This document shows positions 1-64,000 of a stretch of 64,000 nt of DNA, one piece after another. Every line of letters starts with the position of its first letter. The stretch's first letter is position 1. The position numbers and the translations under genes were made by a program. The notes below the pieces were generated by a model. That model ran no database searches. It saw only the letters and a program-made list of their open reading frames with translations, and was not told where the DNA came from. Source of the DNA: an uncultured Bacteroidota bacterium (lineage in GTDB: Bacteria; Bacteroidota; Bacteroidia; 2-12-FULL-35-15). The DNA lies in contig CAINDA010000052.1 of NCBI GenBank assembly GCA_903847205.1, forward strand, positions 1-64,000. The letters run 5' to 3'.

Positions 1-135
1 GACTAAAAGTCTTTCTGCAACACTTGAAAAAATTGGTATTTGAGAACATATCATTTGTGATTACAACTTTAAAAATTTGTAGAAACTGAAAGTCTTGCAC
101 TGAAAGTGCATAGTTTCAACTAACGAACTGAAACA
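1..135 (+). other. Window edge: possible gene tail and stem-loop
   Basis: Bases 2-43 read as 13 sense codons and a TGA stop (TKSLSATLEKIGI), which may be the tail of a plus-strand gene cut by the window edge; it is too short to identify. Bases 82-117 form a two-part hairpin: outer arms GAAACT/AGTTTC and inner arms TGCACT/AGTGCA around a GAA loop. There is no T-run after it, so it is either an element in the leader of the OmpA-like gene or a small intergenic repeat. No TAnnTTTG promoter was seen. Confidence 0.35.
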
Positions 136-1398
136 ATGAAAAAGGCAATCCTAATTATTTTTATAACCGTAATTATTTCGGCAAATTTTTTATCTGCGCA
201 GAAAACAGAAACTGTTTATTATGAAATCGGCAAATCCGTCTTGTCCGAAAAAGCAAAAACCATGTTAAATAAAAGCTGCGAAAAAATCGATAACGTGCTG
301 CTGGTTCAAATAACCTTAATAGGTCATACAGATGGTGAAGGAGAACCTGCTTATAACGTAACATTATCAGAAAACAGAACAAAGGCGGTTAAAGAATATC
401 TGCTCTCAAAAGGAATTGATAAAGATAAAATTATAATGGAATTTTACGGCGGCGATAACGCTGTTGAAGAAAACGAGAATGGACAAACCCTTTCTCAAAA
501 CCGAAGAGTGGAGGTAATTATTGAAAATAAAGAAATTGTACGATCCGATATTTTCGAAAAATTTAATAAAGAATCCCAGGTATTTAATATTTCGGCAAAT
601 AAAAACAGCACTATAACCGGTGCGGAGGGAACAATAATCAAAATCCCTAAAAAATCTTTCGTAAAAAATAACGGAGAAGAAATTGATGGGGAAATTGAAA
701 TTAAATTAAAAGAATTTTATAAAAAATCAGATATCTTATCGGCAGATTTACCAACCCTCTCCGACAATAAAATATTAGAAACAGGCGGTATTATTTACAT
801 TTCGGCTAACTCATCCGGAGAAGAATTAAAATTAAAAGAAAAAGAAGAAATTGAAATTGAATTTGCCTTCAGAAAAAAAAACAATACAATGGAAACATTT
901 ACGGGCGAACGGCATCATAACCATATTAATTGGACCCAGCATTTATGGGTTCTGAAACGCAAAGAATCTCCCACCGATGATTGTATCGGGCAGGAGATTA
1001 CTTATACAGGTCATGATGTATCTTCAGATGCTGCCAAAACAGACAGAATGGTATTAAAATCATTCGAACTTGGATGGATCAATTGCGGCGGCGTATTAAA
1101 GTTCGAAAATAAAACTGATTTAACAGTTCAAATTGACACGGTATATGAGCCGGTTGTCAACCTTGTTTTTAAAGACATCAATGCAATAATGCCCGGCACT
1201 TATGAGAAGGGCGGAAAAATTAAATTTAATAATATTCCTCTTGGCCAAACAGCGTCGTTAGTTGCTTTCTGCATACTGAATGAGGAACCGTATTTTATTT
1301 CTAAAGAAATAGTAATAAGTAAAAACCAAAAAGAAAATTTAGATCTTATAAAAACAACGATAACCGAATTAAAAGAAGAGCTTCAAAAACTGAATTGA
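136..1398 (+). CDS. OmpA-family protein with N-terminal OmpA domain and unknown C-terminal region
   Basis: A secreted 420-residue protein. Residues 1-21 are a signal peptide (hydrophobic core, ending near LSA). Residues about 25-133 are an OmpA/MotB-type peptidoglycan-binding domain: GHTDGEG, then LSENR and SQNRRVEV, the positions that contact diaminopimelate in this family. The remaining 290 residues are not a beta-barrel. They include a stretch (about 148-245) with a pattern common in Bacteroidota envelope proteins (GTIIKIPKKSF, GEIEIKLKEFYKKSDIL, GGIIYI), whose function I do not know. The OmpA domain is N-terminal rather than in its usual C-terminal place. The likely role is a periplasmic protein tied to the cell wall. 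The ATG is at the start of a good signal peptide, so the start is secure. Confidence 0.85.
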   Translation: MKKAILIIFITVIISANFLSAQKTETVYYEIGKSVLSEKAKTMLNKSCEKIDNVLLVQITLIGHTDGEGEPAYNVTLSENRTKAVKEYLLSKGIDKDKIIMEFYGGDNAVEENENGQTLSQNRRVEVIIENKEIVRSDIFEKFNKESQVFNISANKNSTITGAEGTIIKIPKKSFVKNNGEEIDGEIEIKLKEFYKKSDILSADLPTLSDNKILETGGIIYISANSSGEELKLKEKEEIEIEFAFRKKNNTMETFTGERHHNHINWTQHLWVLKRKESPTDDCIGQEITYTGHDVSSDAAKTDRMVLKSFELGWINCGGVLKFENKTDLTVQIDTVYEPVVNLVFKDINAIMPGTYEKGGKIKFNNIPLGQTASLVAFCILNEEPYFISKEIVISKNQKENLDLIKTTITELKEELQKLN

Positions 1399-2040
1399 TA
1401 ATTTTATCAAATAAAATAGTACAAACACTAAGAGCCCGGTTAAATTTCGTTCACTCTTTTTACATGAGGCTCTCTGACAGGGTTTCAAACCCGGTTAGAG
1501 GTAAGGAAAACGTGGTTTAAATATCTAAACAAACTTCTAACGGAGCTTAAAGCCGAGTCAGGGTGCTGACAATAATTTCTGCTAAAATTATTTTTTGACA
1601 AAATTTAAACCGCTCTAAGCAAAAGAATACTTAAGCATTTCATAAATCAATCCCTATATCAGAAACACAATCTATTAAAGGGGTCCGCCTTCAAAAATCT
1701 GATCCTGACATTATCGCTATGGGAAATCACAAAAAAATGACTGAGCTGACAGAAACGGCTGAAGCATTTCAGCCGGAACTCGCAGAGTTTATGGAGGACG
1801 AAATATTTTCTTTCAATTTCAGAATCTGTATTCAGCATATGAGTTAAGAAAATTAAATCCACATTCTTTTTATGCTCGAAAAAAAGGCGGGGCAATAGTG
1901 GTTGAATTCAGGTATAGCTTCAGAAGCCAATGAAATGCTGCTTTGAAATATAATTGATTTCGATTTTTAAATTCAAATTTGCCTAAAAAACAAAGCAGTG
2001 TCAAAGCAATTTTAATTCGGGCGCTGTATGAAGACAGCTT
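1399..2040. other. Intergenic region without a clear gene
   Basis: This 640-base gap lies between two convergent genes. It holds a short plus-strand reading frame at 1719-1847 (42 codons from ATG, open upstream to about 1634 in the same frame), whose peptide begins MGNHKKMTELTET; I do not recognise it, and it could be a small gene or an eroded remnant. The word CCCGGTTA occurs twice (near 1435 and 1488), and GGGTTT/AAACCC form a small hairpin near 1480. No promoter or terminator of standard form was seen. Confidence 0.3.
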
Positions 2041-3396
2041 TTAACCGGAAGTATTAGTGATTTTTTTATAGTGTGCAAAGGCATTCAGTTTCACCGCTGT
2101 TTTTTTTGCTGCAATTAAATCAGCTATTTTCAGCACCTCTCCGGAAACCAACTCAGCAGAAAAATTTTTAGTTTTTATGCTGCCTTCATCAAGGTAAGTT
2201 ACCTGAATACCGTCATTGCTTTCAATGCCGGTTTTTTCATGAAATTCAATACAAATAACCTTATCGTAGGGGTACGCCTCCTTTGATTTAAAAAGGCGGG
2301 GCAGAAAATATTTTATTTCGATTCCATTAGAATAAAAATATATTTTTTTGAACCCTGAATTGGTAATAAAATAGCCTGCAACGGGCATGGTAATTGAAAA
2401 AAACACGAGGGTGCCGTTTCCTTTTTCCAGAAAGGCATTAATCAAAATCATTATCCAAAAACCCGCGGCAAATAAAAGCGCCAGGCTGTTTTTAACTGAT
2501 GTTCCCGATTCGTAAAACATCGGGTCTTGCAGCTGAAAGTCATTGTCCGCGCGCTGGGAGCCCTCCATCGCGAAATTTTTATTTTTATAAATTTCAAGAG
2601 GGTTTTGATTGAGCAAAATACACATGTGCTTAAAAACTTCAGGAAGCGCATTTTTAAACTCCATCGGTGATTCAAAAAAACACTCCACACTTACTGAAAA
2701 AAATTCATTGAAATTTGTGCCGCCGTATTCCCTGAAAAATGAAGGCTGATGATTTCTTAATTTATTAAATTCCTCCATGGCCACCATGTGCCATTTGTCA
2801 AGGTATTGCGCAAAGAATGCATCATACGCTTCTCCTTTGAATTTATCGAAACGAAGGGCATGAGCCATTTCGTGAAGGCCAAGGTTATAATTATCATGCG
2901 GTTTATTGTAGCCGTCAATAAAATTATTCCACGACAGTACAATGGCCCCGTTCAAATTTGCTTCGCCTTTATGATACAGATGGTCGTATTTCGAATAATA
3001 TTCTTTCGGGTAAACAAATATTTTGGGGAACGTTTCTAGCAAATACTCTTCTAAACCAAATGTTAATTGAACAGCGCAAGCGGAAATTAAAACAACAACC
3101 TCCTCAGTAAGCAGCATCCCGCCCGAGGCTACAAATTCCTTGTTGATAAGGAAATGGACAGTGCGTTTCAAAAATCGTTTTTTTTCCAAATCATTCAGGT
3201 TCTGAAAATATTGAAACTTATTCTCCAGAATGCTTTCCGCATCTTTTACATCTATTTTGCTGAATAAATATTTATCGGCAGCCGATTCCATAACTCTCCC
3301 CCACAGCCGCTTTGCCAGGTAATAAAGTCCGTAGATAGGGGTAAAAAGAACAGCTGCGGTAAGTATTAAAATACCCATAGCTAATAAGGAGTTCAA
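2041..3396 (-). CDS. Membrane-anchored M90 (MtfA-type) zinc metallopeptidase
   Basis: A 451-residue protein with a hydrophobic N-terminus (residues 4-28) and a second hydrophobic hairpin near 300-345. The central part matches the MtfA/DgsA-anti-repressor peptidase family: HEMAH at 175-179 is the HExxH zinc motif, and NEFFSVSVECFFE about 55 residues later supplies the expected downstream Glu ligand. MtfA of E. coli is a soluble aminopeptidase that acts on the Mlc repressor; this copy has membrane segments at both ends and an extra C-terminal domain of about 100 residues, so its substrate may differ. A TAnnTTTG element lies 22 bases upstream of the start. The gene is a single unit, divergent from the AsmA-like gene. 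Confidence 0.85.
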   Translation of the reverse strand: MNSLLAMGILILTAAVLFTPIYGLYYLAKRLWGRVMESAADKYLFSKIDVKDAESILENKFQYFQNLNDLEKKRFLKRTVHFLINKEFVASGGMLLTEEVVVLISACAVQLTFGLEEYLLETFPKIFVYPKEYYSKYDHLYHKGEANLNGAIVLSWNNFIDGYNKPHDNYNLGLHEMAHALRFDKFKGEAYDAFFAQYLDKWHMVAMEEFNKLRNHQPSFFREYGGTNFNEFFSVSVECFFESPMEFKNALPEVFKHMCILLNQNPLEIYKNKNFAMEGSQRADNDFQLQDPMFYESGTSVKNSLALLFAAGFWIMILINAFLEKGNGTLVFFSITMPVAGYFITNSGFKKIYFYSNGIEIKYFLPRLFKSKEAYPYDKVICIEFHEKTGIESNDGIQVTYLDEGSIKTKNFSAELVSGEVLKIADLIAAKKTAVKLNAFAHYKKITNTSG

Positions 3397-3418
3397 TGCT
3401 GTTTAATTTAGTTGGTTG

Positions 3419-3426
3419 CAAAAATA
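3419..3426 (-). promoter_or_regulatory. Bacteroidota -7 element for the M90 peptidase
   Basis: On the minus strand this reads TATTTTTG, a perfect match to the Bacteroidota TAnnTTTG element. It ends 22 bases before the ATG at 3396, giving a leader of roughly 15 bases. Confidence 0.6.
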
Positions 3427-3561
3427 ACAAATATGGAATGCTTGCCGCACCAGCAAACTATAAAATAAACTTATCCACTTTGCGTTTTTAATAACATCTG
3501 TAAAAAATGCAAAAGCTGTGAGTGTTTTTTGCAAACTTTGGTGTATAACTGCCGCCCTCAA

Positions 3562-6222
3562 ATGAATGATGAAAACAGCGTAAAACCGCAGCAGCCTTCT
3601 GAAAAAAAATCTCCATTGATATTTCGCATTCTTTGGCGCATCCTCATTTTCTTTTTTATTCTTTTTACTGCTGCCGGCATCGGGGCGTTTATTATTGGCC
3701 ATTATTACAAAGATCAGGTAAAAGAATACGTGATAGGCGAACTGAATAAAAAGCTGAACACACAAATTATCATCGAGGGCAGAGATATCGATTTTACAGT
3801 ACTTAAAAACTTCCCATACGCATCTGTTGATTTTAAAAACGTGAAAGCCCTGGATGCCGGAGCAGGCAAAAACAAAGACACGTTATTTAAAGCCGGTAAA
3901 ATTTCATTTCAATTTAACCTGGTGGATGTTTTCAAAAAAAATTATCATATAAAAAAAATTGAAATTGATAATTCCGATTTAGAGATCCGCATCGACAAAA
4001 ACGGCAGGGACAACTATCATTTCTGGAAAGAATCAGCTGATACAAGCAATACCGCCTTTTCATTCGCATTGGAAAAAATCGTATTAAAAAAAATACATCT
4101 TTTCTATAAAAATGCGAAAGACAGGCAGAGCATTGATGCGTTGGTTAACAAAAGTTCTATTTCCGGCAAATTTTCAAATGCAAATCATTCACTGAAAACC
4201 GTAAGTGATATACTGGTAAATCAAATCAAAATTGATAAGACTTCTTTTCTGCAAAAAAAAAACATTCACGCCGAACTGGCTTTAGATGTTGACAATTCAA
4301 TATCGTCATACAAAATAAACGACGGCAGAATTAAAATCGAAAATTTATTATTTGAGGTGTTCGGGAGTTTAATTAATTCCAACAGGGCGGTTGTAAACTT
4401 CGGCATCCGCGGTAAGGATATGGATATAAAATCTGTACTCTCGTTAATTCCCAATCAGTACAAAGGAAAAATAAATGATTATGAAAGCAGCGGCGAGTTT
4501 TATTTCAATGCCGCAGTGCAGGGAAGTTTTTCGGAAAACAGCATGCCGCAAGTTAAAGCGGATTTTGGAATTAAAAATGCTGACATCACTCAGGTGAAAG
4601 AGAATATTGTTCTGCATCATGTAAATTTAAAAGGCCGTTATTCTAACGGAAATAAAGCGGCAAACGAAAGTTCTCTCTTAGAATTAATTCCTTTTTCAGG
4701 AGAAATTAATAAAGGTGCTTTTTCAGGAGAACTCTCACTTCATAACCTCGACAATCCTTCTATTTCAGCCAAAATAAAAGCCGATATCGGTCTGGAGGAA
4801 CTGCAGCGTTTTGTAAAAATTGATACCATTGAAACCATTTCAGGACAGCTGAAAATGGATGCTTCATTCACCGGCGATGGAAAAGAACTTAGCAGCAATA
4901 ATTATCAGAACATAACAGCTAAAGGCGATTTATCTATTGCAGACGCAAATATAAAATTGAAAAATAACAAACTGGTTTTTGCCGGTCTTAACGGAGTATT
5001 CAAATTCGATGATAATGATTTGGAAGTACATGAATTTACCGGCAAAGTTTCCAGCAGCGACTTTGAACTGAAAGGGTTTTTCAGAAACGTAATCGGCTTC
5101 GCCTTGAAGGGAAATCAAGACATAACAATTGATGCATCATTGCATTCAAAAACCATTAACCTGGATGAACTGCTTGCAGATAAGGAGGAGGATGCCAAGG
5201 TCAGCAGTAAATACAAACTGAAATTTTCTGAACATATAAATGTGAATCTGAACAGCGAAATTCAGCATGCAGTATTCAGGAAATTCGAAGCGGCGAACAT
5301 AAAAGGGCTTATTCAGCTCAACGATAAAAAGCTGGTGCTTGATCCAATAACATTTTCGACTATGAATGGAAGCATCACCACCAGCGGCTTAGTGGATGGC
5401 AGTGATTCAACAAAATTATTAGTTACCTGCTTTTCGGAAATAAAAGAAATAAATATCACTAAAATGTTTACCGAATTCGAAAATTTCGGACAGAGTGCAA
5501 TTACAGATAAAAACATAAAAGGTATAGCTGCCGCTAAAATTCAATTTGCTTCTATCCTCAGCCCAGAGCTGGAAATGGATATGGATAAGCTTTATGGAGG
5601 AATTGATATAACAATTGAAAACGGCGGCCTCGACAATGTTGAATCTTTTAAGAGCCTGTCGCGTTTTATAGACTTGAAAGAGCTTTCGTCCATACGTTTC
5701 GCCACGCTTAAAAATCAATTTGAAATAAAAAAGCAGGTAATTATGTTTCCTAAAATGGAAATTAAATCGAATGCAGTTAATATAATGGCTTCCGGAACGC
5801 ATACTTTTAATAATGATATTAATTATAAAATAAAATTATCTTTAAACGAACTGCTTTCTAAAAAGGCCAAGAACGCTAAGAAAGAAAACAATGAATTTGG
5901 CGAAGAGGCTGATGACGGGCTCGGCCGGACCAATATTTTTTTATCGATGACAGGAACAGTTGACAAACCCATAATAAAATATGACTCGAGAAGCGCAGTG
6001 CAGAATGTAAAGCAGGACTTGAAAGTAGAAAAACAAAAATTAAAAAAAATATTAAAAGACGAGTTCGGTCTTTTCAAAAAAGATACCGCCTTGAACCTGC
6101 TGCATACCTCTCCTAAGGAGGATAACACTAAATTTATAATAAAGTGGAACGATGCTGATAAAAAAGAGGATAAGAAGAATGTACTTCAAAAACCAAAAAA
6201 AGAAGAGCCTGATGATTTTTAA
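3562..6222 (+). CDS. AsmA-like outer-membrane biogenesis protein
   Basis: A large protein of 886 residues from this start. A hydrophilic head with prolines is followed by one membrane helix (about residues 20-42, IFFFILFTAAGIGAFIIGHYY) and a very long beta-rich region of the AsmA/TamB/YhdP type, with the typical opening (ELNKKLNTQIIIEGRDIDFTVL). Family members are bridge-like proteins held in the inner membrane that are linked to lipid traffic to the outer membrane. The tail is lysine-rich and polar. An in-frame ATG lies 33 bases upstream (3529), but it adds an unlikely peptide; the ATG at 3562 begins MNDENS, right before the charged head, and is preferred. Plus-strand genes for a histidine kinase, hemW and a cyclase follow; co-transcription is possible for the kinase (90-base gap). 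Confidence 0.8.
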   Translation: MNDENSVKPQQPSEKKSPLIFRILWRILIFFFILFTAAGIGAFIIGHYYKDQVKEYVIGELNKKLNTQIIIEGRDIDFTVLKNFPYASVDFKNVKALDAGAGKNKDTLFKAGKISFQFNLVDVFKKNYHIKKIEIDNSDLEIRIDKNGRDNYHFWKESADTSNTAFSFALEKIVLKKIHLFYKNAKDRQSIDALVNKSSISGKFSNANHSLKTVSDILVNQIKIDKTSFLQKKNIHAELALDVDNSISSYKINDGRIKIENLLFEVFGSLINSNRAVVNFGIRGKDMDIKSVLSLIPNQYKGKINDYESSGEFYFNAAVQGSFSENSMPQVKADFGIKNADITQVKENIVLHHVNLKGRYSNGNKAANESSLLELIPFSGEINKGAFSGELSLHNLDNPSISAKIKADIGLEELQRFVKIDTIETISGQLKMDASFTGDGKELSSNNYQNITAKGDLSIADANIKLKNNKLVFAGLNGVFKFDDNDLEVHEFTGKVSSSDFELKGFFRNVIGFALKGNQDITIDASLHSKTINLDELLADKEEDAKVSSKYKLKFSEHINVNLNSEIQHAVFRKFEAANIKGLIQLNDKKLVLDPITFSTMNGSITTSGLVDGSDSTKLLVTCFSEIKEINITKMFTEFENFGQSAITDKNIKGIAAAKIQFASILSPELEMDMDKLYGGIDITIENGGLDNVESFKSLSRFIDLKELSSIRFATLKNQFEIKKQVIMFPKMEIKSNAVNIMASGTHTFNNDINYKIKLSLNELLSKKAKNAKKENNEFGEEADDGLGRTNIFLSMTGTVDKPIIKYDSRSAVQNVKQDLKVEKQKLKKILKDEFGLFKKDTALNLLHTSPKEDNTKFIIKWNDADKKEDKKNVLQKPKKEEPDDF

Positions 6223-6312
6223 ATTTCGAATCAAATACTCCTGCTCAGCCGATGGGGAGCAATTCCAATAAAAAGCATTAAATTCGCATTTCACAATCAA
6301 GAGAATCCCCTG

Positions 6313-7815
6313 GTGAGCATTTATTCAAAAAAACAACAATGGAAATTATGGCTGTTTATGACGGCCGTGTTTATTGTGGGTCTCACATTGTGGTACACCA
6401 ATCTGCTTGTAAATAAAATTGCCCAGGATGAACGCAAAAAAGTAAAATTATGGGCGGGCGCTGTTCAGAAAAAAGCCAATCTTGTAAAATACACCAATGA
6501 ATTATTTAATAAAATAAAAACCGAAGAGCGCAAAAAAGTTGAACTGTGGGCAGAAGCAACAAAGCAGCTGTCGAAAGATTTAAGCGATTACGGTTTTGTT
6601 TTAAAGGTAGTATCTGATAACACTACTGTACCGGTAATACTCGCCGATGAAAACGGAACACCTATTACCTCGCGGAATTTAGATCCTCTGAAAGAAAAAG
6701 ACAAAGCATATCTGGAATCGCAGATGCAAGCTATGCGGGCTATGCAGGAACCTATTGAAATAAACATCTATAAAGGTCATAAAAATTATTTATACTACAA
6801 GGACTCTAAACTTTTTTCAGAATTAAAAATTGTTCTTGATGATTTGGTGAAATCATTTATTTCTGAAGTAGCCGTAAATTCTGCTTCAGTACCGGTTATT
6901 TATACCGACTCCACAAAAATAAATGTAATCGCTTCAGGCAATATCGATTCCATAAAAATAAAAGATCCTGAATATTTAAAAGCAACGATAGCCTCCATGG
7001 CGTCACAAAATCACCCGATTGAAGTTGAGTTTGGCGATGGAAGCAAGAGCTACATTTTTTACCACGAATCTATTCTATTGACCCAATTCAAATATTACCC
7101 TTATGTGATGTTTGGCATTATCGGCTTATTTTTATTTGTAGCCTATTTATTATTCAGCACCGCACGCAAGGCAGAGCAGAACCAGGTTTGGGTAGGTATG
7201 GCAAAAGAAACCGCACATCAGCTTGGCACGCCTCTTTCCGCTTTAATTGCATGGCTGGAATATTTAAAATCAACAGGCCTGGATGCCAGTACGGCTTCTG
7301 AAATCGAAAAAGATATTAAACGCCTTGAAACTATCACGGAACGTTTTTCAAAAATCGGTTCTGCTCCCAAATTGGTTAAAGCTGATTTAGTGGGTGTGTT
7401 AAATGAATCGATGAATTATATTAAATCGCGGACTTCTAAAAACGTAGTATTTACGCTGGATACAGGTAATCAAAAAGAGGTAACGGCACAGTTAAATATT
7501 CCTTTGTTCGAATGGGTAATTGAAAATCTCTGCAAAAATGCTGTGGATGCTATGGTCGGCAACGGCGCAATTACAATTACTCTCACGGATCAAACACAGT
7601 TTGTTTATATTGATATAACCGACACAGGAAAAGGAATTCCGAAATCGAAATATAAAACTGTTTTTGAGCCGGGCTTTACCACAAAGCAGCGTGGCTGGGG
7701 CCTTGGTTTATCCCTCAGCAAGCGGATTATAGAAAATTACCATTCAGGCGAAATATTTGTAAAAAGCTCTGAAATTGATAAAGGAACAACGTTTAGAATA
7801 GTATTGAACAAATAA
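6313..7815 (+). CDS. Sensor histidine kinase with duplicated sensor module
   Basis: A 500-residue inner-membrane kinase with GTG start. One helix at about 12-32, a periplasmic region at 33-260, and a second helix at 263-283. The kinase core follows: H-box AKETAHQLGTPLSAL with the phospho-accepting His302, N-box ENLCKNAVDAM, G1 DTGKGIP, and G2 GWGLGLSLS. The periplasmic part looks duplicated. The segment TNLLVNKIAQDERKKVKLWA (30-49) resembles TNELFNKIKTEERKKVELWA (61-80), and the block starting VPVILADENG (106) resembles the block starting VPVIYTDSTK (193). There is no response regulator gene nearby, so its partner is elsewhere. The ligand is unknown. Similar kinases in Bacteroidota may share the duplication; I cannot check this here. 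Confidence 0.88.
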   Translation: MSIYSKKQQWKLWLFMTAVFIVGLTLWYTNLLVNKIAQDERKKVKLWAGAVQKKANLVKYTNELFNKIKTEERKKVELWAEATKQLSKDLSDYGFVLKVVSDNTTVPVILADENGTPITSRNLDPLKEKDKAYLESQMQAMRAMQEPIEINIYKGHKNYLYYKDSKLFSELKIVLDDLVKSFISEVAVNSASVPVIYTDSTKINVIASGNIDSIKIKDPEYLKATIASMASQNHPIEVEFGDGSKSYIFYHESILLTQFKYYPYVMFGIIGLFLFVAYLLFSTARKAEQNQVWVGMAKETAHQLGTPLSALIAWLEYLKSTGLDASTASEIEKDIKRLETITERFSKIGSAPKLVKADLVGVLNESMNYIKSRTSKNVVFTLDTGNQKEVTAQLNIPLFEWVIENLCKNAVDAMVGNGAITITLTDQTQFVYIDITDTGKGIPKSKYKTVFEPGFTTKQRGWGLGLSLSKRIIENYHSGEIFVKSSEIDKGTTFRIVLNK

Positions 7816-7820
7816 AAATA

Positions 7821-7915
7821 TGTCATCCCGAAAGGCTTTTCGCCGGAAGGTTTCTTATTCAGCGCAGCAATATTTTTTATCATAACAAGATCCCTCACAA
7901 AAGTTCGGGATGACA
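7821..7915. repeat. Intergenic element with 12-bp terminal inverted repeats
   Basis: Bases 7821-7832 (TGTCATCCCGAA) are the exact inverse of 7904-7915 (TTCGGGATGACA), enclosing 71 bases. The right 32 bases (7884-7915) recur exactly, in opposite orientation, at 24188-24219. It lies between the kinase and hemW. Its end supplies an ATG at 7910 that is in frame with hemW, so automated calling would begin hemW inside the repeat. It may be a small non-autonomous mobile element or a bidirectional hairpin; no transposase is nearby. Confidence 0.7.
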
Positions 7916-7933
7916 CAAGCAGAGCGAAACTTA

Positions 7934-9109
7934 ATGGCAGGCATTTATATTCATATCCCTTTCTGCAAGCAGGCCTGCTATTACTGCGATTTTCATTTTT
8001 CTACTTCGCTGAATAACAAAGATGCTTTTTTGAAAGCATTGAAAAAAGAAATAGAGATGCAGAAAAATTATCTTGCCACTATTTCTAATGCTGAGAAACA
8101 GACAGAGATTTCAACCATTTATTTCGGAGGCGGAACCCCCTCAATGCTTTCTCAGTCAGAATTGATGGGACTTATAGAAACGCTCCATAAATATTTTAAA
8201 ATTTCTCCGGATGCTGAAATCACATTAGAAGCTAATCCGGATGATTTAACATCCTTGAAAATTAAGGAACTCAAAAACACCCCCGTCAATCGTTTAAGCA
8301 TCGGGATACAAAGTTTTTTCGATGAAGATTTAAAATCGATGAACCGCGTTCACAATTCGCAGGAAGCATTGTCGGCCGTCAAAGCCTCTCAGGATAAAGG
8401 TTTTGAAAACATTACTATCGATTTGATTTATGGAATCCCTTCACTTACAAATCAAAAATGGAAACAGAATCTGCGTACAGCTTTTGATCTGGAGGTAAAA
8501 CATATTTCGTCATACTGCCTCACAGTGGAGCCCAAAACAGCATTAGCGCATTTGGTAAAAGAAGGAAAAATAAAAAATGTTGATGAACAGCAGAGTGCTG
8601 AACAGTTTGAAATAATGCTGGATGAAATGCGGAAAAATAATTTTCTGCAGTATGAAATTTCTAATTTCTGCAAAGACAATTTTTTCTCCCGTCACAATAC
8701 TAATTATTGGTTAAAAGAAACCTACCTTGGTCTTGGGCCTTCCGCACATTCATTCAACGGAAACACCCGCCAATGGAATATCTCCAACAACGCTCTTTAT
8801 ATCCAGTCGCTCGAAAAAAATAAATTAAATTTTGAAGAGGAAATATTAACTGAACAGCAGCAGTACAACGAATATATTTTAACATCGCTGCGCACTATGT
8901 GGGGAACAGACTTGAGTTACATAGAGAAGTATTTCGGGAAAGATTATTTATCATACTGTGTTAATGAATCAGAAAAATATATCCTGCAGGGAGATATTAA
9001 GGAAGAGGAAAATAAATTATTTTTAACAGATAAAGGAAAACTGTTTGCGGATAAAATTGCAGGAGATTTGTTTGAAATTAATAAAAAAGATGCGAAGACG
9101 AAGACCTGA
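7934..9109 (+). CDS. hemW: HemW, radical SAM heme chaperone
   Basis: A radical SAM protein of 391 residues, related to coproporphyrinogen III dehydrogenase HemN but of the HemW type, which binds heme and passes it to respiratory proteins. The start MAGIYIHIPFC leads directly into the iron-sulfur motif CKQACYYCDFHF (CxxxCxxC at 11, 15 and 18). This is the short cluster motif of HemW; HemN carries one more cysteine. IYFGGGTPSML and the SIGIQSF motif of the family follow. An upstream ATG at 7910 is in frame, but it lies in an inverted repeat and adds eight residues not typical of the family, so 7934 is preferred. The stop codon is inside a perfect palindrome. Confidence 0.93.
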   Translation: MAGIYIHIPFCKQACYYCDFHFSTSLNNKDAFLKALKKEIEMQKNYLATISNAEKQTEISTIYFGGGTPSMLSQSELMGLIETLHKYFKISPDAEITLEANPDDLTSLKIKELKNTPVNRLSIGIQSFFDEDLKSMNRVHNSQEALSAVKASQDKGFENITIDLIYGIPSLTNQKWKQNLRTAFDLEVKHISSYCLTVEPKTALAHLVKEGKIKNVDEQQSAEQFEIMLDEMRKNNFLQYEISNFCKDNFFSRHNTNYWLKETYLGLGPSAHSFNGNTRQWNISNNALYIQSLEKNKLNFEEEILTEQQQYNEYILTSLRTMWGTDLSYIEKYFGKDYLSYCVNESEKYILQGDIKEEENKLFLTDKGKLFADKIAGDLFEINKKDAKTKT

Positions 9110-9132
9110 CAGGTTTTAAAACCTGTCAGGTC
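9103..9132. repeat. Perfect 30-bp palindrome overlapping the hemW stop
   Basis: GACCTGACAGGTTTT is followed directly by its exact reverse complement, 15 bp per arm with no spacer. The TGA stop of hemW (9107-9109) lies inside the left arm, so the last sense codons of hemW come from the element. It could act as a terminator or mark an inserted repeat. From memory, similar ACCTGACAGGT palindromes are frequent between genes in Bacteroidota, but I cannot verify that here. Confidence 0.75.
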
Positions 9133-9195
9133 TAAATTCATTACGACTTTTATAAAAACAATTCCAGTCTATCATAATCCAAAAACTGAATTTAA

Positions 9196-9954
9196 GTGAT
9201 TGCAAAAATTACACATAAAGGAAAAAGTTATAATACAGATTTATCTAAACCCATTGATATTTCTATTCCTTTGCGAACAGGCGAAGACAATGTAAATGCA
9301 TGGCATTCGCCCCCGGTAAAAATTGAACCTGTGCGCATGGGCGACTGGGTGGGCGATGTAAAGCTGGGCGGTTCTGTAAATTTCAGGAACATACAGTTTA
9401 ATCCACATGGAAATGGCACTCATACTGAGTGCGTAGGCCATATCAGCAAAGAAGATTATACCATCAACCAGTGTTTAAAAAAATTCTTTTTTATTGCTGA
9501 GCTGATTACCATTCTGCCAGAGGAAACTCCTGACGGCGATTTTGTAATTTCAAAGAAGCATATTGAAACCTGTTTAGATGGCAAACGCCCTGAAGCTATT
9601 ATCATCAGGACAATAGACAACAACCTTTCAAAAATAAACAAACATTACACAAATACGAATCCCCCGTATCTGCATCATGACGCAGCTGCGTTAATTGATG
9701 TTTTGGGCATCGACCATTTATTGATTGATTTACCATCGGTTGATAGAGAATCTGACAACGGAAAACTGCTGGCACATCATGCTTTCTGGCAGTATCCTCA
9801 TAATATTAAACTTCACCGCAGCGTCACTGAAATGATTTATGTTCCAAATAATGTATATGACGGAACATATCTGTTAAATATTCAGATAGCAAGTTTTGAA
9901 AATGATGCATCTCCCAGCAAGCCGGTATTGTATCAATTAAACCGTGCATTGTGA
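9196..9954 (+). CDS. Cyclase-family hydrolase (kynurenine formamidase-like)
   Basis: A 252-residue member of the cyclase/KynB superfamily, metal-dependent hydrolases that include bacterial kynurenine formamidase. The diagnostic metal site is usually HxGTHxDxPxH; here it reads HGNGTHTECVGH (residues 71-82), so Asp is replaced by Glu78 and Pro by Gly. The HAFWQYPHN segment near 195-203 may provide further active-site His. The start is a GTG. The substitutions mean the substrate is uncertain; kynurenine formamidase is possible, and other members act on unrelated amides or lactones. It lies 86 bases after hemW, separated by the palindrome, and convergent with the O-antigen ligase gene. Confidence 0.75.
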   Translation: MIAKITHKGKSYNTDLSKPIDISIPLRTGEDNVNAWHSPPVKIEPVRMGDWVGDVKLGGSVNFRNIQFNPHGNGTHTECVGHISKEDYTINQCLKKFFFIAELITILPEETPDGDFVISKKHIETCLDGKRPEAIIIRTIDNNLSKINKHYTNTNPPYLHHDAAALIDVLGIDHLLIDLPSVDRESDNGKLLAHHAFWQYPHNIKLHRSVTEMIYVPNNVYDGTYLLNIQIASFENDASPSKPVLYQLNRAL

Positions 9955-10053
9955 AATTTTAATTGAAAAAAATTCTGATGTTCCAAACCTTTGGCGTTCC
10001 AGTTGTATTTTGGATACTTAAGAGGAAATTTACCACAAGAAGTTTCGATTAAA

Positions 10054-11655
10054 TTAAACCTTGAGCTCTGGCGTGGAATGCCCAGGAGCTTCTTCATCGC
10101 CCACTTTCCCAAACAGAAAAAAACTGTTAAGGAAAGCATAGAAAGTAACTCCCGCCTGTGTTTCCAAAGTATCTTCAGTAAAAAAGGAAACAATTGCAAT
10201 AATAAAAAAAGTGATGTACAAAAAATTGAATCCTTTTTTGTCATTTAGAAAGGGATATACTAATGTTGTCAGAAACCATATCAAACCAATTATTCCAAAA
10301 GCCACAGTAATTGATAGATATTGATTATGTGACCGCAGCCTCCATTCCTGGCTCAAAGTAGAATTTTCTTTTACATACTCCTGCTCAAAAGCCATTGGGA
10401 CATCGCCGGTACCGACCCCAAAAAACAAATTACTTTTTATTATGTTCACTGCAGTTTTCCAATATTCAAAACGCTGTGTAAGTGAGTGTCCGCTGGCTTC
10501 GCCCGTTTTTTTGTACAAATCAATTTCCCATAAAGTTTCATATATTCTGCTTTTTAAGCTGCTTACGCTTTGGTAATTTACATTGGTAACACCCCGTTCA
10601 ATTGCGTTAACTTCCGATGCAGTTAATGAATTTACAGCATCGGCATCCTTTCGTGATCCTTTAGAGGCTAAAAAACGAATCAGTGTAAAATAAACATTAT
10701 TGCCATTCAAATCTTTACTGCCTATTTTAATTTTGCTGCGTTCATTCCATGATTCTTTCAACTCACTTATGCAGCAGTAAATCCAAACCAAGTGGCCATT
10801 TTCAGTAACCTTTGAACGGGTATCATTCTCGTATAAATTGCCATGCAAAGTATAATTATCTAATTTATTTAAATCAATAATATCCGTTTGTTTGTTTTCA
10901 TTGTTTATTGTATTAATAAAATATACCAGCAGTGCTGTTGAACTGCAAAGAACTATAAGTGTCCCAAATTTTAATAGTCTGCTTTTTGTTTTTATTATAG
11001 AATAAATAATTAACACGAACAATGCAATAGATAAGGCTGCCAAGCCAGTGAGCGACTCCATTACAATTAAAAAAAACACCAACCAAAGTATCATTGCTGC
11101 CCATATTGTTTTACTTAAAACAGTTCGAGATTTGAAAATAAAATACGCTGCAATAAAAACAGCAGTACAGATTAACAAAGCAAACCGAATATGTGAAATA
11201 AAAATAGAAATGTCGCGGATATCAACAACGGTGCGATGAACCACACCGATTAATATTAATGAACTAAAAAAAGTTGCAAGAATAACAGAGACAGCAAGCA
11301 GCATTAAAATTATATCAAATAATTTTTTCGAAAGCGGTTTAGATGTTGAGATAATCAGCGGTAATATAAACAAGGGAGCCTTAATGCGAATATCTTTAAA
11401 AGCATAGTTATAGTCTGAAGTATAAATGAGTCCAACAAAATGAAGCAGCAATAAGGAACTTAATATAAGTGCGGTTTTGTTTTTCCAAAAAGACGTAAAT
11501 TTATTTTTAAGATTCCCTTCTAATAACCAGTTACAGGCTAATATTATCTGCGACAGGCTCATCAAAAATTTTGAAAACGGCAACCCGGCAACTAAAACAA
11601 TTAATGCAAATATGTAAATATAATAATGATATTTTTCCGGGAACAGTGACTTCAT
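10054..11655 (-). CDS. O-antigen ligase/polymerase family membrane protein
   Basis: A 533-residue multi-pass protein with about 10-12 hydrophobic segments. A large hydrophilic loop (about 250-395) leads into the Wzy_C-type signature: RFEYWKTAVNIIKSNLFFGVGTGDV followed by SHNQYLSITVAFGIIG; this His-Asn pair belongs to the conserved ligase site of the WaaL group. Members transfer or polymerise undecaprenyl-linked glycans on the periplasmic side. WaaL and Wzy types cannot be told apart by sequence alone. It begins the block of glycan-related genes that runs to about 19.9 kb and is divergent from the next gene at 11814. Confidence 0.85.
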   Translation of the reverse strand: MKSLFPEKYHYYIYIFALIVLVAGLPFSKFLMSLSQIILACNWLLEGNLKNKFTSFWKNKTALILSSLLLLHFVGLIYTSDYNYAFKDIRIKAPLFILPLIISTSKPLSKKLFDIILMLLAVSVILATFFSSLILIGVVHRTVVDIRDISIFISHIRFALLICTAVFIAAYFIFKSRTVLSKTIWAAMILWLVFFLIVMESLTGLAALSIALFVLIIYSIIKTKSRLLKFGTLIVLCSSTALLVYFINTINNENKQTDIIDLNKLDNYTLHGNLYENDTRSKVTENGHLVWIYCCISELKESWNERSKIKIGSKDLNGNNVYFTLIRFLASKGSRKDADAVNSLTASEVNAIERGVTNVNYQSVSSLKSRIYETLWEIDLYKKTGEASGHSLTQRFEYWKTAVNIIKSNLFFGVGTGDVPMAFEQEYVKENSTLSQEWRLRSHNQYLSITVAFGIIGLIWFLTTLVYPFLNDKKGFNFLYITFFIIAIVSFFTEDTLETQAGVTFYAFLNSFFLFGKVGDEEAPGHSTPELKV

Positions 11656-11779
11656 GTAAATTCGTACGCTTTATTTTATGGGGAAACGAAGATATTGTAA
11701 AAAAATTGCATGCAGCCCGTTACCTAAAAAAAGAATTTCCATTTAAACAGATACCATGAGTAAAAGAGCGCCATTTATC

Positions 11780-11787
11780 TATCTTTG
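11780..11787 (+). promoter_or_regulatory. Bacteroidota -7 element upstream of the 11814 gene
   Basis: TATCTTTG matches TAnnTTTG exactly and ends 26 bases before the ATG at 11814. Confidence 0.6.
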
Positions 11788-11813
11788 CGATTAATTATTA
11801 ATAAATTACAAAC

Positions 11814-13136
11814 ATGAGGTTTGGTAAAAATTTACCCTATAAAATTAATTTCCTTTGTTTTTTATTACTACTGGTTTTTAGTGGGGCCATTAAATGGGAT
11901 GCTTCAGTTTGGGGAGAATTCTCCGATGCATGGGATTACCTCACACAATCATGGATATCATTATTAGATAAAGAATTCTATTTCCCTCATAAAACAGCGG
12001 CTTTTTATCCACGGCCCTTCACTGTCCCTCTCTTTTATAAATTAGCTTCAAGTAAAGCAGAGCGAATAATACCAGCCCAAATTTTCTTTCACAATTTAAG
12101 TACGTTTTGCCTGGTTTTTTCTTTGCTTCTTTTTATAACAAGAGATTATATAAAATATTTGCTCATTTTTTTTATTTATGCGTTAATGTCCTGGTGGAAT
12201 GTTTTAGGATGGTCAATTACTTTACTTTCCGAGTCATTGTCCACATCGTTTATGTTTTTGTGGATTGCGTCTTTTCTTGTTTTAATGAAAAAAAGAACCG
12301 CCTTCTTTTTAATACTGCATATAATTATCGCAGTTTTATTTTCATTCACAAGAGACAGCTGGCTTTATTTTTTAATCCCATTTTATTCAATAACACTGCT
12401 TTTTTCGTTGATTTGGGATAAAATAATGGTAAAAAAAATTGTCATCATTTTAACTTGCAGCATTGCACTTTTTTTTGTCCAGAATTATTCTGTTCAACAA
12501 GGGTCAAGGCACCATTTAGCTGTTTTAAATAATATTGTATTTAATGTTTTGCCAAACGAAGAATATCTTAAATGGTTTACTGAACAAGGAATGCCCTGTG
12601 TTAACGAGTTGAAGGATAATTATTCGGGGTTAAAAGTTGAGGATAAAAAAATTTATAAATTATATAACGATTCCAATTACGAAGAATTGTTTAAATGGAT
12701 TGATCGAAAAGGGAAAACCGTTTTTATGAAATTTCTTATTACTCACCCTTCGCATACTTTCTTATTTGATGAAACGCGTGAAAAAACCAATCGTATTTTC
12801 AGTTATGACCTTAACTTCTATATAGGATGGGGAAGGGATCATGGGTGGACGGACTTCACTATTTTTCCATTCTTTAATTTAATTTCTCTTTTAGTTTTGG
12901 GTGGCCTTTTAATTTTTATTTTTGTGAGAACCAAAGAATTCATTTTATTGTTCCCGGTCATTTTAATTGTTTTGTTTTCCTTAAATGTATTAGTTATTTA
13001 TAATGCAGAAGCAATGGAGGTAGAAAGGCATTTGATCGTCACGCAGATCATAAAGCAATTTATCGGTATTATCTCATTGGCTTTTATTTTAGATTCTGAA
13101 CTTTTTAGTGATTTAATAAAAAGGATAAGAGCTTAA
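11814..13136 (+). CDS. Multi-pass membrane protein, possible GT-C glycosyltransferase
   Basis: A 440-residue integral membrane protein with about nine to ten hydrophobic helices. I do not recognise a named family. After the first helix, the loop WGEFSDAWDYLTQSW holds acidic residues at the position where GT-C glycosyltransferases have their catalytic Asp, and a large hydrophilic loop (about 225-345) sits between helices. This, and its neighbours (O-antigen ligase, glycosidase, GT39 protein), suggest a role in surface glycan assembly; the fold assignment is an inference. It has its own TAnnTTTG promoter, and a GH5-like gene follows 99 bases later on the same strand. Confidence 0.6.
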   Translation: MRFGKNLPYKINFLCFLLLLVFSGAIKWDASVWGEFSDAWDYLTQSWISLLDKEFYFPHKTAAFYPRPFTVPLFYKLASSKAERIIPAQIFFHNLSTFCLVFSLLLFITRDYIKYLLIFFIYALMSWWNVLGWSITLLSESLSTSFMFLWIASFLVLMKKRTAFFLILHIIIAVLFSFTRDSWLYFLIPFYSITLLFSLIWDKIMVKKIVIILTCSIALFFVQNYSVQQGSRHHLAVLNNIVFNVLPNEEYLKWFTEQGMPCVNELKDNYSGLKVEDKKIYKLYNDSNYEELFKWIDRKGKTVFMKFLITHPSHTFLFDETREKTNRIFSYDLNFYIGWGRDHGWTDFTIFPFFNLISLLVLGGLLIFIFVRTKEFILLFPVILIVLFSLNVLVIYNAEAMEVERHLIVTQIIKQFIGIISLAFILDSELFSDLIKRIRA

Positions 13137-13235
13137 CTAACATAGGCAGGATAAGGAGCAATTAGACTTCGGATTTTTCATAATCAGTAATTACATAATT
13201 TTAATTAAAAAATTAAATCGCAAAGCGGAATCGAA

Positions 13236-14738
13236 ATGAAAAAATATTTTATTGTTTTTATTTTATTTTCCTTAAGCGCCTTCCTTTATATCCTGCTTCC
13301 ATTTAATTCAAAAGGGAACCCCGTTTCCATTGATAAAAGTAAATTCGTTTCAATTCAGGATAAAAAATTCAGTTTAAACGGCAGGTTGTTTTATCCGATT
13401 ACAATAAATTATATTGTAGAAATGCAGACTGATAAAAACACGCTATGGCCATGCCCTTACAGAGGATATAATGCTGACGGGAAGTTTCGGTTTACTACAA
13501 AAGATTCGTGCTTAATGCATCTGAAGGCCGATATGGATTTAATTAAAGAGATGGGCTTTAATTCTATCCGGTTAACCGGCATTGGCGAAGAAGCTATTGA
13601 TGACGCGTTAATAGGGAAACTGACTGTTAATGCTAAAATAGGCGAACAGCGGGATACCACAATTGAACTTTCGAATGATGAGAATTATAAAAAATATTTT
13701 GAAGCAATTGCGCAATTGCTTGATGTTGTTAATAAATCCGGCTTAAAAGCGGTTTTGTTAACCCGCATGTCTGCCGATGTTAAAAACACAGAAGGCAATT
13801 TAAAAAAACTGATGCAGTATTTTAGAAATGATACAACCATTATGGCCTTTGATTTATTTAATGAACCTTTATATTTTGATGTGCCCGAAAGGAACAAAAA
13901 AGTAGTTTATAAAAAAGTGAAAAGATGGGCTGCTATTGCGAAAAGAGCATCGCCCAATCACCTGACCACAATTGGATTAACGGGTATCCGTGAGGTGTTT
14001 GAGTGGGATCCGGCCATTCTTGATGTTGATTTTATTTCTATTCACCCTTATGAATATGAACCTGAGCAGGTAAGAAATGAGATGTATTGGTACGCGAATT
14101 ATATCAAAAAGCCATGGATAATAGGGGAAACAGCTATTTCCGCGGATAATGATTCTATAACTTATGACACACAGAGACAGTTTGCCCGTAAAACTTTACA
14201 GCAGGCATATAACTGTGGCGCGATAGGGTACTCCTGGTGGCAGTATAAGGATGTTGAATGGCACAGCTATCATGCAAATTTTATGGGTGTAGTCAATTGG
14301 AAGGGCGAAACAAAAACTATTAAAAACAATATCCCCGTTATAGGAACCTTTAAGCCCGTCGTTGAAGAATTTAAAAAATTTGACCCGGCTTCAAAAAAAG
14401 ACAGCTGCATCTGCCTTAGCAACTATTACAATTACTCACAGTTTAAAGACTGCAGAATTACTGGAGTGTTATTGGATGAAAACAATAATCCTATTCAGGG
14501 CGGCGTAATTTTAGCATGGAATGAATATTGGTCGCATTCATTTCACACTGTTACGAAACCTGATGGGAGCTTTGAACTGCTCGGCAATTTTCCTTTTTAT
14601 CATTGGATGGCATCCGCAAGTTCCTACACAATGATTCGAGCAGATGTTTTACCTGACACAGCAAAAAAACAGAAAGACGCTATACCTACCATGAACATTG
14701 GGAAATTAAAAATACATAAGCTCCCCTTTGGGGATTAA
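13236..14738 (+). CDS. GH5-like glycoside hydrolase with C-terminal regulatory-like domain
   Basis: A 500-residue exported protein. Residues 4-22 form an uncleaved anchor or signal peptide. Residues about 45-370 fit the cellulase (GH5/clan A) TIM barrel: FDLFNEPLYF holds the acid/base Glu210 after Asn209, and PWIIGETAIS holds the nucleophile Glu298; HPYEY and WWQYKD are also typical. Residues about 410-480 (ITGVLLDENNNPIQGGVI, KPDGSFEL) are a carboxypeptidase-regulatory-like beta-sandwich, common in Bacteroidota surface proteins. Its position among glycosyltransferase genes suggests that it trims or remodels the polysaccharide made by them, rather than digests food glycans. It ends only 10 bases from the convergent GT39 gene. 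Confidence 0.8.
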   Translation: MKKYFIVFILFSLSAFLYILLPFNSKGNPVSIDKSKFVSIQDKKFSLNGRLFYPITINYIVEMQTDKNTLWPCPYRGYNADGKFRFTTKDSCLMHLKADMDLIKEMGFNSIRLTGIGEEAIDDALIGKLTVNAKIGEQRDTTIELSNDENYKKYFEAIAQLLDVVNKSGLKAVLLTRMSADVKNTEGNLKKLMQYFRNDTTIMAFDLFNEPLYFDVPERNKKVVYKKVKRWAAIAKRASPNHLTTIGLTGIREVFEWDPAILDVDFISIHPYEYEPEQVRNEMYWYANYIKKPWIIGETAISADNDSITYDTQRQFARKTLQQAYNCGAIGYSWWQYKDVEWHSYHANFMGVVNWKGETKTIKNNIPVIGTFKPVVEEFKKFDPASKKDSCICLSNYYNYSQFKDCRITGVLLDENNNPIQGGVILAWNEYWSHSFHTVTKPDGSFELLGNFPFYHWMASASSYTMIRADVLPDTAKKQKDAIPTMNIGKLKIHKLPFGD

Positions 14739-14748
14739 ATTTCAAGAA

Positions 14749-16680
14749 TTACTTTTTGCCGCTGCTGTTAATTATTCTGAACTTTTCCTGAATACCAATC
14801 GAATCGCTGTTTGCCGAGAGGCGCAGAGATTTTTTATCTACACTCCAATATTTACCATTTACTGCTTTAAATGCAGCATAGCCGTTGTCAAGTTCAATCA
14901 TTGTAAACGTTTCCCACTCACTTGCAATCTTTCTGGACGCTGTGATCTGATTCTGCTGCCCAAGATCAGCACAAAAAAATAAACTGTCGCTGGAATAAAT
15001 TTTACATTGTATTTTTTCGAACAAAGTCAATCTGCCTGCATCGTCTCCATCCGCTGATACCATATGATTCGCAGATTGATCAGCGCAGACATATTTTCCG
15101 TTAAAAGCTTTTAGGAATATTGTTTTTTTAAGCCAATGGACCTCCGCAGATTCAGCCTTTTCAGGAATGGAGCTTTTAATAGTATATGTTTTCACATTGT
15201 AATATGTATTGGTTACTTCAAATGAGTAATGTTTTTCGATATATTGCTGTACATCGTATTGGCTTGCTATTACCAAATCGCCGGGAACCAAAAAGCGCTT
15301 GTCTTTAAAACCCACTTGCTGGTTCTTCTCATTTAAGAGACTAAGGTAAAATGAAAGATGCGCATTATGGCCGTCATAGCAGATGTTGTGCTGCTTAATT
15401 GAACGCTGAGAATTTACAGCCTCTTTCAAAAAATAAGAGATGTGAGTTTCGTTTATCTCACTTTCATTCTCTTTCGGAAAATATACTTTATCTATTATCT
15501 TTTCGTAAGGATGTAAAAAAACAATAACAAGAAAGACGAAAGGAATTATATAAAACCCGAATGCGCGGTTAACATAAGCAGCGTCTCTTAACAGCGAAAA
15601 AACCCAATAGACGGCGGTTCCGCAGATTATTGCAAAAAATGGGTATAAAGGCACATCATACCATTCGCATTTGGTTTTCGAAATTGAAATAATAAGCCAA
15701 TATAAAAAAACAGCTAAAAGGCTGAATATTGTTATCCGTTTAAATTTTTCATCTTTTATAACAAAGCCAACCAATAAACCGCAGGGTACAAGCAGATACC
15801 AATCAGCATATTTAAAATCAATCAGCTGATTGAAATAAAACATAAAAGGATATCCGTGACCTTCTAACTCATGCAAATACCGGCCCCCCAACTCATTTTC
15901 CCACACAGCTGCCAGGTAACCCGGGTTATAATGTTCCCTGATCAGGTAATAACCCATAACAATGCTTATGAAAATAAACAGATCGAAATAGAACCATTTA
16001 TTTTTTATGGTTTCCAAAAATTTCTTTCCAATCAAAACATAAATACCCAAAGCAGGAATAAAAATCAGTCCCTGAACGCTTTTTGTAAGTACTGATAATG
16101 TGAGGCCGATAAAAAATAAATGAAGATGTTTTTTTTCCCCCAGCTCTATGAATAGAAAAAAAGAAAGACAGTAAAGTGTTGTAAAAAAAGCCAGAGGTGC
16201 ATCTAGATCTCCCGTGCGCACCGCATGGTTATTGATGTAACCATAGGTGGTGACTAAAATTAAACTGGCAATTAAACCTAACCAATAGCTTTTAAGATAT
16301 TTAAGTGAAAATAACATCAGGCTTAGAGCTGTAAGAAAAGCGGCTAAAGCGGAAGGCAGTCTAACAGCCAATTCCCCCATTCCAAAAATTTTATAAAAAA
16401 GTGCCTGCAGCCAAATCACCAGCGGAGGTTTTGTTCCCCACATATCCGGCTGTCCGAGGTAATGAGGGATCAGGTAATTTTTATTTTGAAGCATCTCGCG
16501 GGCGCTGATTGCCAGCCTGGCCTCGTCCCAAACACGAAGCGGAAGATTTTCAAGGTGTAGAAAAATGGGGAAATAAACGAGTGTAAGAAAAAGAGCTGCT
16601 TTAAAAAACAGGCTCAATTTATTTTTAGGATTCATTTCTAATAAATATAATGACTTCTTTAAATGAATATTTCGGGACAC
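14749..16680 (-). CDS. GT39/ArnT-like glycosyltransferase fused to a fascin-like beta-trefoil
   Basis: A 643-residue protein. Residues about 20-420 form a GT-C enzyme with about 11-12 helices: LPLRVWDEARLAISAREML carries the catalytic Asp-Glu pair of the ArnT/PMT family just after the first helix, and GTKPPLVIWLQALFYKIFG is the second family motif. Such enzymes move sugars from polyprenyl-phosphate on the periplasmic face. Residues about 505-640 hold three repeats of some 40 residues (FLKAFNGKYVCAD, SSDSLFFCADLG, AAFKAVNGKYWSVD) that fit one complete fascin-like beta-trefoil, a fold that binds sugars or actin in other proteins. The trefoil would face the periplasm. A start at 16635 (MNPKNKLSLF) is an alternative. 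The fusion is unusual. Confidence 0.82.
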   Translation of the reverse strand: MSRNIHLKKSLYLLEMNPKNKLSLFFKAALFLTLVYFPIFLHLENLPLRVWDEARLAISAREMLQNKNYLIPHYLGQPDMWGTKPPLVIWLQALFYKIFGMGELAVRLPSALAAFLTALSLMLFSLKYLKSYWLGLIASLILVTTYGYINNHAVRTGDLDAPLAFFTTLYCLSFFLFIELGEKKHLHLFFIGLTLSVLTKSVQGLIFIPALGIYVLIGKKFLETIKNKWFYFDLFIFISIVMGYYLIREHYNPGYLAAVWENELGGRYLHELEGHGYPFMFYFNQLIDFKYADWYLLVPCGLLVGFVIKDEKFKRITIFSLLAVFLYWLIISISKTKCEWYDVPLYPFFAIICGTAVYWVFSLLRDAAYVNRAFGFYIIPFVFLVIVFLHPYEKIIDKVYFPKENESEINETHISYFLKEAVNSQRSIKQHNICYDGHNAHLSFYLSLLNEKNQQVGFKDKRFLVPGDLVIASQYDVQQYIEKHYSFEVTNTYYNVKTYTIKSSIPEKAESAEVHWLKKTIFLKAFNGKYVCADQSANHMVSADGDDAGRLTLFEKIQCKIYSSDSLFFCADLGQQNQITASRKIASEWETFTMIELDNGYAAFKAVNGKYWSVDKKSLRLSANSDSIGIQEKFRIINSSGKK

Positions 16681-16702
16681 GATACAATTTCACAATTGAA
16701 TT

Positions 16703-18088
16703 TTATCTGTTACCCCTCCTGGCCTCATCGTAATCAGGGGAAATAACATATTTATCATAGTCTTTTATTTTTTCAAGTCTTCCAAACTGTTTAAAATAGA
16801 GCTCTTTCGACATTCCATCATAGTGTAATACCATGTTTTCGAATTGAAGTGTCTGAAAAAGGTTCAACCAGATAAAAAATAATGCCGCAGAGTAAAACAT
16901 TAAATTATACAGCAGTTTTTTTTCGGAAACATATTTTATGAATGATGCGAAAGGAATCGCCAGCAATGCATAACTCTCAACCATGCTCCGCTGCCCGAAC
17001 GAGCCGCCATACCACCAGCACCACCATGAAAAGATAATATATATATTAAGTATAAAAAATAAAATTATCGGCAATTGTGTTTTCTTCATAGTTCCTTTAA
17101 GTACAAACACGCCGGCTAACGCAAAGGCCATCATTGGTGTATATATCAGCCATCCCTTACGGAAGCCGAACAAACCCTGAATTATTTTCGGCGCATTAAA
17201 AAAGAAACGTTCATCGGGGTATGAATAGTAGAAAAAACTTCCGGAACTTATCTTCCAGTAAACCAGCTGCGGCACCCATACTAATATAAATGCAGCAACT
17301 ATTATTAAAAGTAAGACCGCCTTTTTTCTGAAAAACAATGTTCTTTCTTTAAAATCCGACAGGCTGCTTACTCCGTAAAATGCGAAGAAGAGCATTATTA
17401 TAATATTAGAAGAACGTACCAGTGAAATCAAACCGATTAATAAACCTATAATAATTGTGTTTTTTATTGTCTGGGATTCAAACCATTTGATTGTATAATA
17501 AATAAAAACAGAAAACAAACAAAATGAATAAACGTGTGACATTGGGGCTGACTGTGACGAGTAGGCAGTTAAATTTGTTCCTAACCCAATCAGTAAAATA
17601 GAAGACGCTATGTGGATATCTGAAAACTTATAATGAATTAGTATTTTTCTCAAAAAATCCAGCCCGACAAACAAATAAAACAGAGCACTTACTAAAAGTA
17701 AAATTTTATACGGCTCCGAAAATCCATTTTCCGGGTATTCCGACAGCATCGCAGCGGCATGTCCGACAAGGAAAAAAGGTGCATACAACACAGCCATGCC
17801 CATTGTTGTTTTAATTACTTTTTTCCCATCGGCAGTATAGTTTGGCCAAAACATAAAATAATTTTTTCCAATTCTGTAATCACTTTTCCACAAGTGAATG
17901 TCCTTATAAATAAAGGCTGCAGGCAGGTATGCATAATAGGAATGTATATCCCATTCAATTACGCGAGTTGGCTTTTCCCAATTTTTAAAACCCATATCAA
18001 TTACCAGACAGCAGGCAATTACAATTATAATTGCGATGGATGATAATTTAAGTTTTATTCTTTTTATGAAATTAATATTTGGGCTCAT
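16703..18088 (-). CDS. Multi-pass membrane protein, GT-C-like (paralogue of the next gene)
   Basis: A 461-residue integral membrane protein with about ten helices. The loop after the first helix, VIEWDIHSYYAYLPAAFIY, resembles SWDILGYYMCLPATFIH in the neighbouring protein, and an Asp in this position is typical of GT-C enzymes. Later segments also match (FRKGWLIYTPMMAFALAG against YRKGWFVYTPVMLFAVTG), so the two genes are tandem duplicates. I do not recognise a named family. An upstream in-frame ATG exists (18118), but the one at 18088 (MSPNINF) leaves only a 17-base overlap with the upstream gene, a usual sign of translational coupling, and is preferred. A role in glycan assembly is an inference from context. 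Confidence 0.65.
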   Translation of the reverse strand: MSPNINFIKRIKLKLSSIAIIIVIACCLVIDMGFKNWEKPTRVIEWDIHSYYAYLPAAFIYKDIHLWKSDYRIGKNYFMFWPNYTADGKKVIKTTMGMAVLYAPFFLVGHAAAMLSEYPENGFSEPYKILLLVSALFYLFVGLDFLRKILIHYKFSDIHIASSILLIGLGTNLTAYSSQSAPMSHVYSFCLFSVFIYYTIKWFESQTIKNTIIIGLLIGLISLVRSSNIIIMLFFAFYGVSSLSDFKERTLFFRKKAVLLLIIVAAFILVWVPQLVYWKISSGSFFYYSYPDERFFFNAPKIIQGLFGFRKGWLIYTPMMAFALAGVFVLKGTMKKTQLPIILFFILNIYIIFSWWCWWYGGSFGQRSMVESYALLAIPFASFIKYVSEKKLLYNLMFYSAALFFIWLNLFQTLQFENMVLHYDGMSKELYFKQFGRLEKIKDYDKYVISPDYDEARRGNR

Positions 18089-19898
18089 ATATTTCAATCT
18101 TAAAATTGTCAATATCAAAAGTGCTTTTCCCTCTTTTCCAGATGTAGCATTTCCAAGTGTCCTTTACATTGCGGACTTCCGGAGTTAAATATTCCAGTTC
18201 ATATTTATGCCACCGGCCGTTCGCCGAATCTGTTTTTATCTCTGGCGCAAAATATCCGTACGAGCCGCCCTTGTGCTCCATTGTCATTACCATACATGGC
18301 GGTGCTCCCTGAAAATCAATTGGGAAGCGAATATCCATACTCGCCTTTATCCAAACATGATCTTTCAGGGTCAGTTCTTTGAACAGATACTGGTTAGTGA
18401 TACAAAATTCCTCGTCAGGCAATGCCCGGTAAAAGGGATTTCGCGCTGTATCCGTTTGAACATTTTTATCTTTTGTAGTATCAAATGTATCTTGTTTTAA
18501 TAATGTAACTGAATATTTTGTTTTGTTTTCAAATTTTTGCTGCCCTGTAAAATCCCTGTTTACTGAAAGAAGGGCATGGTCGCTTTCACTTACCGATGTT
18601 TTTAAAAAAGCTGCCCAGTAATATTCTTTGGTAGTGCGGTAAGGATCAAGAATGTAATTTTTCAACTGCATCCATTGAAACTGGTTTAAAAAGATAAAAA
18701 ACATCACTGACAAAGTAAAAAGGCTTTTAATAAAAGTGCTTTGTTTTTGGACAAATAATAAAAAATAACCAAGACAGATGGCTAACAGCGGGTAGCTTGT
18801 AATAACCGGGCGGCAGGAAAAAGCGGCGCCGTAATACCAGTATGTCCAGCAGCAAATAATGTAAAACGATATTAAAAAATAAAATAAAACGGCATAAAAA
18901 ACCGGCTTGTTGTTTTTATAAAAAAAATAAAATCCGGTAACTGCAAATAACATAACCGGTGTATAAACAAACCAGCCTTTGCGGTAGCTGAATAAAACAT
19001 TAAGGATATGCGGTGAAAAAAAATCAAGCCCGACTCCAGGATTTTTATAACTGTCATAAATAAAATGACCTGTTTTTGCATGCCAGTATAACAGCTGCGG
19101 GAGCAATAGAAGAAAGCACGCCGCTCCTGTAAGGAACAGTGCCTTTTTATTGGAAAGCAGCAAAGAGATTTTTTGTTTGAAGCTGTCGAAAGAAAAAACA
19201 TTCCAGAACAATGGAAGAATGGCAATAAATATTTCGCTGGGTTTTATCAGTATCATCAGAGTTATGCTGATACCGATAGTAAACAGATATTTTGTTTTCT
19301 GATTTTGATGCCACTGAATGGTATTCCAAACAATGATGCCCACCAGCATAAACAGTATATTAACTGTTTCTAAATTTTTCAGCGTAAGATGATGGATATA
19401 ATTTGTTCCGAAAACAACAATGATCATCACTAACGCTGCGATGCCTTCAGAGAAAAAATGACGCAGAATTTTCCGTAAATAAATTAACCCGATAATGGTA
19501 TAGATAATGCCCCCGATTACCATTGCATACTGATAGGGCGGACTGAACCCATCCATTTCAAAGCCACCGATAGCTGCAAGACCATGACCAAGAAAGAAAA
19601 AAGGAAGAAAAAACAATCCCATCCCAAAAAGAAAAACATACATCGGCTCGCCTTTATCATTGCTCGAAACCTGGTAAAGTGTACCGCTCAGATCATTTTT
19701 TTTGTTAAGGTCTTTGAGCCATGTAATGTCATTGAGCATTGGCTGATGGTGAATAAATGTTGCCGGCAGGCACATATAATACCCTAAAATATCCCAGGAA
19801 ATTTCTTTTTTATCAACATTATTAATTCTGTAAATTGATATAAATAAACAAATAGCTATAAGAGCAATTAAAGAAAGTTTATTGAATAGTTTTCTCAT
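18072..19898 (-). CDS. Multi-pass membrane protein, GT-C-like, with extra C-terminal domain
   Basis: A 608-residue protein that shares its membrane half (residues 1 to about 425) with the gene downstream of it: same order of helices, the SWDILGYYMCLPATF loop, and YRKGWFVYTP. It differs by a soluble C-terminal part of about 150 residues (from about 450) that looks beta-rich (FKELTLKDHVWIKASMDIRF, GKSTFDIDNFKIEIYEP), similar in style to jelly-roll carbohydrate-binding domains, though I cannot assign it firmly. The gene overlaps the next one by 17 bases. The pair probably acts in the same pathway on different substrates or at different steps. Substrate and reaction are unknown. Confidence 0.65.
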   Translation of the reverse strand: MRKLFNKLSLIALIAICLFISIYRINNVDKKEISWDILGYYMCLPATFIHHQPMLNDITWLKDLNKKNDLSGTLYQVSSNDKGEPMYVFLFGMGLFFLPFFFLGHGLAAIGGFEMDGFSPPYQYAMVIGGIIYTIIGLIYLRKILRHFFSEGIAALVMIIVVFGTNYIHHLTLKNLETVNILFMLVGIIVWNTIQWHQNQKTKYLFTIGISITLMILIKPSEIFIAILPLFWNVFSFDSFKQKISLLLSNKKALFLTGAACFLLLLPQLLYWHAKTGHFIYDSYKNPGVGLDFFSPHILNVLFSYRKGWFVYTPVMLFAVTGFYFFYKNNKPVFYAVLFYFLISFYIICCWTYWYYGAAFSCRPVITSYPLLAICLGYFLLFVQKQSTFIKSLFTLSVMFFIFLNQFQWMQLKNYILDPYRTTKEYYWAAFLKTSVSESDHALLSVNRDFTGQQKFENKTKYSVTLLKQDTFDTTKDKNVQTDTARNPFYRALPDEEFCITNQYLFKELTLKDHVWIKASMDIRFPIDFQGAPPCMVMTMEHKGGSYGYFAPEIKTDSANGRWHKYELEYLTPEVRNVKDTWKCYIWKRGKSTFDIDNFKIEIYEPKY

Positions 19899-20002
19899 TT
19901 ATAAATATCTTTTTGCTGCACTCCCCCAATAATGGCAGATTTCAGGTTCTTTGTAAATAAATTTAAATGAATAGACAAAGAATTGTTTTTTAAAAATCAA
20001 TT

Positions 20003-21811
20003 TTATTTTTGTGCGTTTAATTTCTTTTTCTTCCTTATAGAAGCCCTGATATCCTTTAACTGCCCTGTCGGGATAGCACTGATTAAATTAATAGTATAAT
20101 CTGTTTTAGGATGATTATAAATTTCATCGGCATCGCCTATCTCCTCAATTTTTCCTTTATTCATCACAATCATCCGGTCGCTCATAAATTTGACAACCGA
20201 CAAATCATGCGAAATAAAAATATATGTAAAATCGAATTCACGCTTTAACTCATTCAATAAGTTTAAGACTTGCGCCTGAACGGATACATCCAATGCAGAA
20301 ACAGGCTCATCGCAGATGATAAATTTAGGACGGAGCGCCAATGCGCGTGCTATGCAGATACGCTGGCGCTGCCCGCCTGAAAACTCATGCGGATACCGGT
20401 AAAAGTGAGACCCGCTCATATTTACCCGCTCTAAAAGTGCTGTTACATGCGCTTTACGTTCTTTATCGTTTTCTAAAATACCATGAACCTTCATTGGCTC
20501 CATAATAGCCTGCCCGATGGTAATGCGGGGGTTGAGCGAAGAATAAGGATCCTGAAAAATAATTTGAATATCACGGCGCTGCTCCCGCATTTCTTTTTCT
20601 GAGAGGTCGGTAATATTTTTACCGTTAAAAATAACTGTGCCTTCGGTAGGTTCTATCAAACGTAAAATACTTCTGCCCAGCGTTGTTTTACCGCAGCCCG
20701 ATTCCCCAACCAAACCAAGTGTTTCGCCGGGATACACATCAAAACTTACGTCATCAACAGCACAGACAAAGTCTTTTACTTTTCCGAATATTCCTTTTTT
20801 TACACCGAAATATGTTTTTAAATTTTTTACCTGCAGGATGGGTTCTTTGTCATACAATTTTTTATGATTCTCCTCCCGCTCTTCCGCGGTAACAATAAGT
20901 TTCTCAGTAACTTCATCAATGGATTGGTTGGTTTCAATCATCTTGCCGTTCACATCCGTTTTCATGAAATGTGCAACAGTCGGCAGCCAGCGCAGGCGCT
21001 TGTCTAATAATGGGCGGCATGCCAAAAGGCCTTTGGTATAAGGATGCTGCGGTTTCGAAAAGATATCAAGCACACTGCCCTGTTCCACAATTTTCCCTTT
21101 GTACATTACCACAACCCTGTCCGCAAGCTCTGCAATAACACCCAAATCATGAGTAATAAAAATAATCCCCATATCGTGTTCACGCTGCAACTTAAGCATT
21201 AAATCCAGAATCGCTGCCTGAACAGTAACATCAAGAGCAGTAGTGGGTTCATCTGCAATTAAAATTTCAGGCTTGCCGCTCATCGCCATTGCAATCATAA
21301 CCCTCTGCTTCTGCCCTCCCGAAATCTGGTGGGGAAAACTGTCGAAAATGCCTTCAGGCCTTGGCAGCTGTACTTCTTTGAATAACTTTATTGTGATTTC
21401 TTTCGCTTCTTTTTTCGAAACTTTTTGATGAAGCAGAACAGCTTCCATCACTTGATCGCCGCAGGTATAAACAGGATTCAGAGAAGTCATTGGCTCCTGA
21501 AAAATCATGGCAATCTCATTGCCGCGCAATGCTCGCATTTCGTTTTCAGAAATTTTCAGGATATCCGAATCCCCATGAGTTTTGGAATGGTAAATAATAC
21601 TGCCGGCAGTAATTTTTCCCGGAGGGTTCGGAATCAAACGCATTATAGACAATGCCGTAACGGATTTTCCTGACCCCGATTCGCCCACTATACCAATAGT
21701 TTCACCCCTCTTAAGGGTAAACGATATATCATTAACGGCTTTAACCGTTTCTTCTTCATTGTGAAATTCTGTTACTAAATTTTTTATTTCCAGTAATATT
21801 TCTTTTGCCAT
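20003..21811 (-). CDS. Fused double ABC ATPase for oligopeptide-type transport
   Basis: A 602-residue cytoplasmic protein made of two complete nucleotide-binding domains, as in GsiA or YejF. First half: Walker A GESGSGKS, signature ISGGQKQR, Walker B LIADEPTTALDV. Second half: Walker A GESGCGKT, signature FSGGQRQR, Walker B ICDEPVSALDV. Each half ends with the oligopeptide-family tail (HPYTKGLLACRP; HPKTDYTINLI). It powers an importer of peptides or similar solutes. No permease or binding-protein gene lies beside it, so the partners are elsewhere in the genome. Because it is an orphan ATPase, the substrate cannot be told. Confidence 0.92.
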   Translation of the reverse strand: MAKEILLEIKNLVTEFHNEEETVKAVNDISFTLKRGETIGIVGESGSGKSVTALSIMRLIPNPPGKITAGSIIYHSKTHGDSDILKISENEMRALRGNEIAMIFQEPMTSLNPVYTCGDQVMEAVLLHQKVSKKEAKEITIKLFKEVQLPRPEGIFDSFPHQISGGQKQRVMIAMAMSGKPEILIADEPTTALDVTVQAAILDLMLKLQREHDMGIIFITHDLGVIAELADRVVVMYKGKIVEQGSVLDIFSKPQHPYTKGLLACRPLLDKRLRWLPTVAHFMKTDVNGKMIETNQSIDEVTEKLIVTAEEREENHKKLYDKEPILQVKNLKTYFGVKKGIFGKVKDFVCAVDDVSFDVYPGETLGLVGESGCGKTTLGRSILRLIEPTEGTVIFNGKNITDLSEKEMREQRRDIQIIFQDPYSSLNPRITIGQAIMEPMKVHGILENDKERKAHVTALLERVNMSGSHFYRYPHEFSGGQRQRICIARALALRPKFIICDEPVSALDVSVQAQVLNLLNELKREFDFTYIFISHDLSVVKFMSDRMIVMNKGKIEEIGDADEIYNHPKTDYTINLISAIPTGQLKDIRASIRKKKKLNAQK

Positions 21812-22046
21812 CTGCCGGGTAAAAATTTTCGAAGAGTGTTAAATTACAGTTTGTAATTGAAATGTGCAAACAGCTGAGGACAATGGAAAATACAGCTGAA
21901 TTCCAATGAACTGAAAAATATTTTTATGAGGCTGTGCACTAATAAAAAAAGGCAAAGGTATCTATTACAATATGCCGCTGAGTAATCCGGAATTGGCTTC
22001 CCTGCGGTACTTCCGTCAGATTATTAGTACAATTTCAGCTTGAATT

Positions 22047-22511
22047 CTATTTGCTGCGGATAGGAACACTTTGGGTGAGGTCAACAGGGTAGCTTCGTTT
22101 CACAAACAATTTACCAGCTTTCAAATTTCCCTTCAAAGTGATTTTTATCTGGCTGCTCATTGCCATGGAAATAATTTTAGGCAGGTCTGCTAAATTCAAA
22201 TTTGAAAAATCTGATTTTATTTCAAATGTGTAGAGCTCTTCCGATTTAGCTTTTATCCTTACGTTTTTTGTGATATGTGCTTTACCCGCGCTTATCCCGC
22301 TCAGAGAAACATCCATATCAGATTTGTAAATGGTAAATGCTGTACCATTGGGATTTTTAATCTTCGCAGTAATTATTGCTTCAACGCCTTTTTGATTGAG
22401 GCTGGTAATTGTTATACTTTGTATGCCGCTGAAAGTTATCTCTTTGAAATCGCCGCAGGATGTAAATGCAATACAGCAGATCGCAGATAAAACAAAAAGG
22501 TATTTTCTCAT
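22047..22511 (-). CDS. LEA type 2-like lipoprotein
   Basis: A 154-residue lipoprotein. The signal peptide ends in the lipobox FTSC (Cys19), so it is lipid-anchored. The rest resembles the LEA14/WHy domain: one beta-sandwich with alternating strands, and the motif AIITAKIKNPNGTAFTIYKSDMDVSLSG in the place where WHy domains carry a conserved NPNxxxhxh run. Such proteins in bacteria are linked to stress tolerance, but the precise role is unknown. It is alone on the minus strand between the ABC ATPase and the M20 peptidase. Confidence 0.75.
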   Translation of the reverse strand: MRKYLFVLSAICCIAFTSCGDFKEITFSGIQSITITSLNQKGVEAIITAKIKNPNGTAFTIYKSDMDVSLSGISAGKAHITKNVRIKAKSEELYTFEIKSDFSNLNLADLPKIISMAMSSQIKITLKGNLKAGKLFVKRSYPVDLTQSVPIRSK

Positions 22512-22571
22512 AAAAAGAAAAACGTAATTAATAGGAATTTATTTTAAGCCGCCCCTTTCGGGAAGAAAAAA

Positions 22572-23945
22572 TTATTTACTTAAGGCCGCATAATTTTTAA
22601 AGAAATAAGGAATAGTCTCAATACCCTTTAAATAGTTAAACACACCGTAGTGCTCGTTTGGAGAATGTATTGCATCGGAGTCTAAACCAAAACCCATCAG
22701 CACAGAATCTAAACCTAATTCTGATTTAAACATTGCAACAATCGGGATGCTGCCTCCGCTGCGGACTGGGATCGGCTTTTTTCCGAACGTAGTTTCCATA
22801 GCCATACTTGCGGCTTTGTATGCAGTTGAATTACTTGGTGTAACAACAGGCTCGCCGCCGTGATGAGGAGTTACTTTCACTTTAACTGATTTGGGAGCAA
22901 TGCTCTCAAAATAATTTTTAAAAAGTTTGGTGATTGTATCACTGTTTTGATGCGGAACCAAACGCATTGAAATTTTTGCAAATGCTTTTGATGCAATAAC
23001 CGTTTTCGCCCCTTCTCCCATGTAACCGCCCCAAATGCCGTTTACATCCAGCGTCGGCCGGATAGAATTACGCTCATTTGTTGTGTAGCCTGTTTCACCG
23101 TGTATATCTGATAAGTCCAGTGCTTTTTTATATTCATCCAGATTGAACGGAGCTTTTGCTAATTCCGATCTTTCTGCCTCAGTTAAAATTTCAACATCAT
23201 CATAAAAACCAGGTATAGTAATATGGTCTTTATCGTCTTTCATTTTGGCAATCATTTCACACAAAATGTTGATTGGGTTTGCAACCGCTCCGCCGTATAA
23301 ACCTGAATGCAAATCACGGTTAGGCCCCTGCACCTCAACCTCCATATAGCTTAATCCGCGCAGTCCAACTGTAATAGAAGGAATATCATTTGCAATAATT
23401 CCAGTATCGGAAATTAAAATTACATCCGCCTTAAGTTTTTCTTTGTTCTGTTTTACAAACGTACCAAGGTTATCCGAACCAACTTCTTCTTCGCCTTCAA
23501 TCATAAATTTAACATTGCACGGCAGCGATTTGGTCTGCATCATTAATTCAAACGCTTTAATATGCATATATACCTGTCCTTTATCGTCGCAGGCGCCGCG
23601 GGCATAAATTTTTTCATTTTTTATAACAGGCTCAAAAGGACCGGAATCCCACAACTCAAGCGGATCTGCTGGCTGCACATCATAATGCCCGTAAACTAAA
23701 ACGGTTGGGAGTGCGGCATCAATTATTTTTTCGCCGTAAACAATCGGGTAGCCGGCTGTCGGGCAGACTTCAACTTTAACGGCACCTGCAGCAACTAATT
23801 TTCCTTTAATAACTTCCGCTGTTCTGAAAACATCCTTGCTGTATTTGGGATCGGCGCTTACCGATGGTATTCTTAAAAGTTCAAAAAGTTCATCTATGAA
23901 ACGTTTTTTGTTTGTTTCAATGTAGGAGGTAATTGTAGTATCCAT
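22572..23945 (-). CDS. M20-family dipeptidase
   Basis: A 457-residue cytosolic metallopeptidase of the M20 (PepV/CNDP-like) group. The metal site starts with VYGHYDVQPAD (His87, Asp89), the catalytic Glu pair is in MIEGEEEVGSDN, and the dimerisation/lid domain (about 200-350) has GLRGLSYMEVEVQG and RDLHSGLYGG. These enzymes split dipeptides or N-acyl amino acids with two zinc or manganese ions. A TTG two codons upstream (23951) also opens this frame, but the ATG at 23945 is the natural start. It could work with the dipeptide epimerase at 26.9 kb in cell-wall peptide recycling, though the genes are not linked. Confidence 0.9.
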   Translation of the reverse strand: MDTTITSYIETNKKRFIDELFELLRIPSVSADPKYSKDVFRTAEVIKGKLVAAGAVKVEVCPTAGYPIVYGEKIIDAALPTVLVYGHYDVQPADPLELWDSGPFEPVIKNEKIYARGACDDKGQVYMHIKAFELMMQTKSLPCNVKFMIEGEEEVGSDNLGTFVKQNKEKLKADVILISDTGIIANDIPSITVGLRGLSYMEVEVQGPNRDLHSGLYGGAVANPINILCEMIAKMKDDKDHITIPGFYDDVEILTEAERSELAKAPFNLDEYKKALDLSDIHGETGYTTNERNSIRPTLDVNGIWGGYMGEGAKTVIASKAFAKISMRLVPHQNSDTITKLFKNYFESIAPKSVKVKVTPHHGGEPVVTPSNSTAYKAASMAMETTFGKKPIPVRSGGSIPIVAMFKSELGLDSVLMGFGLDSDAIHSPNEHYGVFNYLKGIETIPYFFKNYAALSK

Positions 23946-24284
23946 AGTCAATTTATTTTTTTGAATTTAAGAATCCGGCAAAGTCTGTTTCAATCCCGCA
24001 GTGTTTATTATTCTAAGACCGAGTATGCGGACACAAATTTGCAATTATTATTGATATTAAATGAGTTTGAACGAAAAAAAGAATTTAAAAATTCGACGAC
24101 TTTTCTTTACAGCCTGTTTAAAATTTCTTTTAAACGTTCTTAAATGAAATTCGTTTTCTCAGCCTCCAATTAATTCATAGCCCGAAGTGTCATCCCGAAC
24201 TTTTGTGAGGGATCTTGTTTTTATTAAAAATACTCTTAATAAACCGCAGTCATTTTAAAAGCAGAAGAAGAGATCAAGCCCTGC
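23946..24284. other. Intergenic region with a copy of the TGTCATCCC element
   Basis: The only recognised content is the 32-base copy at 24188-24219. The rest is AT-rich, with no convincing gene, promoter of the TAnnTTTG type or terminator. Confidence 0.4.
24188..24219. repeat. Second copy of the 32-bp intergenic repeat
   Basis: It is identical to the reverse complement of 7884-7915 over all 32 bases. Unlike the first copy it lacks an obvious inverted partner within 100 bases, so it seems to be a half element. Confidence 0.75.
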
Positions 24285-24953
24285 TTATGAAACAGCTTTT
24301 TTTTTTATCCCGGTAAACATCAATATAAAGCACGCCATAATAAACACATGAGCAATATCTAAATAATTAAAATAGGCGTGAATCGATAATTTGGCAGCAT
24401 TAACTACAGCCGACAAAAACAAAAACACAATGCCTGATGCAATCCATAAGCTGGCTTTTACTTTTTCTGAATCTATAAAATGGATAATCATAATTGGAAT
24501 CAATCCGATGGAGCTGTCAATTACCACCACTAAAAAATTTTGAAAAACAAAAACAGCAGTGAAGAACAACAGCAGCTGGGTATGATAACTTAATTCCCAA
24601 TAATATTTTTTTGCCGAATTCTGCAAAGCAGAATGAAGCGCTGCCTGCTGTGCACGGTAAACTGCAAAAATATTTAAGGACTGCATAGTAAGCCAGAAGG
24701 ATTTGTAACCTATGCCTTCATGGACTGCAAAAAAACCATGTGAGCTGCCGCCGGTAAAAGAGGCAAAACTTAAAAGCAGAAAAAATCGTTTCCAATTAAC
24801 AGTGCTGTCATTCGCATTTGACAGCTTGTTCAGCTGTAAATAAAAATAAAAACACAAAACCATTATTATATAATCCGTAAAAACAGTAACGGGCTGGTGA
24901 ATTGCAATTTCACCTATATATATAGTAGTGTCAATTTTTGCTGCATCAATCAT
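24285..24953 (-). CDS. Seven-helix-like membrane protein of unknown function
   Basis: A 222-residue integral membrane protein with about six to seven hydrophobic segments. I do not recognise it with confidence; FTGGSSHGFFAVHEGIG, with two His residues between helices, is the most distinctive motif. The start is chosen at MIDAAKIDTTIY because a perfect TAnnTTTG element ends only four bases upstream of this ATG; the alternative start at 25013 would lie upstream of that promoter and run into the divergent gene's control region. The transcript would then be nearly leaderless. Confidence 0.65.
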   Translation of the reverse strand: MIDAAKIDTTIYIGEIAIHQPVTVFTDYIIMVLCFYFYLQLNKLSNANDSTVNWKRFFLLLSFASFTGGSSHGFFAVHEGIGYKSFWLTMQSLNIFAVYRAQQAALHSALQNSAKKYYWELSYHTQLLLFFTAVFVFQNFLVVVIDSSIGLIPIMIIHFIDSEKVKASLWIASGIVFLFLSAVVNAAKLSIHAYFNYLDIAHVFIMACFILMFTGIKKKAVS

Positions 24954-24957
24954 GGCG

Positions 24958-24965
24958 CAAAAATA
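24958..24965 (-). promoter_or_regulatory. -7 element four bases before the membrane-protein ATG
   Basis: It reads TATTTTTG on the minus strand, then CGCC, then ATG at 24953. A start site about six bases downstream would give an mRNA with little or no leader. Confidence 0.6.
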
Positions 24966-25020
24966 ATAATTTAAATACTTCAGAGGAATTAATTGCAAAT
25001 GTATGCTTTGCAATAAATAG

Positions 25021-25028
25021 TACTTTTG
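25021..25028 (+). promoter_or_regulatory. -7 element four bases before the methyltransferase ATG
   Basis: It reads TACTTTTG, then CAGT, then ATG at 25033. It has the same four-base spacing as its divergent partner at 24958-24965. Confidence 0.6.
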
Positions 25029-25032
25029 CAGT

Positions 25033-26262
25033 ATGACAAAAGAATTTTATTTAAAACATCACTCGTTTCACATCAAAGCAATTTTTTCAGCTTTGAAAAA
25101 CATTTTTGAAAAAAACGAATATGCCGACAAAGCAATTGAAAAAGAAATGCGCGCTCATAAAAAATGGGACGTACGCGAACGCAGCTTTGTTGCTGATGTA
25201 ACTTATGATATGGTGCGCAACTGGCGGCTGTTATTTGCTGCTGCCGGTGTTGAAGGCCGGCTTACTGATAAAACTTTATGGACTGTTTTCGGCACCTACT
25301 TAATTTTTGACGGATATCAATTACCAGAGAGTAATTATTTTAAGGGTTTGAACGAAAAAAAAATAATTTCTCAGTTAGAGAAGTTTCACAAAATCAGAAA
25401 AATTCGCGAATCTGTGCCTGATTGGCTGGATGCATTAGGTGAAAAGGAATTAGGAAAAGACTGGGATAAAATTATCCGGGCACTTAATCAAAAGCCCACA
25501 ACCATTTTGCGGGCAAACACATTAAAAACAAATCCGAAAGATCTCCAGGCTGTTTTAGAAGAAGAAAAAATAACTGATGCTTCACTTATCAGCTGGTCGC
25601 CTGATGCTGTGGAATTAAAATTTCCGAGAAATGTATTTCGCACCGAAGCTTTTCATAAAGGATTGTTTGAAGTACAGGATGCTTCATCACAGATGGTTTC
25701 TGAATTTTTAAATGTGCAGGCCGGAATGCGCGTGGTGGACGGATGCGCAGGAGCAGGAGGAAAAACACTTCACCTGGCTGCGCTTATGAAAAACAAAGGA
25801 CGTATCATTGCTCTTGATGTGAAAGAAAACAAATTACTGGAATTAAAAAAACGGGCCTCAAGAGCCGACGTGCGCATTGTTGAAACAAGAACTATTGATT
25901 CATCAAAGGTAGTGAAGCGTCTGAAAGATACTGCCGACAGACTGCTGCTGGATGTTCCCTGTTCGGGATTAGGAGTGCTCCGCAGAAATCCGGACAGTAA
26001 ATGGAAACTGAATTTGGAAGAGATAGAACGTGTAAAAACTATTCAGCGCGAAATACTGACCAGCTTCCCCGACATCACGAAAGTGGGCGGCAGAATGGTT
26101 TACGCAACATGCAGCATACTTCCATCAGAAGGTGAAGAGCAGATAAAATGGTTTTTGAAACAAGCAGGCGATAAATGGAATTTACTTGGAGAAAAGCGTT
26201 ATTCACCAGAAGTACATCATGCCGATGGATTTTATATGGCGCTGCTTGAAAGAGTAAAATAA
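25033..26262 (+). CDS. RsmB/NOP2-family RNA cytosine-C5 methyltransferase
   Basis: A 409-residue SAM-dependent enzyme of the RsmB (Fmu/Sun) group, which methylates a cytosine of 16S rRNA. An N-terminal helical domain (to about 140) precedes a PUA-like/ferredoxin-like part and the Rossmann domain: motif I VVDGCAGAGGKTLHLAA, motif IV DVPCSGLGVLRRNPDSKW with one catalytic Cys, and motif VI MVYATCSILPSEGEEQ with the second Cys. All catalytic residues are present. Which RNA position it modifies cannot be told from sequence. It stands alone and diverges from the membrane-protein gene. Confidence 0.9.
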   Translation: MTKEFYLKHHSFHIKAIFSALKNIFEKNEYADKAIEKEMRAHKKWDVRERSFVADVTYDMVRNWRLLFAAAGVEGRLTDKTLWTVFGTYLIFDGYQLPESNYFKGLNEKKIISQLEKFHKIRKIRESVPDWLDALGEKELGKDWDKIIRALNQKPTTILRANTLKTNPKDLQAVLEEEKITDASLISWSPDAVELKFPRNVFRTEAFHKGLFEVQDASSQMVSEFLNVQAGMRVVDGCAGAGGKTLHLAALMKNKGRIIALDVKENKLLELKKRASRADVRIVETRTIDSSKVVKRLKDTADRLLLDVPCSGLGVLRRNPDSKWKLNLEEIERVKTIQREILTSFPDITKVGGRMVYATCSILPSEGEEQIKWFLKQAGDKWNLLGEKRYSPEVHHADGFYMALLERVK

Positions 26263-26693
26263 TTTATTTTTTTGTTTTCGTTCTTTGATTTTAAAAATAC
26301 GTTTCAGGCAGTTTTTCACAAAAAAATATTTTTTTTGTTTTTTATTTTAAAAAAAATAAAAAATATTTCGAGCAGAATAAAATAATAAAAATGAAAATAT
26401 TCTGCTTTGCATTTTACTGATGTTCATTTTTATAAATTGAAAACAAAAAACAGCTGTGTCTTAAAACACCTTTAAAAACAACACATACAAGACAACGATA
26501 AAAAAATAAAAAATATTTTCGTTGTGATTTTGAATCGGTTTTTATTTAAATATTTTTTAAAACAGAAGACACACCTTAGTATCCGCAGCCGTTATCAACA
26601 TGTTTATGTTAATAAAATAAAGTGCGATTTTTATTTTTGTGTTAATAATTTTTCTTACTTCGTGTCATAATTAATTTAATAACAAAAAAAACC
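26263..26693 (+). other. Very AT-rich intergenic region upstream of the H1-like gene
   Basis: This 430-base gap is dominated by A and T runs. It has a hairpin with 9-bp arms AGCAGAATA/TATTCTGCT (26371-26406, loop of 18). The last part carries the likely promoter of the H1-like gene. No other reading frame of interest was seen. Confidence 0.4.
26632..26639 (+). promoter_or_regulatory. -7 element of the histone H1-like gene
   Basis: TATTTTTG matches TAnnTTTG and leaves a leader of roughly 48 bases before the ATG at 26694. The surrounding DNA is so AT-rich that a chance match is possible. Confidence 0.45.
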
Positions 26694-26816
26694 ATGGCAA
26701 AAAAAGTAGTTAAAAAAGCAGCAGCTAAAAAAGCAGCTCCTAAAAAAGCAGCAGCTAAAAAAGTAGCTAAAAAAGCAGCTCCAAAAAAAGCAGCTAAAAA
26801 AGCAGCTAAAAAGTAA
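26694..26816 (+). CDS. Small histone H1-like lysine/alanine-rich protein
   Basis: A complete 40-residue frame: MAKKVVKKAAAKKAAPKKAA followed by more of the same, only Met, Ala, Lys, Val and Pro. It is built from imperfect repeats of AAKK/APKK like the C-terminal tail of histone H1 and the bacterial Hc1/Hc2-like or AlgP-type proteins. It should bind DNA or RNA by charge alone. A clear terminator follows the stop, and a promoter-like element precedes it, so it is a single-gene unit. The same repeat style forms the N-terminal tail of the DksA-like protein at 30.7 kb. Its shortness makes it easily missed. Confidence 0.75.
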   Translation: MAKKVVKKAAAKKAAPKKAAAKKVAKKAAPKKAAKKAAKK

Positions 26817-26819
26817 GAA

Positions 26820-26843
26820 AAGGCTCGTAAGAGCCTTTTTTTT
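26820..26843 (+). terminator. Terminator after the H1-like gene
   Basis: Stem AAGGCTC/GAGCCTT with a GTAA loop runs into a tract of eight T residues, four bases after the stop codon. It is a standard intrinsic terminator. Confidence 0.85.
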
Positions 26844-26879
26844 GTCTTTTATTTTCCCTCCCCTTTCCTATCTCAAATC

Positions 26880-27902
26880 TTAAAACTTCTGAACAACCCC
26901 GATACCGGGCATATCACTCAAAGTTATTTTACCGTTTACAAACTGCACTCCATCAAATAAATTATTTTTAATTAACAGCGGGCCGTCCAAATCAGCATAA
27001 TCGGCCAAAGGTGAAAGCTGGGCCGCAGCCGATACCGCACATGAAGTTTCACTCATGCATCCTATGAGCAGCTGCAGTTTTAATTCACGCGCTTTATTAA
27101 TCATTTTAAACGCTTCATTCATCCCTGTACATTTCATCAGCTTAATATTAATCCCGTGAAAGCAGTCTTTAACTCGATCAATGTCTTCATACCGCTGCAC
27201 GCTCTCATCTGCAAACAAAGGAAGAGCAGTCCTCTCAAAAAGCCATAGCGTATCTTCCAGATTATCTTTCGGCATTGGCTGCTCAACAAATAAAATATTT
27301 TTATCCTTCAGCCACACTATCATTTCAAGAGCCTGGTATTTATCTTTCCAGCCTTGGTTTACATCAATTGCTATTGGTTTATTTGTAATGCTCCGTATCG
27401 CAGTAATAATTGATTTGTCATTTTCGCCGCTCAATTTTACTTTTAAAATTTTGTACGCTTCTCCTTCAGCGGCTTTCTCTTTCATCACATCCGGCTCATC
27501 AATACCCAAGGTATATGTAGTGTACGGCGTGAGGCTGCTGTCGCAGTTGAAAATTTTCCAGCAGGGTTTGTTAAGCAGTTTGCCGCAGAGGTCATGCAGC
27601 GCAATATCAACTGAAGCTTTTGCCGCAGTATTGTTCGGAGCAATTTTATCAATCTCATTTAAAATCATTTCAATGTTAAACGGATCCCTGTGTCTGGATA
27701 ATAATTCCACAGCCGTTTTTAAAAATGACAAAACCGTTTCGTGAGTTTCACTTAAATAAGGTGGCAAGCTTGCTTCTCCAAAGCCGGTAATACCTTCGTG
27801 CTCCAGCTGTGTTAATACAATCGGAGTAGATGTGCGGGTACCGTGAGCAATATGAAATGGTCTTTTGAAATAGAGTGTTTCAGGTTTATACGTGAGTCTC
27901 AT
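26880..27902 (-). CDS. Dipeptide epimerase (enolase superfamily, Ala-Glu type)
   Basis: A 340-residue enzyme of the muconate-lactonising/dipeptide-epimerase branch of the enolase superfamily. The catalytic bases fit: KVKLSG (KxK), metal ligands in DVNQGW, EQP and DES, and the Lys in GINIKLMKCTGM. Bacteroidota relatives epimerise L-Ala-D/L-Glu from murein peptides or other dipeptides. The start MRLTYKPETLYFKRP at 27902 is preferred over an upstream ATG (27959), because the extra peptide is unlike the family and a near-consensus promoter (TACTTTCG) lies between the two. The substrate specificity cannot be fixed from sequence. Confidence 0.88.
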   Translation of the reverse strand: MRLTYKPETLYFKRPFHIAHGTRTSTPIVLTQLEHEGITGFGEASLPPYLSETHETVLSFLKTAVELLSRHRDPFNIEMILNEIDKIAPNNTAAKASVDIALHDLCGKLLNKPCWKIFNCDSSLTPYTTYTLGIDEPDVMKEKAAEGEAYKILKVKLSGENDKSIITAIRSITNKPIAIDVNQGWKDKYQALEMIVWLKDKNILFVEQPMPKDNLEDTLWLFERTALPLFADESVQRYEDIDRVKDCFHGINIKLMKCTGMNEAFKMINKARELKLQLLIGCMSETSCAVSAAAQLSPLADYADLDGPLLIKNNLFDGVQFVNGKITLSDMPGIGVVQKF

Positions 27903-27917
27903 TGTTTTTCTTTTTAA

Positions 27918-27925
27918 CGAAAGTA
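27918..27925 (-). promoter_or_regulatory. Near-consensus -7 element of the epimerase gene
   Basis: It reads TACTTTCG on the minus strand, one mismatch from TAnnTTTG, 15 bases before the preferred ATG. It supports the short start. Confidence 0.4.
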
Positions 27926-28134
27926 ATTCAATATTATACAGCACATAATCAAAAACCATTTATAATTTATCCGTTTTTAATAATCAGAATTGCGCTTTGT
28001 GTCTTCCCGAACTATAACCACACGACTTACAGCACAAAAAAATAAAAATTAATTCCGCTTCTTGTTTTATTAAACTGCCCGAATAGGAAATTTTATTTTT
28101 TGAAAAAAAGCATCCGCAAAGTATTACTTATATA

Positions 28135-28142
28135 TATATTTG
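28135..28142 (+). promoter_or_regulatory. -7 element of the 28169 lipoprotein gene
   Basis: TATATTTG matches TAnnTTTG; it ends 26 bases before the ATG at 28169 and lies downstream of the alternative TTG start at 28100, so it decides for the later start. Confidence 0.6.
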
Positions 28143-28168
28143 CGGTACAAACAAAAATAAAAACTGAA

Positions 28169-28693
28169 ATGAAAAAAACACTTTTACTTTTAGCTGCTCC
28201 GGCACTTTTATTTTTTGCCGGATGCGGTTCAAAACCCGCTCCAGCTGCGGCAATGCCCGGCATGGTTGAAAAAACTTTTAAAGTTAACGGCAGCAATCTT
28301 ACTATTATGGTTCCTGATTCAACAAAAGGAATAGCAGAGATTACTGAACAGCCCTCAGGTGCCACTGAAATTAAAGTCGGCGCTGATTTTCAAATTTCTG
28401 TTGAAGAAGGAGAAGGAGATATTGCTTTAACTAAAAGCGATGTAAAGGATGCAGCAGTATTTAAATTTCAACGGTATTTAAAAGATGAACCAGCATTATT
28501 ATTTTGGGAATCTAAAAATGCAGACATCCCTGATTCCAGATTTCATTTTTATACAACTGCCAAAATCGGAAAATCATCTTATATAATTAAAGATGTAGAA
28601 AGTGCAGATGCTCATAATGAAAAAACTGTACAGCTGATGATTGATGCATCAAAAACAATAAAAGCAAAAGACGCAGCAAAACCAAATTCATAA
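28169..28693 (+). CDS. Lipoprotein of unknown function
   Basis: A 174-residue lipoprotein. The signal peptide MKKTLLLLAAPALLFFAGCG has the lipobox FAGC, and an Ala/Pro-rich linker follows. The rest is a small globular domain (IMVPDSTKGIAEITEQPSGA, FQISVEEGEGDIALTKSDVK) that I do not recognise. A 23-codon longer frame from a TTG at 28100 would place the promoter inside the gene and hide the signal peptide. It has its own promoter and precedes, but does not overlap, the acyl-CoA dehydrogenase gene, which also has one. Confidence 0.75.
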   Translation: MKKTLLLLAAPALLFFAGCGSKPAPAAAMPGMVEKTFKVNGSNLTIMVPDSTKGIAEITEQPSGATEIKVGADFQISVEEGEGDIALTKSDVKDAAVFKFQRYLKDEPALLFWESKNADIPDSRFHFYTTAKIGKSSYIIKDVESADAHNEKTVQLMIDASKTIKAKDAAKPNS

Positions 28694-28758
28694 AGTTTCA
28701 AGGCACTAACTTAAAACAGCAGGATGAATTATCAATTAATCTTTTTGGTTTAATTGAT

Positions 28759-28766
28759 TACTTTTG
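28759..28766 (+). promoter_or_regulatory. -7 element of the acyl-CoA dehydrogenase gene
   Basis: TACTTTTG matches TAnnTTTG and ends 23 bases before the ATG at 28790; it overlaps the upstream extension of the frame (TTG at 28754), so the later start is correct. Confidence 0.6.
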
Positions 28767-28789
28767 CTGAACACAAAAACACTTACAAA

Positions 28790-29968
28790 ATGGCAGCAGA
28801 TAGATTTGAAGCTCACGATTATTATTTAATGGATGAGCTCTTAACCGATGAACATAAATTGATACGCGAAACAGCACGCGCCTGGGTTAAAAAAGAAGTT
28901 ACTCCAATTGTTGAGGAAGCTTGTCAGAATTCAAAATTTCCGAAACAATGGATCAAAGGACTTGCTGAAATCGGTGCTTTCGGGCCTTACATACCTGCTT
29001 CATACGGAGGTTCGGGTTTAGATCAAATGTCTTACGGCATAATTATGCAGGAGCTGGAGCGCGGCGACAGCGGTCTGCGTTCTACAGCATCTGTGCAGAG
29101 TTCATTGGTTATGTATCCGATTTATTCGTATGCATCTGAAGAACAAAAAAGGAAATACCTTCCTAAGCTTGCTGCCGGCGACCTTATGGGATGCTTCGGT
29201 TTAACCGAACCGGATCATGGCTCTAACCCAATGGGCATGGTAACTAACATTAAAGACAAAGGCGATCACTATTTATTAAACGGTGCTAAAATGTGGATTT
29301 CAAATGCACCGTTTGCTGATATAGCAGTGGTTTGGGCTAAAGACGAAGCAGGCAACATCCGCGGCATGGTGGTTGAACGCGGCTGGGACGGTTTTACAAC
29401 ACCTGAAACACACGGCAAGTGGAGTCTTCGCGCAAGTGCAACAGGCGAGCTTGTTTTCGCAAATGTTAAAGTTCCCAAAGAAAACATTTTCCCGACAATC
29501 AAAGGTTTAAAAGGCCCATTGAGCTGTTTAAATTCTGCTCGTTACGGAATCGCGTGGGGCGCAATAGGTGCTGCAATGGATTGTTATGATTCTGCTTTGC
29601 GTTACTCTAAAGAGCGCATCCAGTTCGGCAAACCGATCGGCGGCTTTCAGCTGACACAAAAAAAATTAGCTGAAATGATCACTGAAATAACAAAAGCGCA
29701 ATTGCTGACCTGGAGACTTGGTGTATTGAAAAATGAAAACAGAGCTACCCCGGCACAGATATCAATGGCTAAGCGCAATAATGTAAACATGGCTTTGCAG
29801 ATTGCACGCGAGGCTCGCCAGATACACGGCGGAATGGGCATTACAGGCGAATACCCGATTATGCGCCATATGATGAATTTAGAATCTGTAATTACTTATG
29901 AAGGAACTCATGATATTCATTTATTAATTACTGGAATGGATGTTACCGGATTAAATGCATTTCAATAA
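28790..29968 (+). CDS. gcdH: Glutaryl-CoA dehydrogenase-like acyl-CoA dehydrogenase
   Basis: A 392-residue flavoprotein. The order of motifs fits the glutaryl-CoA dehydrogenase branch: LRSTASVQSSLVMYPI carries the Arg that binds the glutaryl carboxylate in that family, GCFGLTEPDHGSNP and MWISNAPFADIAVVWA contact FAD and substrate, and ITYEGTHDIHLLITG near the end holds the catalytic Glu. The reaction would be oxidation and decarboxylation of glutaryl-CoA to crotonyl-CoA, the shared last part of lysine and tryptophan breakdown. Electrons go to ETF. The symbol is given on family resemblance; a related substrate is possible. Confidence 0.82.
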   Translation: MAADRFEAHDYYLMDELLTDEHKLIRETARAWVKKEVTPIVEEACQNSKFPKQWIKGLAEIGAFGPYIPASYGGSGLDQMSYGIIMQELERGDSGLRSTASVQSSLVMYPIYSYASEEQKRKYLPKLAAGDLMGCFGLTEPDHGSNPMGMVTNIKDKGDHYLLNGAKMWISNAPFADIAVVWAKDEAGNIRGMVVERGWDGFTTPETHGKWSLRASATGELVFANVKVPKENIFPTIKGLKGPLSCLNSARYGIAWGAIGAAMDCYDSALRYSKERIQFGKPIGGFQLTQKKLAEMITEITKAQLLTWRLGVLKNENRATPAQISMAKRNNVNMALQIAREARQIHGGMGITGEYPIMRHMMNLESVITYEGTHDIHLLITGMDVTGLNAFQ

Positions 29969-30045
29969 CATCATCTTTGTTTTAAACCAGAGAAAAAACA
30001 AATTCATAAAACAGAACACGGCATTATTGAATTTCAAAAGAAATA

Positions 30046-30130
30046 ATCACCGCTAAAGTATTAAGCAAAACAGTAACACTCCGAAAATAATCTTCGCGAA
30101 ACTTTCTGTCCTTCATGCCTTAGCGGTGAT
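30046..30130. repeat. Intergenic inverted repeat with 11-bp arms
   Basis: ATCACCGCTAA (30046-30056) is the exact inverse of TTAGCGGTGAT (30120-30130), 63 bases apart, in the gap before the rhodanese gene. It resembles the other inverted elements in this window in layout, not in sequence. Confidence 0.6.
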
Positions 30131-30177
30131 ATTTTTTATGCGGCAACAAAAAATAAATTAATCTTACAATAATAAAA

Positions 30178-30579
30178 ATGAAAAAGTACATACTAATTTT
30201 AACTGCAGTTTTTTCTTTCGGCTATGCTGCATTTGCCCAAACAGTAAAAAAATCAGTTGTGACCAACCTTTCTACGGAGCGCTTCAAAGCCATTACTGAT
30301 AATGATAAAAAAGGAATGATCATAGATTTGCGCACCTCCGATGAAATCAGCAAAGGTTTTATCAAGGGATCTGTGCAGCTTGATTTTTTAGCGAAAGACG
30401 CAGAAAAACAAATTGATAAATTAGATAAAAGCAAAACATATTATATATACTGCGCATCAGGAGGCCGCAGCACCGATGCTGCTGAGTATATGGAGAAGCA
30501 CGATTTTAAACGTGTTTACACTCTTGAAAAAGGGTTTTCAGATTGGGTTAAAAAACAACTGCCAGTTGAAAAAAAGTAA
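30178..30579 (+). CDS. Secreted rhodanese-like domain protein
   Basis: A 133-residue exported protein. Residues 1-20 are a signal peptide ending AFA. The remaining part is one rhodanese domain: MIIDLRTSDEISKGFIKGSVQLDF is the entry motif, and YCASGGRST carries the active Cys92 in a six-residue loop (CASGGR), the length typical of sulfurtransferases rather than Cdc25-like phosphatases. It would move sulfane sulfur in the periplasm; the true substrate is unknown. It is a single-gene unit. Confidence 0.88.
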   Translation: MKKYILILTAVFSFGYAAFAQTVKKSVVTNLSTERFKAITDNDKKGMIIDLRTSDEISKGFIKGSVQLDFLAKDAEKQIDKLDKSKTYYIYCASGGRSTDAAEYMEKHDFKRVYTLEKGFSDWVKKQLPVEKK

Positions 30580-30686
30580 TTCCCTGAAAATTTAATTTTC
30601 AATTTTGATTCTGTGAACCTATTCCTTTAAAATTTAATGTTATTACAATTTTAATTTAACCAATTTAAGCTGCCGATTATAAAAAC

Positions 30687-30721
30687 AAAAAAGCTGTCCC
30701 TTCGCGGAACAGCTTTTTTTT
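30687..30721. terminator. Bidirectional terminator between rhodanese and DksA-like genes
   Basis: GCTGT and ACAGC arms (30693-30697 and 30709-30713), extended by A-runs and T-runs on the outside and by a CC/GG pair around a TTCG-containing loop. It can serve the convergent genes on both strands. Confidence 0.7.
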
Positions 30722-30738
30722 AATGGGGAAATAAAGTA

Positions 30739-31737
30739 TTATGCGTTTTGCTCCAGCTTAGCTTCAATAGCCAAAGTTGCATGAGGTACACTTCTTAAAC
30801 GTTCTTTCGAAATTAATTTACCGGTAGCACGGCAGATTCCATACGTTTTGTTTTCAATACGGATAAGTGCGTTTTGCAGATTTTGAATAAATTTTTCCTG
30901 ACGCCCGGCAAGATGCGATGTCTCTTCTTTTGACAGCACATCAGATCCATCTTCCAAAAGTTTAAAGGTTGGAGAAGTGTCATCAGTACCGTGATCATCT
31001 TTATGAGACAGAGTGCTCTTCAGTAATTCGTAATCTTTTTGAGCCTCTTCCAATTTTTTCAAAATCAATTCTTTGAATTCTTTTAATTCGCTGTCAGTGT
31101 AGCGGGTTCTTTTATCAGTATTGATATGCGGTTTTGGCACAGGTCCCATTGGACGGTGAATAGACGGAGTTTTGTATTCCACCATCATCGGCTCTTCATC
31201 TCTATTGTCATCATCCAAATCAAAATTTGAATCAAATTTTTTCTTTGAAATTGTTTCTGCCTTTTTCTCAACAGATACCGGGATTTTTACTATTGGCAGC
31301 GGTTTAGCTGACACCGCCTGTTTAGTCTCAGTTTTCGAAACTGTTTTGTTGACAGCCTTTACAGGTGTTATTTTGCTTATTACTGCTTTAACTGCTGGTT
31401 TAGAGGCATTTTTTTTGGGCGTAGTTTTTTTTGCAGGCTTAGCAGCCGCTATTTTTTTAACAGTAGCTTTAGCAGCAGACTTTTTAACTTGCTTTACTGT
31501 TTTCTTAACAGCTTTTTTAGGAGCTGTTTTTTTAACAATTTTTTTTGCTGTTTTTATATCTTTTTTAACCGCTTTTTTAGGAGCAGCCGTTTTAACAATT
31601 TTTTTAGCAACAGCTTTCTTGGCGGGTTTCGCCGCTTTTTTAGGAACCGTTTTTTTTGCAGTTTTTTTTACTGCCTCTTTTTTTACAGGAGCAGCTGCTT
31701 TCTTTACTGGTTTCCCTTTTTGAATTTTTTTAGCCAT
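30739..31737 (-). CDS. DksA/TraR-like regulator with long histone H1-like N-terminal tail
   Basis: A 332-residue fusion. Residues 1 to about 150 are Lys/Ala/Pro-rich repeats (KKTAPKKAVKK, KKAAKPAKKAVAKK) like an H1 tail. An acidic patch (DLDDDNRDEE, near 170-180) follows. Residues about 212-332 match the DksA/TraR coiled-coil and C-terminal globule: ELKEFKELILKKLEEAQKDY, then YGICRATGKLISKERLRSVP. The zinc finger is degenerate, with one Cys where DksA has four. DksA acts on RNA polymerase through its secondary channel; here the tail should bind DNA or RNA in addition. Bacteroidota DksA-like proteins with few Cys are known, but whether the tail is common I cannot check. ileS lies upstream on the same strand, 11 bases away, so they are likely co-transcribed. 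Confidence 0.85.
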   Translation of the reverse strand: MAKKIQKGKPVKKAAAPVKKEAVKKTAKKTVPKKAAKPAKKAVAKKIVKTAAPKKAVKKDIKTAKKIVKKTAPKKAVKKTVKQVKKSAAKATVKKIAAAKPAKKTTPKKNASKPAVKAVISKITPVKAVNKTVSKTETKQAVSAKPLPIVKIPVSVEKKAETISKKKFDSNFDLDDDNRDEEPMMVEYKTPSIHRPMGPVPKPHINTDKRTRYTDSELKEFKELILKKLEEAQKDYELLKSTLSHKDDHGTDDTSPTFKLLEDGSDVLSKEETSHLAGRQEKFIQNLQNALIRIENKTYGICRATGKLISKERLRSVPHATLAIEAKLEQNA

Positions 31738-31748
31738 TTTTAAAGGTG

Positions 31749-34700
31749 TTAGTTTAATTTAGTAATAGTAATTAAAGTCTTTATTTCTTCGTCTAATTCA
31801 ATCTCCGAGCCTTTTTTAGCTTCTAAAACATCGACAAGTTCTAAAGACGAAGCAAGAATTTCCGCGCAAATATAGCTCAAATTATTGTTGATAGCTGCAT
31901 TTATAGCGGAATTTCTCTGAATTTTTACGTCAATCCGGTCGGTAACATCTAAATTACTTTCTTTTCGGAGGTTCTGAATCCTGTTTACTAATTCACGTGC
32001 AAGGCCTTCCTCTCTAAGAATAGGAGTAATTGTAACGTCAAGGGCAACAGTCAAAGTACCTGAATTTGCCACTTTCCAGCCGGGGATATCTACGGGGATA
32101 ATTTCTACATCTTCGGTTTCCAATTCAAAAACATCCGAATCAATATTGATTGCATATTTTCCTGTTTTTTCAATGCCTGAAATAATAGCCGGTGCATTTT
32201 CATTTGCAAATGCCTGAACAGCTTTCATATTTTTCCCGCATTTTTTTCCGAGGGTTTTGAAATTCAATTTCAAATTTTTGATAATGGACGTACTTGATTC
32301 ATTAACAAATTCAAGTGATTTAACATTTACTTCAGATAATATCAAATCCTTAACAGCTTCAATTTTATTTTTGAATGAATCATCCAATACAGGTATTTGA
32401 ATTTTGTTTAGCGGCTGCCTTACACGGATATTCTCTTTCTTACGGATAGATAAAATCATCGAAGAAATCTTCTGCGCAAGCTCCATGCGCTCTTCTAAGT
32501 CCGCATCAATTAAGAAGGTATCCGAAACAGGGAAATCACTTAAATGTATTGATTCCGCTTTATCACGGCCGGTTACTGAATTCAAATCGGAATAAAGTCT
32601 GTCCATAAAAAACGGTGCAATAGGCGCAGCAAGCTGTGCCACAACCTCCATACAGCGGTACAGCGTCTGGTAAGCGGCAATTTTATCCTGGGAATAATCG
32701 CCTTTCCAAAAACGTCTTCTGCACAAGCGTACATACCAGTTGCTTAGATGCTCATCAACAAAATCTTCGATGTAACGCCCTGCACGGTGAGGTTCATAGT
32801 CTGAATACGCTTCGTCCACTTTTTTTATCAGTGTATTGAGTTCTGATAAAATCCAACGGTCAATTTCAGTGCGTTCAGTCATTGGTATCTCCGCCTCTGA
32901 ATACTTGAATCCATCAAGGTTTGCGTACAATGTAAAAAATGAATAGGTATTGTGAAGCGTTCCGAAAAACCTGCGCTGCACTTCACTGATGCCTTCCAAG
33001 TCGAATTTTAAATTGTCCCAGGGAGCAGCATTGGTAATCATATACCAGCGTGTTGCGTCAGGGCCGTATTTTTCAATGGTTTCAAACGGATTAACAGCGT
33101 TGCCCAAACGTTTGCTCATTTTCTGCCCGTTTTTATCCAGCACCAAACCATTGCTCACCACGTTTTTGAAAGCAACAGAATCAAAACACATCGTGCCTAT
33201 CGCATGAAGCGTAAAGAACCAGCCTCGTGTCTGGTCAACGCCTTCGGCAATAAAATCGGCAGGGAAATATTTTTTCTGATCAATTAAATCTTTGTTCTCA
33301 AACGGGTAATGAAGCTGTGCGTAAGGCATTGCGCCGGAATCAAACCATACGTCAATTAAGTCCGGTTCACGGAAAAGCTTTTTACCATTGCGTTCCAGCA
33401 CAATTGTATCTGCATACGGTTTGTGCAAATCGAATGTATTGTAATTTTCTGGGCTGTTATCTCTGGGTGTAAATGCAGCAAGCGGATTGCTTGACATTGC
33501 CCCTTTTGCAACAGCATTGTCAATTTCATTTTTTAGTTCTTCTGCTGAAGAGATGCAGATCTGCTCGGTTTTATCTTCGCTTGTCCATATAGGAATAGGG
33601 ATGCCCCAAAAGCGAGAGCGTGATAAATTCCAATCATTCAAATTTTCTAACCAGTTGCCGAAACGACCGGTACCAGTTGATTCCGGCTTCCAGTTGATGG
33701 TTTTGTTCAGTTCAATCATCCGCTCTTTGTAGGCAGTGGTTTTGATGAACCAGCTGTCCAATGGGTAATACAGCACCGGTTTATCAGTTCTCCAGCAATG
33801 CGGATAGCTGTGTTCGTAGGTTTCTTTTTTGAAGAGTTTTCCTTCTTCCTGTAGTTTTAAAACAATGCGTTCATCAACACTTAAATATGCTTTTAATTCT
33901 TTTATTTTACCCGATTCCTCTAATACTTTTTTCTGATGCTGAAACTCTGTTTCCTTTTCTTCATCGGTTAAGTAGGCTTCTTTTACATACTCTTCGCCGT
34001 ATAAAAACACACCGTCTTTTATTTCAGGTAAAAACTTACCGCGTCTGTCAACCAATGTTAATGAGCCGATGCCGTTTTGTTTTGCTACTCTAAAGTCATC
34101 AGCACCAAAGCTTGGCGCGATGTGCACGATGCCGGTGCCGTCAGATGTAGTGACGAAATCGCCGATGATTACTCGGAATGCATCGCCGTCTGCGGGTTGC
34201 GCGAAAGGCATCAGCTGTTCGTATTTTATTCCTTCTAAATCAGAGCCATTAAAAAATGTTCTTAAAGACTTACCATAAGCTTTACCATTAAGTACTTTTA
34301 ATTTAAACTTAGAAAGCTCTCTTAAATAGGCAATCGGATCATTTTCATATTTTCTTGATAGCTCCTGTTCAATAGCAAAAATGTCTTGTGAAGAAGAAGA
34401 GTCTATACTAAAGCCAGTAGCAATGTGATGAGAAACTAGTTCGCTTGCAAGTATAACTAAATCAACTTTGTTAGTGAAAATATTTATTACAGCATATAAT
34501 GAATATTGAATATTTTTCCCAGCTGCAAGCGCAGTATTCGAAGGCAAAGTCCAAGGAGTTGTCGTCCATGCAAGAAAATAAATATCTATGTCGCTTTCTT
34601 CATGTATCCTCTTCAATGAATTAAAAACTTCATTATGCGGATTGTTTTTATTCTCAAAATCAATTTTAAATTGAGCAACAGCCGTCCTATCCTTCACATC

Positions 34701-35303
34701 TCTGTAGCAACCCGGCTGATTCAATTCATGCGTAGATAAACCCGTTCCCGCCGCCGGAGAATATGGCTGAATAGTAAACCCCTTGTAGATAGAGCCTTTT
34801 GCATATAAATTATTTAACAGCCACCATACAGACTCAATGTATTTATTTTCATACGTGATGTAAGGATGTTCCATATCCACCCAATAGCCCATTTTTGCTG
34901 TAACATCGGCCCATACATCGGTGTATTTCATTACATCTTTGCGGCATTCGATATTATACTGCTCAACAGTTATTTTTGTGCCGATGTCTTCTTTTGTAAT
35001 TCCTAAAGCCTTCTCAACACTTAATTCTATCGGCAGTCCGTGAGTATCCCACCCTGCTTTACGTTTTACCTGAAAACCTTTCTGTGTTTTAAAACGGCAG
35101 AAGATATCTTTGATAGAACGTGCCATTACATGGTGAATACCGGGTAATCCGTTGGCGCTCGGCGGTCCTTCATAAAAAACAAAAGGAGTTTTTCCCTCAC
35201 GCGAAGTGACAGATTTTTCGAATGTTTTATTCTCGTCCCAGATCTTCTGTATGTCTTTTGCTGTCTGCGAAAGGTTGAGATTGGTATATGTCTTATAAGT
35301 CAT
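31749..35303 (-). CDS. ileS: Isoleucyl-tRNA synthetase
   Basis: A 1184-residue class I synthetase that charges tRNA-Ile and edits valine. The HIGH-type motif is GLPGIHHV (about 52-59), KMSKR is in QKMSKRLGNAVNPF, and WFDSGAMPYAQ and the editing domain (TTPWTLPSNTALA) are present. The length is typical of the longer, eukaryote-like type found in many Bacteroidota. The ATG at 35303 (MTYKTYTNLN) is preferred; the upstream one at 35366 would place the start inside an inverted repeat. Likely operon: Rid-family gene, ileS, DksA-like gene, all on the minus strand. Confidence 0.95.
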   Translation of the reverse strand: MTYKTYTNLNLSQTAKDIQKIWDENKTFEKSVTSREGKTPFVFYEGPPSANGLPGIHHVMARSIKDIFCRFKTQKGFQVKRKAGWDTHGLPIELSVEKALGITKEDIGTKITVEQYNIECRKDVMKYTDVWADVTAKMGYWVDMEHPYITYENKYIESVWWLLNNLYAKGSIYKGFTIQPYSPAAGTGLSTHELNQPGCYRDVKDRTAVAQFKIDFENKNNPHNEVFNSLKRIHEESDIDIYFLAWTTTPWTLPSNTALAAGKNIQYSLYAVINIFTNKVDLVILASELVSHHIATGFSIDSSSSQDIFAIEQELSRKYENDPIAYLRELSKFKLKVLNGKAYGKSLRTFFNGSDLEGIKYEQLMPFAQPADGDAFRVIIGDFVTTSDGTGIVHIAPSFGADDFRVAKQNGIGSLTLVDRRGKFLPEIKDGVFLYGEEYVKEAYLTDEEKETEFQHQKKVLEESGKIKELKAYLSVDERIVLKLQEEGKLFKKETYEHSYPHCWRTDKPVLYYPLDSWFIKTTAYKERMIELNKTINWKPESTGTGRFGNWLENLNDWNLSRSRFWGIPIPIWTSEDKTEQICISSAEELKNEIDNAVAKGAMSSNPLAAFTPRDNSPENYNTFDLHKPYADTIVLERNGKKLFREPDLIDVWFDSGAMPYAQLHYPFENKDLIDQKKYFPADFIAEGVDQTRGWFFTLHAIGTMCFDSVAFKNVVSNGLVLDKNGQKMSKRLGNAVNPFETIEKYGPDATRWYMITNAAPWDNLKFDLEGISEVQRRFFGTLHNTYSFFTLYANLDGFKYSEAEIPMTERTEIDRWILSELNTLIKKVDEAYSDYEPHRAGRYIEDFVDEHLSNWYVRLCRRRFWKGDYSQDKIAAYQTLYRCMEVVAQLAAPIAPFFMDRLYSDLNSVTGRDKAESIHLSDFPVSDTFLIDADLEERMELAQKISSMILSIRKKENIRVRQPLNKIQIPVLDDSFKNKIEAVKDLILSEVNVKSLEFVNESSTSIIKNLKLNFKTLGKKCGKNMKAVQAFANENAPAIISGIEKTGKYAINIDSDVFELETEDVEIIPVDIPGWKVANSGTLTVALDVTITPILREEGLARELVNRIQNLRKESNLDVTDRIDVKIQRNSAINAAINNNLSYICAEILASSLELVDVLEAKKGSEIELDEEIKTLITITKLN

Positions 35304-35318
35304 TGGTTTAAAGTTTAA

Positions 35319-35384
35319 AGTTGGAAAGTTTAAAGTTTTAAGCCGGCTGGGTTGTACAACTTTCAAACTTTAAACTTTCCAACT
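35319..35384. repeat. Inverted repeat with 20-bp arms between Rid gene and ileS
   Basis: AGTTGGAAAGTTTAAAGTTT (35319-35338) is the exact inverse of 35365-35384, with 26 bases between. The arms themselves hold short internal repeats of TTTAAAGT. The right arm overlaps the stop codon of the Rid-family gene (35383-35385). Confidence 0.8.
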
Positions 35385-35799
35385 AAATTGTTGCTATTAC
35401 TTTTAATTCTATTGCGATTGGCGTTGGCAGACAATTGATTTCAATGGTAGTCCGGCAGGGCTGATTGTCTTTAAACCATTCAGCATAAACGCGGTTGTAT
35501 ATTTCGAAATCGTCTTTCATATTTGTAAGAAAAACCTGCACATCCACAATGTTATCCCAAGAGCTTCCCGCCTCTTCTAAAATGTATTTTACATTCTGAA
35601 ATACGCTTCTGCACTGCGTTTCAATATTGTAAGAAATGATGTTTCCTTTTTCGTCCAAGTCAACTCCCGGGATTTTTTTATTACCACGCTCCCTTGGTCC
35701 GACTCCTGAAAGAAACAACAGGTTTCCGACTTTGCGTGCATGAGGGTAAAGCCCGACCGGTTCAGGTGCTTTACTAGAATTTATTTTTGAATCACTCAT
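35383..35799 (-). CDS. Rid-family protein, 2-aminomuconate deaminase type
   Basis: A 138-residue RidA/YjgF-fold protein. PVGLYPHARKVGNLLFLSGVGPRERG and NCLPTPIAIELKVIATI are the two family ends; the conserved Arg that holds the substrate carboxylate is in QPCRTTIEIN. The sequence style (LYPHARKVG, GVGPR) resembles 2-aminomuconate deaminases more than the general RidA, and an ACMSD-like gene lies 15 kb away, but the function is an inference; imine hydrolysis (RidA activity) is the alternative. It has its own TAnnTTTG promoter and heads the likely operon with ileS. Confidence 0.82.
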   Translation of the reverse strand: MSDSKINSSKAPEPVGLYPHARKVGNLLFLSGVGPRERGNKKIPGVDLDEKGNIISYNIETQCRSVFQNVKYILEEAGSSWDNIVDVQVFLTNMKDDFEIYNRVYAEWFKDNQPCRTTIEINCLPTPIAIELKVIATI

Positions 35800-35822
35800 T
35801 CTTTATTTTTATAAAAGGACTG

Positions 35823-35830
35823 CAAATATA
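35823..35830 (-). promoter_or_regulatory. -7 element of the Rid-ileS unit
   Basis: It reads TATATTTG on the minus strand, matches TAnnTTTG, and ends 23 bases before the ATG at 35799. Confidence 0.6.
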
Positions 35831-35937
35831 GCTGTAACGGGCGATAAAAGCAACCCATTGTTAAGACTGTCAATAAGGTATGATCAGGATAAAATAAAAT
35901 ATATTGCAAAATATATTTCCGCATTGGCTTTAATTGA

Positions 35938-35945
35938 TATTTTTG
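35938..35945 (+). promoter_or_regulatory. -7 element of tRNA-Ala
   Basis: TATTTTTG matches TAnnTTTG and ends 16 bases before the first base of the mature tRNA. Confidence 0.65.
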
Positions 35946-35961
35946 CAATCGGAAATTAAAC

Positions 35962-36038
35962 GGGGGATTAGCTCATTTGGCTAGAGCGCTTGCCTGGCAG
36001 GCAAGAGGTGGTCGGTTCGAATCCGATATTCTCCACCA
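35962..36038 (+). tRNA. tRNA-Ala(GGC)
   Basis: A 77-base cloverleaf including an encoded CCA end. Acceptor GGGGGAT pairs with ATTCTCC (two G-U pairs, one of them G3-U70, the identity mark of tRNA-Ala). The D arm is GCTC/GAGC, the anticodon arm is CTTGC-CTGGCAG-GCAAG with anticodon GGC, and the T arm is GTCGG-TTCGAAT-CCGAT. It reads the alanine codon GCC (and GCU by wobble). Promoter upstream and hairpin terminator downstream. Confidence 0.95.
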
Positions 36039-36043
36039 AAAAC

Positions 36044-36078
36044 AAATCCCTTGTAAACTCAATGCTTACAAGGGATTT
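36044..36078 (+). terminator. Hairpin after tRNA-Ala
   Basis: AAATCCCTTGTAA (36044-36056) pairs perfectly with TTACAAGGGATTT (36066-36078) across a nine-base loop, six bases after the tRNA. The T-run is short, so it could also be a processing or bidirectional signal. Confidence 0.75.
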
Positions 36079-36236
36079 CACTTTATTGTTACTGTTGATT
36101 TGTGAAAGGGGTAAGGATAGAATTCCTTCAATTATTACATTCAACCCCTTGTGCCTTTAATTAGTAACTTACTAAATTCTAAACAGTATTTCCCTTTAGA
36201 ATTTAGAAATCAGCTTTTAGATTTTTTTTAATAATC

Positions 36237-39200
36237 CTACCTTACCAGTGTTACCAAGCCTTTGTAACTGTGTTTCTGTTTGTGGATATCAGTGAGCTTA
36301 ATAGTATATATATAAACATCCTGCTGCGCTATATCGTTTCCATAGTTTGCTTTGCCGTCCCAGGGCTTATTTATATCATCTGTAAAGAAAATTAAATTTC
36401 CCCATCGGTCAAAAATCATCATTTGATATTCCGTGAAAAAAATGCCTTTCCCTGAAAAGGAATCATTTATGCCGTCATCGTTAGGTGTGAAAACATTAGG
36501 AATATAAAACAGAAAATCAGGTTCAATAATTACAGTTTGGTAAGCAGTATCAATACAGCCAAATAACGTGGATGTTACCAGCATTATTTTGTATGTGCCG
36601 GTATCCTTATAGGTATGAGGCATGGGGCTCTGTATTGAAGAAGTAACTGAATCAGCAAAATCCCAATGCCAAAAGTTTGCCCCGGTGGATAAATCATTAA
36701 ATGAAATAATAGGATTTACTATTGTTTCAGTTTCGGGACTCGCTGTGAAAACGGCTTTCGGATTGGGATATACGGTGATGAAGTTATTTTTTGTTTTTAC
36801 TGAAACACAGCCGCTGTCGGAAGTAACGGTTAATATTACATTGAACACATTCGGCGCAAAAACAGAATCGTTTATATAACAATGATTTGGATTGTGAGAT
36901 GTGTTTACAGCGCTGCCATCCCCTAAATTCCACTGCCAGCTAACGTTTGCACCCGATCCGATAATTGATAAATCCTGAAAAGAAGTACACAAAGGCGCAC
37001 AGCCGATGGTATCCGCTGCAGTGAATTTTACAACAGGATTAGGATTTACAAAACGGATTTTAGTGATGGAATCCACACAGCCGAAATTTGAAACCGCCGT
37101 TAACTTAACAGGGTAAGAACCTGCCGCAGCATACAAATGAGAGGTGTTTTGATTTACATTCAACGGACTGTTATCGCCGAAATTCCAGCTGTAAGAATGA
37201 AGAGTATCTGTTACAGGAATTACAGAGAAATTAGTAAATGTAACAGCAGTGCCGTCGCAGACATCGGGCGCAGTGAAAAGCACATTGGGCAATGGATGCA
37301 CTTTCACGCTTTTTACGACAGTGTCTTTACAGCCATTGTTTGTTGTTACAATTAAATTAACGCTGTAAGTGTTGTATGCTGGATACATGTACGAAGGACT
37401 CTGAGCAGTATTAAGCGCCGCACCGCCGCCGAAATTCCATGACCAGGCTGCAATACTTCCGCTTGAAACAATTGTTGAATCATGAAAATTCATGGCCTGG
37501 TTTAAACATACATTTCTAAAACCAAAATTAGCTGCTGGCATTGGAAACACAGTTATAGTATCTTTCAAAGTATCCGGACAGCCAAGGTTAGAAGAGTGAG
37601 TAATCAGGGTAACTGTATAATCGCCGGGTGCAATATATAAATGAGGCGGACTCCAAACAGCAGTATTTACAGGCGTTCCGTCGCCGAAGCTCCATGACCA
37701 ATTTGCTATTGTAGCCGCAGCTGGATTAAGCGACGCGTTAAGAAAATGCGCTGAATCAATCTTGCAGATATTAGTAAATGTAAATGCTGAAACCGGCGCA
37801 GCATACACATTTACCACAACATTTATTACACTTGAACAGCCATCCGCTGAAGCGGTAATTAAGGTTACATTGTATGAGCCCGGACTTGAATAATAATGTG
37901 CCGGATTTTTTAAAATACTTGTAGGGCTTGAATCGCCAAACACCCATAAATAACTGGCTATTGAAGCAGCAGTATTAATTGTTGACGTGTTAACAAAATG
38001 CATACTGTCCCTGAAACATACGTCGGCATGGGTGAAGCCGGCTGTTGGGTTATAATATACCTGGGCCGTTTTTGAAATACTGTCCGTACATCCGAAGCTG
38101 CTATTTACAATCAGCTTAACAGTATAAACTCCTCCGCTTCCATATACATAAGAAGGGTTTTCGCTGCTATTTAAAGAACTGCCGTCGCCGAAATTCCAGC
38201 TCCAGCTGCTGAGCGTACCGCTGGATGTTGTTGTGCTGTCGGAGAACACTGTTGGATTATTATAACAGACTTTAGTGCTGCTGAAAGCGACAGCAGGAAG
38301 AGCATAAATAGTAATCACGGCGCTTCCGCTCTGAAGCTGTGAACAGGCAGTTGAGCTTGCATCAAGAACACTTACAAGAGAATAAGTAAACGTACCGGCA
38401 GCAGCAGTGGGTGCAGCCACGGTAACACTGTTTCCGCTTGTTGTGGTTATAGTTTGATTTGCGCCGCCGTTAATAGCATAAGTAAAAGTATAAGGAGCCG
38501 TTCCCAAAGAGCCTGTAAAAGTAACATCCGGCGAAAGGCCCCCTTTGCATACACCCGCTGTACCTGTTATTACAGCGGCCGGCAAAGGGTTTATTGTTAC
38601 AACCGTACTGTCGATTGAAGAACAGCCTGCGGCAGTTGTTGTTACTTTATACACTATAACGCCGGCGCTTGTAAACGTTACCGAAGGGTTGGATACTGAT
38701 GCACTGCTGAGGCCTGTAATAGGCGTCCAGCTGTATGTATTACCCGCGGTATTGGCTGTTCCGATAGCTGCATCCGGGCTCCCGGCACATACCGTTACAT
38801 CAGCACCTGCATCAGATGCCGGCGTAGGATTAATGCTCACAGAAATAACATTGCTTGGGCAGGCACCCGGCTCAAGCACCCGGTAATAGGTCTCTACAGA
38901 CATGGGCCCGGTTGAAAAGGGAGTGGAAACAGCACCGGGAACATCTGTCCAGGGGCCGTTGGCTGCAGGAGCCGACTGCCATTGAAAAGCTGTAACAATG
39001 CCTGTTGCAGTGAGCGAAGCACTAACTCCAGCGCATACTGACTGGCTTGCCGCAACAACAGGAGGCGGATTAGCATTACACGGCACAATAATAACAGGAG
39101 TAGATGCCGGATACATGCCGCAACCATCTTCGGTAAAAGCAGAGTTGCCTGAAATAATTGTTATAACCACAGGCTGTCCGCATGGCAGTTGAGGGAAGGT

Positions 39201-39539
39201 ATAAAGCACCCAATCGTTATAAGTATTGGCCTGTCCGGGACAGGAAGCAAATATATGAATAGGATTAGCACAGCCGGGTAAAGCCGATAAAGGAGTGTTC
39301 AAAATTCTTCCGGTAGGAGAACCTGTTACAGTTGTGGTAACACCGCTTATTGTAAGGTCAATAGTCATGGTAGTTGTAGAAGGGTCTTCAGTGCCATGCC
39401 AATGCTCCACATATAAAGTAAGATCGCCGTTACAGGTTATACAGTAACCAACCTGAACAGAATGCCCGTAAACATTTGAAGTAAAGCCTAATGAAGCCGC
39501 CAAAAAAACTGCTGCAAAAAAGTGTAAGCGTTTTTTCAT
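36237..39539 (-). CDS. PKD-repeat surface protein with T9SS type B sorting domain
   Basis: A 1100-residue secreted protein. Signal peptide at 1-25. A unique N-terminal domain (about 26-155) follows, then an Ig-like part (QSVCAGVSASLTATG), a PKD-like part (about 236-318), one copy of a module of about 93 residues (AAPYTFTY-type, about 319-415), and seven PKD domains (WSWNFGDG, YLWVFGD and similar). The end (IPNVFTPNDDGINDSFSGKG, DRWGNLIFFTD, WDGKAN) is the gliding-motility-type C-terminal signal, read by T9SS as type B. Expected location: the cell surface or medium, as adhesin or scaffold. It is a paralogue of the gene at 45 kb; the seven PKD domains correspond one to one. Confidence 0.9.
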   Translation of the reverse strand: MKKRLHFFAAVFLAASLGFTSNVYGHSVQVGYCITCNGDLTLYVEHWHGTEDPSTTTMTIDLTISGVTTTVTGSPTGRILNTPLSALPGCANPIHIFASCPGQANTYNDWVLYTFPQLPCGQPVVITIISGNSAFTEDGCGMYPASTPVIIVPCNANPPPVVAASQSVCAGVSASLTATGIVTAFQWQSAPAANGPWTDVPGAVSTPFSTGPMSVETYYRVLEPGACPSNVISVSINPTPASDAGADVTVCAGSPDAAIGTANTAGNTYSWTPITGLSSASVSNPSVTFTSAGVIVYKVTTTAAGCSSIDSTVVTINPLPAAVITGTAGVCKGGLSPDVTFTGSLGTAPYTFTYAINGGANQTITTTSGNSVTVAAPTAAAGTFTYSLVSVLDASSTACSQLQSGSAVITIYALPAVAFSSTKVCYNNPTVFSDSTTTSSGTLSSWSWNFGDGSSLNSSENPSYVYGSGGVYTVKLIVNSSFGCTDSISKTAQVYYNPTAGFTHADVCFRDSMHFVNTSTINTAASIASYLWVFGDSSPTSILKNPAHYYSSPGSYNVTLITASADGCSSVINVVVNVYAAPVSAFTFTNICKIDSAHFLNASLNPAAATIANWSWSFGDGTPVNTAVWSPPHLYIAPGDYTVTLITHSSNLGCPDTLKDTITVFPMPAANFGFRNVCLNQAMNFHDSTIVSSGSIAAWSWNFGGGAALNTAQSPSYMYPAYNTYSVNLIVTTNNGCKDTVVKSVKVHPLPNVLFTAPDVCDGTAVTFTNFSVIPVTDTLHSYSWNFGDNSPLNVNQNTSHLYAAAGSYPVKLTAVSNFGCVDSITKIRFVNPNPVVKFTAADTIGCAPLCTSFQDLSIIGSGANVSWQWNLGDGSAVNTSHNPNHCYINDSVFAPNVFNVILTVTSDSGCVSVKTKNNFITVYPNPKAVFTASPETETIVNPIISFNDLSTGANFWHWDFADSVTSSIQSPMPHTYKDTGTYKIMLVTSTLFGCIDTAYQTVIIEPDFLFYIPNVFTPNDDGINDSFSGKGIFFTEYQMMIFDRWGNLIFFTDDINKPWDGKANYGNDIAQQDVYIYTIKLTDIHKQKHSYKGLVTLVR

Positions 39540-39623
39540 ATAGCTGTAAGAGTTTGAAATTGCCGCCGGCTTGGGGTTTTAAACGGCCTGCATAATTGCT
39601 TGTTAGACACACAATCAAAGCAA

Positions 39624-39634
39624 TTAGTTGCATT
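39624..39634 (-). promoter_or_regulatory. Shared 11-base upstream element of the two PKD genes (copy 1)
   Basis: AATGCAACTAA on the minus strand, 85 bases before the ATG of the gene at 39539. The same word occurs about 79 bases before the paralogous gene at 48916. It overlaps a hairpin with arms AATTGCTT/AAGCAATT (39594-39625). It may be a regulator site or part of the core promoter. Confidence 0.35.
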
Positions 39635-39832
39635 GGAAACACATGGGGAATTCTTTGTTTTTTTAATTGATTGTTTCAGAAGAGGGGTTTAAAATGAGCT
39701 AATACGGGCTAAAGATATGGGAATTATGAATTGTTTGAAAATGTATTGTAAGATGTTTTGGGGAAAGTTCGGCATAGCATAATCCTTCCTGCCACTTTGC
39801 TTTGCCTCTTTTTTACTTTTATCCATAAACCA

Positions 39833-41146
39833 TCATTTCATAAGTTCGTTCAGCAAAGTTAATTTCGGATGCTCAATCAACTGTCCGTCTTTCAAGAGAA
39901 CCACAATTTCAAAACGTTCATCACTGAGTGCAGTTTTTAAAAGATCATCCGGAAAAATAGTATATCTCCCCATAAAAGGACTCACCTTCCATTTAATAAA
40001 ATCGCATGACAGATAAATAAGCTCAGTGCAGTTAACCTTATCCGGTGATTCGATATCAAAATTAAAATCATACGATTTATTTAATTGCTTGCAGGCATTT
40101 GTTTGTATGCATTTCTGCTGCTCAGGTGTAAGTTCGCGCAGCCGCATAATTAAAAAAACATCTCCGTCGGCAAAATCCTTTAAACTGCTTATCCTTACAC
40201 CGCTTCTGAGGGCTTCCTCCATTCTTTTTTTATTTATGCCGACCTGTTTGTTTTTATCTGCATTGAAAAATTTTCTTACTCTTTTTCCTTTCCCCGGCAT
40301 TTCGTCGCCCATCCAGATAGCGACGTGTCCAAAATAGCCTGGTATCACTTTGCCCGCCATGTGATTATTGCTTTTTGAAAGGAGGATGTCGTAAGGATGC
40401 ACGTATGCCTGCAATTGCACTGCAGTTTTTCTTTTTTTTATTCGCCGTTTGCGGTTCTCGGCTTCAGTAGTATTAAACAATACACTGCCTGCAAAAGTAA
40501 ATGAATAATAAAATGCGTTTTTCAGCCTGTCGTTTTTCCGGTAAAAATCCGCATACGCCTCCTTCATAAAATTAGTAGAGGGCAGCTGCATTAAAATACT
40601 GTCTGCCGCATCCGGTTTTGCAGCTGCGGAATGGTTCAAAAGTTTTTTTCGTACACTCACTGAATATAGAAATTCCCGGCTCTTTTGTAAAATGTTTTTC
40701 GGAATATTGTTTCCAAGTTCTCCGCGGTCAAGAGCTCTCCTTATCCTTCCGTTATGCTGAAAGCTGCGGTCGTAAAAAGCGGCAGACCTCAATAACTTTG
40801 CAGCAGCAAGCCTTTCAGCAGAAGTAAATTGAGTTTTAGTGTTTTGCAGCTGCGAACTCAAAACGCGGTCATAGTCAAGCAGTGTTCCGAAGTCCTCAAA
40901 CAGCCTGTTGATTTCCACTGCATTCAAATGCCGTGTATGATCTTTTGATGAAAGAGATTTCATTAAACTGTCAATGCTAATGTCTGCTGCATTTCTCATG
41001 CTGTCCAATTCTGCCATCTGCCCAGCATCGATTTTTAAATTGGCAGGCGGTCTTGGAGTATGCCCGAGGTAATTGTTTTTCAGGCTTACACAGGAAGAAA
41101 TAGATGCGGCGAAAACAATAAATAAAACAAGGCGGACAAACATCAC
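39833..41146 (-). CDS. YiiX-type permuted papain-like lipoprotein
   Basis: A 437-residue lipoprotein. Lipobox SISSC (Cys19). The first 240 residues are mostly helical and unknown. The C-terminal part (about 245-410) fits the YiiX/YaeF group of NlpC/P60-like permuted cysteine hydrolases: HPYDILLSKSN opens the domain, His274 is in GYFGHVAIWMGD, and Cys373 is in VNCTELIYLSC, which comes after His as expected for a permuted fold. Such enzymes cut amide or ester bonds in lipids or peptides; the substrate is unknown. Its N-terminal helical region is longer than in YiiX alone. Encoded alone on the minus strand between two surface-protein genes. Confidence 0.75.
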   Translation of the reverse strand: MMFVRLVLFIVFAASISSCVSLKNNYLGHTPRPPANLKIDAGQMAELDSMRNAADISIDSLMKSLSSKDHTRHLNAVEINRLFEDFGTLLDYDRVLSSQLQNTKTQFTSAERLAAAKLLRSAAFYDRSFQHNGRIRRALDRGELGNNIPKNILQKSREFLYSVSVRKKLLNHSAAAKPDAADSILMQLPSTNFMKEAYADFYRKNDRLKNAFYYSFTFAGSVLFNTTEAENRKRRIKKRKTAVQLQAYVHPYDILLSKSNNHMAGKVIPGYFGHVAIWMGDEMPGKGKRVRKFFNADKNKQVGINKKRMEEALRSGVRISSLKDFADGDVFLIMRLRELTPEQQKCIQTNACKQLNKSYDFNFDIESPDKVNCTELIYLSCDFIKWKVSPFMGRYTIFPDDLLKTALSDERFEIVVLLKDGQLIEHPKLTLLNELMK

Positions 41147-41374
41147 AGCAGAGAATGAATTACAAGAAGGTGAAAACTTTATAAACGATTAGATCTTACT
41201 TTTATTACACGTATCTATTTTTCAGACTTCAATATTAAGATGTAAAAGCATGAAAAGCAAGCCGAGTATATGATGAACGGCCAAAGCTGGCAGGAGAAAG
41301 TTTTGTTCATCCACAGCGCGCGTTTCCATAATATAATTTTGATACGAGAAAGCAAACACAGGTGCTGGGGCTGG

Positions 41375-41459
41375 CCGCGAAATTGCGAACTGTAATTTTT
41401 TCAAGCCAAAGCGCGTGTCAGCCTTGTGTGAAAGAAAAAATTGCAGTTGGTTTTCGCGG
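41375..41459. repeat. Imperfect inverted repeat, arms of about 27 bases
   Basis: Left arm CCGCGAAATTGCGAACTG (from 41375, then to 41402) pairs with the right arm 41434-41459 over three blocks (8, 5 and 9 bases) with small bulges; spacer 31 bases. Confidence 0.55.
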
Positions 41460-41603
41460 GCTCTTTTTCTTGCGGTCACACCGTCTTGCTCAAATACCTA
41501 CTAGGTATTTGCCACTATCTTTTGGAGAAGCAAAAGAAAGAAAAATCATCATGCAGATCTGTAAACTAAACTCGACCCTAGATTCAGTATTTGTGAATCG
41601 AAT

Positions 41604-41637
41604 AAAAAAATTCCCACAGCAAAGCCGGAATTTTTTT
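41604..41637. terminator. Terminator-like hairpin in the intergenic region
   Basis: AAAAAAATTCC (41604-41614) is the exact inverse of GGAATTTTTTT (41627-41637), 12-base loop. A T-run follows in both directions, but no gene ends nearby on the plus strand. Confidence 0.5.
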
Positions 41638-41766
41638 GTGCTAAACTGCAGCACCGTCAGACACCTACAGTTGACAAATCTTTGGTTTGTTAAATGCTGT
41701 ATTTAAAATTAACTTTGATTCAGCACATAAAGTTTTTATTATTCATTAATCCTAATAAATAATATC

Positions 41767-44403
41767 ATGAAAAAACTTACCTGTCTTATTCTTGTGTTTG
41801 TTCTAGGAGCAAATCTTGTTAGTGCATCGCCGGTTTCTTCCACTACGGCAAAAACAGTTGCAGAAAATTTTTACAAGCAGACTGCCCGAACCTCTTCGGC
41901 GGCAGCATCACTCACTTATACTGAAACTTCAAATACCGGGCAGCCTGTTTATTATGTATTTAATATTAATACAGCGGGCGGCTTCGTAATTGTTACTGCA
42001 GATGATGCAGCACATCCTATTATCGGCTATTCCACTAAAGGGCATTTTGTGCAGCCTCTCAGTGTAACAACTATTGCGCATTGGCTGAATAAACGAAAAG
42101 ATGAAATCAATGCAATAAGAACTAATAATTATGCCGCTGATGCTTCAATTACTAAAGAATGGCTGGACTATCAGGACAGCGAAAAAGCTTTAAATACACC
42201 GCCGAACACAATGAGTGTAAGTCCGCTTGTTCAGACAACCTGGGATCAGGGAAATAACGGAGGCTTTTATAATGATTCATGTCCGAGCAGTTCCGTTACC
42301 GGATGTGTTGCAACTGCAATGTCGCAGATTATGAAATTCTGGAGCTACCCTTCTTCCGGCACAGGCTCAAGTTCTTATTGCGACTGCACCTCCAGCGGCA
42401 AGGCGCAGAATTATGGAACTTTATCTGCCAACTATGGTGCGTCTGTTTACAATTGGGCAAACATGCCCTTAAATGTAACATCGACAAATGTTGATGTAGC
42501 AAAAATTATGTACCACTGCGGTGTAAGTGTTGAAATGGATTACAGCCCCACAGGCAGCGGTGCATGGGTAATTACAGCAGACGGCCCCGTATGCGCGCAA
42601 ACTTCGTATGTTAATTATTTTAATTACGACCCTAATACTATTCAGGGACTGCAAAGATCGAATTACACCGATGCCCAGTGGATTGCTTTATTAGAAAACG
42701 ATTTGAACATCGGAAGACCAATTCAATATGTCGGCAATGATCCTAATTCAGGGGGGCATACATGGGTTTGCGATGGATATGATGCAACTGATAATTTTCA
42801 CATGAACTGGGGCTGGGGCGGATTTGACGACGGCTATTTTGCAATAAACACTTTAAATCCCAGCTCAGAAAATTTTTCTGACGGGCATGAAGCATTAATC
42901 GGCATTCAGCCACTTGCTTCTTCTTTAGATGCCGGCGTAGCTGCTGTTAATTCTCCTTCCGGATCAAGCTGCAACAGCATAATAAACCCGATTGTTAAAA
43001 TTAAAAATTTTGGATTAACACTGCTTACTACCTGCACTGTAAATTATCAAATTGATAACGGCCCTGTTCAAACGCTTAGCTGGACAGGTTCTTTGGCAAG
43101 CGGGCTAACCGCTGTTGTTCCCTTACCTTGGCTGACAGTGCCGTCCGGAACCCACACTCTTACCTGCTTTACCACCAACCCCGATAATGGTGTTGACGGC
43201 AATGCGGTAAATGACCAGTCAATAATTTCATTCACTATTAATTCAGTCGCTGCTCCCAGTGCTGTTGGTGCAAACAGCTGCATTTCGCCGTCGGCTCTCA
43301 CATTAAGTGCTACAGGCACCGGCACGCTTAACTGGTACTCAGCACCATCGGGAGGAACACCGCTTAATACAGGATCATCCTTCACAACACCTTCGTTAAC
43401 TAACACTACAACATATTATGTGGAAAATCAGAATCCCGGAACTACCGGCAATGTTGGTCCGGTTACAACTACAACATTCGGCGGAGGCAGCTATCATAAT
43501 AATTCTTCCACTCAGTATTTAATATTCGAGGTGCTGCAAGCCTGTACATTGCAGACAGCCTTAGTAAATTCGGGTGCTGCCGGCAGCCGTAATATTTTAT
43601 TATGGGATACGGCAGGCAATCTGCTGCAGACTGTACCTGTTATCTTTCCAAACGGAGCAGGAACTGTAACTCTTAATATTCCACTTACACCGGGTAATTA
43701 CCGCATAGGCGGAACAGGCATGGATCTCTGGAGAAACAACACTGGAGGTGCATACCCATTTAGTTTAGGCGGGGTAATCAATATAACCGGTTCTTCTGCC
43801 GGACCGAATTATTACTATTACATTTATAACTGGCAGATTGAAACAGCTCCCTGCATCAGCCCGCGCATACCTGTTATTGCAGCTATTGGAGGGCCGTCAG
43901 TTACATATTCTAATCCTTCTTATGATACGCTTGCCATTAGTGATGCCCCGGTTACACTAACAGGCGGCTTACCGGCCGGAGGCACATATTCAGGAACAGG
44001 AGTAAGTGCAGGCTCATTCAGTCCTGCTGTTGCTGACTCCGGTATTCATACAATCACTTATTCATACGTGGATATTAACGGATGCAATGGCTCGGCCACA
44101 CAGACTATATATGTTAGGCCTGCTCCTTTAGGAATAAACAGTATTGATATTTCATCCAAAATAGCTTTGTATCCAAACCCTGCAGATGGAGCCTTTACTC
44201 TTGAAATAGAATTTTTACGCAGTGAGGATGCAAAAATTGAAGTGACCAATGCACTGGGACAGATCATCAGTACTGAAAACCACACTTTTATTTCCGGCCC
44301 GAATAAGTTATTATTTAACCTGACCGGCGCATCTAATGGAGTTTATTTTCTCCAGGTAAAATCATTATCTAAGGTGCTTACACAGCGGATAGTTTTGAAG
44401 TGA
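41767..44403 (+). CDS. C10-family cysteine protease (streptopain-type) with T9SS type A domain
   Basis: An 878-residue secreted protease. Signal peptide at 1-20. The prodomain (about 22-120) has the Spi/C10 pattern (AENFYKQ, GGFVIVTADDAAHPIIGYS). The catalytic domain (about 150-390) has Cys180 in VTGCVATAMSQIMKFW and His331 in GGHTWVCDGYD, and ends with NWGWGGFDDGYFAI, as in SpeB and the prevotellal interpains. An Ig-like part (TTTYYVENQNPGT) and a lectin-like region follow. The last 85 residues (IALYPNPADGAFTLEIE, SNGVYFLQVKS) are the T9SS type A signal. The protease is made as an inactive precursor and released at the surface. A terminator follows the gene. Confidence 0.92.
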   Translation: MKKLTCLILVFVLGANLVSASPVSSTTAKTVAENFYKQTARTSSAAASLTYTETSNTGQPVYYVFNINTAGGFVIVTADDAAHPIIGYSTKGHFVQPLSVTTIAHWLNKRKDEINAIRTNNYAADASITKEWLDYQDSEKALNTPPNTMSVSPLVQTTWDQGNNGGFYNDSCPSSSVTGCVATAMSQIMKFWSYPSSGTGSSSYCDCTSSGKAQNYGTLSANYGASVYNWANMPLNVTSTNVDVAKIMYHCGVSVEMDYSPTGSGAWVITADGPVCAQTSYVNYFNYDPNTIQGLQRSNYTDAQWIALLENDLNIGRPIQYVGNDPNSGGHTWVCDGYDATDNFHMNWGWGGFDDGYFAINTLNPSSENFSDGHEALIGIQPLASSLDAGVAAVNSPSGSSCNSIINPIVKIKNFGLTLLTTCTVNYQIDNGPVQTLSWTGSLASGLTAVVPLPWLTVPSGTHTLTCFTTNPDNGVDGNAVNDQSIISFTINSVAAPSAVGANSCISPSALTLSATGTGTLNWYSAPSGGTPLNTGSSFTTPSLTNTTTYYVENQNPGTTGNVGPVTTTTFGGGSYHNNSSTQYLIFEVLQACTLQTALVNSGAAGSRNILLWDTAGNLLQTVPVIFPNGAGTVTLNIPLTPGNYRIGGTGMDLWRNNTGGAYPFSLGGVINITGSSAGPNYYYYIYNWQIETAPCISPRIPVIAAIGGPSVTYSNPSYDTLAISDAPVTLTGGLPAGGTYSGTGVSAGSFSPAVADSGIHTITYSYVDINGCNGSATQTIYVRPAPLGINSIDISSKIALYPNPADGAFTLEIEFLRSEDAKIEVTNALGQIISTENHTFISGPNKLLFNLTGASNGVYFLQVKSLSKVLTQRIVLK

Positions 44404-44466
44404 TCTACTATCAATACTGCCTGAAACCCTTGATGATTATTTTAATACAAAGGATTATTCATAAAA

Positions 44467-44508
44467 AAACGCCCCGCCCCAATTTATCATAATTGGAACG
44501 GGGCGTTT
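44467..44508 (+). terminator. Terminator of the C10 protease gene
   Basis: Outer stem AAACGCCCCG/CGGGGCGTTT, a small CC/AA internal loop, and an inner stem CCAATT/AATTGG around TATCAT. Very GC-rich for this genome; the T-run is short. Confidence 0.75.
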
Positions 44509-44651
44509 AAATTAATAAGCGAAATCCTCATTAACGGAGCTTGCTGCATTAACAATTTTTAACAACGCTTTTATCCAGCTCACATACTTCGGGAATAATA
44601 ATTGCCGTTTACTATACTGCAAAATTTAATTCCTTAATTAAAAAAATTAAA

Positions 44652-44837
44652 ATGAATAACGCGAAAATAAATAACTTAAAAGATAATGTATCCGGGTGCA
44701 ATGCCAAAAAGATCTCTTCCGAAAAGGAGCTTCACAATAGTAAACAGAATAGAACTGAAATGAAGTTCAAAAAAAATGAAAGGCCGAATAGTGATTTCAC
44801 TTACTGGGACTTATCAGGCGGGCTGCTGGGAATATAG
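44652..44837 (+). CDS. Possible small polar protein (61 aa), unrecognised
   Basis: A 61-codon frame in the 630-base gap after the protease terminator. It is strongly charged (MNNAKINNLKDNVSG, many Lys and Asn) with a different C-terminal end (SDFTYWDLSGGLLGI) that is aromatic and glycine-rich. An AT-rich stretch precedes the ATG. There is no family match and no Shine-Dalgarno. It may be a small secretion-independent peptide, or a chance frame. The lack of modification enzymes nearby argues against a RiPP precursor. Confidence 0.3.
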   Translation: MNNAKINNLKDNVSGCNAKKISSEKELHNSKQNRTEMKFKKNERPNSDFTYWDLSGGLLGI

Positions 44838-45031
44838 AAGAAACAAATAAACAAACAGACAAAATTTTTGTTTATCACTTACCGGGCAAAAAGTATCGAC
44901 CCAAATGCAGCCGAAAGTATTTAGTCAATGGAGCAAAATGGCTTCGCTCTACAAGATAAAATTATTGTTGAATTAAACAGTATAGAAGATAAATAAAGAT
45001 TGCTTTAAAACCGAAGCACCTGACGACAGCC

Positions 45032-48000
45032 CTACCTTATCAAAGTAACTATCCCCTGATAACTGTGTTTCTCTTTTTTAATATCTGTAGTATTAATTAT
45101 GTAAACATAAATATCCTGCTGGGGCTTATCTGATGAATGGTTTACCATACCATCCCATTGTTTATTAATATCATCAGTATAGAAAACCAAATTTCCCCAC
45201 CGATCAAAAATCATCATTTCATACTCTTTAAAGGAAACACCTTTACCCGAAAAGAAATCATTTTTGCCATCACCGTTCGGCGTAAATGTATTCGGAATAT
45301 AAAATACATAATCAGGTTTAATAGAAATGGTTTGATGGGTTGTATCAACACAGCCGTACTGCGATGATGTAACCAATGTTATTTTGTAAGTGCCGGTATC
45401 TTTATAAAAATGTGTACCGGGATTCTGCAGGGATGATGTATCAGAGTCGCCGAAATTCCATGACCATAAATCTGTACCCGGAGAAGAATTTTTAAACGAG
45501 ATAACAGGATTTATAACCGTTTCAATTTCTGGGTCAGCAGTAAAATGGGCTTTCGGATAAGGATAGGTGGTTACAATATTGTGTATCGTTTTAAAAGCGT
45601 AACAGCCGCTGTCGGTAGTTACAGTTAATGTAACGCTGAAAAAATTGCGGGCATAAACAGAATCGTTTCCATAGCAGTGATTCGGATTATGAGCCGTGTT
45701 TAAAGAACTGCCGTCGCCTAAATTCCACTGCCAGTAAACATTAGTACCTGACGCAACAGTTGATAAATCCTGGAAGGAAGTACATACGGGCGCGCAGCCG
45801 GCAGAATCAGAGGAAGTAAAATTTACAACCGGGTTTGGATTAACAACTGCGTTTTGTGTAATTGAATCCGCACATCCGAAATTAGAAACAGCGGTTAACT
45901 TAACAGGATAAGATCCTGCAGCGGCATACAAATGCGTGGTGTTGTGATTTATGTCAAGCGCGCTGCCGTCGCCAAGATTCCAAACGTAAGAATGCAGTGT
46001 ATCTCCTGCCGGGATAGAGGCCGTATTGGTAAACTGAACAGCCGTACCGTCGCATGCACTGCCGGCTGTGAAGTGTATATTCGGGAGGGGATGCACTTTC
46101 ACGGTTTTTATAATAGAATCCTTACAGCCGTTATTCGTGGTAACGGTTAACGTAACGTTATGTATGCCCGAGTTTGGATAAATACAGGAAGGATTTTGGC
46201 TGCTGTTAAGAGGCTGTCCGCTTCCGAAATTCCATGACCAGTTTGTAATCGTATCAATTAATACCGATGATGCATCCGTAAAATTCATTGCTCTGTTTAA
46301 ACATACATTGGTAAAGTTGAAACCTGCACTAGGCTTTGGAAACACTGTAACTGTATCTCTTGTTGTATCTGCACAGCCAAGATTAGTGGAATGAGTAATC
46401 AGCGTTACCGTGTAGTGCCCGTATGCGGCATACAAATGTGCAGGCGACAATGTGGTTGTATTTACAGCGGGACCGTCGCCGAAATTCCATGACCAGTTTG
46501 CTATTGATGCTCCCGGCGGATTAACAGAGGTGTTTGTAAAATGTGCAGAATCATGCAGGCAGGCATTGCCTGCTGTAAATGCTGAAACAGGGGGTGCATA
46601 GGCTTTTACAGCCAAGTTTACTACACTTGAGCAGCCGTCTGCTGAGGTGCATATCAAAGTTGTATTGAATATACCTGAGCTTGAATAATAATGCGCCGGG
46701 TTTAATAAATTACTTGTTGCGCCGCCATCGCCGAACACCCATAAATAAGAGGCAATTGAAGAAGCCGGATTTATTGATGATGTATTCACAAAATGCATGC
46801 TGTCGCGGAAACATACGTCAACATGGGTAAAGCCGGAGGTTGGTATATAATAAACCTTAACAGGTTTTGTGATACTGTCTCGGCACCCGAAGTTGTTGAT
46901 TACAGTTAATTTAACAGGATAAGTTCCTGCTGCGGTATAGGTGTGAGAAGGGCTCTGGCTTGTATTTAAAGCACTGCCGTCGCCTAAATTCCAAACCCAT
47001 GAACTTATGCTTCCGGTAGAAGTTGTTGAACTGTCGGAGAGCTGGGTGGAATTGGTTAAACAGACTTTAGTGCTGCTGAATGCTGCAACCGGATTTGGAT
47101 TAACTGTAATAACAGCACTGCCGTTCTGCGCCTGCAGACATGTTGTTGAGCTCGCATCCTGAACGCTCACCAATGCATAAATAAATATTCCGGCCGTTCC
47201 GGTTGGAGCGGTAATGTTGCTGCTGTCGCTGCCCCCGGTAGTCAGAGCCGGCTGGACTGTGCCGTTAATTGTATAAATAAAAGTATAAGGCGCTGTACCT
47301 CCCGCTCCTTTTAATGTAATAAGCGGCGCTGCCGCATTTTTACAAAGAGTCGCGGCTCCTCTTATTGACGCTGTCGGCAGGGGATTCACAGTTATTACTG
47401 CTGTCCCTGTCTGCACATTCGAGCAGGGCGATGCAGATGCATCCTGCACATTCAGCAGGTTATATGTAAATACCCCCGGTACTGCTGAAGAGGCTGAAAG
47501 CACTGCTGTGGTGCCCGTGCTGATGGCTGTCTGGTTTGTTCCGTTGTTGATTGAATAAGTAAAAGTATAGGGAGCTGTTCCTCCTGATCCTGTAAAAGTA
47601 ATGTCAGGTGCAGCGCCGTCTTTGCAGACTGAAGCAGTTCCGATTATTGATGCCGCAGGCAGCGAAACGGTTATAGTCGCAGTTCCTGATGCCAGGGCTG
47701 GAGTTGTTGAGCTTACATCCTGCACGCTTACCAAAGAATATGTAAAGGTACCAGCTGCTGTAGTCGGAGCGGCAATGGTAACAGTGTTTCCGCTTGTGGT
47801 AATAATTGTCTGCGCAGTTCCGCTGTTGAGTGTATAAGTGAAAGTATAAGGGGCTGTTCCGGCAGCACCTGTAAATGTAATATCCGGCGCAGGGTCATTT
47901 ACACATACCGCTGTCGTTCCAGCTATTACTGCCGTAGCCAGGGTGCATGGATTCACAGTTACTATCGCACTGCCCTGTGTCTGCGCAGGAGTTGTTGAGC

Positions 48001-48916
48001 CTGAGTATGCCACACTCAAAAGTGAATAGGTGTATGAACCTGTAACAGCAGTTGGAACAGCAACCGTAACGCTGTTGCCGCTGGTTGTAGTTATTGTTTG
48101 AACAGCACCGCCGTTAATGGTATATGTGAATGTATAAGGTGCGGCTGCTCCGCCTCCGGTAAATGTAACATCAGGCGAAGCGCTGTTATTGCAGACTGTT
48201 GCAGCCCCGCTGATAGAAGCTGTAGGCAGCGTGCAGCAATTAAAAAAAAACGATTTGTTATCCAGCCAATCTACTCCGCTGTGAGAGTCTGTAGCTCCTG
48301 CAAACGAAGACCCGGCCTGATCAAAACGACCTATCTGATCATAATTTATGCCATCGCCTTTATTAATGCCGACTGTTGCCGAGATACCGCCGAAGCCGTT
48401 AACACCGGATGATGCAGAACCTGTAGTCCACTGCATGTCGCCGTAATAAAATGCAATATTGCTTCCGGCCGGCAGCACAGGATCAAGTCCGTCTGTAATA
48501 ACCAATTGAAAGGTATTTACTTTATCCGATTGCGAAGGGAAATACCCAACGCCGGACCAGTTTATAAACATAGCTGTAGGCGTAATTTTATACTGCACAG
48601 TGCCGGCAGACCTGGTATCAACATCCGCCCAGAATGCAGCAAGCATTACATAACTCGAACTGGGAAAAGGGCTTGAAGAAAACGAGCCGTAAGACGATCC
48701 GAATGAAACATTGCCGTTATTATTTATAAACAGTGATGTATAGGTAGTGCCGTATAAGCAAAAGCCGAAAGGAATTGAAATTGAGCTGGTGCTGCCGTCA
48801 TCATTCGGCCCCATTGCAAGGGTAAAAGTACCGTCAGGCGGCGTATAGGCGTACTGAGAAAATCCGTTTACGGATGCAAGCAGGATACAAAGAAAAGATA
48901 AAAATATTTTTTTCAT
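45032..48916 (-). CDS. Nidogen-domain and PKD-repeat surface protein with T9SS type B domain
   Basis: A 1294-residue secreted protein. Start MKKIFLSFLCILLASVNGFS at 48916 (an upstream ATG at 48943 would add nine residues before the signal peptide). Residues about 21-228 fit a nidogen-like (NIDO) domain: LFINNNGNVSFG, MLAAFWADVDTR, NTFQLVITDG, and IAFYYGDMQWTTG. Four copies of a module of about 93 residues (about 230-605) follow, then seven PKD domains that match those of the paralogue at 36-39.5 kb one to one, and the type B end (IPNTFTPNGDGKNDFFSGKG, DRWGNLVFYTD). Likely an adhesin or matrix protein. The two genes share the C-terminal 700 residues but differ in N-terminal domains and module copy number. 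Confidence 0.9.
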   Translation of the reverse strand: MKKIFLSFLCILLASVNGFSQYAYTPPDGTFTLAMGPNDDGSTSSISIPFGFCLYGTTYTSLFINNNGNVSFGSSYGSFSSSPFPSSSYVMLAAFWADVDTRSAGTVQYKITPTAMFINWSGVGYFPSQSDKVNTFQLVITDGLDPVLPAGSNIAFYYGDMQWTTGSASSGVNGFGGISATVGINKGDGINYDQIGRFDQAGSSFAGATDSHSGVDWLDNKSFFFNCCTLPTASISGAATVCNNSASPDVTFTGGGAAAPYTFTYTINGGAVQTITTTSGNSVTVAVPTAVTGSYTYSLLSVAYSGSTTPAQTQGSAIVTVNPCTLATAVIAGTTAVCVNDPAPDITFTGAAGTAPYTFTYTLNSGTAQTIITTSGNTVTIAAPTTAAGTFTYSLVSVQDVSSTTPALASGTATITVSLPAASIIGTASVCKDGAAPDITFTGSGGTAPYTFTYSINNGTNQTAISTGTTAVLSASSAVPGVFTYNLLNVQDASASPCSNVQTGTAVITVNPLPTASIRGAATLCKNAAAPLITLKGAGGTAPYTFIYTINGTVQPALTTGGSDSSNITAPTGTAGIFIYALVSVQDASSTTCLQAQNGSAVITVNPNPVAAFSSTKVCLTNSTQLSDSSTTSTGSISSWVWNLGDGSALNTSQSPSHTYTAAGTYPVKLTVINNFGCRDSITKPVKVYYIPTSGFTHVDVCFRDSMHFVNTSSINPASSIASYLWVFGDGGATSNLLNPAHYYSSSGIFNTTLICTSADGCSSVVNLAVKAYAPPVSAFTAGNACLHDSAHFTNTSVNPPGASIANWSWNFGDGPAVNTTTLSPAHLYAAYGHYTVTLITHSTNLGCADTTRDTVTVFPKPSAGFNFTNVCLNRAMNFTDASSVLIDTITNWSWNFGSGQPLNSSQNPSCIYPNSGIHNVTLTVTTNNGCKDSIIKTVKVHPLPNIHFTAGSACDGTAVQFTNTASIPAGDTLHSYVWNLGDGSALDINHNTTHLYAAAGSYPVKLTAVSNFGCADSITQNAVVNPNPVVNFTSSDSAGCAPVCTSFQDLSTVASGTNVYWQWNLGDGSSLNTAHNPNHCYGNDSVYARNFFSVTLTVTTDSGCYAFKTIHNIVTTYPYPKAHFTADPEIETVINPVISFKNSSPGTDLWSWNFGDSDTSSLQNPGTHFYKDTGTYKITLVTSSQYGCVDTTHQTISIKPDYVFYIPNTFTPNGDGKNDFFSGKGVSFKEYEMMIFDRWGNLVFYTDDINKQWDGMVNHSSDKPQQDIYVYIINTTDIKKEKHSYQGIVTLIR
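47102..48229 (-). repeat. Four tandem copies of a ~280-bp coding repeat
   Basis: Each copy encodes about 93 residues with the frame A-x-I-x-G-x-x-x-V-C, APYTFTYTINGG, and TFTYSLVSVQDAS. Copies differ enough to be old. The paralogue at 36237-39539 has just one. Confidence 0.8.
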
Positions 48917-48994
48917 AATTGTTTCAGCGTTGAAATAAAACATTGCTGCGTTTTTATTAAAACCAATTACTTTAAAGACTCATAAACTGAACAG

Positions 48995-49005
48995 TTAGTT
49001 GCATT
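48995..49005 (-). promoter_or_regulatory. Shared 11-base upstream element of the two PKD genes (copy 2)
   Basis: AATGCAACTAA on the minus strand, 79 bases before the ATG at 48916, with CTG following (TTG in copy 1). See 39624-39634. Confidence 0.35.
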
Positions 49006-49033
49006 AAAAACGTAAAGCCTATTTCATAAATAA

Positions 49034-50935
49034 TTAATAGGCTCTCACGTTTTCGCCTTCCATGAAATTTATGAAAGATTTATTCACAACTTTGTTGCCT
49101 CCAGGTGTTGGGTAGTTACCGGTAAAATACCAATCGCCGGTATTGTTTCTGCACGCATTGTGAAGCCCTTCTATTGTCTGATAAATAACTTCAACTTCTG
49201 CATTAATTTCTTCGGAGTGCAGCAGCTCAGCAATTTTTTTTGAAATCTGTTCTGCTGTAAACTGATCATATATTTCTTTTACAACATTTGTGATTTCCTC
49301 TTTAGGCAGACCTTCCTGCGCCTTTGCTTTTTCATAAAGTTCATCCAGCAGGTTCTCTTTAAAATTGTCTTTCAATAACTGTACAGCAGACTGAAAAGCA
49401 ATAAAATCGCCCAATTTAGCCATATCAATGCCGTAACAGTCGGGATATCGGATCTGAGGAGCAGATGAAACAACAACAATTTTTTTAGGTCCTAAACGGT
49501 CAAGAATTTTTAAGATGCTCTGCTTCAACGTTGTTCCGCGTACAATAGAATCGTCAACAATTACAAGGCTGTCGGCGCCTTCTTTTATCACGCCGTAAGT
49601 GGTATCATAAATATGCGCAACCATCTCATCACGCTGGCTGTCATTGGTAATAAAGGTGCGCAGCTTGGCATCTTTAATTGCAATTTTGTGAACGCGGGGA
49701 TGTATAGAAAGAATTTCAGTAAGCTCAGCTTCACCGACATTACTGCCCATCTTCATGATTTTTTCTTTCTTGATGCCGTTTAAATAATGGTGCAGCCCCT
49801 CAATCATACCGCCGAATGCAACCTCTGCAGTATTGGGAATATAAGAAAACACAGTGTTTCCTAAATCGTAATCAACAGCTTTTAAAACAGCCGGACAAAG
49901 CTGATGCCCCAGCATCTGGCGCTCTTTATAGATAGATGCATCGCTGCCTCTCGAAAAATAAATACGTTCGAAAGAGCAGGCGGTTTTTTTCAAGGGTTCT
50001 AATATTTCATGTTCCCCGAAACTGCCGTCTTTCTTGATGATTAAAGAACGTCCCGGAGGGAGCTCTTTTATTTTCCCTATAGAAACATTAAATACAGTTT
50101 GTATCACAGGTCTTTCGGAAGTTACAACTACCACCTCATCATCAGAATAATAAAATACAGGCCGGATTCCGCTGGGGTCGCGGAGAACAAAAGCATCGCC
50201 ATGGCCAAACAGACCAACCATTGCATACCCGCCATCCCATCTTCTGCTGGCATCTTTTAAAATTCGCGGCACATCCAAATGCTTTGCTATCAAACCGGAA
50301 ATGGCTTCGTTAGAGTGACCTTCGGTTTTAAATTTTTTGAACAGGCGTTCATTTTCTTCATCCAGAAAATGGCCTATTTTTTCCATAACAGTAACGGTAT
50401 CTGCTTTCTCTTTCGGATGCTGGCCCATCTCCACCAGCTGATCGAAAAGCTCATCAACATTGGTTAAATTAAAGTTTCCTGCAACTACAAGATTGCGCGT
50501 CATCCAGTTATTCTGGCGTAAAAACGGATGGCAGTTTTCGAGGCCGTTGCCGCCGAAAGTGCCGTAGCGCAGATGCCCTAAAAAGAGTTCGCCGGTATAT
50601 GGCAAATTTTTTTTAAGCCAGGCGGCATCTTTTAATTTATCGGGATTTTTAGCATAAACATCTTCGAACTTGGTAATTATTTTCCCGAATATTTCTTTAA
50701 TCGCGTTGCTGCCCACTGCCCTTGTACGGCTGATATAGCGGGTTCCGGGGGCTGCATCAAACTTTATATTTGCCACGCCGGCGCCATCCTGCCCTCGGTT
50801 GTGCTGCTTCTCCATGAGCAGGTATAATTTATTTACTCCGTAGAGCGGGGTTCCATATTTATTGATGTAATAATCCAGCGGTTTTAATAAACGAATCATC
50901 GCGATTCCGCATTCGTGTTTTATTGCATCGCTCAT
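49034..50935 (-). CDS. purF: Amidophosphoribosyltransferase
   Basis: A 633-residue enzyme of purine synthesis that makes phosphoribosylamine from PRPP and glutamine. The N-terminal part is a class II glutaminase whose nucleophile Cys9 (KHECGIAMI) follows a short propeptide, with RGQDGAGVA and HLRYGTFGG as other marks. The C-terminal phosphoribosyltransferase has the PRPP loop SLVIVDDSIVRGTTL. It is about 130 residues longer than the enterobacterial protein, with extensions in the linker and at the C-terminus, as in other Bacteroidota long forms. It lies alone; no other purine genes are nearby. Confidence 0.93.
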   Translation of the reverse strand: MSDAIKHECGIAMIRLLKPLDYYINKYGTPLYGVNKLYLLMEKQHNRGQDGAGVANIKFDAAPGTRYISRTRAVGSNAIKEIFGKIITKFEDVYAKNPDKLKDAAWLKKNLPYTGELFLGHLRYGTFGGNGLENCHPFLRQNNWMTRNLVVAGNFNLTNVDELFDQLVEMGQHPKEKADTVTVMEKIGHFLDEENERLFKKFKTEGHSNEAISGLIAKHLDVPRILKDASRRWDGGYAMVGLFGHGDAFVLRDPSGIRPVFYYSDDEVVVVTSERPVIQTVFNVSIGKIKELPPGRSLIIKKDGSFGEHEILEPLKKTACSFERIYFSRGSDASIYKERQMLGHQLCPAVLKAVDYDLGNTVFSYIPNTAEVAFGGMIEGLHHYLNGIKKEKIMKMGSNVGEAELTEILSIHPRVHKIAIKDAKLRTFITNDSQRDEMVAHIYDTTYGVIKEGADSLVIVDDSIVRGTTLKQSILKILDRLGPKKIVVVSSAPQIRYPDCYGIDMAKLGDFIAFQSAVQLLKDNFKENLLDELYEKAKAQEGLPKEEITNVVKEIYDQFTAEQISKKIAELLHSEEINAEVEVIYQTIEGLHNACRNNTGDWYFTGNYPTPGGNKVVNKSFINFMEGENVRAY

Positions 50936-51085
50936 ATTAAGCCTGTTTAATTAGTGAAATGTAAATTTACAATTTTATTTTGTGTTTTTATAGGCTGCTA
51001 CAAAGACTTAGACAGAGAGCGGTTTATGAAGCATCAACGGATGAAAAAATTCTGCGGCTAGTTTTTGAAGTAAAAAAAATTGAAA

Positions 51086-52105
51086 TTAAATAAATAAATC
51101 CTTTTTTAAATTAAGCCATTCCAGAGCAGAACCGCTTAATAATAATTCTTTCACATCTTCACCGTAAGGCATCGCTTTAATTAAACTGCCCGGCACTGTT
51201 TCGCCAAGCGGGAAAGGGTAATCGCTCCCAAGTGCAACACGGTTGGCGCCTGCCATCTGAATTAAATAATCAAGCATGGCTTTGTCGTGAACCAGGCTGT
51301 CGAACCAGATTTTACCAAGATAGTTTCTTGGATTTACCGCGTTATCAACGGCTGTTAAATCAGGACGGCAATTGTAACCATGCTCTATACGCCCTATGGT
51401 TGAAGGAAAAGAACCGCCGCCGTGTGCAAATGCAGCTCTTAGATTCGGCAGACGTTCAAACACGCCGCCGAATATCATTGAGCAGATTGCAAGTGAAGTT
51501 TCTGCAGGCATACCCACCAGCCAGGGCAGCCAGTAACGCTGCATTTTTTCCTGTCCCATCATTTCCCATGGATGAACAAACACAGCCATCCCCAGTTCCT
51601 GACAGGCCTGAAAAACAGGGAATAAATTGGGGGCATTCAAATTCCAATCATTAACATGCGAGCCTATCTGCACGCCGGCTAACCCTATTTTTTTACATCG
51701 CTCCAATTCTTTAACTGCTAAGTCGGGCGCCTGCAGGGGCAGTGTTCCTAAGCCGATAAATTTTTTTGGAAAACGCTGAACTATGCCTGCAATATGGTCA
51801 TTCAAAAACATGGATAGTTCGAGACAATCCTTCGGTTTTGTCCAGTAGTTAAACATAACGGGTACTGTTGAAAGCACCTGAACATCTATCTGGTGATGAT
51901 CGCATTCATGAATTCTTTTTTCGGCGCTCCAGCAGTTGTCTTCTATCTCACGGAAAAATTTGCCGTCATCCAAAATCATATTTGCACAGCACGGTTTGTG
52001 ATGCTGCAGCTGCACAAATCCGCCGTACCCGAATCTTTCTTTCCAGTCAGGGATGTGCTCAGGAAGAATATGTGTGTGAATATCTATTGTCAGGAATTTC
52101 GGCAT
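51086..52105 (-). CDS. ACMSD-like amidohydrolase-family decarboxylase
   Basis: A 339-residue metal-dependent enzyme of the amidohydrolase_2 group. DIHTHILPEHIPDW has the first metal ligands (HxH), FVHPWEM and AHGGGSFP give further ligands, and LGSDYPFPLGE carries the catalytic Asp. The sequence follows 2-amino-3-carboxymuconate-6-semialdehyde decarboxylase closely (TVPVMFNYW, LGTLPLQAPDLAVKELERC, GVQIGSHVN), the enzyme that diverts tryptophan breakdown from NAD synthesis. Other family members decarboxylate aromatic acids, so the substrate should be regarded as probable. It stands alone, 46 bases from gmk on the same strand. Confidence 0.85.
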   Translation of the reverse strand: MPKFLTIDIHTHILPEHIPDWKERFGYGGFVQLQHHKPCCANMILDDGKFFREIEDNCWSAEKRIHECDHHQIDVQVLSTVPVMFNYWTKPKDCLELSMFLNDHIAGIVQRFPKKFIGLGTLPLQAPDLAVKELERCKKIGLAGVQIGSHVNDWNLNAPNLFPVFQACQELGMAVFVHPWEMMGQEKMQRYWLPWLVGMPAETSLAICSMIFGGVFERLPNLRAAFAHGGGSFPSTIGRIEHGYNCRPDLTAVDNAVNPRNYLGKIWFDSLVHDKAMLDYLIQMAGANRVALGSDYPFPLGETVPGSLIKAMPYGEDVKELLLSGSALEWLNLKKDLFI

Positions 52106-52150
52106 TTCAATTTTATTTTTGAGAAGGAGCTTATATGAGCAGGGAGTTCT

Positions 52151-52717
52151 TTATTTTAAAAAATCACCGACAATTTTTTCTGCTTCAGCAAAAGCATGTT
52201 CCAGCTTGTCGTTTAATATTATTTTATCAAACTGATCGGCTGTTTTTATTTCGTTTTCGGCTTTCCCGATTCTGCGGGCAATACTCTCAGTAGTTTCTGT
52301 TTCCCTTGCTTTTAGGCGCATTTCGAGATGATGAATAGAGGGCGGCATTACAAAAACTGCCAAGGCTTTGTCTTTAAATTGATTTTTTAAATGCAGCCCG
52401 CCTGCCACATCAACATCAAAAATCACATGCTTTCCTTTTTTCCAGATACGCTCTACTTCGTTTTTTAATGTACCGTAAAAGTTATCTTTATAAACCTCTT
52501 CCCATTCTACAAATTCCTCGGCGGCAATTTTGTGTTTGAACTCTTCAATAGATAAAAAATAATAATCTACTCCGTTTGCTTCATGCTTACGCATCGGCCT
52601 GCTGCAGGCTGAAACAGAAAATTCTAATTGAGGAAAAACTTTTAGTAAATGATGCACTATGGTAGTTTTACCTGCCCCGGAAGGTGCTGAAAATATTATA
52701 AGTCTGCCTTTCAACAT
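52151..52717 (-). CDS. gmk: Guanylate kinase
   Basis: A 188-residue cytoplasmic kinase that turns GMP into GDP. Walker A is SAPSGAGKTTI near the N-terminus; the GMP-binding part has SRPMRKHEANGVDYYF and the lid. Length and motifs are standard. The upstream neighbour on the same strand is yicC, as in many bacteria, but a 121-base gap with an inverted repeat separates them. Confidence 0.95.
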   Translation of the reverse strand: MLKGRLIIFSAPSGAGKTTIVHHLLKVFPQLEFSVSACSRPMRKHEANGVDYYFLSIEEFKHKIAAEEFVEWEEVYKDNFYGTLKNEVERIWKKGKHVIFDVDVAGGLHLKNQFKDKALAVFVMPPSIHHLEMRLKARETETTESIARRIGKAENEIKTADQFDKIILNDKLEHAFAEAEKIVGDFLK

Positions 52718-52750
52718 TTAATCGAATATATCTCTAACAATTTAAGTTTT

Positions 52751-52817
52751 CTCGCAAGGTGCAAAGCACGGGATGTTATATTATTTATTTTAACCAGCGC
52801 CTTCGCGCCTTTGCGAG
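52751..52817. repeat. Imperfect inverted repeat between yicC and gmk
   Basis: CTCGCAAGGTGCAAAGCACG (52751-52770) pairs with 52796-52817 (AGCGCCTTCGCGCCTTTGCGAG) with few mismatches. The element could fold in the shared transcript and modulate gmk, or be a small inserted repeat. Confidence 0.6.
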
Positions 52818-52838
52818 AGAAAAAAAATTTGCCAGCCT

Positions 52839-53714
52839 TTACAGGACATTTAATAACTGTTCTTTAATTTTTTCTAATTCATCCTTCATCTGCACCACCA
52901 GCTTCTGCACCCCTGCATCATTCGCCTTTGAACCGATGGTATTAATTTCCCTCCCTATTTCCTGGGAAATAAAACCAAGCTTTCTCCCGCTGGAAGGCTC
53001 AATCATGGTATTCCTAAAATAATCGAGATGTGTTTTTAAACGCAGTTTTTCTTCTGTAATATCCAGCTTCTCGATGTAATAAATTAACTCCTGTTCAAAG
53101 CGGTTTTCATCAATTTTTTCTTTCTCAACTAATTCAGCAATATTGTTTTTTATCCGTGTACGGACATTTTCAATACGCGATGCATCCATGCTTACAACAT
53201 CTGTCAGCAGATTATAAATGATTGTTATCCGGGTTTTAAATTCTTCGGCAAGTATTTTCCCTTCGTCCGAACGGAATTTTTGGAATGCTTCAATGGCTGT
53301 ATTCACTGTAGTTTTCACCTGTTCCCATTCTAATGGATCCAGTTCGGCTGTTTCCCGTTCCGCCTTCAGCACTTCCGGCATCTTCAAAATTAAGGGCAGT
53401 AGATTGGCATTTGTTTCTTTCAACTCTTCTGATAAGGCTTTCAGTTCTTTGTAGTATGTTTTTGCCAAAGTTTTATTTATTGCAATGGGCAGAGTTTCCT
53501 GTGTTGATTCGGTAAAAATGGTTAAGTCCACTTTACCGCGTTCTATCTGTTTTGAAATTTCACTGCGGAGCTCAAGCTCTTTTTCTTTGTAGATATAAGG
53601 CAGGCGCAGATTCAAATCCAGAGCTTTGCTGTTGAGGGAACGCACTTCAACTGTTACTTTTTTACCAGGGATTTCTGTTACCGATTTCCCAAAACCCGTC
53701 ATTGATTTCGTCAT
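52839..53714 (-). CDS. YicC/YloC-family endoribonuclease
   Basis: A 291-residue protein. The N-terminal motif MTKSMTGFGKSVTE and the C-terminal end (IGREINTIGSKANDAGVQKLVVQMKDELEKIKEQLLNV) are diagnostic of the family; E. coli YicC is a RNase that affects small RNAs. The ATG at 53714 is used; an upstream one at 53735 is inside a perfect TAnnTTTG promoter. It heads the likely unit with gmk. Confidence 0.92.
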   Translation of the reverse strand: MTKSMTGFGKSVTEIPGKKVTVEVRSLNSKALDLNLRLPYIYKEKELELRSEISKQIERGKVDLTIFTESTQETLPIAINKTLAKTYYKELKALSEELKETNANLLPLILKMPEVLKAERETAELDPLEWEQVKTTVNTAIEAFQKFRSDEGKILAEEFKTRITIIYNLLTDVVSMDASRIENVRTRIKNNIAELVEKEKIDENRFEQELIYYIEKLDITEEKLRLKTHLDYFRNTMIEPSSGRKLGFISQEIGREINTIGSKANDAGVQKLVVQMKDELEKIKEQLLNVL

Positions 53715-53732
53715 TGTTTTTTTATTTGAAAA

Positions 53733-53740
53733 CAAATGTA
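53733..53740 (-). promoter_or_regulatory. -7 element of the yicC unit
   Basis: It reads TACATTTG on the minus strand, matches TAnnTTTG, and ends 18 bases before the ATG at 53714. It decides for the shorter start. Confidence 0.6.
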
Positions 53741-54110
53741 GGATTTTTTAAGTTCTTTGCTTCATGGGAATGGAAAACCTACAAGGCCTGCAAAATTGAA
53801 ATTATGAATGCTTTTTACAGCCCCTCTGTTTGTTTATGTTGAAAAAAAGCGCTATTCTTGCTTACTGATTAAACTTGATTTTAATAAGGATTTTTTGTTT
53901 TTTCATATTTGTCAAGTAATTCCAAACAATTCGATTTCCCATTTATTAAAAGGAGTAAAGCATATTTGATTAAAGAAGGAGAGAGAATTTTTTAAAGAAT
54001 AGGTGTTTAAGTTTTCCTCTTTTCAGTTTTTATGGCTTTTTTATTACCCATTTCTATTCCCGTTCAGATTTTTTTTAATAGATGATTATACATTCTTATA
54101 TTATTCGCAG
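53741..54110 (+). other. Leader region of the giant adhesin gene
   Basis: AT-rich, with purine-rich AAGGAGAGAG near 53977 that resembles a ribosome site but lies too far from both the GTG at 54003 (about 17 bases) and the ATG at 54111. Two near-matches to TAnnTTTG (CATATTTG) occur near 53905 and 53960. No gene seen. Confidence 0.35.
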
Positions 54111-57100
54111 ATGTCAAAACTATTACCAAGGAAATTGCAGACTGGAGCATTAAAAAAAGAGCGGATTTCGCTTGGATTAAAAGCGTCGCTTTTGCTATTA
54201 ATTCACTTGGTATTATTTTCATTTTCTGCACAGTCGCAAAGCGGAAGTGTTACTATTTCGCAGATTGTTCCAACCACTGTAAGTGTATGTGACAGCGCAC
54301 AGTTTATGATCACTGTAAAAAATAACACAAGCGGCGTTCTGAGCGGGCTTTTATTAAATGCTGCTATGCCGGGCGGAGTGAATTATATTCCTGGGTCGGT
54401 GCATAGCTTACCTGCAGGAGTTTCCCAATCAAATATTATCAATCTGCAAAATCCGGTTTTTTTAATTCCTAGTATACCTGCGTTCAATTCTATTTCTGTT
54501 CTCTTTTATGCAAAAGTTGATTGCAGCATAATTGCATATCAGCAGCAGGGTAACCCCATTATTAATACAGCTACCATTACATATACTAATTCAACCACCG
54601 ATCAAAATATTTCTACAACATACAATGTAAACGCCCCGTCTTTAGTAATTACATCCTTTACTAATCAGGCTCATACAGGCACAGTCGGCAGCACTTTTAC
54701 AAGGAGTATAACTATTACCAACAGCGGTACCGGTTCTTTAGCTTCTTTCACATTTACTGACGCGCATGGCGGACAGATAAATATTATAAGCGTGACGCCG
54801 GGAATACTCAGCGGCACAGCAACCAACGACACTGTTGCTGTTTCAGGAATTGATTTCGCTGCGGTCGGGAACCATAATACGCTGTTTGATCATGGAGAAA
54901 GCATCACAATAATAGAGCATGTCAGAATAGCGGCCTGCATCCAGCCTGGGATTCCATCAAATATAAAAGTATTTTGGGGCTGCGGGAACCAAGCCGCCTG
55001 CCAAACTGCATCAACTACAGCAAACGTTACAGAAATACCTGTTGGCACTCCTGATTTGGTAATTACACCAGCGGAATCATTTGAAACTTGTTTAAACCCG
55101 ACAATTGCCCGTAAACAGTCTTTACAGATTGTGAATATTGGTGCAGGGTCCGCTAATCATATTTCAATGGATATATACCAAGGAGCTTTTATGGTGCCAA
55201 ATAGCAGTTATCAAACCAGAATAGACGAAACAAGTTTTACTTTTCAATTTGGCATAAATGGGAGCCCGGCAGCGATCACTGCAGACAGTTCCAAAAATAA
55301 TTCACCGTTTTTATGTCTCGGTTCAAATCCAAAATACCGTGTTTATCTCAGAATTCCTGCGGTTATTAATCCTATAACGGATACTGTTTATCTGAAATGG
55401 AATTCGTATGCCTGCTGTCAGGCTAACAGCTGCGACACATCTTTTCACACAGTAGCTGCTCCATGGGAATTTAAAGGGAAATATACCGATGCATGCGACA
55501 GTACTGTTACTTATGACATATTTCCAACCAGCGGCGGATCAATTTACGGACGTTATTTTAATGCTTCAATGGCACCGGAGAATATGCCGACGGATTTATC
55601 GAACGGCGTTACCACTTTTGAACATTCTGTAACTAATTGGCAGAATGACGTTAATTCTGCTCCCGGCGCCTATTACCAGGTTGACATCACAATTCCAAGG
55701 TGTTTTACACTTGCTTCCAATGCACATCCAATTCGTTTCATAAATAATTCCGACGGAAGTTTTTGGATGCCTACTTCTGCAATCACAATTTCCGGGAATA
55801 TCGCTACAGCAGTTTTTGCAGTTCCCGATCCATTCGGAATAAACTCGCTCAGTAACGCTTCGTTGCTTTTTGATTTAAATGCGGACTGCTCTATGTGCCA
55901 TGACTCCGGGTGGGCCCGAAGCATTTCAGTGGATGTAAGATACAACCCAAACCCTTCCTGCTCTAGCGCATGCGCAATAGAATTGTATTGCAATACAAGT
56001 TCTGTAAACCTGCATTGCGGAACCTGCGGTGCCGGGATCGGCGGAATTTCCTTTTTAAGTTATAAAATGGAAAGAACCAGTTACGGCCAGCCAGATAATA
56101 ACAATGACGGTCTGCCTGAAGCAGGAGTTGTAAATCTAAATGTTATTAAAACCCACAGGGCTATGTTTAATGATACGCTTACAGGCTATTTCAAAGGGGT
56201 TGTACTTAGTGCCCCAGGACACCTCACTTTCCCAAATGTTTATGCCTCAACTTCTATAAATAATCTGGGTACATACCTGTCTTTTATTGATGCATCTGTT
56301 ACTATCTATGACGCAAGTACTTCAACAGTTTACAGCTGTAATAATGTACCAGCACTGTCTGCAGCCCCAAGCGGAAGCAGTTACAATTCGATTTTTGATA
56401 TCAGCCCTGCCTACTTAAATGCCAATGGCTGCACAATACCAGCGGGTTTTGTTTTTGAAAATGGCGACTCGGTATTTCTGAATCATCGATACAGAGTAAT
56501 TGCTAATACGGGAGGTCCCGTGGTGTCAAGCAATTCAACAACTGATTTTTATGCGAGTGATATTCCTAATCCTCCGCCCAATGCGGTTCCTGCCCATAAA
56601 TTTTCCTGTGATAATTATTCGGGGAATTATCTTTCTCTTTACGGGTACTACTTTACAAGTGATACAGTTGGATTCTATACCGTAAAGTCGTGCAGTACAG
56701 CAACCGTGAGAAATACGGATTATCTGAGTATTGGGCCTTGCTGCCAAAATTACGGGCACAACAAATTCCCTTTTGAGTATCGTCCCTGGGGAAGAATTGA
56801 CACAATAAAAGTGATAAAACCTGCGGGGTATGATTATGTTTCAGCTGTTATAGACGGGTTAGGGCAAGTTTCACAGGCAATTGCGCCGGCAAATCCTAAT
56901 TCTAACACATTACTATTTTATGTAGGTGCTTTATACACCAGTAATACCTGGCCCAACTATAGCTTTGACGGCTATGCCAACACGATAAATGTTACTCTAG
57001 TGCCGAATTGCATGGCCCCTAACAGCACTATAGAGCAGGTTGCTTATGATGATGTGCATAAAAAATTCGCTTATCTTAATGGCGGCGATACCGCTATCAG

Positions 57101-60100
57101 CCTTATTTCCGACCACATTGTAAGCAGTACTCCTCAACTTATAATGCAGTCAGCCCTGCAGACTGTTGACGGCATTAACACCATTGAATCCTGGAATTTA
57201 AAACTGTGTAATATATCTAACAACTCAAATGCATTTAATACATGGTTAGGCTTTGTTTCTCCTTCAGGAAATTTAAGTGTTGTAGATGTAACGAATTTAG
57301 CCACTTCTGCTGTAATAGTGCCTGTCGGAGGAATTTACAGGCTTGGGACCGAAGCCTTCGATTCATGCGCCACTTACCATATCAGATTTAAATATCACTC
57401 TTGTGCGTTAGACACCATGATTGTGAATGCAGGATGGAATTGCAACGGTTATCCCGATTCACTTGCATCATATCACTGCACTCCAAAAAAATACGATCTT
57501 TATGTCAACCCTAAACCATCTGCGCTTCAGATGCAGGTTGCAGGTCCGGCGCGGGATACAATTGCTCTTTGCGATACAGCCAGCTATGAAATAATTCTTA
57601 ACAGCGTACAGCTGGCATCTTGTTACAATATTAATCTTTCGGCTTTGCTGCCTTCAGGTATGACAATTGCTCCAGGGTCATCTGAATTCCTCTATCCTGT
57701 TAACGGCGCTTGGGCCCACTTAGGAAACCCGACAGCCAATGTTTGGGATTTGTCGGCACTTATTCCACAGATAGATACCTTCGGATTAAAAGGAGTTAAT
57801 TTTCCAAATTTCAGTCAGTTGAAAATCCGCTTCAAAATCCGGCCCAATTGTAATTTTATATGCGGAAGCACAGTACCATTTTCTGCGGCTTCAACAAATA
57901 TCTGCGGACAGAACCATCCTGCGCAGTTTGCTACCTCAGCTCCGCTTTACATAAGAGGAGTGGAGCATCTGAATATTACTTCCATGAGAGTTGTTATGGA
58001 TTCAATTCATCAATGCGGGATGCCCTCATTGGTAAGAGTTTCAATAATTAATGTCGGACCTAATGCCACTACGGGCAATGAACACTTTTATTTTCCCGCC
58101 TCCAACGACAGCGTTGCAGCAGGGTCATTCACAGGGATACATAATACACCTCTATCTGCATATTTTAATAACACCTTGAACGGGCAGCATTATTTCGACT
58201 GGACGCTTCCGGCGGGTGTGCTGCCACTAGATAGCGTTGTTTTTACCTTCAATATAATTGTTAATCCTGACTCTATAAATTGTTCTAATATTATATTTCC
58301 GGTAAAAACAATAGGTTCGTTTAATGCCACATGTATTGCTGATAACAGCGTCTGCACTATAAGATCAATAACAAGTGCAGCGTCTCTCAGTGTTCCCGTG
58401 AACCACCCCTGCCCTGTAGTTATTGTTTTGACTGCAGTGGCGGCCTCACACACATTGTGTTCCGGAGACAGCACCTTAATTACATTAACAAGTAACGTTC
58501 CGGGTACAATTTTTTCATGGACAGTAAACCAAACAGGAGTAACGGGAGGGTCTTCAGGTACAAGTGCTTCTTTAATTCAAACTTTGAGAACAATTGGAAA
58601 TATACCAGGCACTGCGGTTTATACAATTACGCCGTCTTCTAACGGATGCCATGGAGCCCCTGTTATCATTACAATTACTGTAAACCCTGCTGACAGCAGT
58701 GCCACTTTTACTTATACTTCCGGCACTTATTGTACATCGGGCCCCATTCAAACGCCGACGATTACTGGTCTGCCGGGAGGCGTTTTTACAGCTGCCCCAG
58801 GCGGTTTATCAATTAATCCGTCAACCGGCGTAATTAATTTATCAACCAGCGCATTAGGTATTTATACTGTTACTTATACAACACCTGGTATTTGTCCCAA
58901 AACAAGTTCTCTAAGTATAACAATCACCAATGTCACGCCATCTGCGGTTTTTAGCTATCCGGCTTCTCCATATTGTCCCAATGGAAATAATCCTTTTCCT
59001 GTTTTTGGTTCGGGAGCAAGTGCAGGTACTTTTACTGTTACTCCCGCCGGTTTAGTTTTTGTAAATGCAAACACAGGCCAAATTGATTTAACTTTAAGTG
59101 CAATTGGTATCTACACTGTTGTTAACACGATTCCGGCAAGCGGTTCTTGCCTCGCTGCAACAGCATCAACAACAGTAACTATTGCAAGAGAAAACGCATC
59201 ATTTGTTTACACCTCTGCAACCTACTGTCAATCGGGCGCCAACCCAACACCAACTGTAACGGGACTTCCAGGAGGAACTTTTTCTGCCTCCCCCGCCGGT
59301 TTAGTAATCAATCCCTCAACAGGTACAATTAATCTGGCAGCAAGTATCTTAGGAACATATACACTAAGCTATACCACAAACGGAAGCTGCCCTAACACAA
59401 GTTCAATTGTAATGACGATTGATAATACTACTCCTTCTGCTTCTTTCAGCTATTCCGCTCTTTCATTTTGCCCAAATGGAATTAACCCTTCACCAATCTT
59501 TGTTTCTGGCGCAAGTGCAGGGATATTTTCGGCCGCACCTGCCGGCTTAATATTTGTTCATGTAAACACAGGTCAGATAGATTTAACAGCAAGTACACCG
59601 GGTACCTATACTATTACCAATAATATTCCTGTGAGCGGTTCCTGCCAGGCTGTGAGCGCCACAGCAATAGTTACAATTACACATTTGGATAATGCTTCTT
59701 TTGTATATTCTTCAGGAACGTATTGTACATCAGGGGCTAATCCAACACCAACTATTACCGGTTTGACGGGAGGAATTTTTTCAGCAGTGCCGGCCGGATT
59801 GGTTATTAATAGCTCAACTGGTACAATTAACCTGGCAGCAAGTTCTTTAGGAACTTATACCCTTAGTTATACTACAAATGGGAACTGTGCAAATACCAGC
59901 TCTATAACAATGACGATTGGTAATACAACACCCTCTGCGGCCTTTAGTTATTCAGCTGTTTCCTTCTGCCAAACTGGAAATAACCCGCTTCCAATTTATG
60001 CCTCAGGCGCGAGTGCGGGTGCGTTTACAGCAACTCCAGCAGGTTTGGTTTTTGTTAATGCGGCCACAGGGGAAATAAATCTGGCTTTGAGTGCATTGGG

Positions 60101-63100
60101 AACTTATTCTGTTGTTAACACAATTCCGGCAAGCGGAACCTGCCTAGCGGCAACAGCATCAACAACAGTTACGATAACACTGGATGATGCTTCCTTCATG
60201 TACACATCTGCAACATATTGCATTTCCGGCGCAAACCCGACACCAATAATTACCGGGCTGCCTGGCGGTATTTTTTCGGCCCTTCCTGCAGGTTTAGTTA
60301 TCAATCCCTCAACAGGAGTAATTAATCTTGCAGCAAGTTCTTTAGGCAGCTATACACTCAGTTATACAACAAATGGAAACTGTCCGAACACAAGTTCTAT
60401 AACTATGACCATTGATAATACAACACCGGGTGCTGCTTTCCATTATTTAAGTGCCTCCTACTGCCCTAATGGAATTGACCCGCTTCCGATTTTTACTTCA
60501 GGTTCGAGTGCAGGAATATTTACAGCAAGCCCTGCAGGTTTGGTTTTTGTTCATGTGAATACCGGCCAGATTGATTTAAGTGCAAGCGCTCCGGGTACCT
60601 ATACAGTTACAAATACAATTCCTGTGAGCGGCTCATGTCTTTCAGCAATTGCGACAGCTACGGTTGTTATATCAGTACTGGATAATGCTTCTTTTACTTA
60701 TTCATCAGGAACATACTGTCAGTCGGGCACTAATCAAACACCAATTATTACAGGCGTTTCGGGCGGTACGTTTTCCTCGGTTCCTTCCGGTTTGTCAATC
60801 AATTCTTCAACAGGTGTGATAACTTTATTTACAAGCGCACTTGGCGTTTATACCGTAAATTATACAACAAGCGGTGCCTGCTCCAATACAAGTTCAATTA
60901 CAATCAATATAGGCAATACCGCACCTCCAGCTGATTTTAGTTATTCCGGTTCTTCTTTCTGCCAATCTGGAAATAATCCTTTCCCCGTTTTTGCCCCAGG
61001 TGCAAGTGCTGGGACTTTTTCAGCTGTTCCGGCGGGTTTAGTATTTGTGAATTTAAATACCGGCGAGATCAATTTAGCTTTAAGTGCGACGGGTACTTAT
61101 ACAGTAACCAATACTATTCCGACAAGCGGAACTTGTCTTGCTGTAAGCGCAGTAACAACAATTACAATTAACGCTGATGATGCCTCTTTTACCTACAATT
61201 CAGGAACTTATTGCGTCTCGGGACAAAATCCTTCACCTGTAATTACAGGGCTGCCTGGCGGCATCTTTTCTGCCGCTCCTGCAGGTTTGGCAATTAATAC
61301 ATCCACAGGTTTGATTAATCTGGCTGGAAGTACTTTAGGCAGCTACACCATTACTTATTCAACAAACGGTGCCTGCCCTAACTCCAGCCATATTACTATG
61401 ACAATAGGTAATACTACGCCTTCAGCCGTTTTCAGCTATTCAAGTTCTTCCTTCTGCCAAAATGGATTGGACCCTTTGCCGGTTGCCGGTTCAAATTTCG
61501 GTTCGTTTTCGGCTGCCCCTGCGGGATTAATTTTCGTGAATCTGAATACCGGTCAAATTAATTTAGCATTAAGCATACCTGGTACTTATACCGTTACCAA
61601 TACTATTCCTGCAAGCGGTACCTGCCTGGCGGCAAGCGCATCATTCACTGTTGTCATATTGCCGGGCGATAATGCGTCTTTTGTATATTCTTCAGCTACC
61701 TATTGTCAATCCGGCACTAATCCGGTACCAACAATTACAGGATTATCAGGAGGAGTTTTTTCAGCATCTCCGGCCGGATTATCTGTTGATCCTGCGACCG
61801 GCGCAATAAATTTAGGGGCGAGTTTATTGAATATTTATACACTCAGCTATACCACTAATGGCACTTGTCCGAACACAAGTTCTATAACGATGACAATTAA
61901 TAACACGAATCCTTCTGCATTCTTCAGTTATCCGGGTTCCCCTTTCTGTCAATTTGGAAATAATCCTTTTCCGGTTTATACGGGAGGCTCCAGCGCAGGT
62001 ATATATACCGCAACACCAGCAGGTTTGGTTTTTGTACATGTTAATACCGGCCAGATTAATTTGGGGTTAAGCGCTCCCGGCACTTACACTGTAACTAATA
62101 CTATTCCGGTAAGCGGAACATGCCTTTCGGCAATTGCAACAACGGTTATTACAATAAGCCCTGCGCCTATTGCAAGTGCGGCATCCGGTTCTCAAAATAT
62201 TTGTTCCGGCAGCGGCACAGCCATTATACTGACAAGCACAGCTGCCGGAACAATTTATACCTGGACAGTAAGTGAAACCGGAGTGACAGGAGGCACAGGC
62301 AGTACAGGAACAAATATTGCTCAGCTATTAACTTTAACAGGGCCGAATCAAGGTTCTGCAGTTTATTCAATAGTTCCTACAGCCGGTGGCTGCATAGGTT
62401 TACCGACACTGCTGCCAATTACAATTTATCCTCTGCCTGTTTCAGATACTTCTGCTTTGTTGATTAAGTCTGCAAATTGTAATGATACAACAGGTTTTAT
62501 AAAAGGTATTGTAATGACTTCCGGTAACAGTCCGTTCCACTATGTGTGGAAAGATTCGGCTGGTATTACTGTAGGCGACAGTCTAAACTTAATTAATGCC
62601 CAGCCCGGCAGATATACACTGACTATTACAGATGCCAGTGGCTGTTCCACCACGGCCGGAACTTATACCATTACCTCTACAGCAATTATTACTGCGGCGT
62701 TTACTGTTAATCCAACAACCGGGGAAACCCCTTTGACCGTTAATTTTACAAATAACAGTACAAATGCTTCTCATTATTTGTGGCAGTTTGGAACCGGCGA
62801 CACTTCAAATGTGGTAAACCCCGCCTATGTTTATATTCCGCTTGGAAATTTTACAGTGTGTCTGCGGGCTGATAATGGCGGGCTATGCGCCGATACAGCA
62901 TGCTCTACAATAGATATTTATATTAACTCCATGTTTCTTATACCAAATATATTTTCACCAAACGGAGATGGCGTGAATGATGTGTTTACAATTCAATCGA
63001 AAGGTTTGAGAACACTAGATGCTGAAATATACAACCGCTGGGGGGAAAAACTATACGAGTGGCACACCACCAGCGGCGGATGGGACGGGTATTCCGCCAG

Positions 63101-63203
63101 CGGGGTGCGTTGTACTGAAGGCACTTATTATTTTATTGTGAACGCTCTAGGAATTGACGGAAAAAAATATTTTGAAAAAGGTGCATTTAATTTGGTACAT
63201 TAA
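54111..63203 (+). CDS. Giant adhesin-like protein with T9SS type B sorting domain
   Basis: About 3030 residues. The start at 54111 (MSKLLPRKLQTGALKK) gives a signal peptide with a long n-region and core LLLLIHLVLFSFSA; a GTG at 54003 is in frame but adds an unlikely Phe-rich peptide. The first ~1500 residues hold Cys-rich beta domains of the DUF11-like or conserved-repeat type (TVSVCDSAQFMITVKNNTSG). Residues about 1530-2680 are seven pairs of Ig-like units (ASFxYxSxTYC and SAxFSYxxxxFC). Then come a PKD-like part, an SprB-type domain (GRYTLTITDASGCS), a PKD domain (YLWQFGTGD) and the type B end (IPNIFSPNGDGVND, YNRWGEKLYEW, GGWDGYSASG). It should be exported by T9SS and act in adhesion or gliding. 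Confidence 0.9.
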   Translation: MSKLLPRKLQTGALKKERISLGLKASLLLLIHLVLFSFSAQSQSGSVTISQIVPTTVSVCDSAQFMITVKNNTSGVLSGLLLNAAMPGGVNYIPGSVHSLPAGVSQSNIINLQNPVFLIPSIPAFNSISVLFYAKVDCSIIAYQQQGNPIINTATITYTNSTTDQNISTTYNVNAPSLVITSFTNQAHTGTVGSTFTRSITITNSGTGSLASFTFTDAHGGQINIISVTPGILSGTATNDTVAVSGIDFAAVGNHNTLFDHGESITIIEHVRIAACIQPGIPSNIKVFWGCGNQAACQTASTTANVTEIPVGTPDLVITPAESFETCLNPTIARKQSLQIVNIGAGSANHISMDIYQGAFMVPNSSYQTRIDETSFTFQFGINGSPAAITADSSKNNSPFLCLGSNPKYRVYLRIPAVINPITDTVYLKWNSYACCQANSCDTSFHTVAAPWEFKGKYTDACDSTVTYDIFPTSGGSIYGRYFNASMAPENMPTDLSNGVTTFEHSVTNWQNDVNSAPGAYYQVDITIPRCFTLASNAHPIRFINNSDGSFWMPTSAITISGNIATAVFAVPDPFGINSLSNASLLFDLNADCSMCHDSGWARSISVDVRYNPNPSCSSACAIELYCNTSSVNLHCGTCGAGIGGISFLSYKMERTSYGQPDNNNDGLPEAGVVNLNVIKTHRAMFNDTLTGYFKGVVLSAPGHLTFPNVYASTSINNLGTYLSFIDASVTIYDASTSTVYSCNNVPALSAAPSGSSYNSIFDISPAYLNANGCTIPAGFVFENGDSVFLNHRYRVIANTGGPVVSSNSTTDFYASDIPNPPPNAVPAHKFSCDNYSGNYLSLYGYYFTSDTVGFYTVKSCSTATVRNTDYLSIGPCCQNYGHNKFPFEYRPWGRIDTIKVIKPAGYDYVSAVIDGLGQVSQAIAPANPNSNTLLFYVGALYTSNTWPNYSFDGYANTINVTLVPNCMAPNSTIEQVAYDDVHKKFAYLNGGDTAISLISDHIVSSTPQLIMQSALQTVDGINTIESWNLKLCNISNNSNAFNTWLGFVSPSGNLSVVDVTNLATSAVIVPVGGIYRLGTEAFDSCATYHIRFKYHSCALDTMIVNAGWNCNGYPDSLASYHCTPKKYDLYVNPKPSALQMQVAGPARDTIALCDTASYEIILNSVQLASCYNINLSALLPSGMTIAPGSSEFLYPVNGAWAHLGNPTANVWDLSALIPQIDTFGLKGVNFPNFSQLKIRFKIRPNCNFICGSTVPFSAASTNICGQNHPAQFATSAPLYIRGVEHLNITSMRVVMDSIHQCGMPSLVRVSIINVGPNATTGNEHFYFPASNDSVAAGSFTGIHNTPLSAYFNNTLNGQHYFDWTLPAGVLPLDSVVFTFNIIVNPDSINCSNIIFPVKTIGSFNATCIADNSVCTIRSITSAASLSVPVNHPCPVVIVLTAVAASHTLCSGDSTLITLTSNVPGTIFSWTVNQTGVTGGSSGTSASLIQTLRTIGNIPGTAVYTITPSSNGCHGAPVIITITVNPADSSATFTYTSGTYCTSGPIQTPTITGLPGGVFTAAPGGLSINPSTGVINLSTSALGIYTVTYTTPGICPKTSSLSITITNVTPSAVFSYPASPYCPNGNNPFPVFGSGASAGTFTVTPAGLVFVNANTGQIDLTLSAIGIYTVVNTIPASGSCLAATASTTVTIARENASFVYTSATYCQSGANPTPTVTGLPGGTFSASPAGLVINPSTGTINLAASILGTYTLSYTTNGSCPNTSSIVMTIDNTTPSASFSYSALSFCPNGINPSPIFVSGASAGIFSAAPAGLIFVHVNTGQIDLTASTPGTYTITNNIPVSGSCQAVSATAIVTITHLDNASFVYSSGTYCTSGANPTPTITGLTGGIFSAVPAGLVINSSTGTINLAASSLGTYTLSYTTNGNCANTSSITMTIGNTTPSAAFSYSAVSFCQTGNNPLPIYASGASAGAFTATPAGLVFVNAATGEINLALSALGTYSVVNTIPASGTCLAATASTTVTITLDDASFMYTSATYCISGANPTPIITGLPGGIFSALPAGLVINPSTGVINLAASSLGSYTLSYTTNGNCPNTSSITMTIDNTTPGAAFHYLSASYCPNGIDPLPIFTSGSSAGIFTASPAGLVFVHVNTGQIDLSASAPGTYTVTNTIPVSGSCLSAIATATVVISVLDNASFTYSSGTYCQSGTNQTPIITGVSGGTFSSVPSGLSINSSTGVITLFTSALGVYTVNYTTSGACSNTSSITINIGNTAPPADFSYSGSSFCQSGNNPFPVFAPGASAGTFSAVPAGLVFVNLNTGEINLALSATGTYTVTNTIPTSGTCLAVSAVTTITINADDASFTYNSGTYCVSGQNPSPVITGLPGGIFSAAPAGLAINTSTGLINLAGSTLGSYTITYSTNGACPNSSHITMTIGNTTPSAVFSYSSSSFCQNGLDPLPVAGSNFGSFSAAPAGLIFVNLNTGQINLALSIPGTYTVTNTIPASGTCLAASASFTVVILPGDNASFVYSSATYCQSGTNPVPTITGLSGGVFSASPAGLSVDPATGAINLGASLLNIYTLSYTTNGTCPNTSSITMTINNTNPSAFFSYPGSPFCQFGNNPFPVYTGGSSAGIYTATPAGLVFVHVNTGQINLGLSAPGTYTVTNTIPVSGTCLSAIATTVITISPAPIASAASGSQNICSGSGTAIILTSTAAGTIYTWTVSETGVTGGTGSTGTNIAQLLTLTGPNQGSAVYSIVPTAGGCIGLPTLLPITIYPLPVSDTSALLIKSANCNDTTGFIKGIVMTSGNSPFHYVWKDSAGITVGDSLNLINAQPGRYTLTITDASGCSTTAGTYTITSTAIITAAFTVNPTTGETPLTVNFTNNSTNASHYLWQFGTGDTSNVVNPAYVYIPLGNFTVCLRADNGGLCADTACSTIDIYINSMFLIPNIFSPNGDGVNDVFTIQSKGLRTLDAEIYNRWGEKLYEWHTTSGGWDGYSASGVRCTEGTYYFIVNALGIDGKKYFEKGAFNLVH
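58698..62160 (+). repeat. Seven tandem ~495-bp repeats in the giant gene
   Basis: Each repeat codes for two related Ig-like units: A (about 78 residues, from ASFxYxSxTYC to NTTP) and B (about 85 residues, from SAxFSYxxxxFC to the next A). A begins near 58.70, 59.20, 59.69, 60.19, 60.68, 61.18 and 61.67 kb. The copies are clearly diverged at the DNA level, with many synonymous changes. Confidence 0.85.
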
Positions 63204-63466
63204 GGAAACTTCAACAGCAACTTTATAAAACCATTTGTATAAATGAAAAAAACAGTATAGTTGCTTAGTAGTTAAGACCGATTTCATTACTATATAATTT
63301 ACGAAAAAGAACTATTCACATGATGAACCTCCATCGGAGGGAGGGGAGGACACTCAACCAGCAAAGTTCTCCTTATTGAATACAGATTTTATTTCACTAA
63401 AAATGCGTTTGGTATAAGTAAAAATTTAAACGCAGCATTTTCATCAGGTTATTAAAGCCAATTACC

Positions 63467-64000
63467 ATGAAACGATTGTTGCCATTATTTATTTATCAGG
63501 AGGAATTTCTTTACACTTTCTTCCTCATCTGTTTCTTAACGATATTCACAAGAACAAGTGTTTTTGCCCAGTCGGCCTGTCCCGCAGTTTCTATTACTCC
63601 TTCTAATGTTGGTATTTGCAATGGCTGCACTAACCTTACAGCTCACGTGCAAGGGAGTGTTTCAACAACTTCTTATTCTGTTTCGGCCATACCTTATGTT
63701 CCATTTTCTTTTAATACAGGCACGCCGATTCTTGTAAACATTGATGATCAATGGTCAAATGTAATTACCATTCCGTTTTGTTTCCAGTTTTATGGAAACA
63801 CTTATAATCAATTAGTAATTGGTTCAAATGAGATAATCTCTTTTGATTTATCATATGCTGGAGGAAGCTGTCCCTGGAATTTAAGCGGTGCCCCAATTCC
63901 AACAAATACTTTACCCACAAATAGTATTATGGGGCCTTATCAGGATATTGACCCGACAAATATGGGAAACATTTATTGGCAGATTACCGGTACAGCACCC
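63467..64000 (+). CDS. Start of a secreted surface protein, cut by the window edge
   Basis: An open frame of 178 codons from ATG to the last base, without a stop. It begins MKRLLPLFIYQEEFLYTFFL and has a hydrophobic segment ending near SVFAQ, a signal peptide. It continues with Cys-rich secreted sequence (CPAVSITPSNVGICNGCTNL) and a beta domain (IPYVPFSFNTG, FCFQFYGNTYNQLVIGSNE, MGPYQDIDPT) seen at the N-terminus of other T9SS type B cargo in Bacteroidota. The C-terminus is outside the window, so the sorting domain cannot be confirmed. It follows the giant gene by 263 bases on the same strand. Confidence 0.75.
   Translation, partial: MKRLLPLFIYQEEFLYTFFLICFLTIFTRTSVFAQSACPAVSITPSNVGICNGCTNLTAHVQGSVSTTSYSVSAIPYVPFSFNTGTPILVNIDDQWSNVITIPFCFQFYGNTYNQLVIGSNEIISFDLSYAGGSCPWNLSGAPIPTNTLPTNSIMGPYQDIDPTNMGNIYWQITGTAP

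Follow-up and report, generated by a model that had tools for sequence, protein, structure and literature searches.

A predicted CBM92-like beta-trefoil on an ArnT-like GT-C glycosyltransferase of an uncultured Bacteroidota bacterium, and its recurrence on other glycan-building enzymes of related bacteria

Introduction

What does a membrane-bound glycosyltransferase do with a fascin-like domain at its C-terminus, and is the combination peculiar to one gene? The question is raised by an open reading frame in the window, that is, the whole 64,000-nt stretch of DNA analysed here (contig CAINDA010000052.1 of assembly GCA_903847205.1, positions 1–64,000). The sequence-only reading described its product as a GT39-type glycosyltransferase fused to a complete fascin-like beta-trefoil, and knew of no described fusion of this kind. 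The fusion of a GT-C-type glycosyltransferase with one complete fascin-like trefoil is real, with Pfam families above their curated cut-offs and all three repeats matched. A GT-C/fascin-type fusion was not found described in open-access PMC papers, in agreement with that reading as far as this literature goes, although absence there is not proof. The order of the domains has precedents, as GT-C enzymes with a CBM tail (EmbC) or with a trefoil (PMT-MIR) are already known. What is surprising is how many biosynthetic enzymes carry the trefoil, and that neighbouring genes apparently exchange it.

Gene structure and the enzyme part

The open reading frame (14749–16680, minus strand) has no internal stops. 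Translation probably begins downstream of the GTG at 16680. The ATG at 16635 (MNPK...) is the start common to the orthologues L039 and L040, and because of this conservation the gene is taken as 14749–16635 and the protein as probably 628 amino acids long, rather than the 643 counted from the GTG; residues are numbered throughout with the Met at 16635 as 1. The GT-C membrane core comprises residues 1–394 (15454–16635). It is followed by a soluble stretch, residues 395–503 (15127–15453), for which Pfam gave no family and which is placed as a core-to-trefoil linker by position only, and then by the CBM92/fascin-like trefoil, residues 504–628 (14752–15126), all on the minus strand.

The core matches the Pfam family PMT_2 with 63.8 bits against a cut-off of 26.1. 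About eight TM segments are predicted in it by hydropathy, and an acidic motif, WDEARLA, follows the first. Several TM segments with an acidic motif placed in this way, together with the PMT_2 match, assign the predicted protein to the GT-C superfamily. ArnT (5EZM, E 3e-6) is the sole PDB match of the core, and the ArnT model is the sole NCBIfam match (residues 14–394, E 1e-19). By these matches the enzyme classifies as an ArnT-like GT-C. It is not ArnT itself, since its 70 bits are far under the equivalog cut-off of 567; ArnT (GT83) has a similar membrane core, to which a trefoil is added in the window protein.

We think it very improbable that the gene encodes a genuine protein O-mannosyltransferase of GT39, with the trefoil representing a MIR domain that has been displaced. 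The PMT family (PF02366) is also above its Pfam cut-off and the MIR domain of PMT is likewise a trefoil; nevertheless, PMT scores below PMT_2, no MIR family is among the Pfam matches of the protein up to E 0.1, and the trefoil is C-terminal rather than in a luminal loop. With ArnT as the nearest solved and curated relative, membership of GT39 was rejected and the label "GT39-type" given up. PMT and POMT enzymes still offer a parallel, being GT-C proteins with a trefoil (luminal in PMT) that binds mannose, the product sugar, and affects processivity (PMC7759382). They are eukaryotic and combine a PMT core with the MIR family, whereas the window protein combines an ArnT-like core with a C-terminal trefoil.

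Enzymes of the ArnT-like GT-C kind work on the periplasmic side of the membrane, with polyprenyl-phosphate-linked sugars as donors, and the C-terminus of ArnT is periplasmic. Periplasmic glycosylation of this class has been described (PMC11127046). A periplasmic location of the trefoil, proposed in the sequence-only reading from the topology of GT-C enzymes, gains support from relatives of the domain. Its occurrence on lipoproteins with a lipobox and on secreted hydrolases indicates that the family lies outside the cytoplasm. In addition, two GT-C enzymes (L134:8065–10167 and L138:8420–10495) have an N-terminal trefoil, preceded by a signal or lipobox sequence. Two TM helices separate this trefoil from the DE motif, an order that fits a trefoil predicted on the periplasmic side.

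The C-terminal trefoil and its sugar sites

The C-terminal region scores above the curated Pfam cut-offs of DUF7910 (41.4 against 35), FRG1 (31.7 against 27) and Fascin (26.9 against 23.1). The three repeat units named in the sequence-only reading begin at residues 512, 552 and 593, and are thus spaced by 40 and 41 residues. None of 2000 shuffles reached the summed similarity of the units, the alpha-gamma and alpha-beta likenesses being clear and the beta-gamma one not. A profile of 35 homologues searched against the PDB found the CBM92 structures 7zoh (1e-27) and 7zoi (7e-25), human fascin (1e-23) and then FRG1, and spanned all three repeats. With the single sequence, 7zoh was matched at E 3.6e-7 and fascin at about an equal level. 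The claim that three similar units of about 40 residues make up one trefoil is borne out by spacing, shuffles and profile, and the region is predicted to fold as a three-subdomain beta-trefoil with homology to 7zoh/7zoi. The assignment rests on homology to solved structures, because the AlphaFold2 models of the trefoil and of the whole protein, built on a three-sequence alignment (the window protein and two orthologues), had a pLDDT of 33 and were unusable.

Fascin carries several tandem trefoils and bundles actin, whereas the window protein has a single trefoil only. CBM92, the former "bacterial fascin-like domain", has three sugar sites, each formed by WExF and a nearby Arg, although the Trp is sometimes missing at one or more of them, and its partners are glycoside hydrolases (GH) or polysaccharide lyases (PL) in almost every case (PMC11039641). 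The three-repeat trefoil, the WExF-plus-Arg site and the occurrence in Bacteroidota are common to the window protein and to CpCBM92A/B (7zoh/7zoi), the best profile match. Identity to CpCBM92A is 30% over 116 positions, against at least 37% stated for the published CBM92 set, and the domain is for this reason called CBM92-like and not filed as a member. It further differs in having one WExF site instead of three and in being appended to a biosynthetic GT-C, not to a hydrolase or lyase.

The one full site is the beta site, formed by Arg568 and WETF at residues 574–577 (14905–14934, minus strand), both invariant among the window orthologues. The gamma site is degenerate, with the Trp lost and the Glu and Phe kept (QEKF, residues 616–619, 14779–14790, minus strand), and the Trp is lost as well at the alpha site (LTLFE, residues 536–540, 15016–15030, minus strand). 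The trefoil is under purifying selection, with a dN/dS of 0.04–0.17 among four orthologues, synonymous sites being near saturation in wider pairs.

Distribution of the trefoil

Within the same genus, the single trefoil sequence found a match in 16 of 36 genomes, and the profile in 18 of the 29 more complete ones. Matches occurred in 44 genomes from a spread of 396 Bacteroidia (20 of 199 genera) and in 6 of 296 genomes of a second sample across the phylum. The loci analysed contain 53 rows of GT-C fusions, which count one gene twice (L039/L056) and bear ten family codes (f1, f4, f9, f10, f16, f26, f28, f32, f53 and f69). Their cores form at least nine subfamilies by BLAST clustering and come from ten Bacteroidia families; the trefoil is nearly always C-terminal. 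The particular fusion seen in the window occurs only in close orthologues, 74–76% identical over the enzyme part, and a matching trefoil is absent from ArnT-like relatives at 33–37% identity (L035, L036, L038 and L041). The possibility that most homologues already carry the domain was accordingly rejected.

Other proteins encoded in clusters similar to those of the GT-C enzymes carry the same module. AlgX-like acetyltransferases with a C-terminal trefoil adjoin an MBOAT gene in three loci (L115:3480–5021, L042:14456–16108 and L043:13262–14911, the last two assigned by gene order and resemblance). Small lipobox lipoproteins consist of little beyond the trefoil (L044:13312–13800, L045:3415–3900, L046:4609–5624, L119:8417–8917, L149:3972–4454 and L150:2196–2684). 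The same trefoil family is also present on secreted enzymes of other Bacteroidia, from GH16, GH30 and GH5, where mostly all three WExF sites are retained. Most of the lipoproteins lack the alpha-site WExF and keep beta and gamma, while the GT-C copies mostly lack gamma. Among GT-C trefoils 5 of 52 retain the gamma-site Trp, compared with 22 of 27 among the remaining trefoils (Fisher 2e-10, a value that ignores relatedness). Its loss was considered as a GT-C-specific trait and set aside, with only two phylogenetically independent pairs on supported branches, and the pattern is kept as a description. In one GT-C clade of the same genus the Trp is lost at all three sites and the trefoil is kept (L048, L049, L051, L053, L055, L147, L152, L153 and L154).

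Probable recombination between neighbouring genes

Immediately upstream of the fusion lies another GT-C gene (16703–18118, minus strand), assigned to family c1 by alignment and tree, which has no trefoil. Within c1 the trefoil is present on 24 of 40 cores, and the tree requires five changes. The window c1 protein ends ...YDEARRGNR exactly where its relatives in L042, L043, L115, L116 and L120 run on into the trefoil. The trefoil of the fusion, in turn, has its closest counterparts in L115 and L116, on c1 and AlgX-like proteins (49–52% identity). The pattern in the window fits either movement of the module from one neighbouring gene to the other, in either direction, or loss in one gene and capture from another. 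Candidate routes in the window lineage are a handover by c1 to its ArnT-like neighbour, capture of the trefoil of an AlgX-like gene, and loss and gain as independent events.

Copying is also indicated in a related locus. The neighbouring and unrelated c1 and AlgX-like genes of L043 share 121 nt at 94% identity, including 79 identical nt, inside the trefoil only; the 79-nt identity indicates recent copying within the locus. More generally, trefoils of different enzyme families are 34.2% identical within a locus and 26.7% between loci (label-shuffle p 0.004), a likeness driven by pairs in L115, L043, L118 and L042. The tree of 79 trefoils has few well-supported forks.

A module that comes and goes in this way might do no more than cap the C-terminus or help the protein to fold, spread by recombination and without a specific ligand. 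Its variable presence among the c1 relatives and the clean absence from the window c1 gene agree with this explanation, which we nonetheless regard as unlikely given the strong purifying selection on the trefoil and the conservation of specific site residues.

Proposed function

We consider it probable that the gene encodes a periplasm-facing ArnT-like GT-C whose CBM92-like trefoil tethers the acceptor or product glycan, and that the module is common to several enzymes of such loci and recombines among them. The donor would presumably be a polyprenyl-phosphate sugar. The trefoil would bind the glycan through the surviving beta Trp/Glu/Arg site and so keep the growing surface glycan close to the active site of the GT-C. 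The presence of one module on several locus enzymes suggests a common glycan, on which the other GT-C enzymes, the AlgX-like acetyltransferases and the lipoproteins might all act, with the module passing between neighbouring genes by recombination. That the trefoil holds the acceptor glycan had been proposed in the sequence-only reading; the glycan-binding part of the proposal is strengthened by CBM92 being the closest solved homologue and by the one intact site. The purifying selection on the trefoil, its occurrence on secreted hydrolases, its recurrence on many enzymes and the likeness of copies within a locus also count in favour of this reading. The missing Trp at two of the three sites of the window protein and the identity of only 30% to CpCBM92A speak against it. 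Because one GT-C clade (nine rows) retains the trefoil without any site Trp, sugar binding may not be universal.

Alternatively, the trefoil could be a protein-protein docking module that binds no sugar and assembles the enzymes and lipoproteins of the locus in a periplasmic complex, in the manner of fascin and actin. Many proteins of one locus bear the same module, the trefoils are alike within a locus, the single sequence matches fascin almost as well as CBM92, and the clade just named has kept a trefoil with no Trp site at all; for that clade especially a docking role is possible. We regard docking as rather unlikely, since the beta site is kept with its Arg in the window orthologues, the module nearest by profile binds sugar, and relatives of the trefoil are found on glycoside hydrolases. 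A stronger version of the tethering proposal is put forward tentatively. In it the trefoil would act as an interchangeable address tag for one glycan throughout a locus, placed on GT-C transferases, AlgX-type acetyltransferases and lipoproteins of unrelated families and kept alike by recombination, so that all enzymes present in the locus would work on a common glycan. In the window, such a tag is missing from one GT-C gene (c1) and present on the next.

Glycan tethering by an appended domain is not without parallel. The C-terminal CBM of EmbC has been proposed to hold the glycan near the active site (PMC3044687), and for the PMT-MIR trefoil such a role has been shown in part (PMC7759382). The EmbC/AftD arabinosyltransferases, of which EmbC provides the precedent for the domain order, have another module, belong to another phylum and act on arabinan. 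Polypeptide GalNAc-transferases (in part PMC7759382) are likewise transferases with a lectin trefoil, which aids action on glycosylated acceptors, but they are Golgi enzymes with a GT-A fold and a ricin-type lectin, unlike the window protein.

CBM92 has so far been described almost entirely as a helper in polysaccharide degradation. Its relatives on periplasmic glycan-building enzymes, acetyltransferases and lipoproteins suggest a general way for Bacteroidota to keep many enzymes on one glycan. The likeness of copies within a locus provides a directly testable handle on the modification pattern, and the module offers a starting point for annotating gene clusters whose GT-C enzymes are still unassigned.

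Surroundings of the gene

The locus is bounded by a peptide-type ABC ATPase gene and by cyclase/HemN-like genes, with several GT-C genes inside. In the window the ATPase gene, of the dipeptide/oligopeptide type (20003–21811, minus strand), forms one border, as it does in many genomes examined. Convergent with the fusion is a GH5-like gene with a single TM segment (13236–14738, plus strand; Pfam Cellulase), which is conserved next to GT-C genes with a trefoil in about ten loci, and an O-antigen-ligase-like (Wzy_C) gene lies farther on in the same locus (10054–11655, minus strand). L056 has the same gene order with a single exception, a membrane-protein gene lying between the GH5-like gene and the Wzy_C gene, which is a different one there. 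Such a difference is in keeping with a surface-glycan locus of variable content. GT2 genes are present in related loci and could load polyprenyl phosphate.

A further related GT-C gene (18072–19898, minus strand) encodes a different C-terminal extension, at residues ~414–608, that matches no Pfam family and is possibly another glycan-binding module. The extension is conserved in a clade comprising L039, L044, L045, L117 and L135. Elsewhere in the window, positions 54003–63200 hold an open reading frame of about 3066 amino acids with several predicted TM segments.
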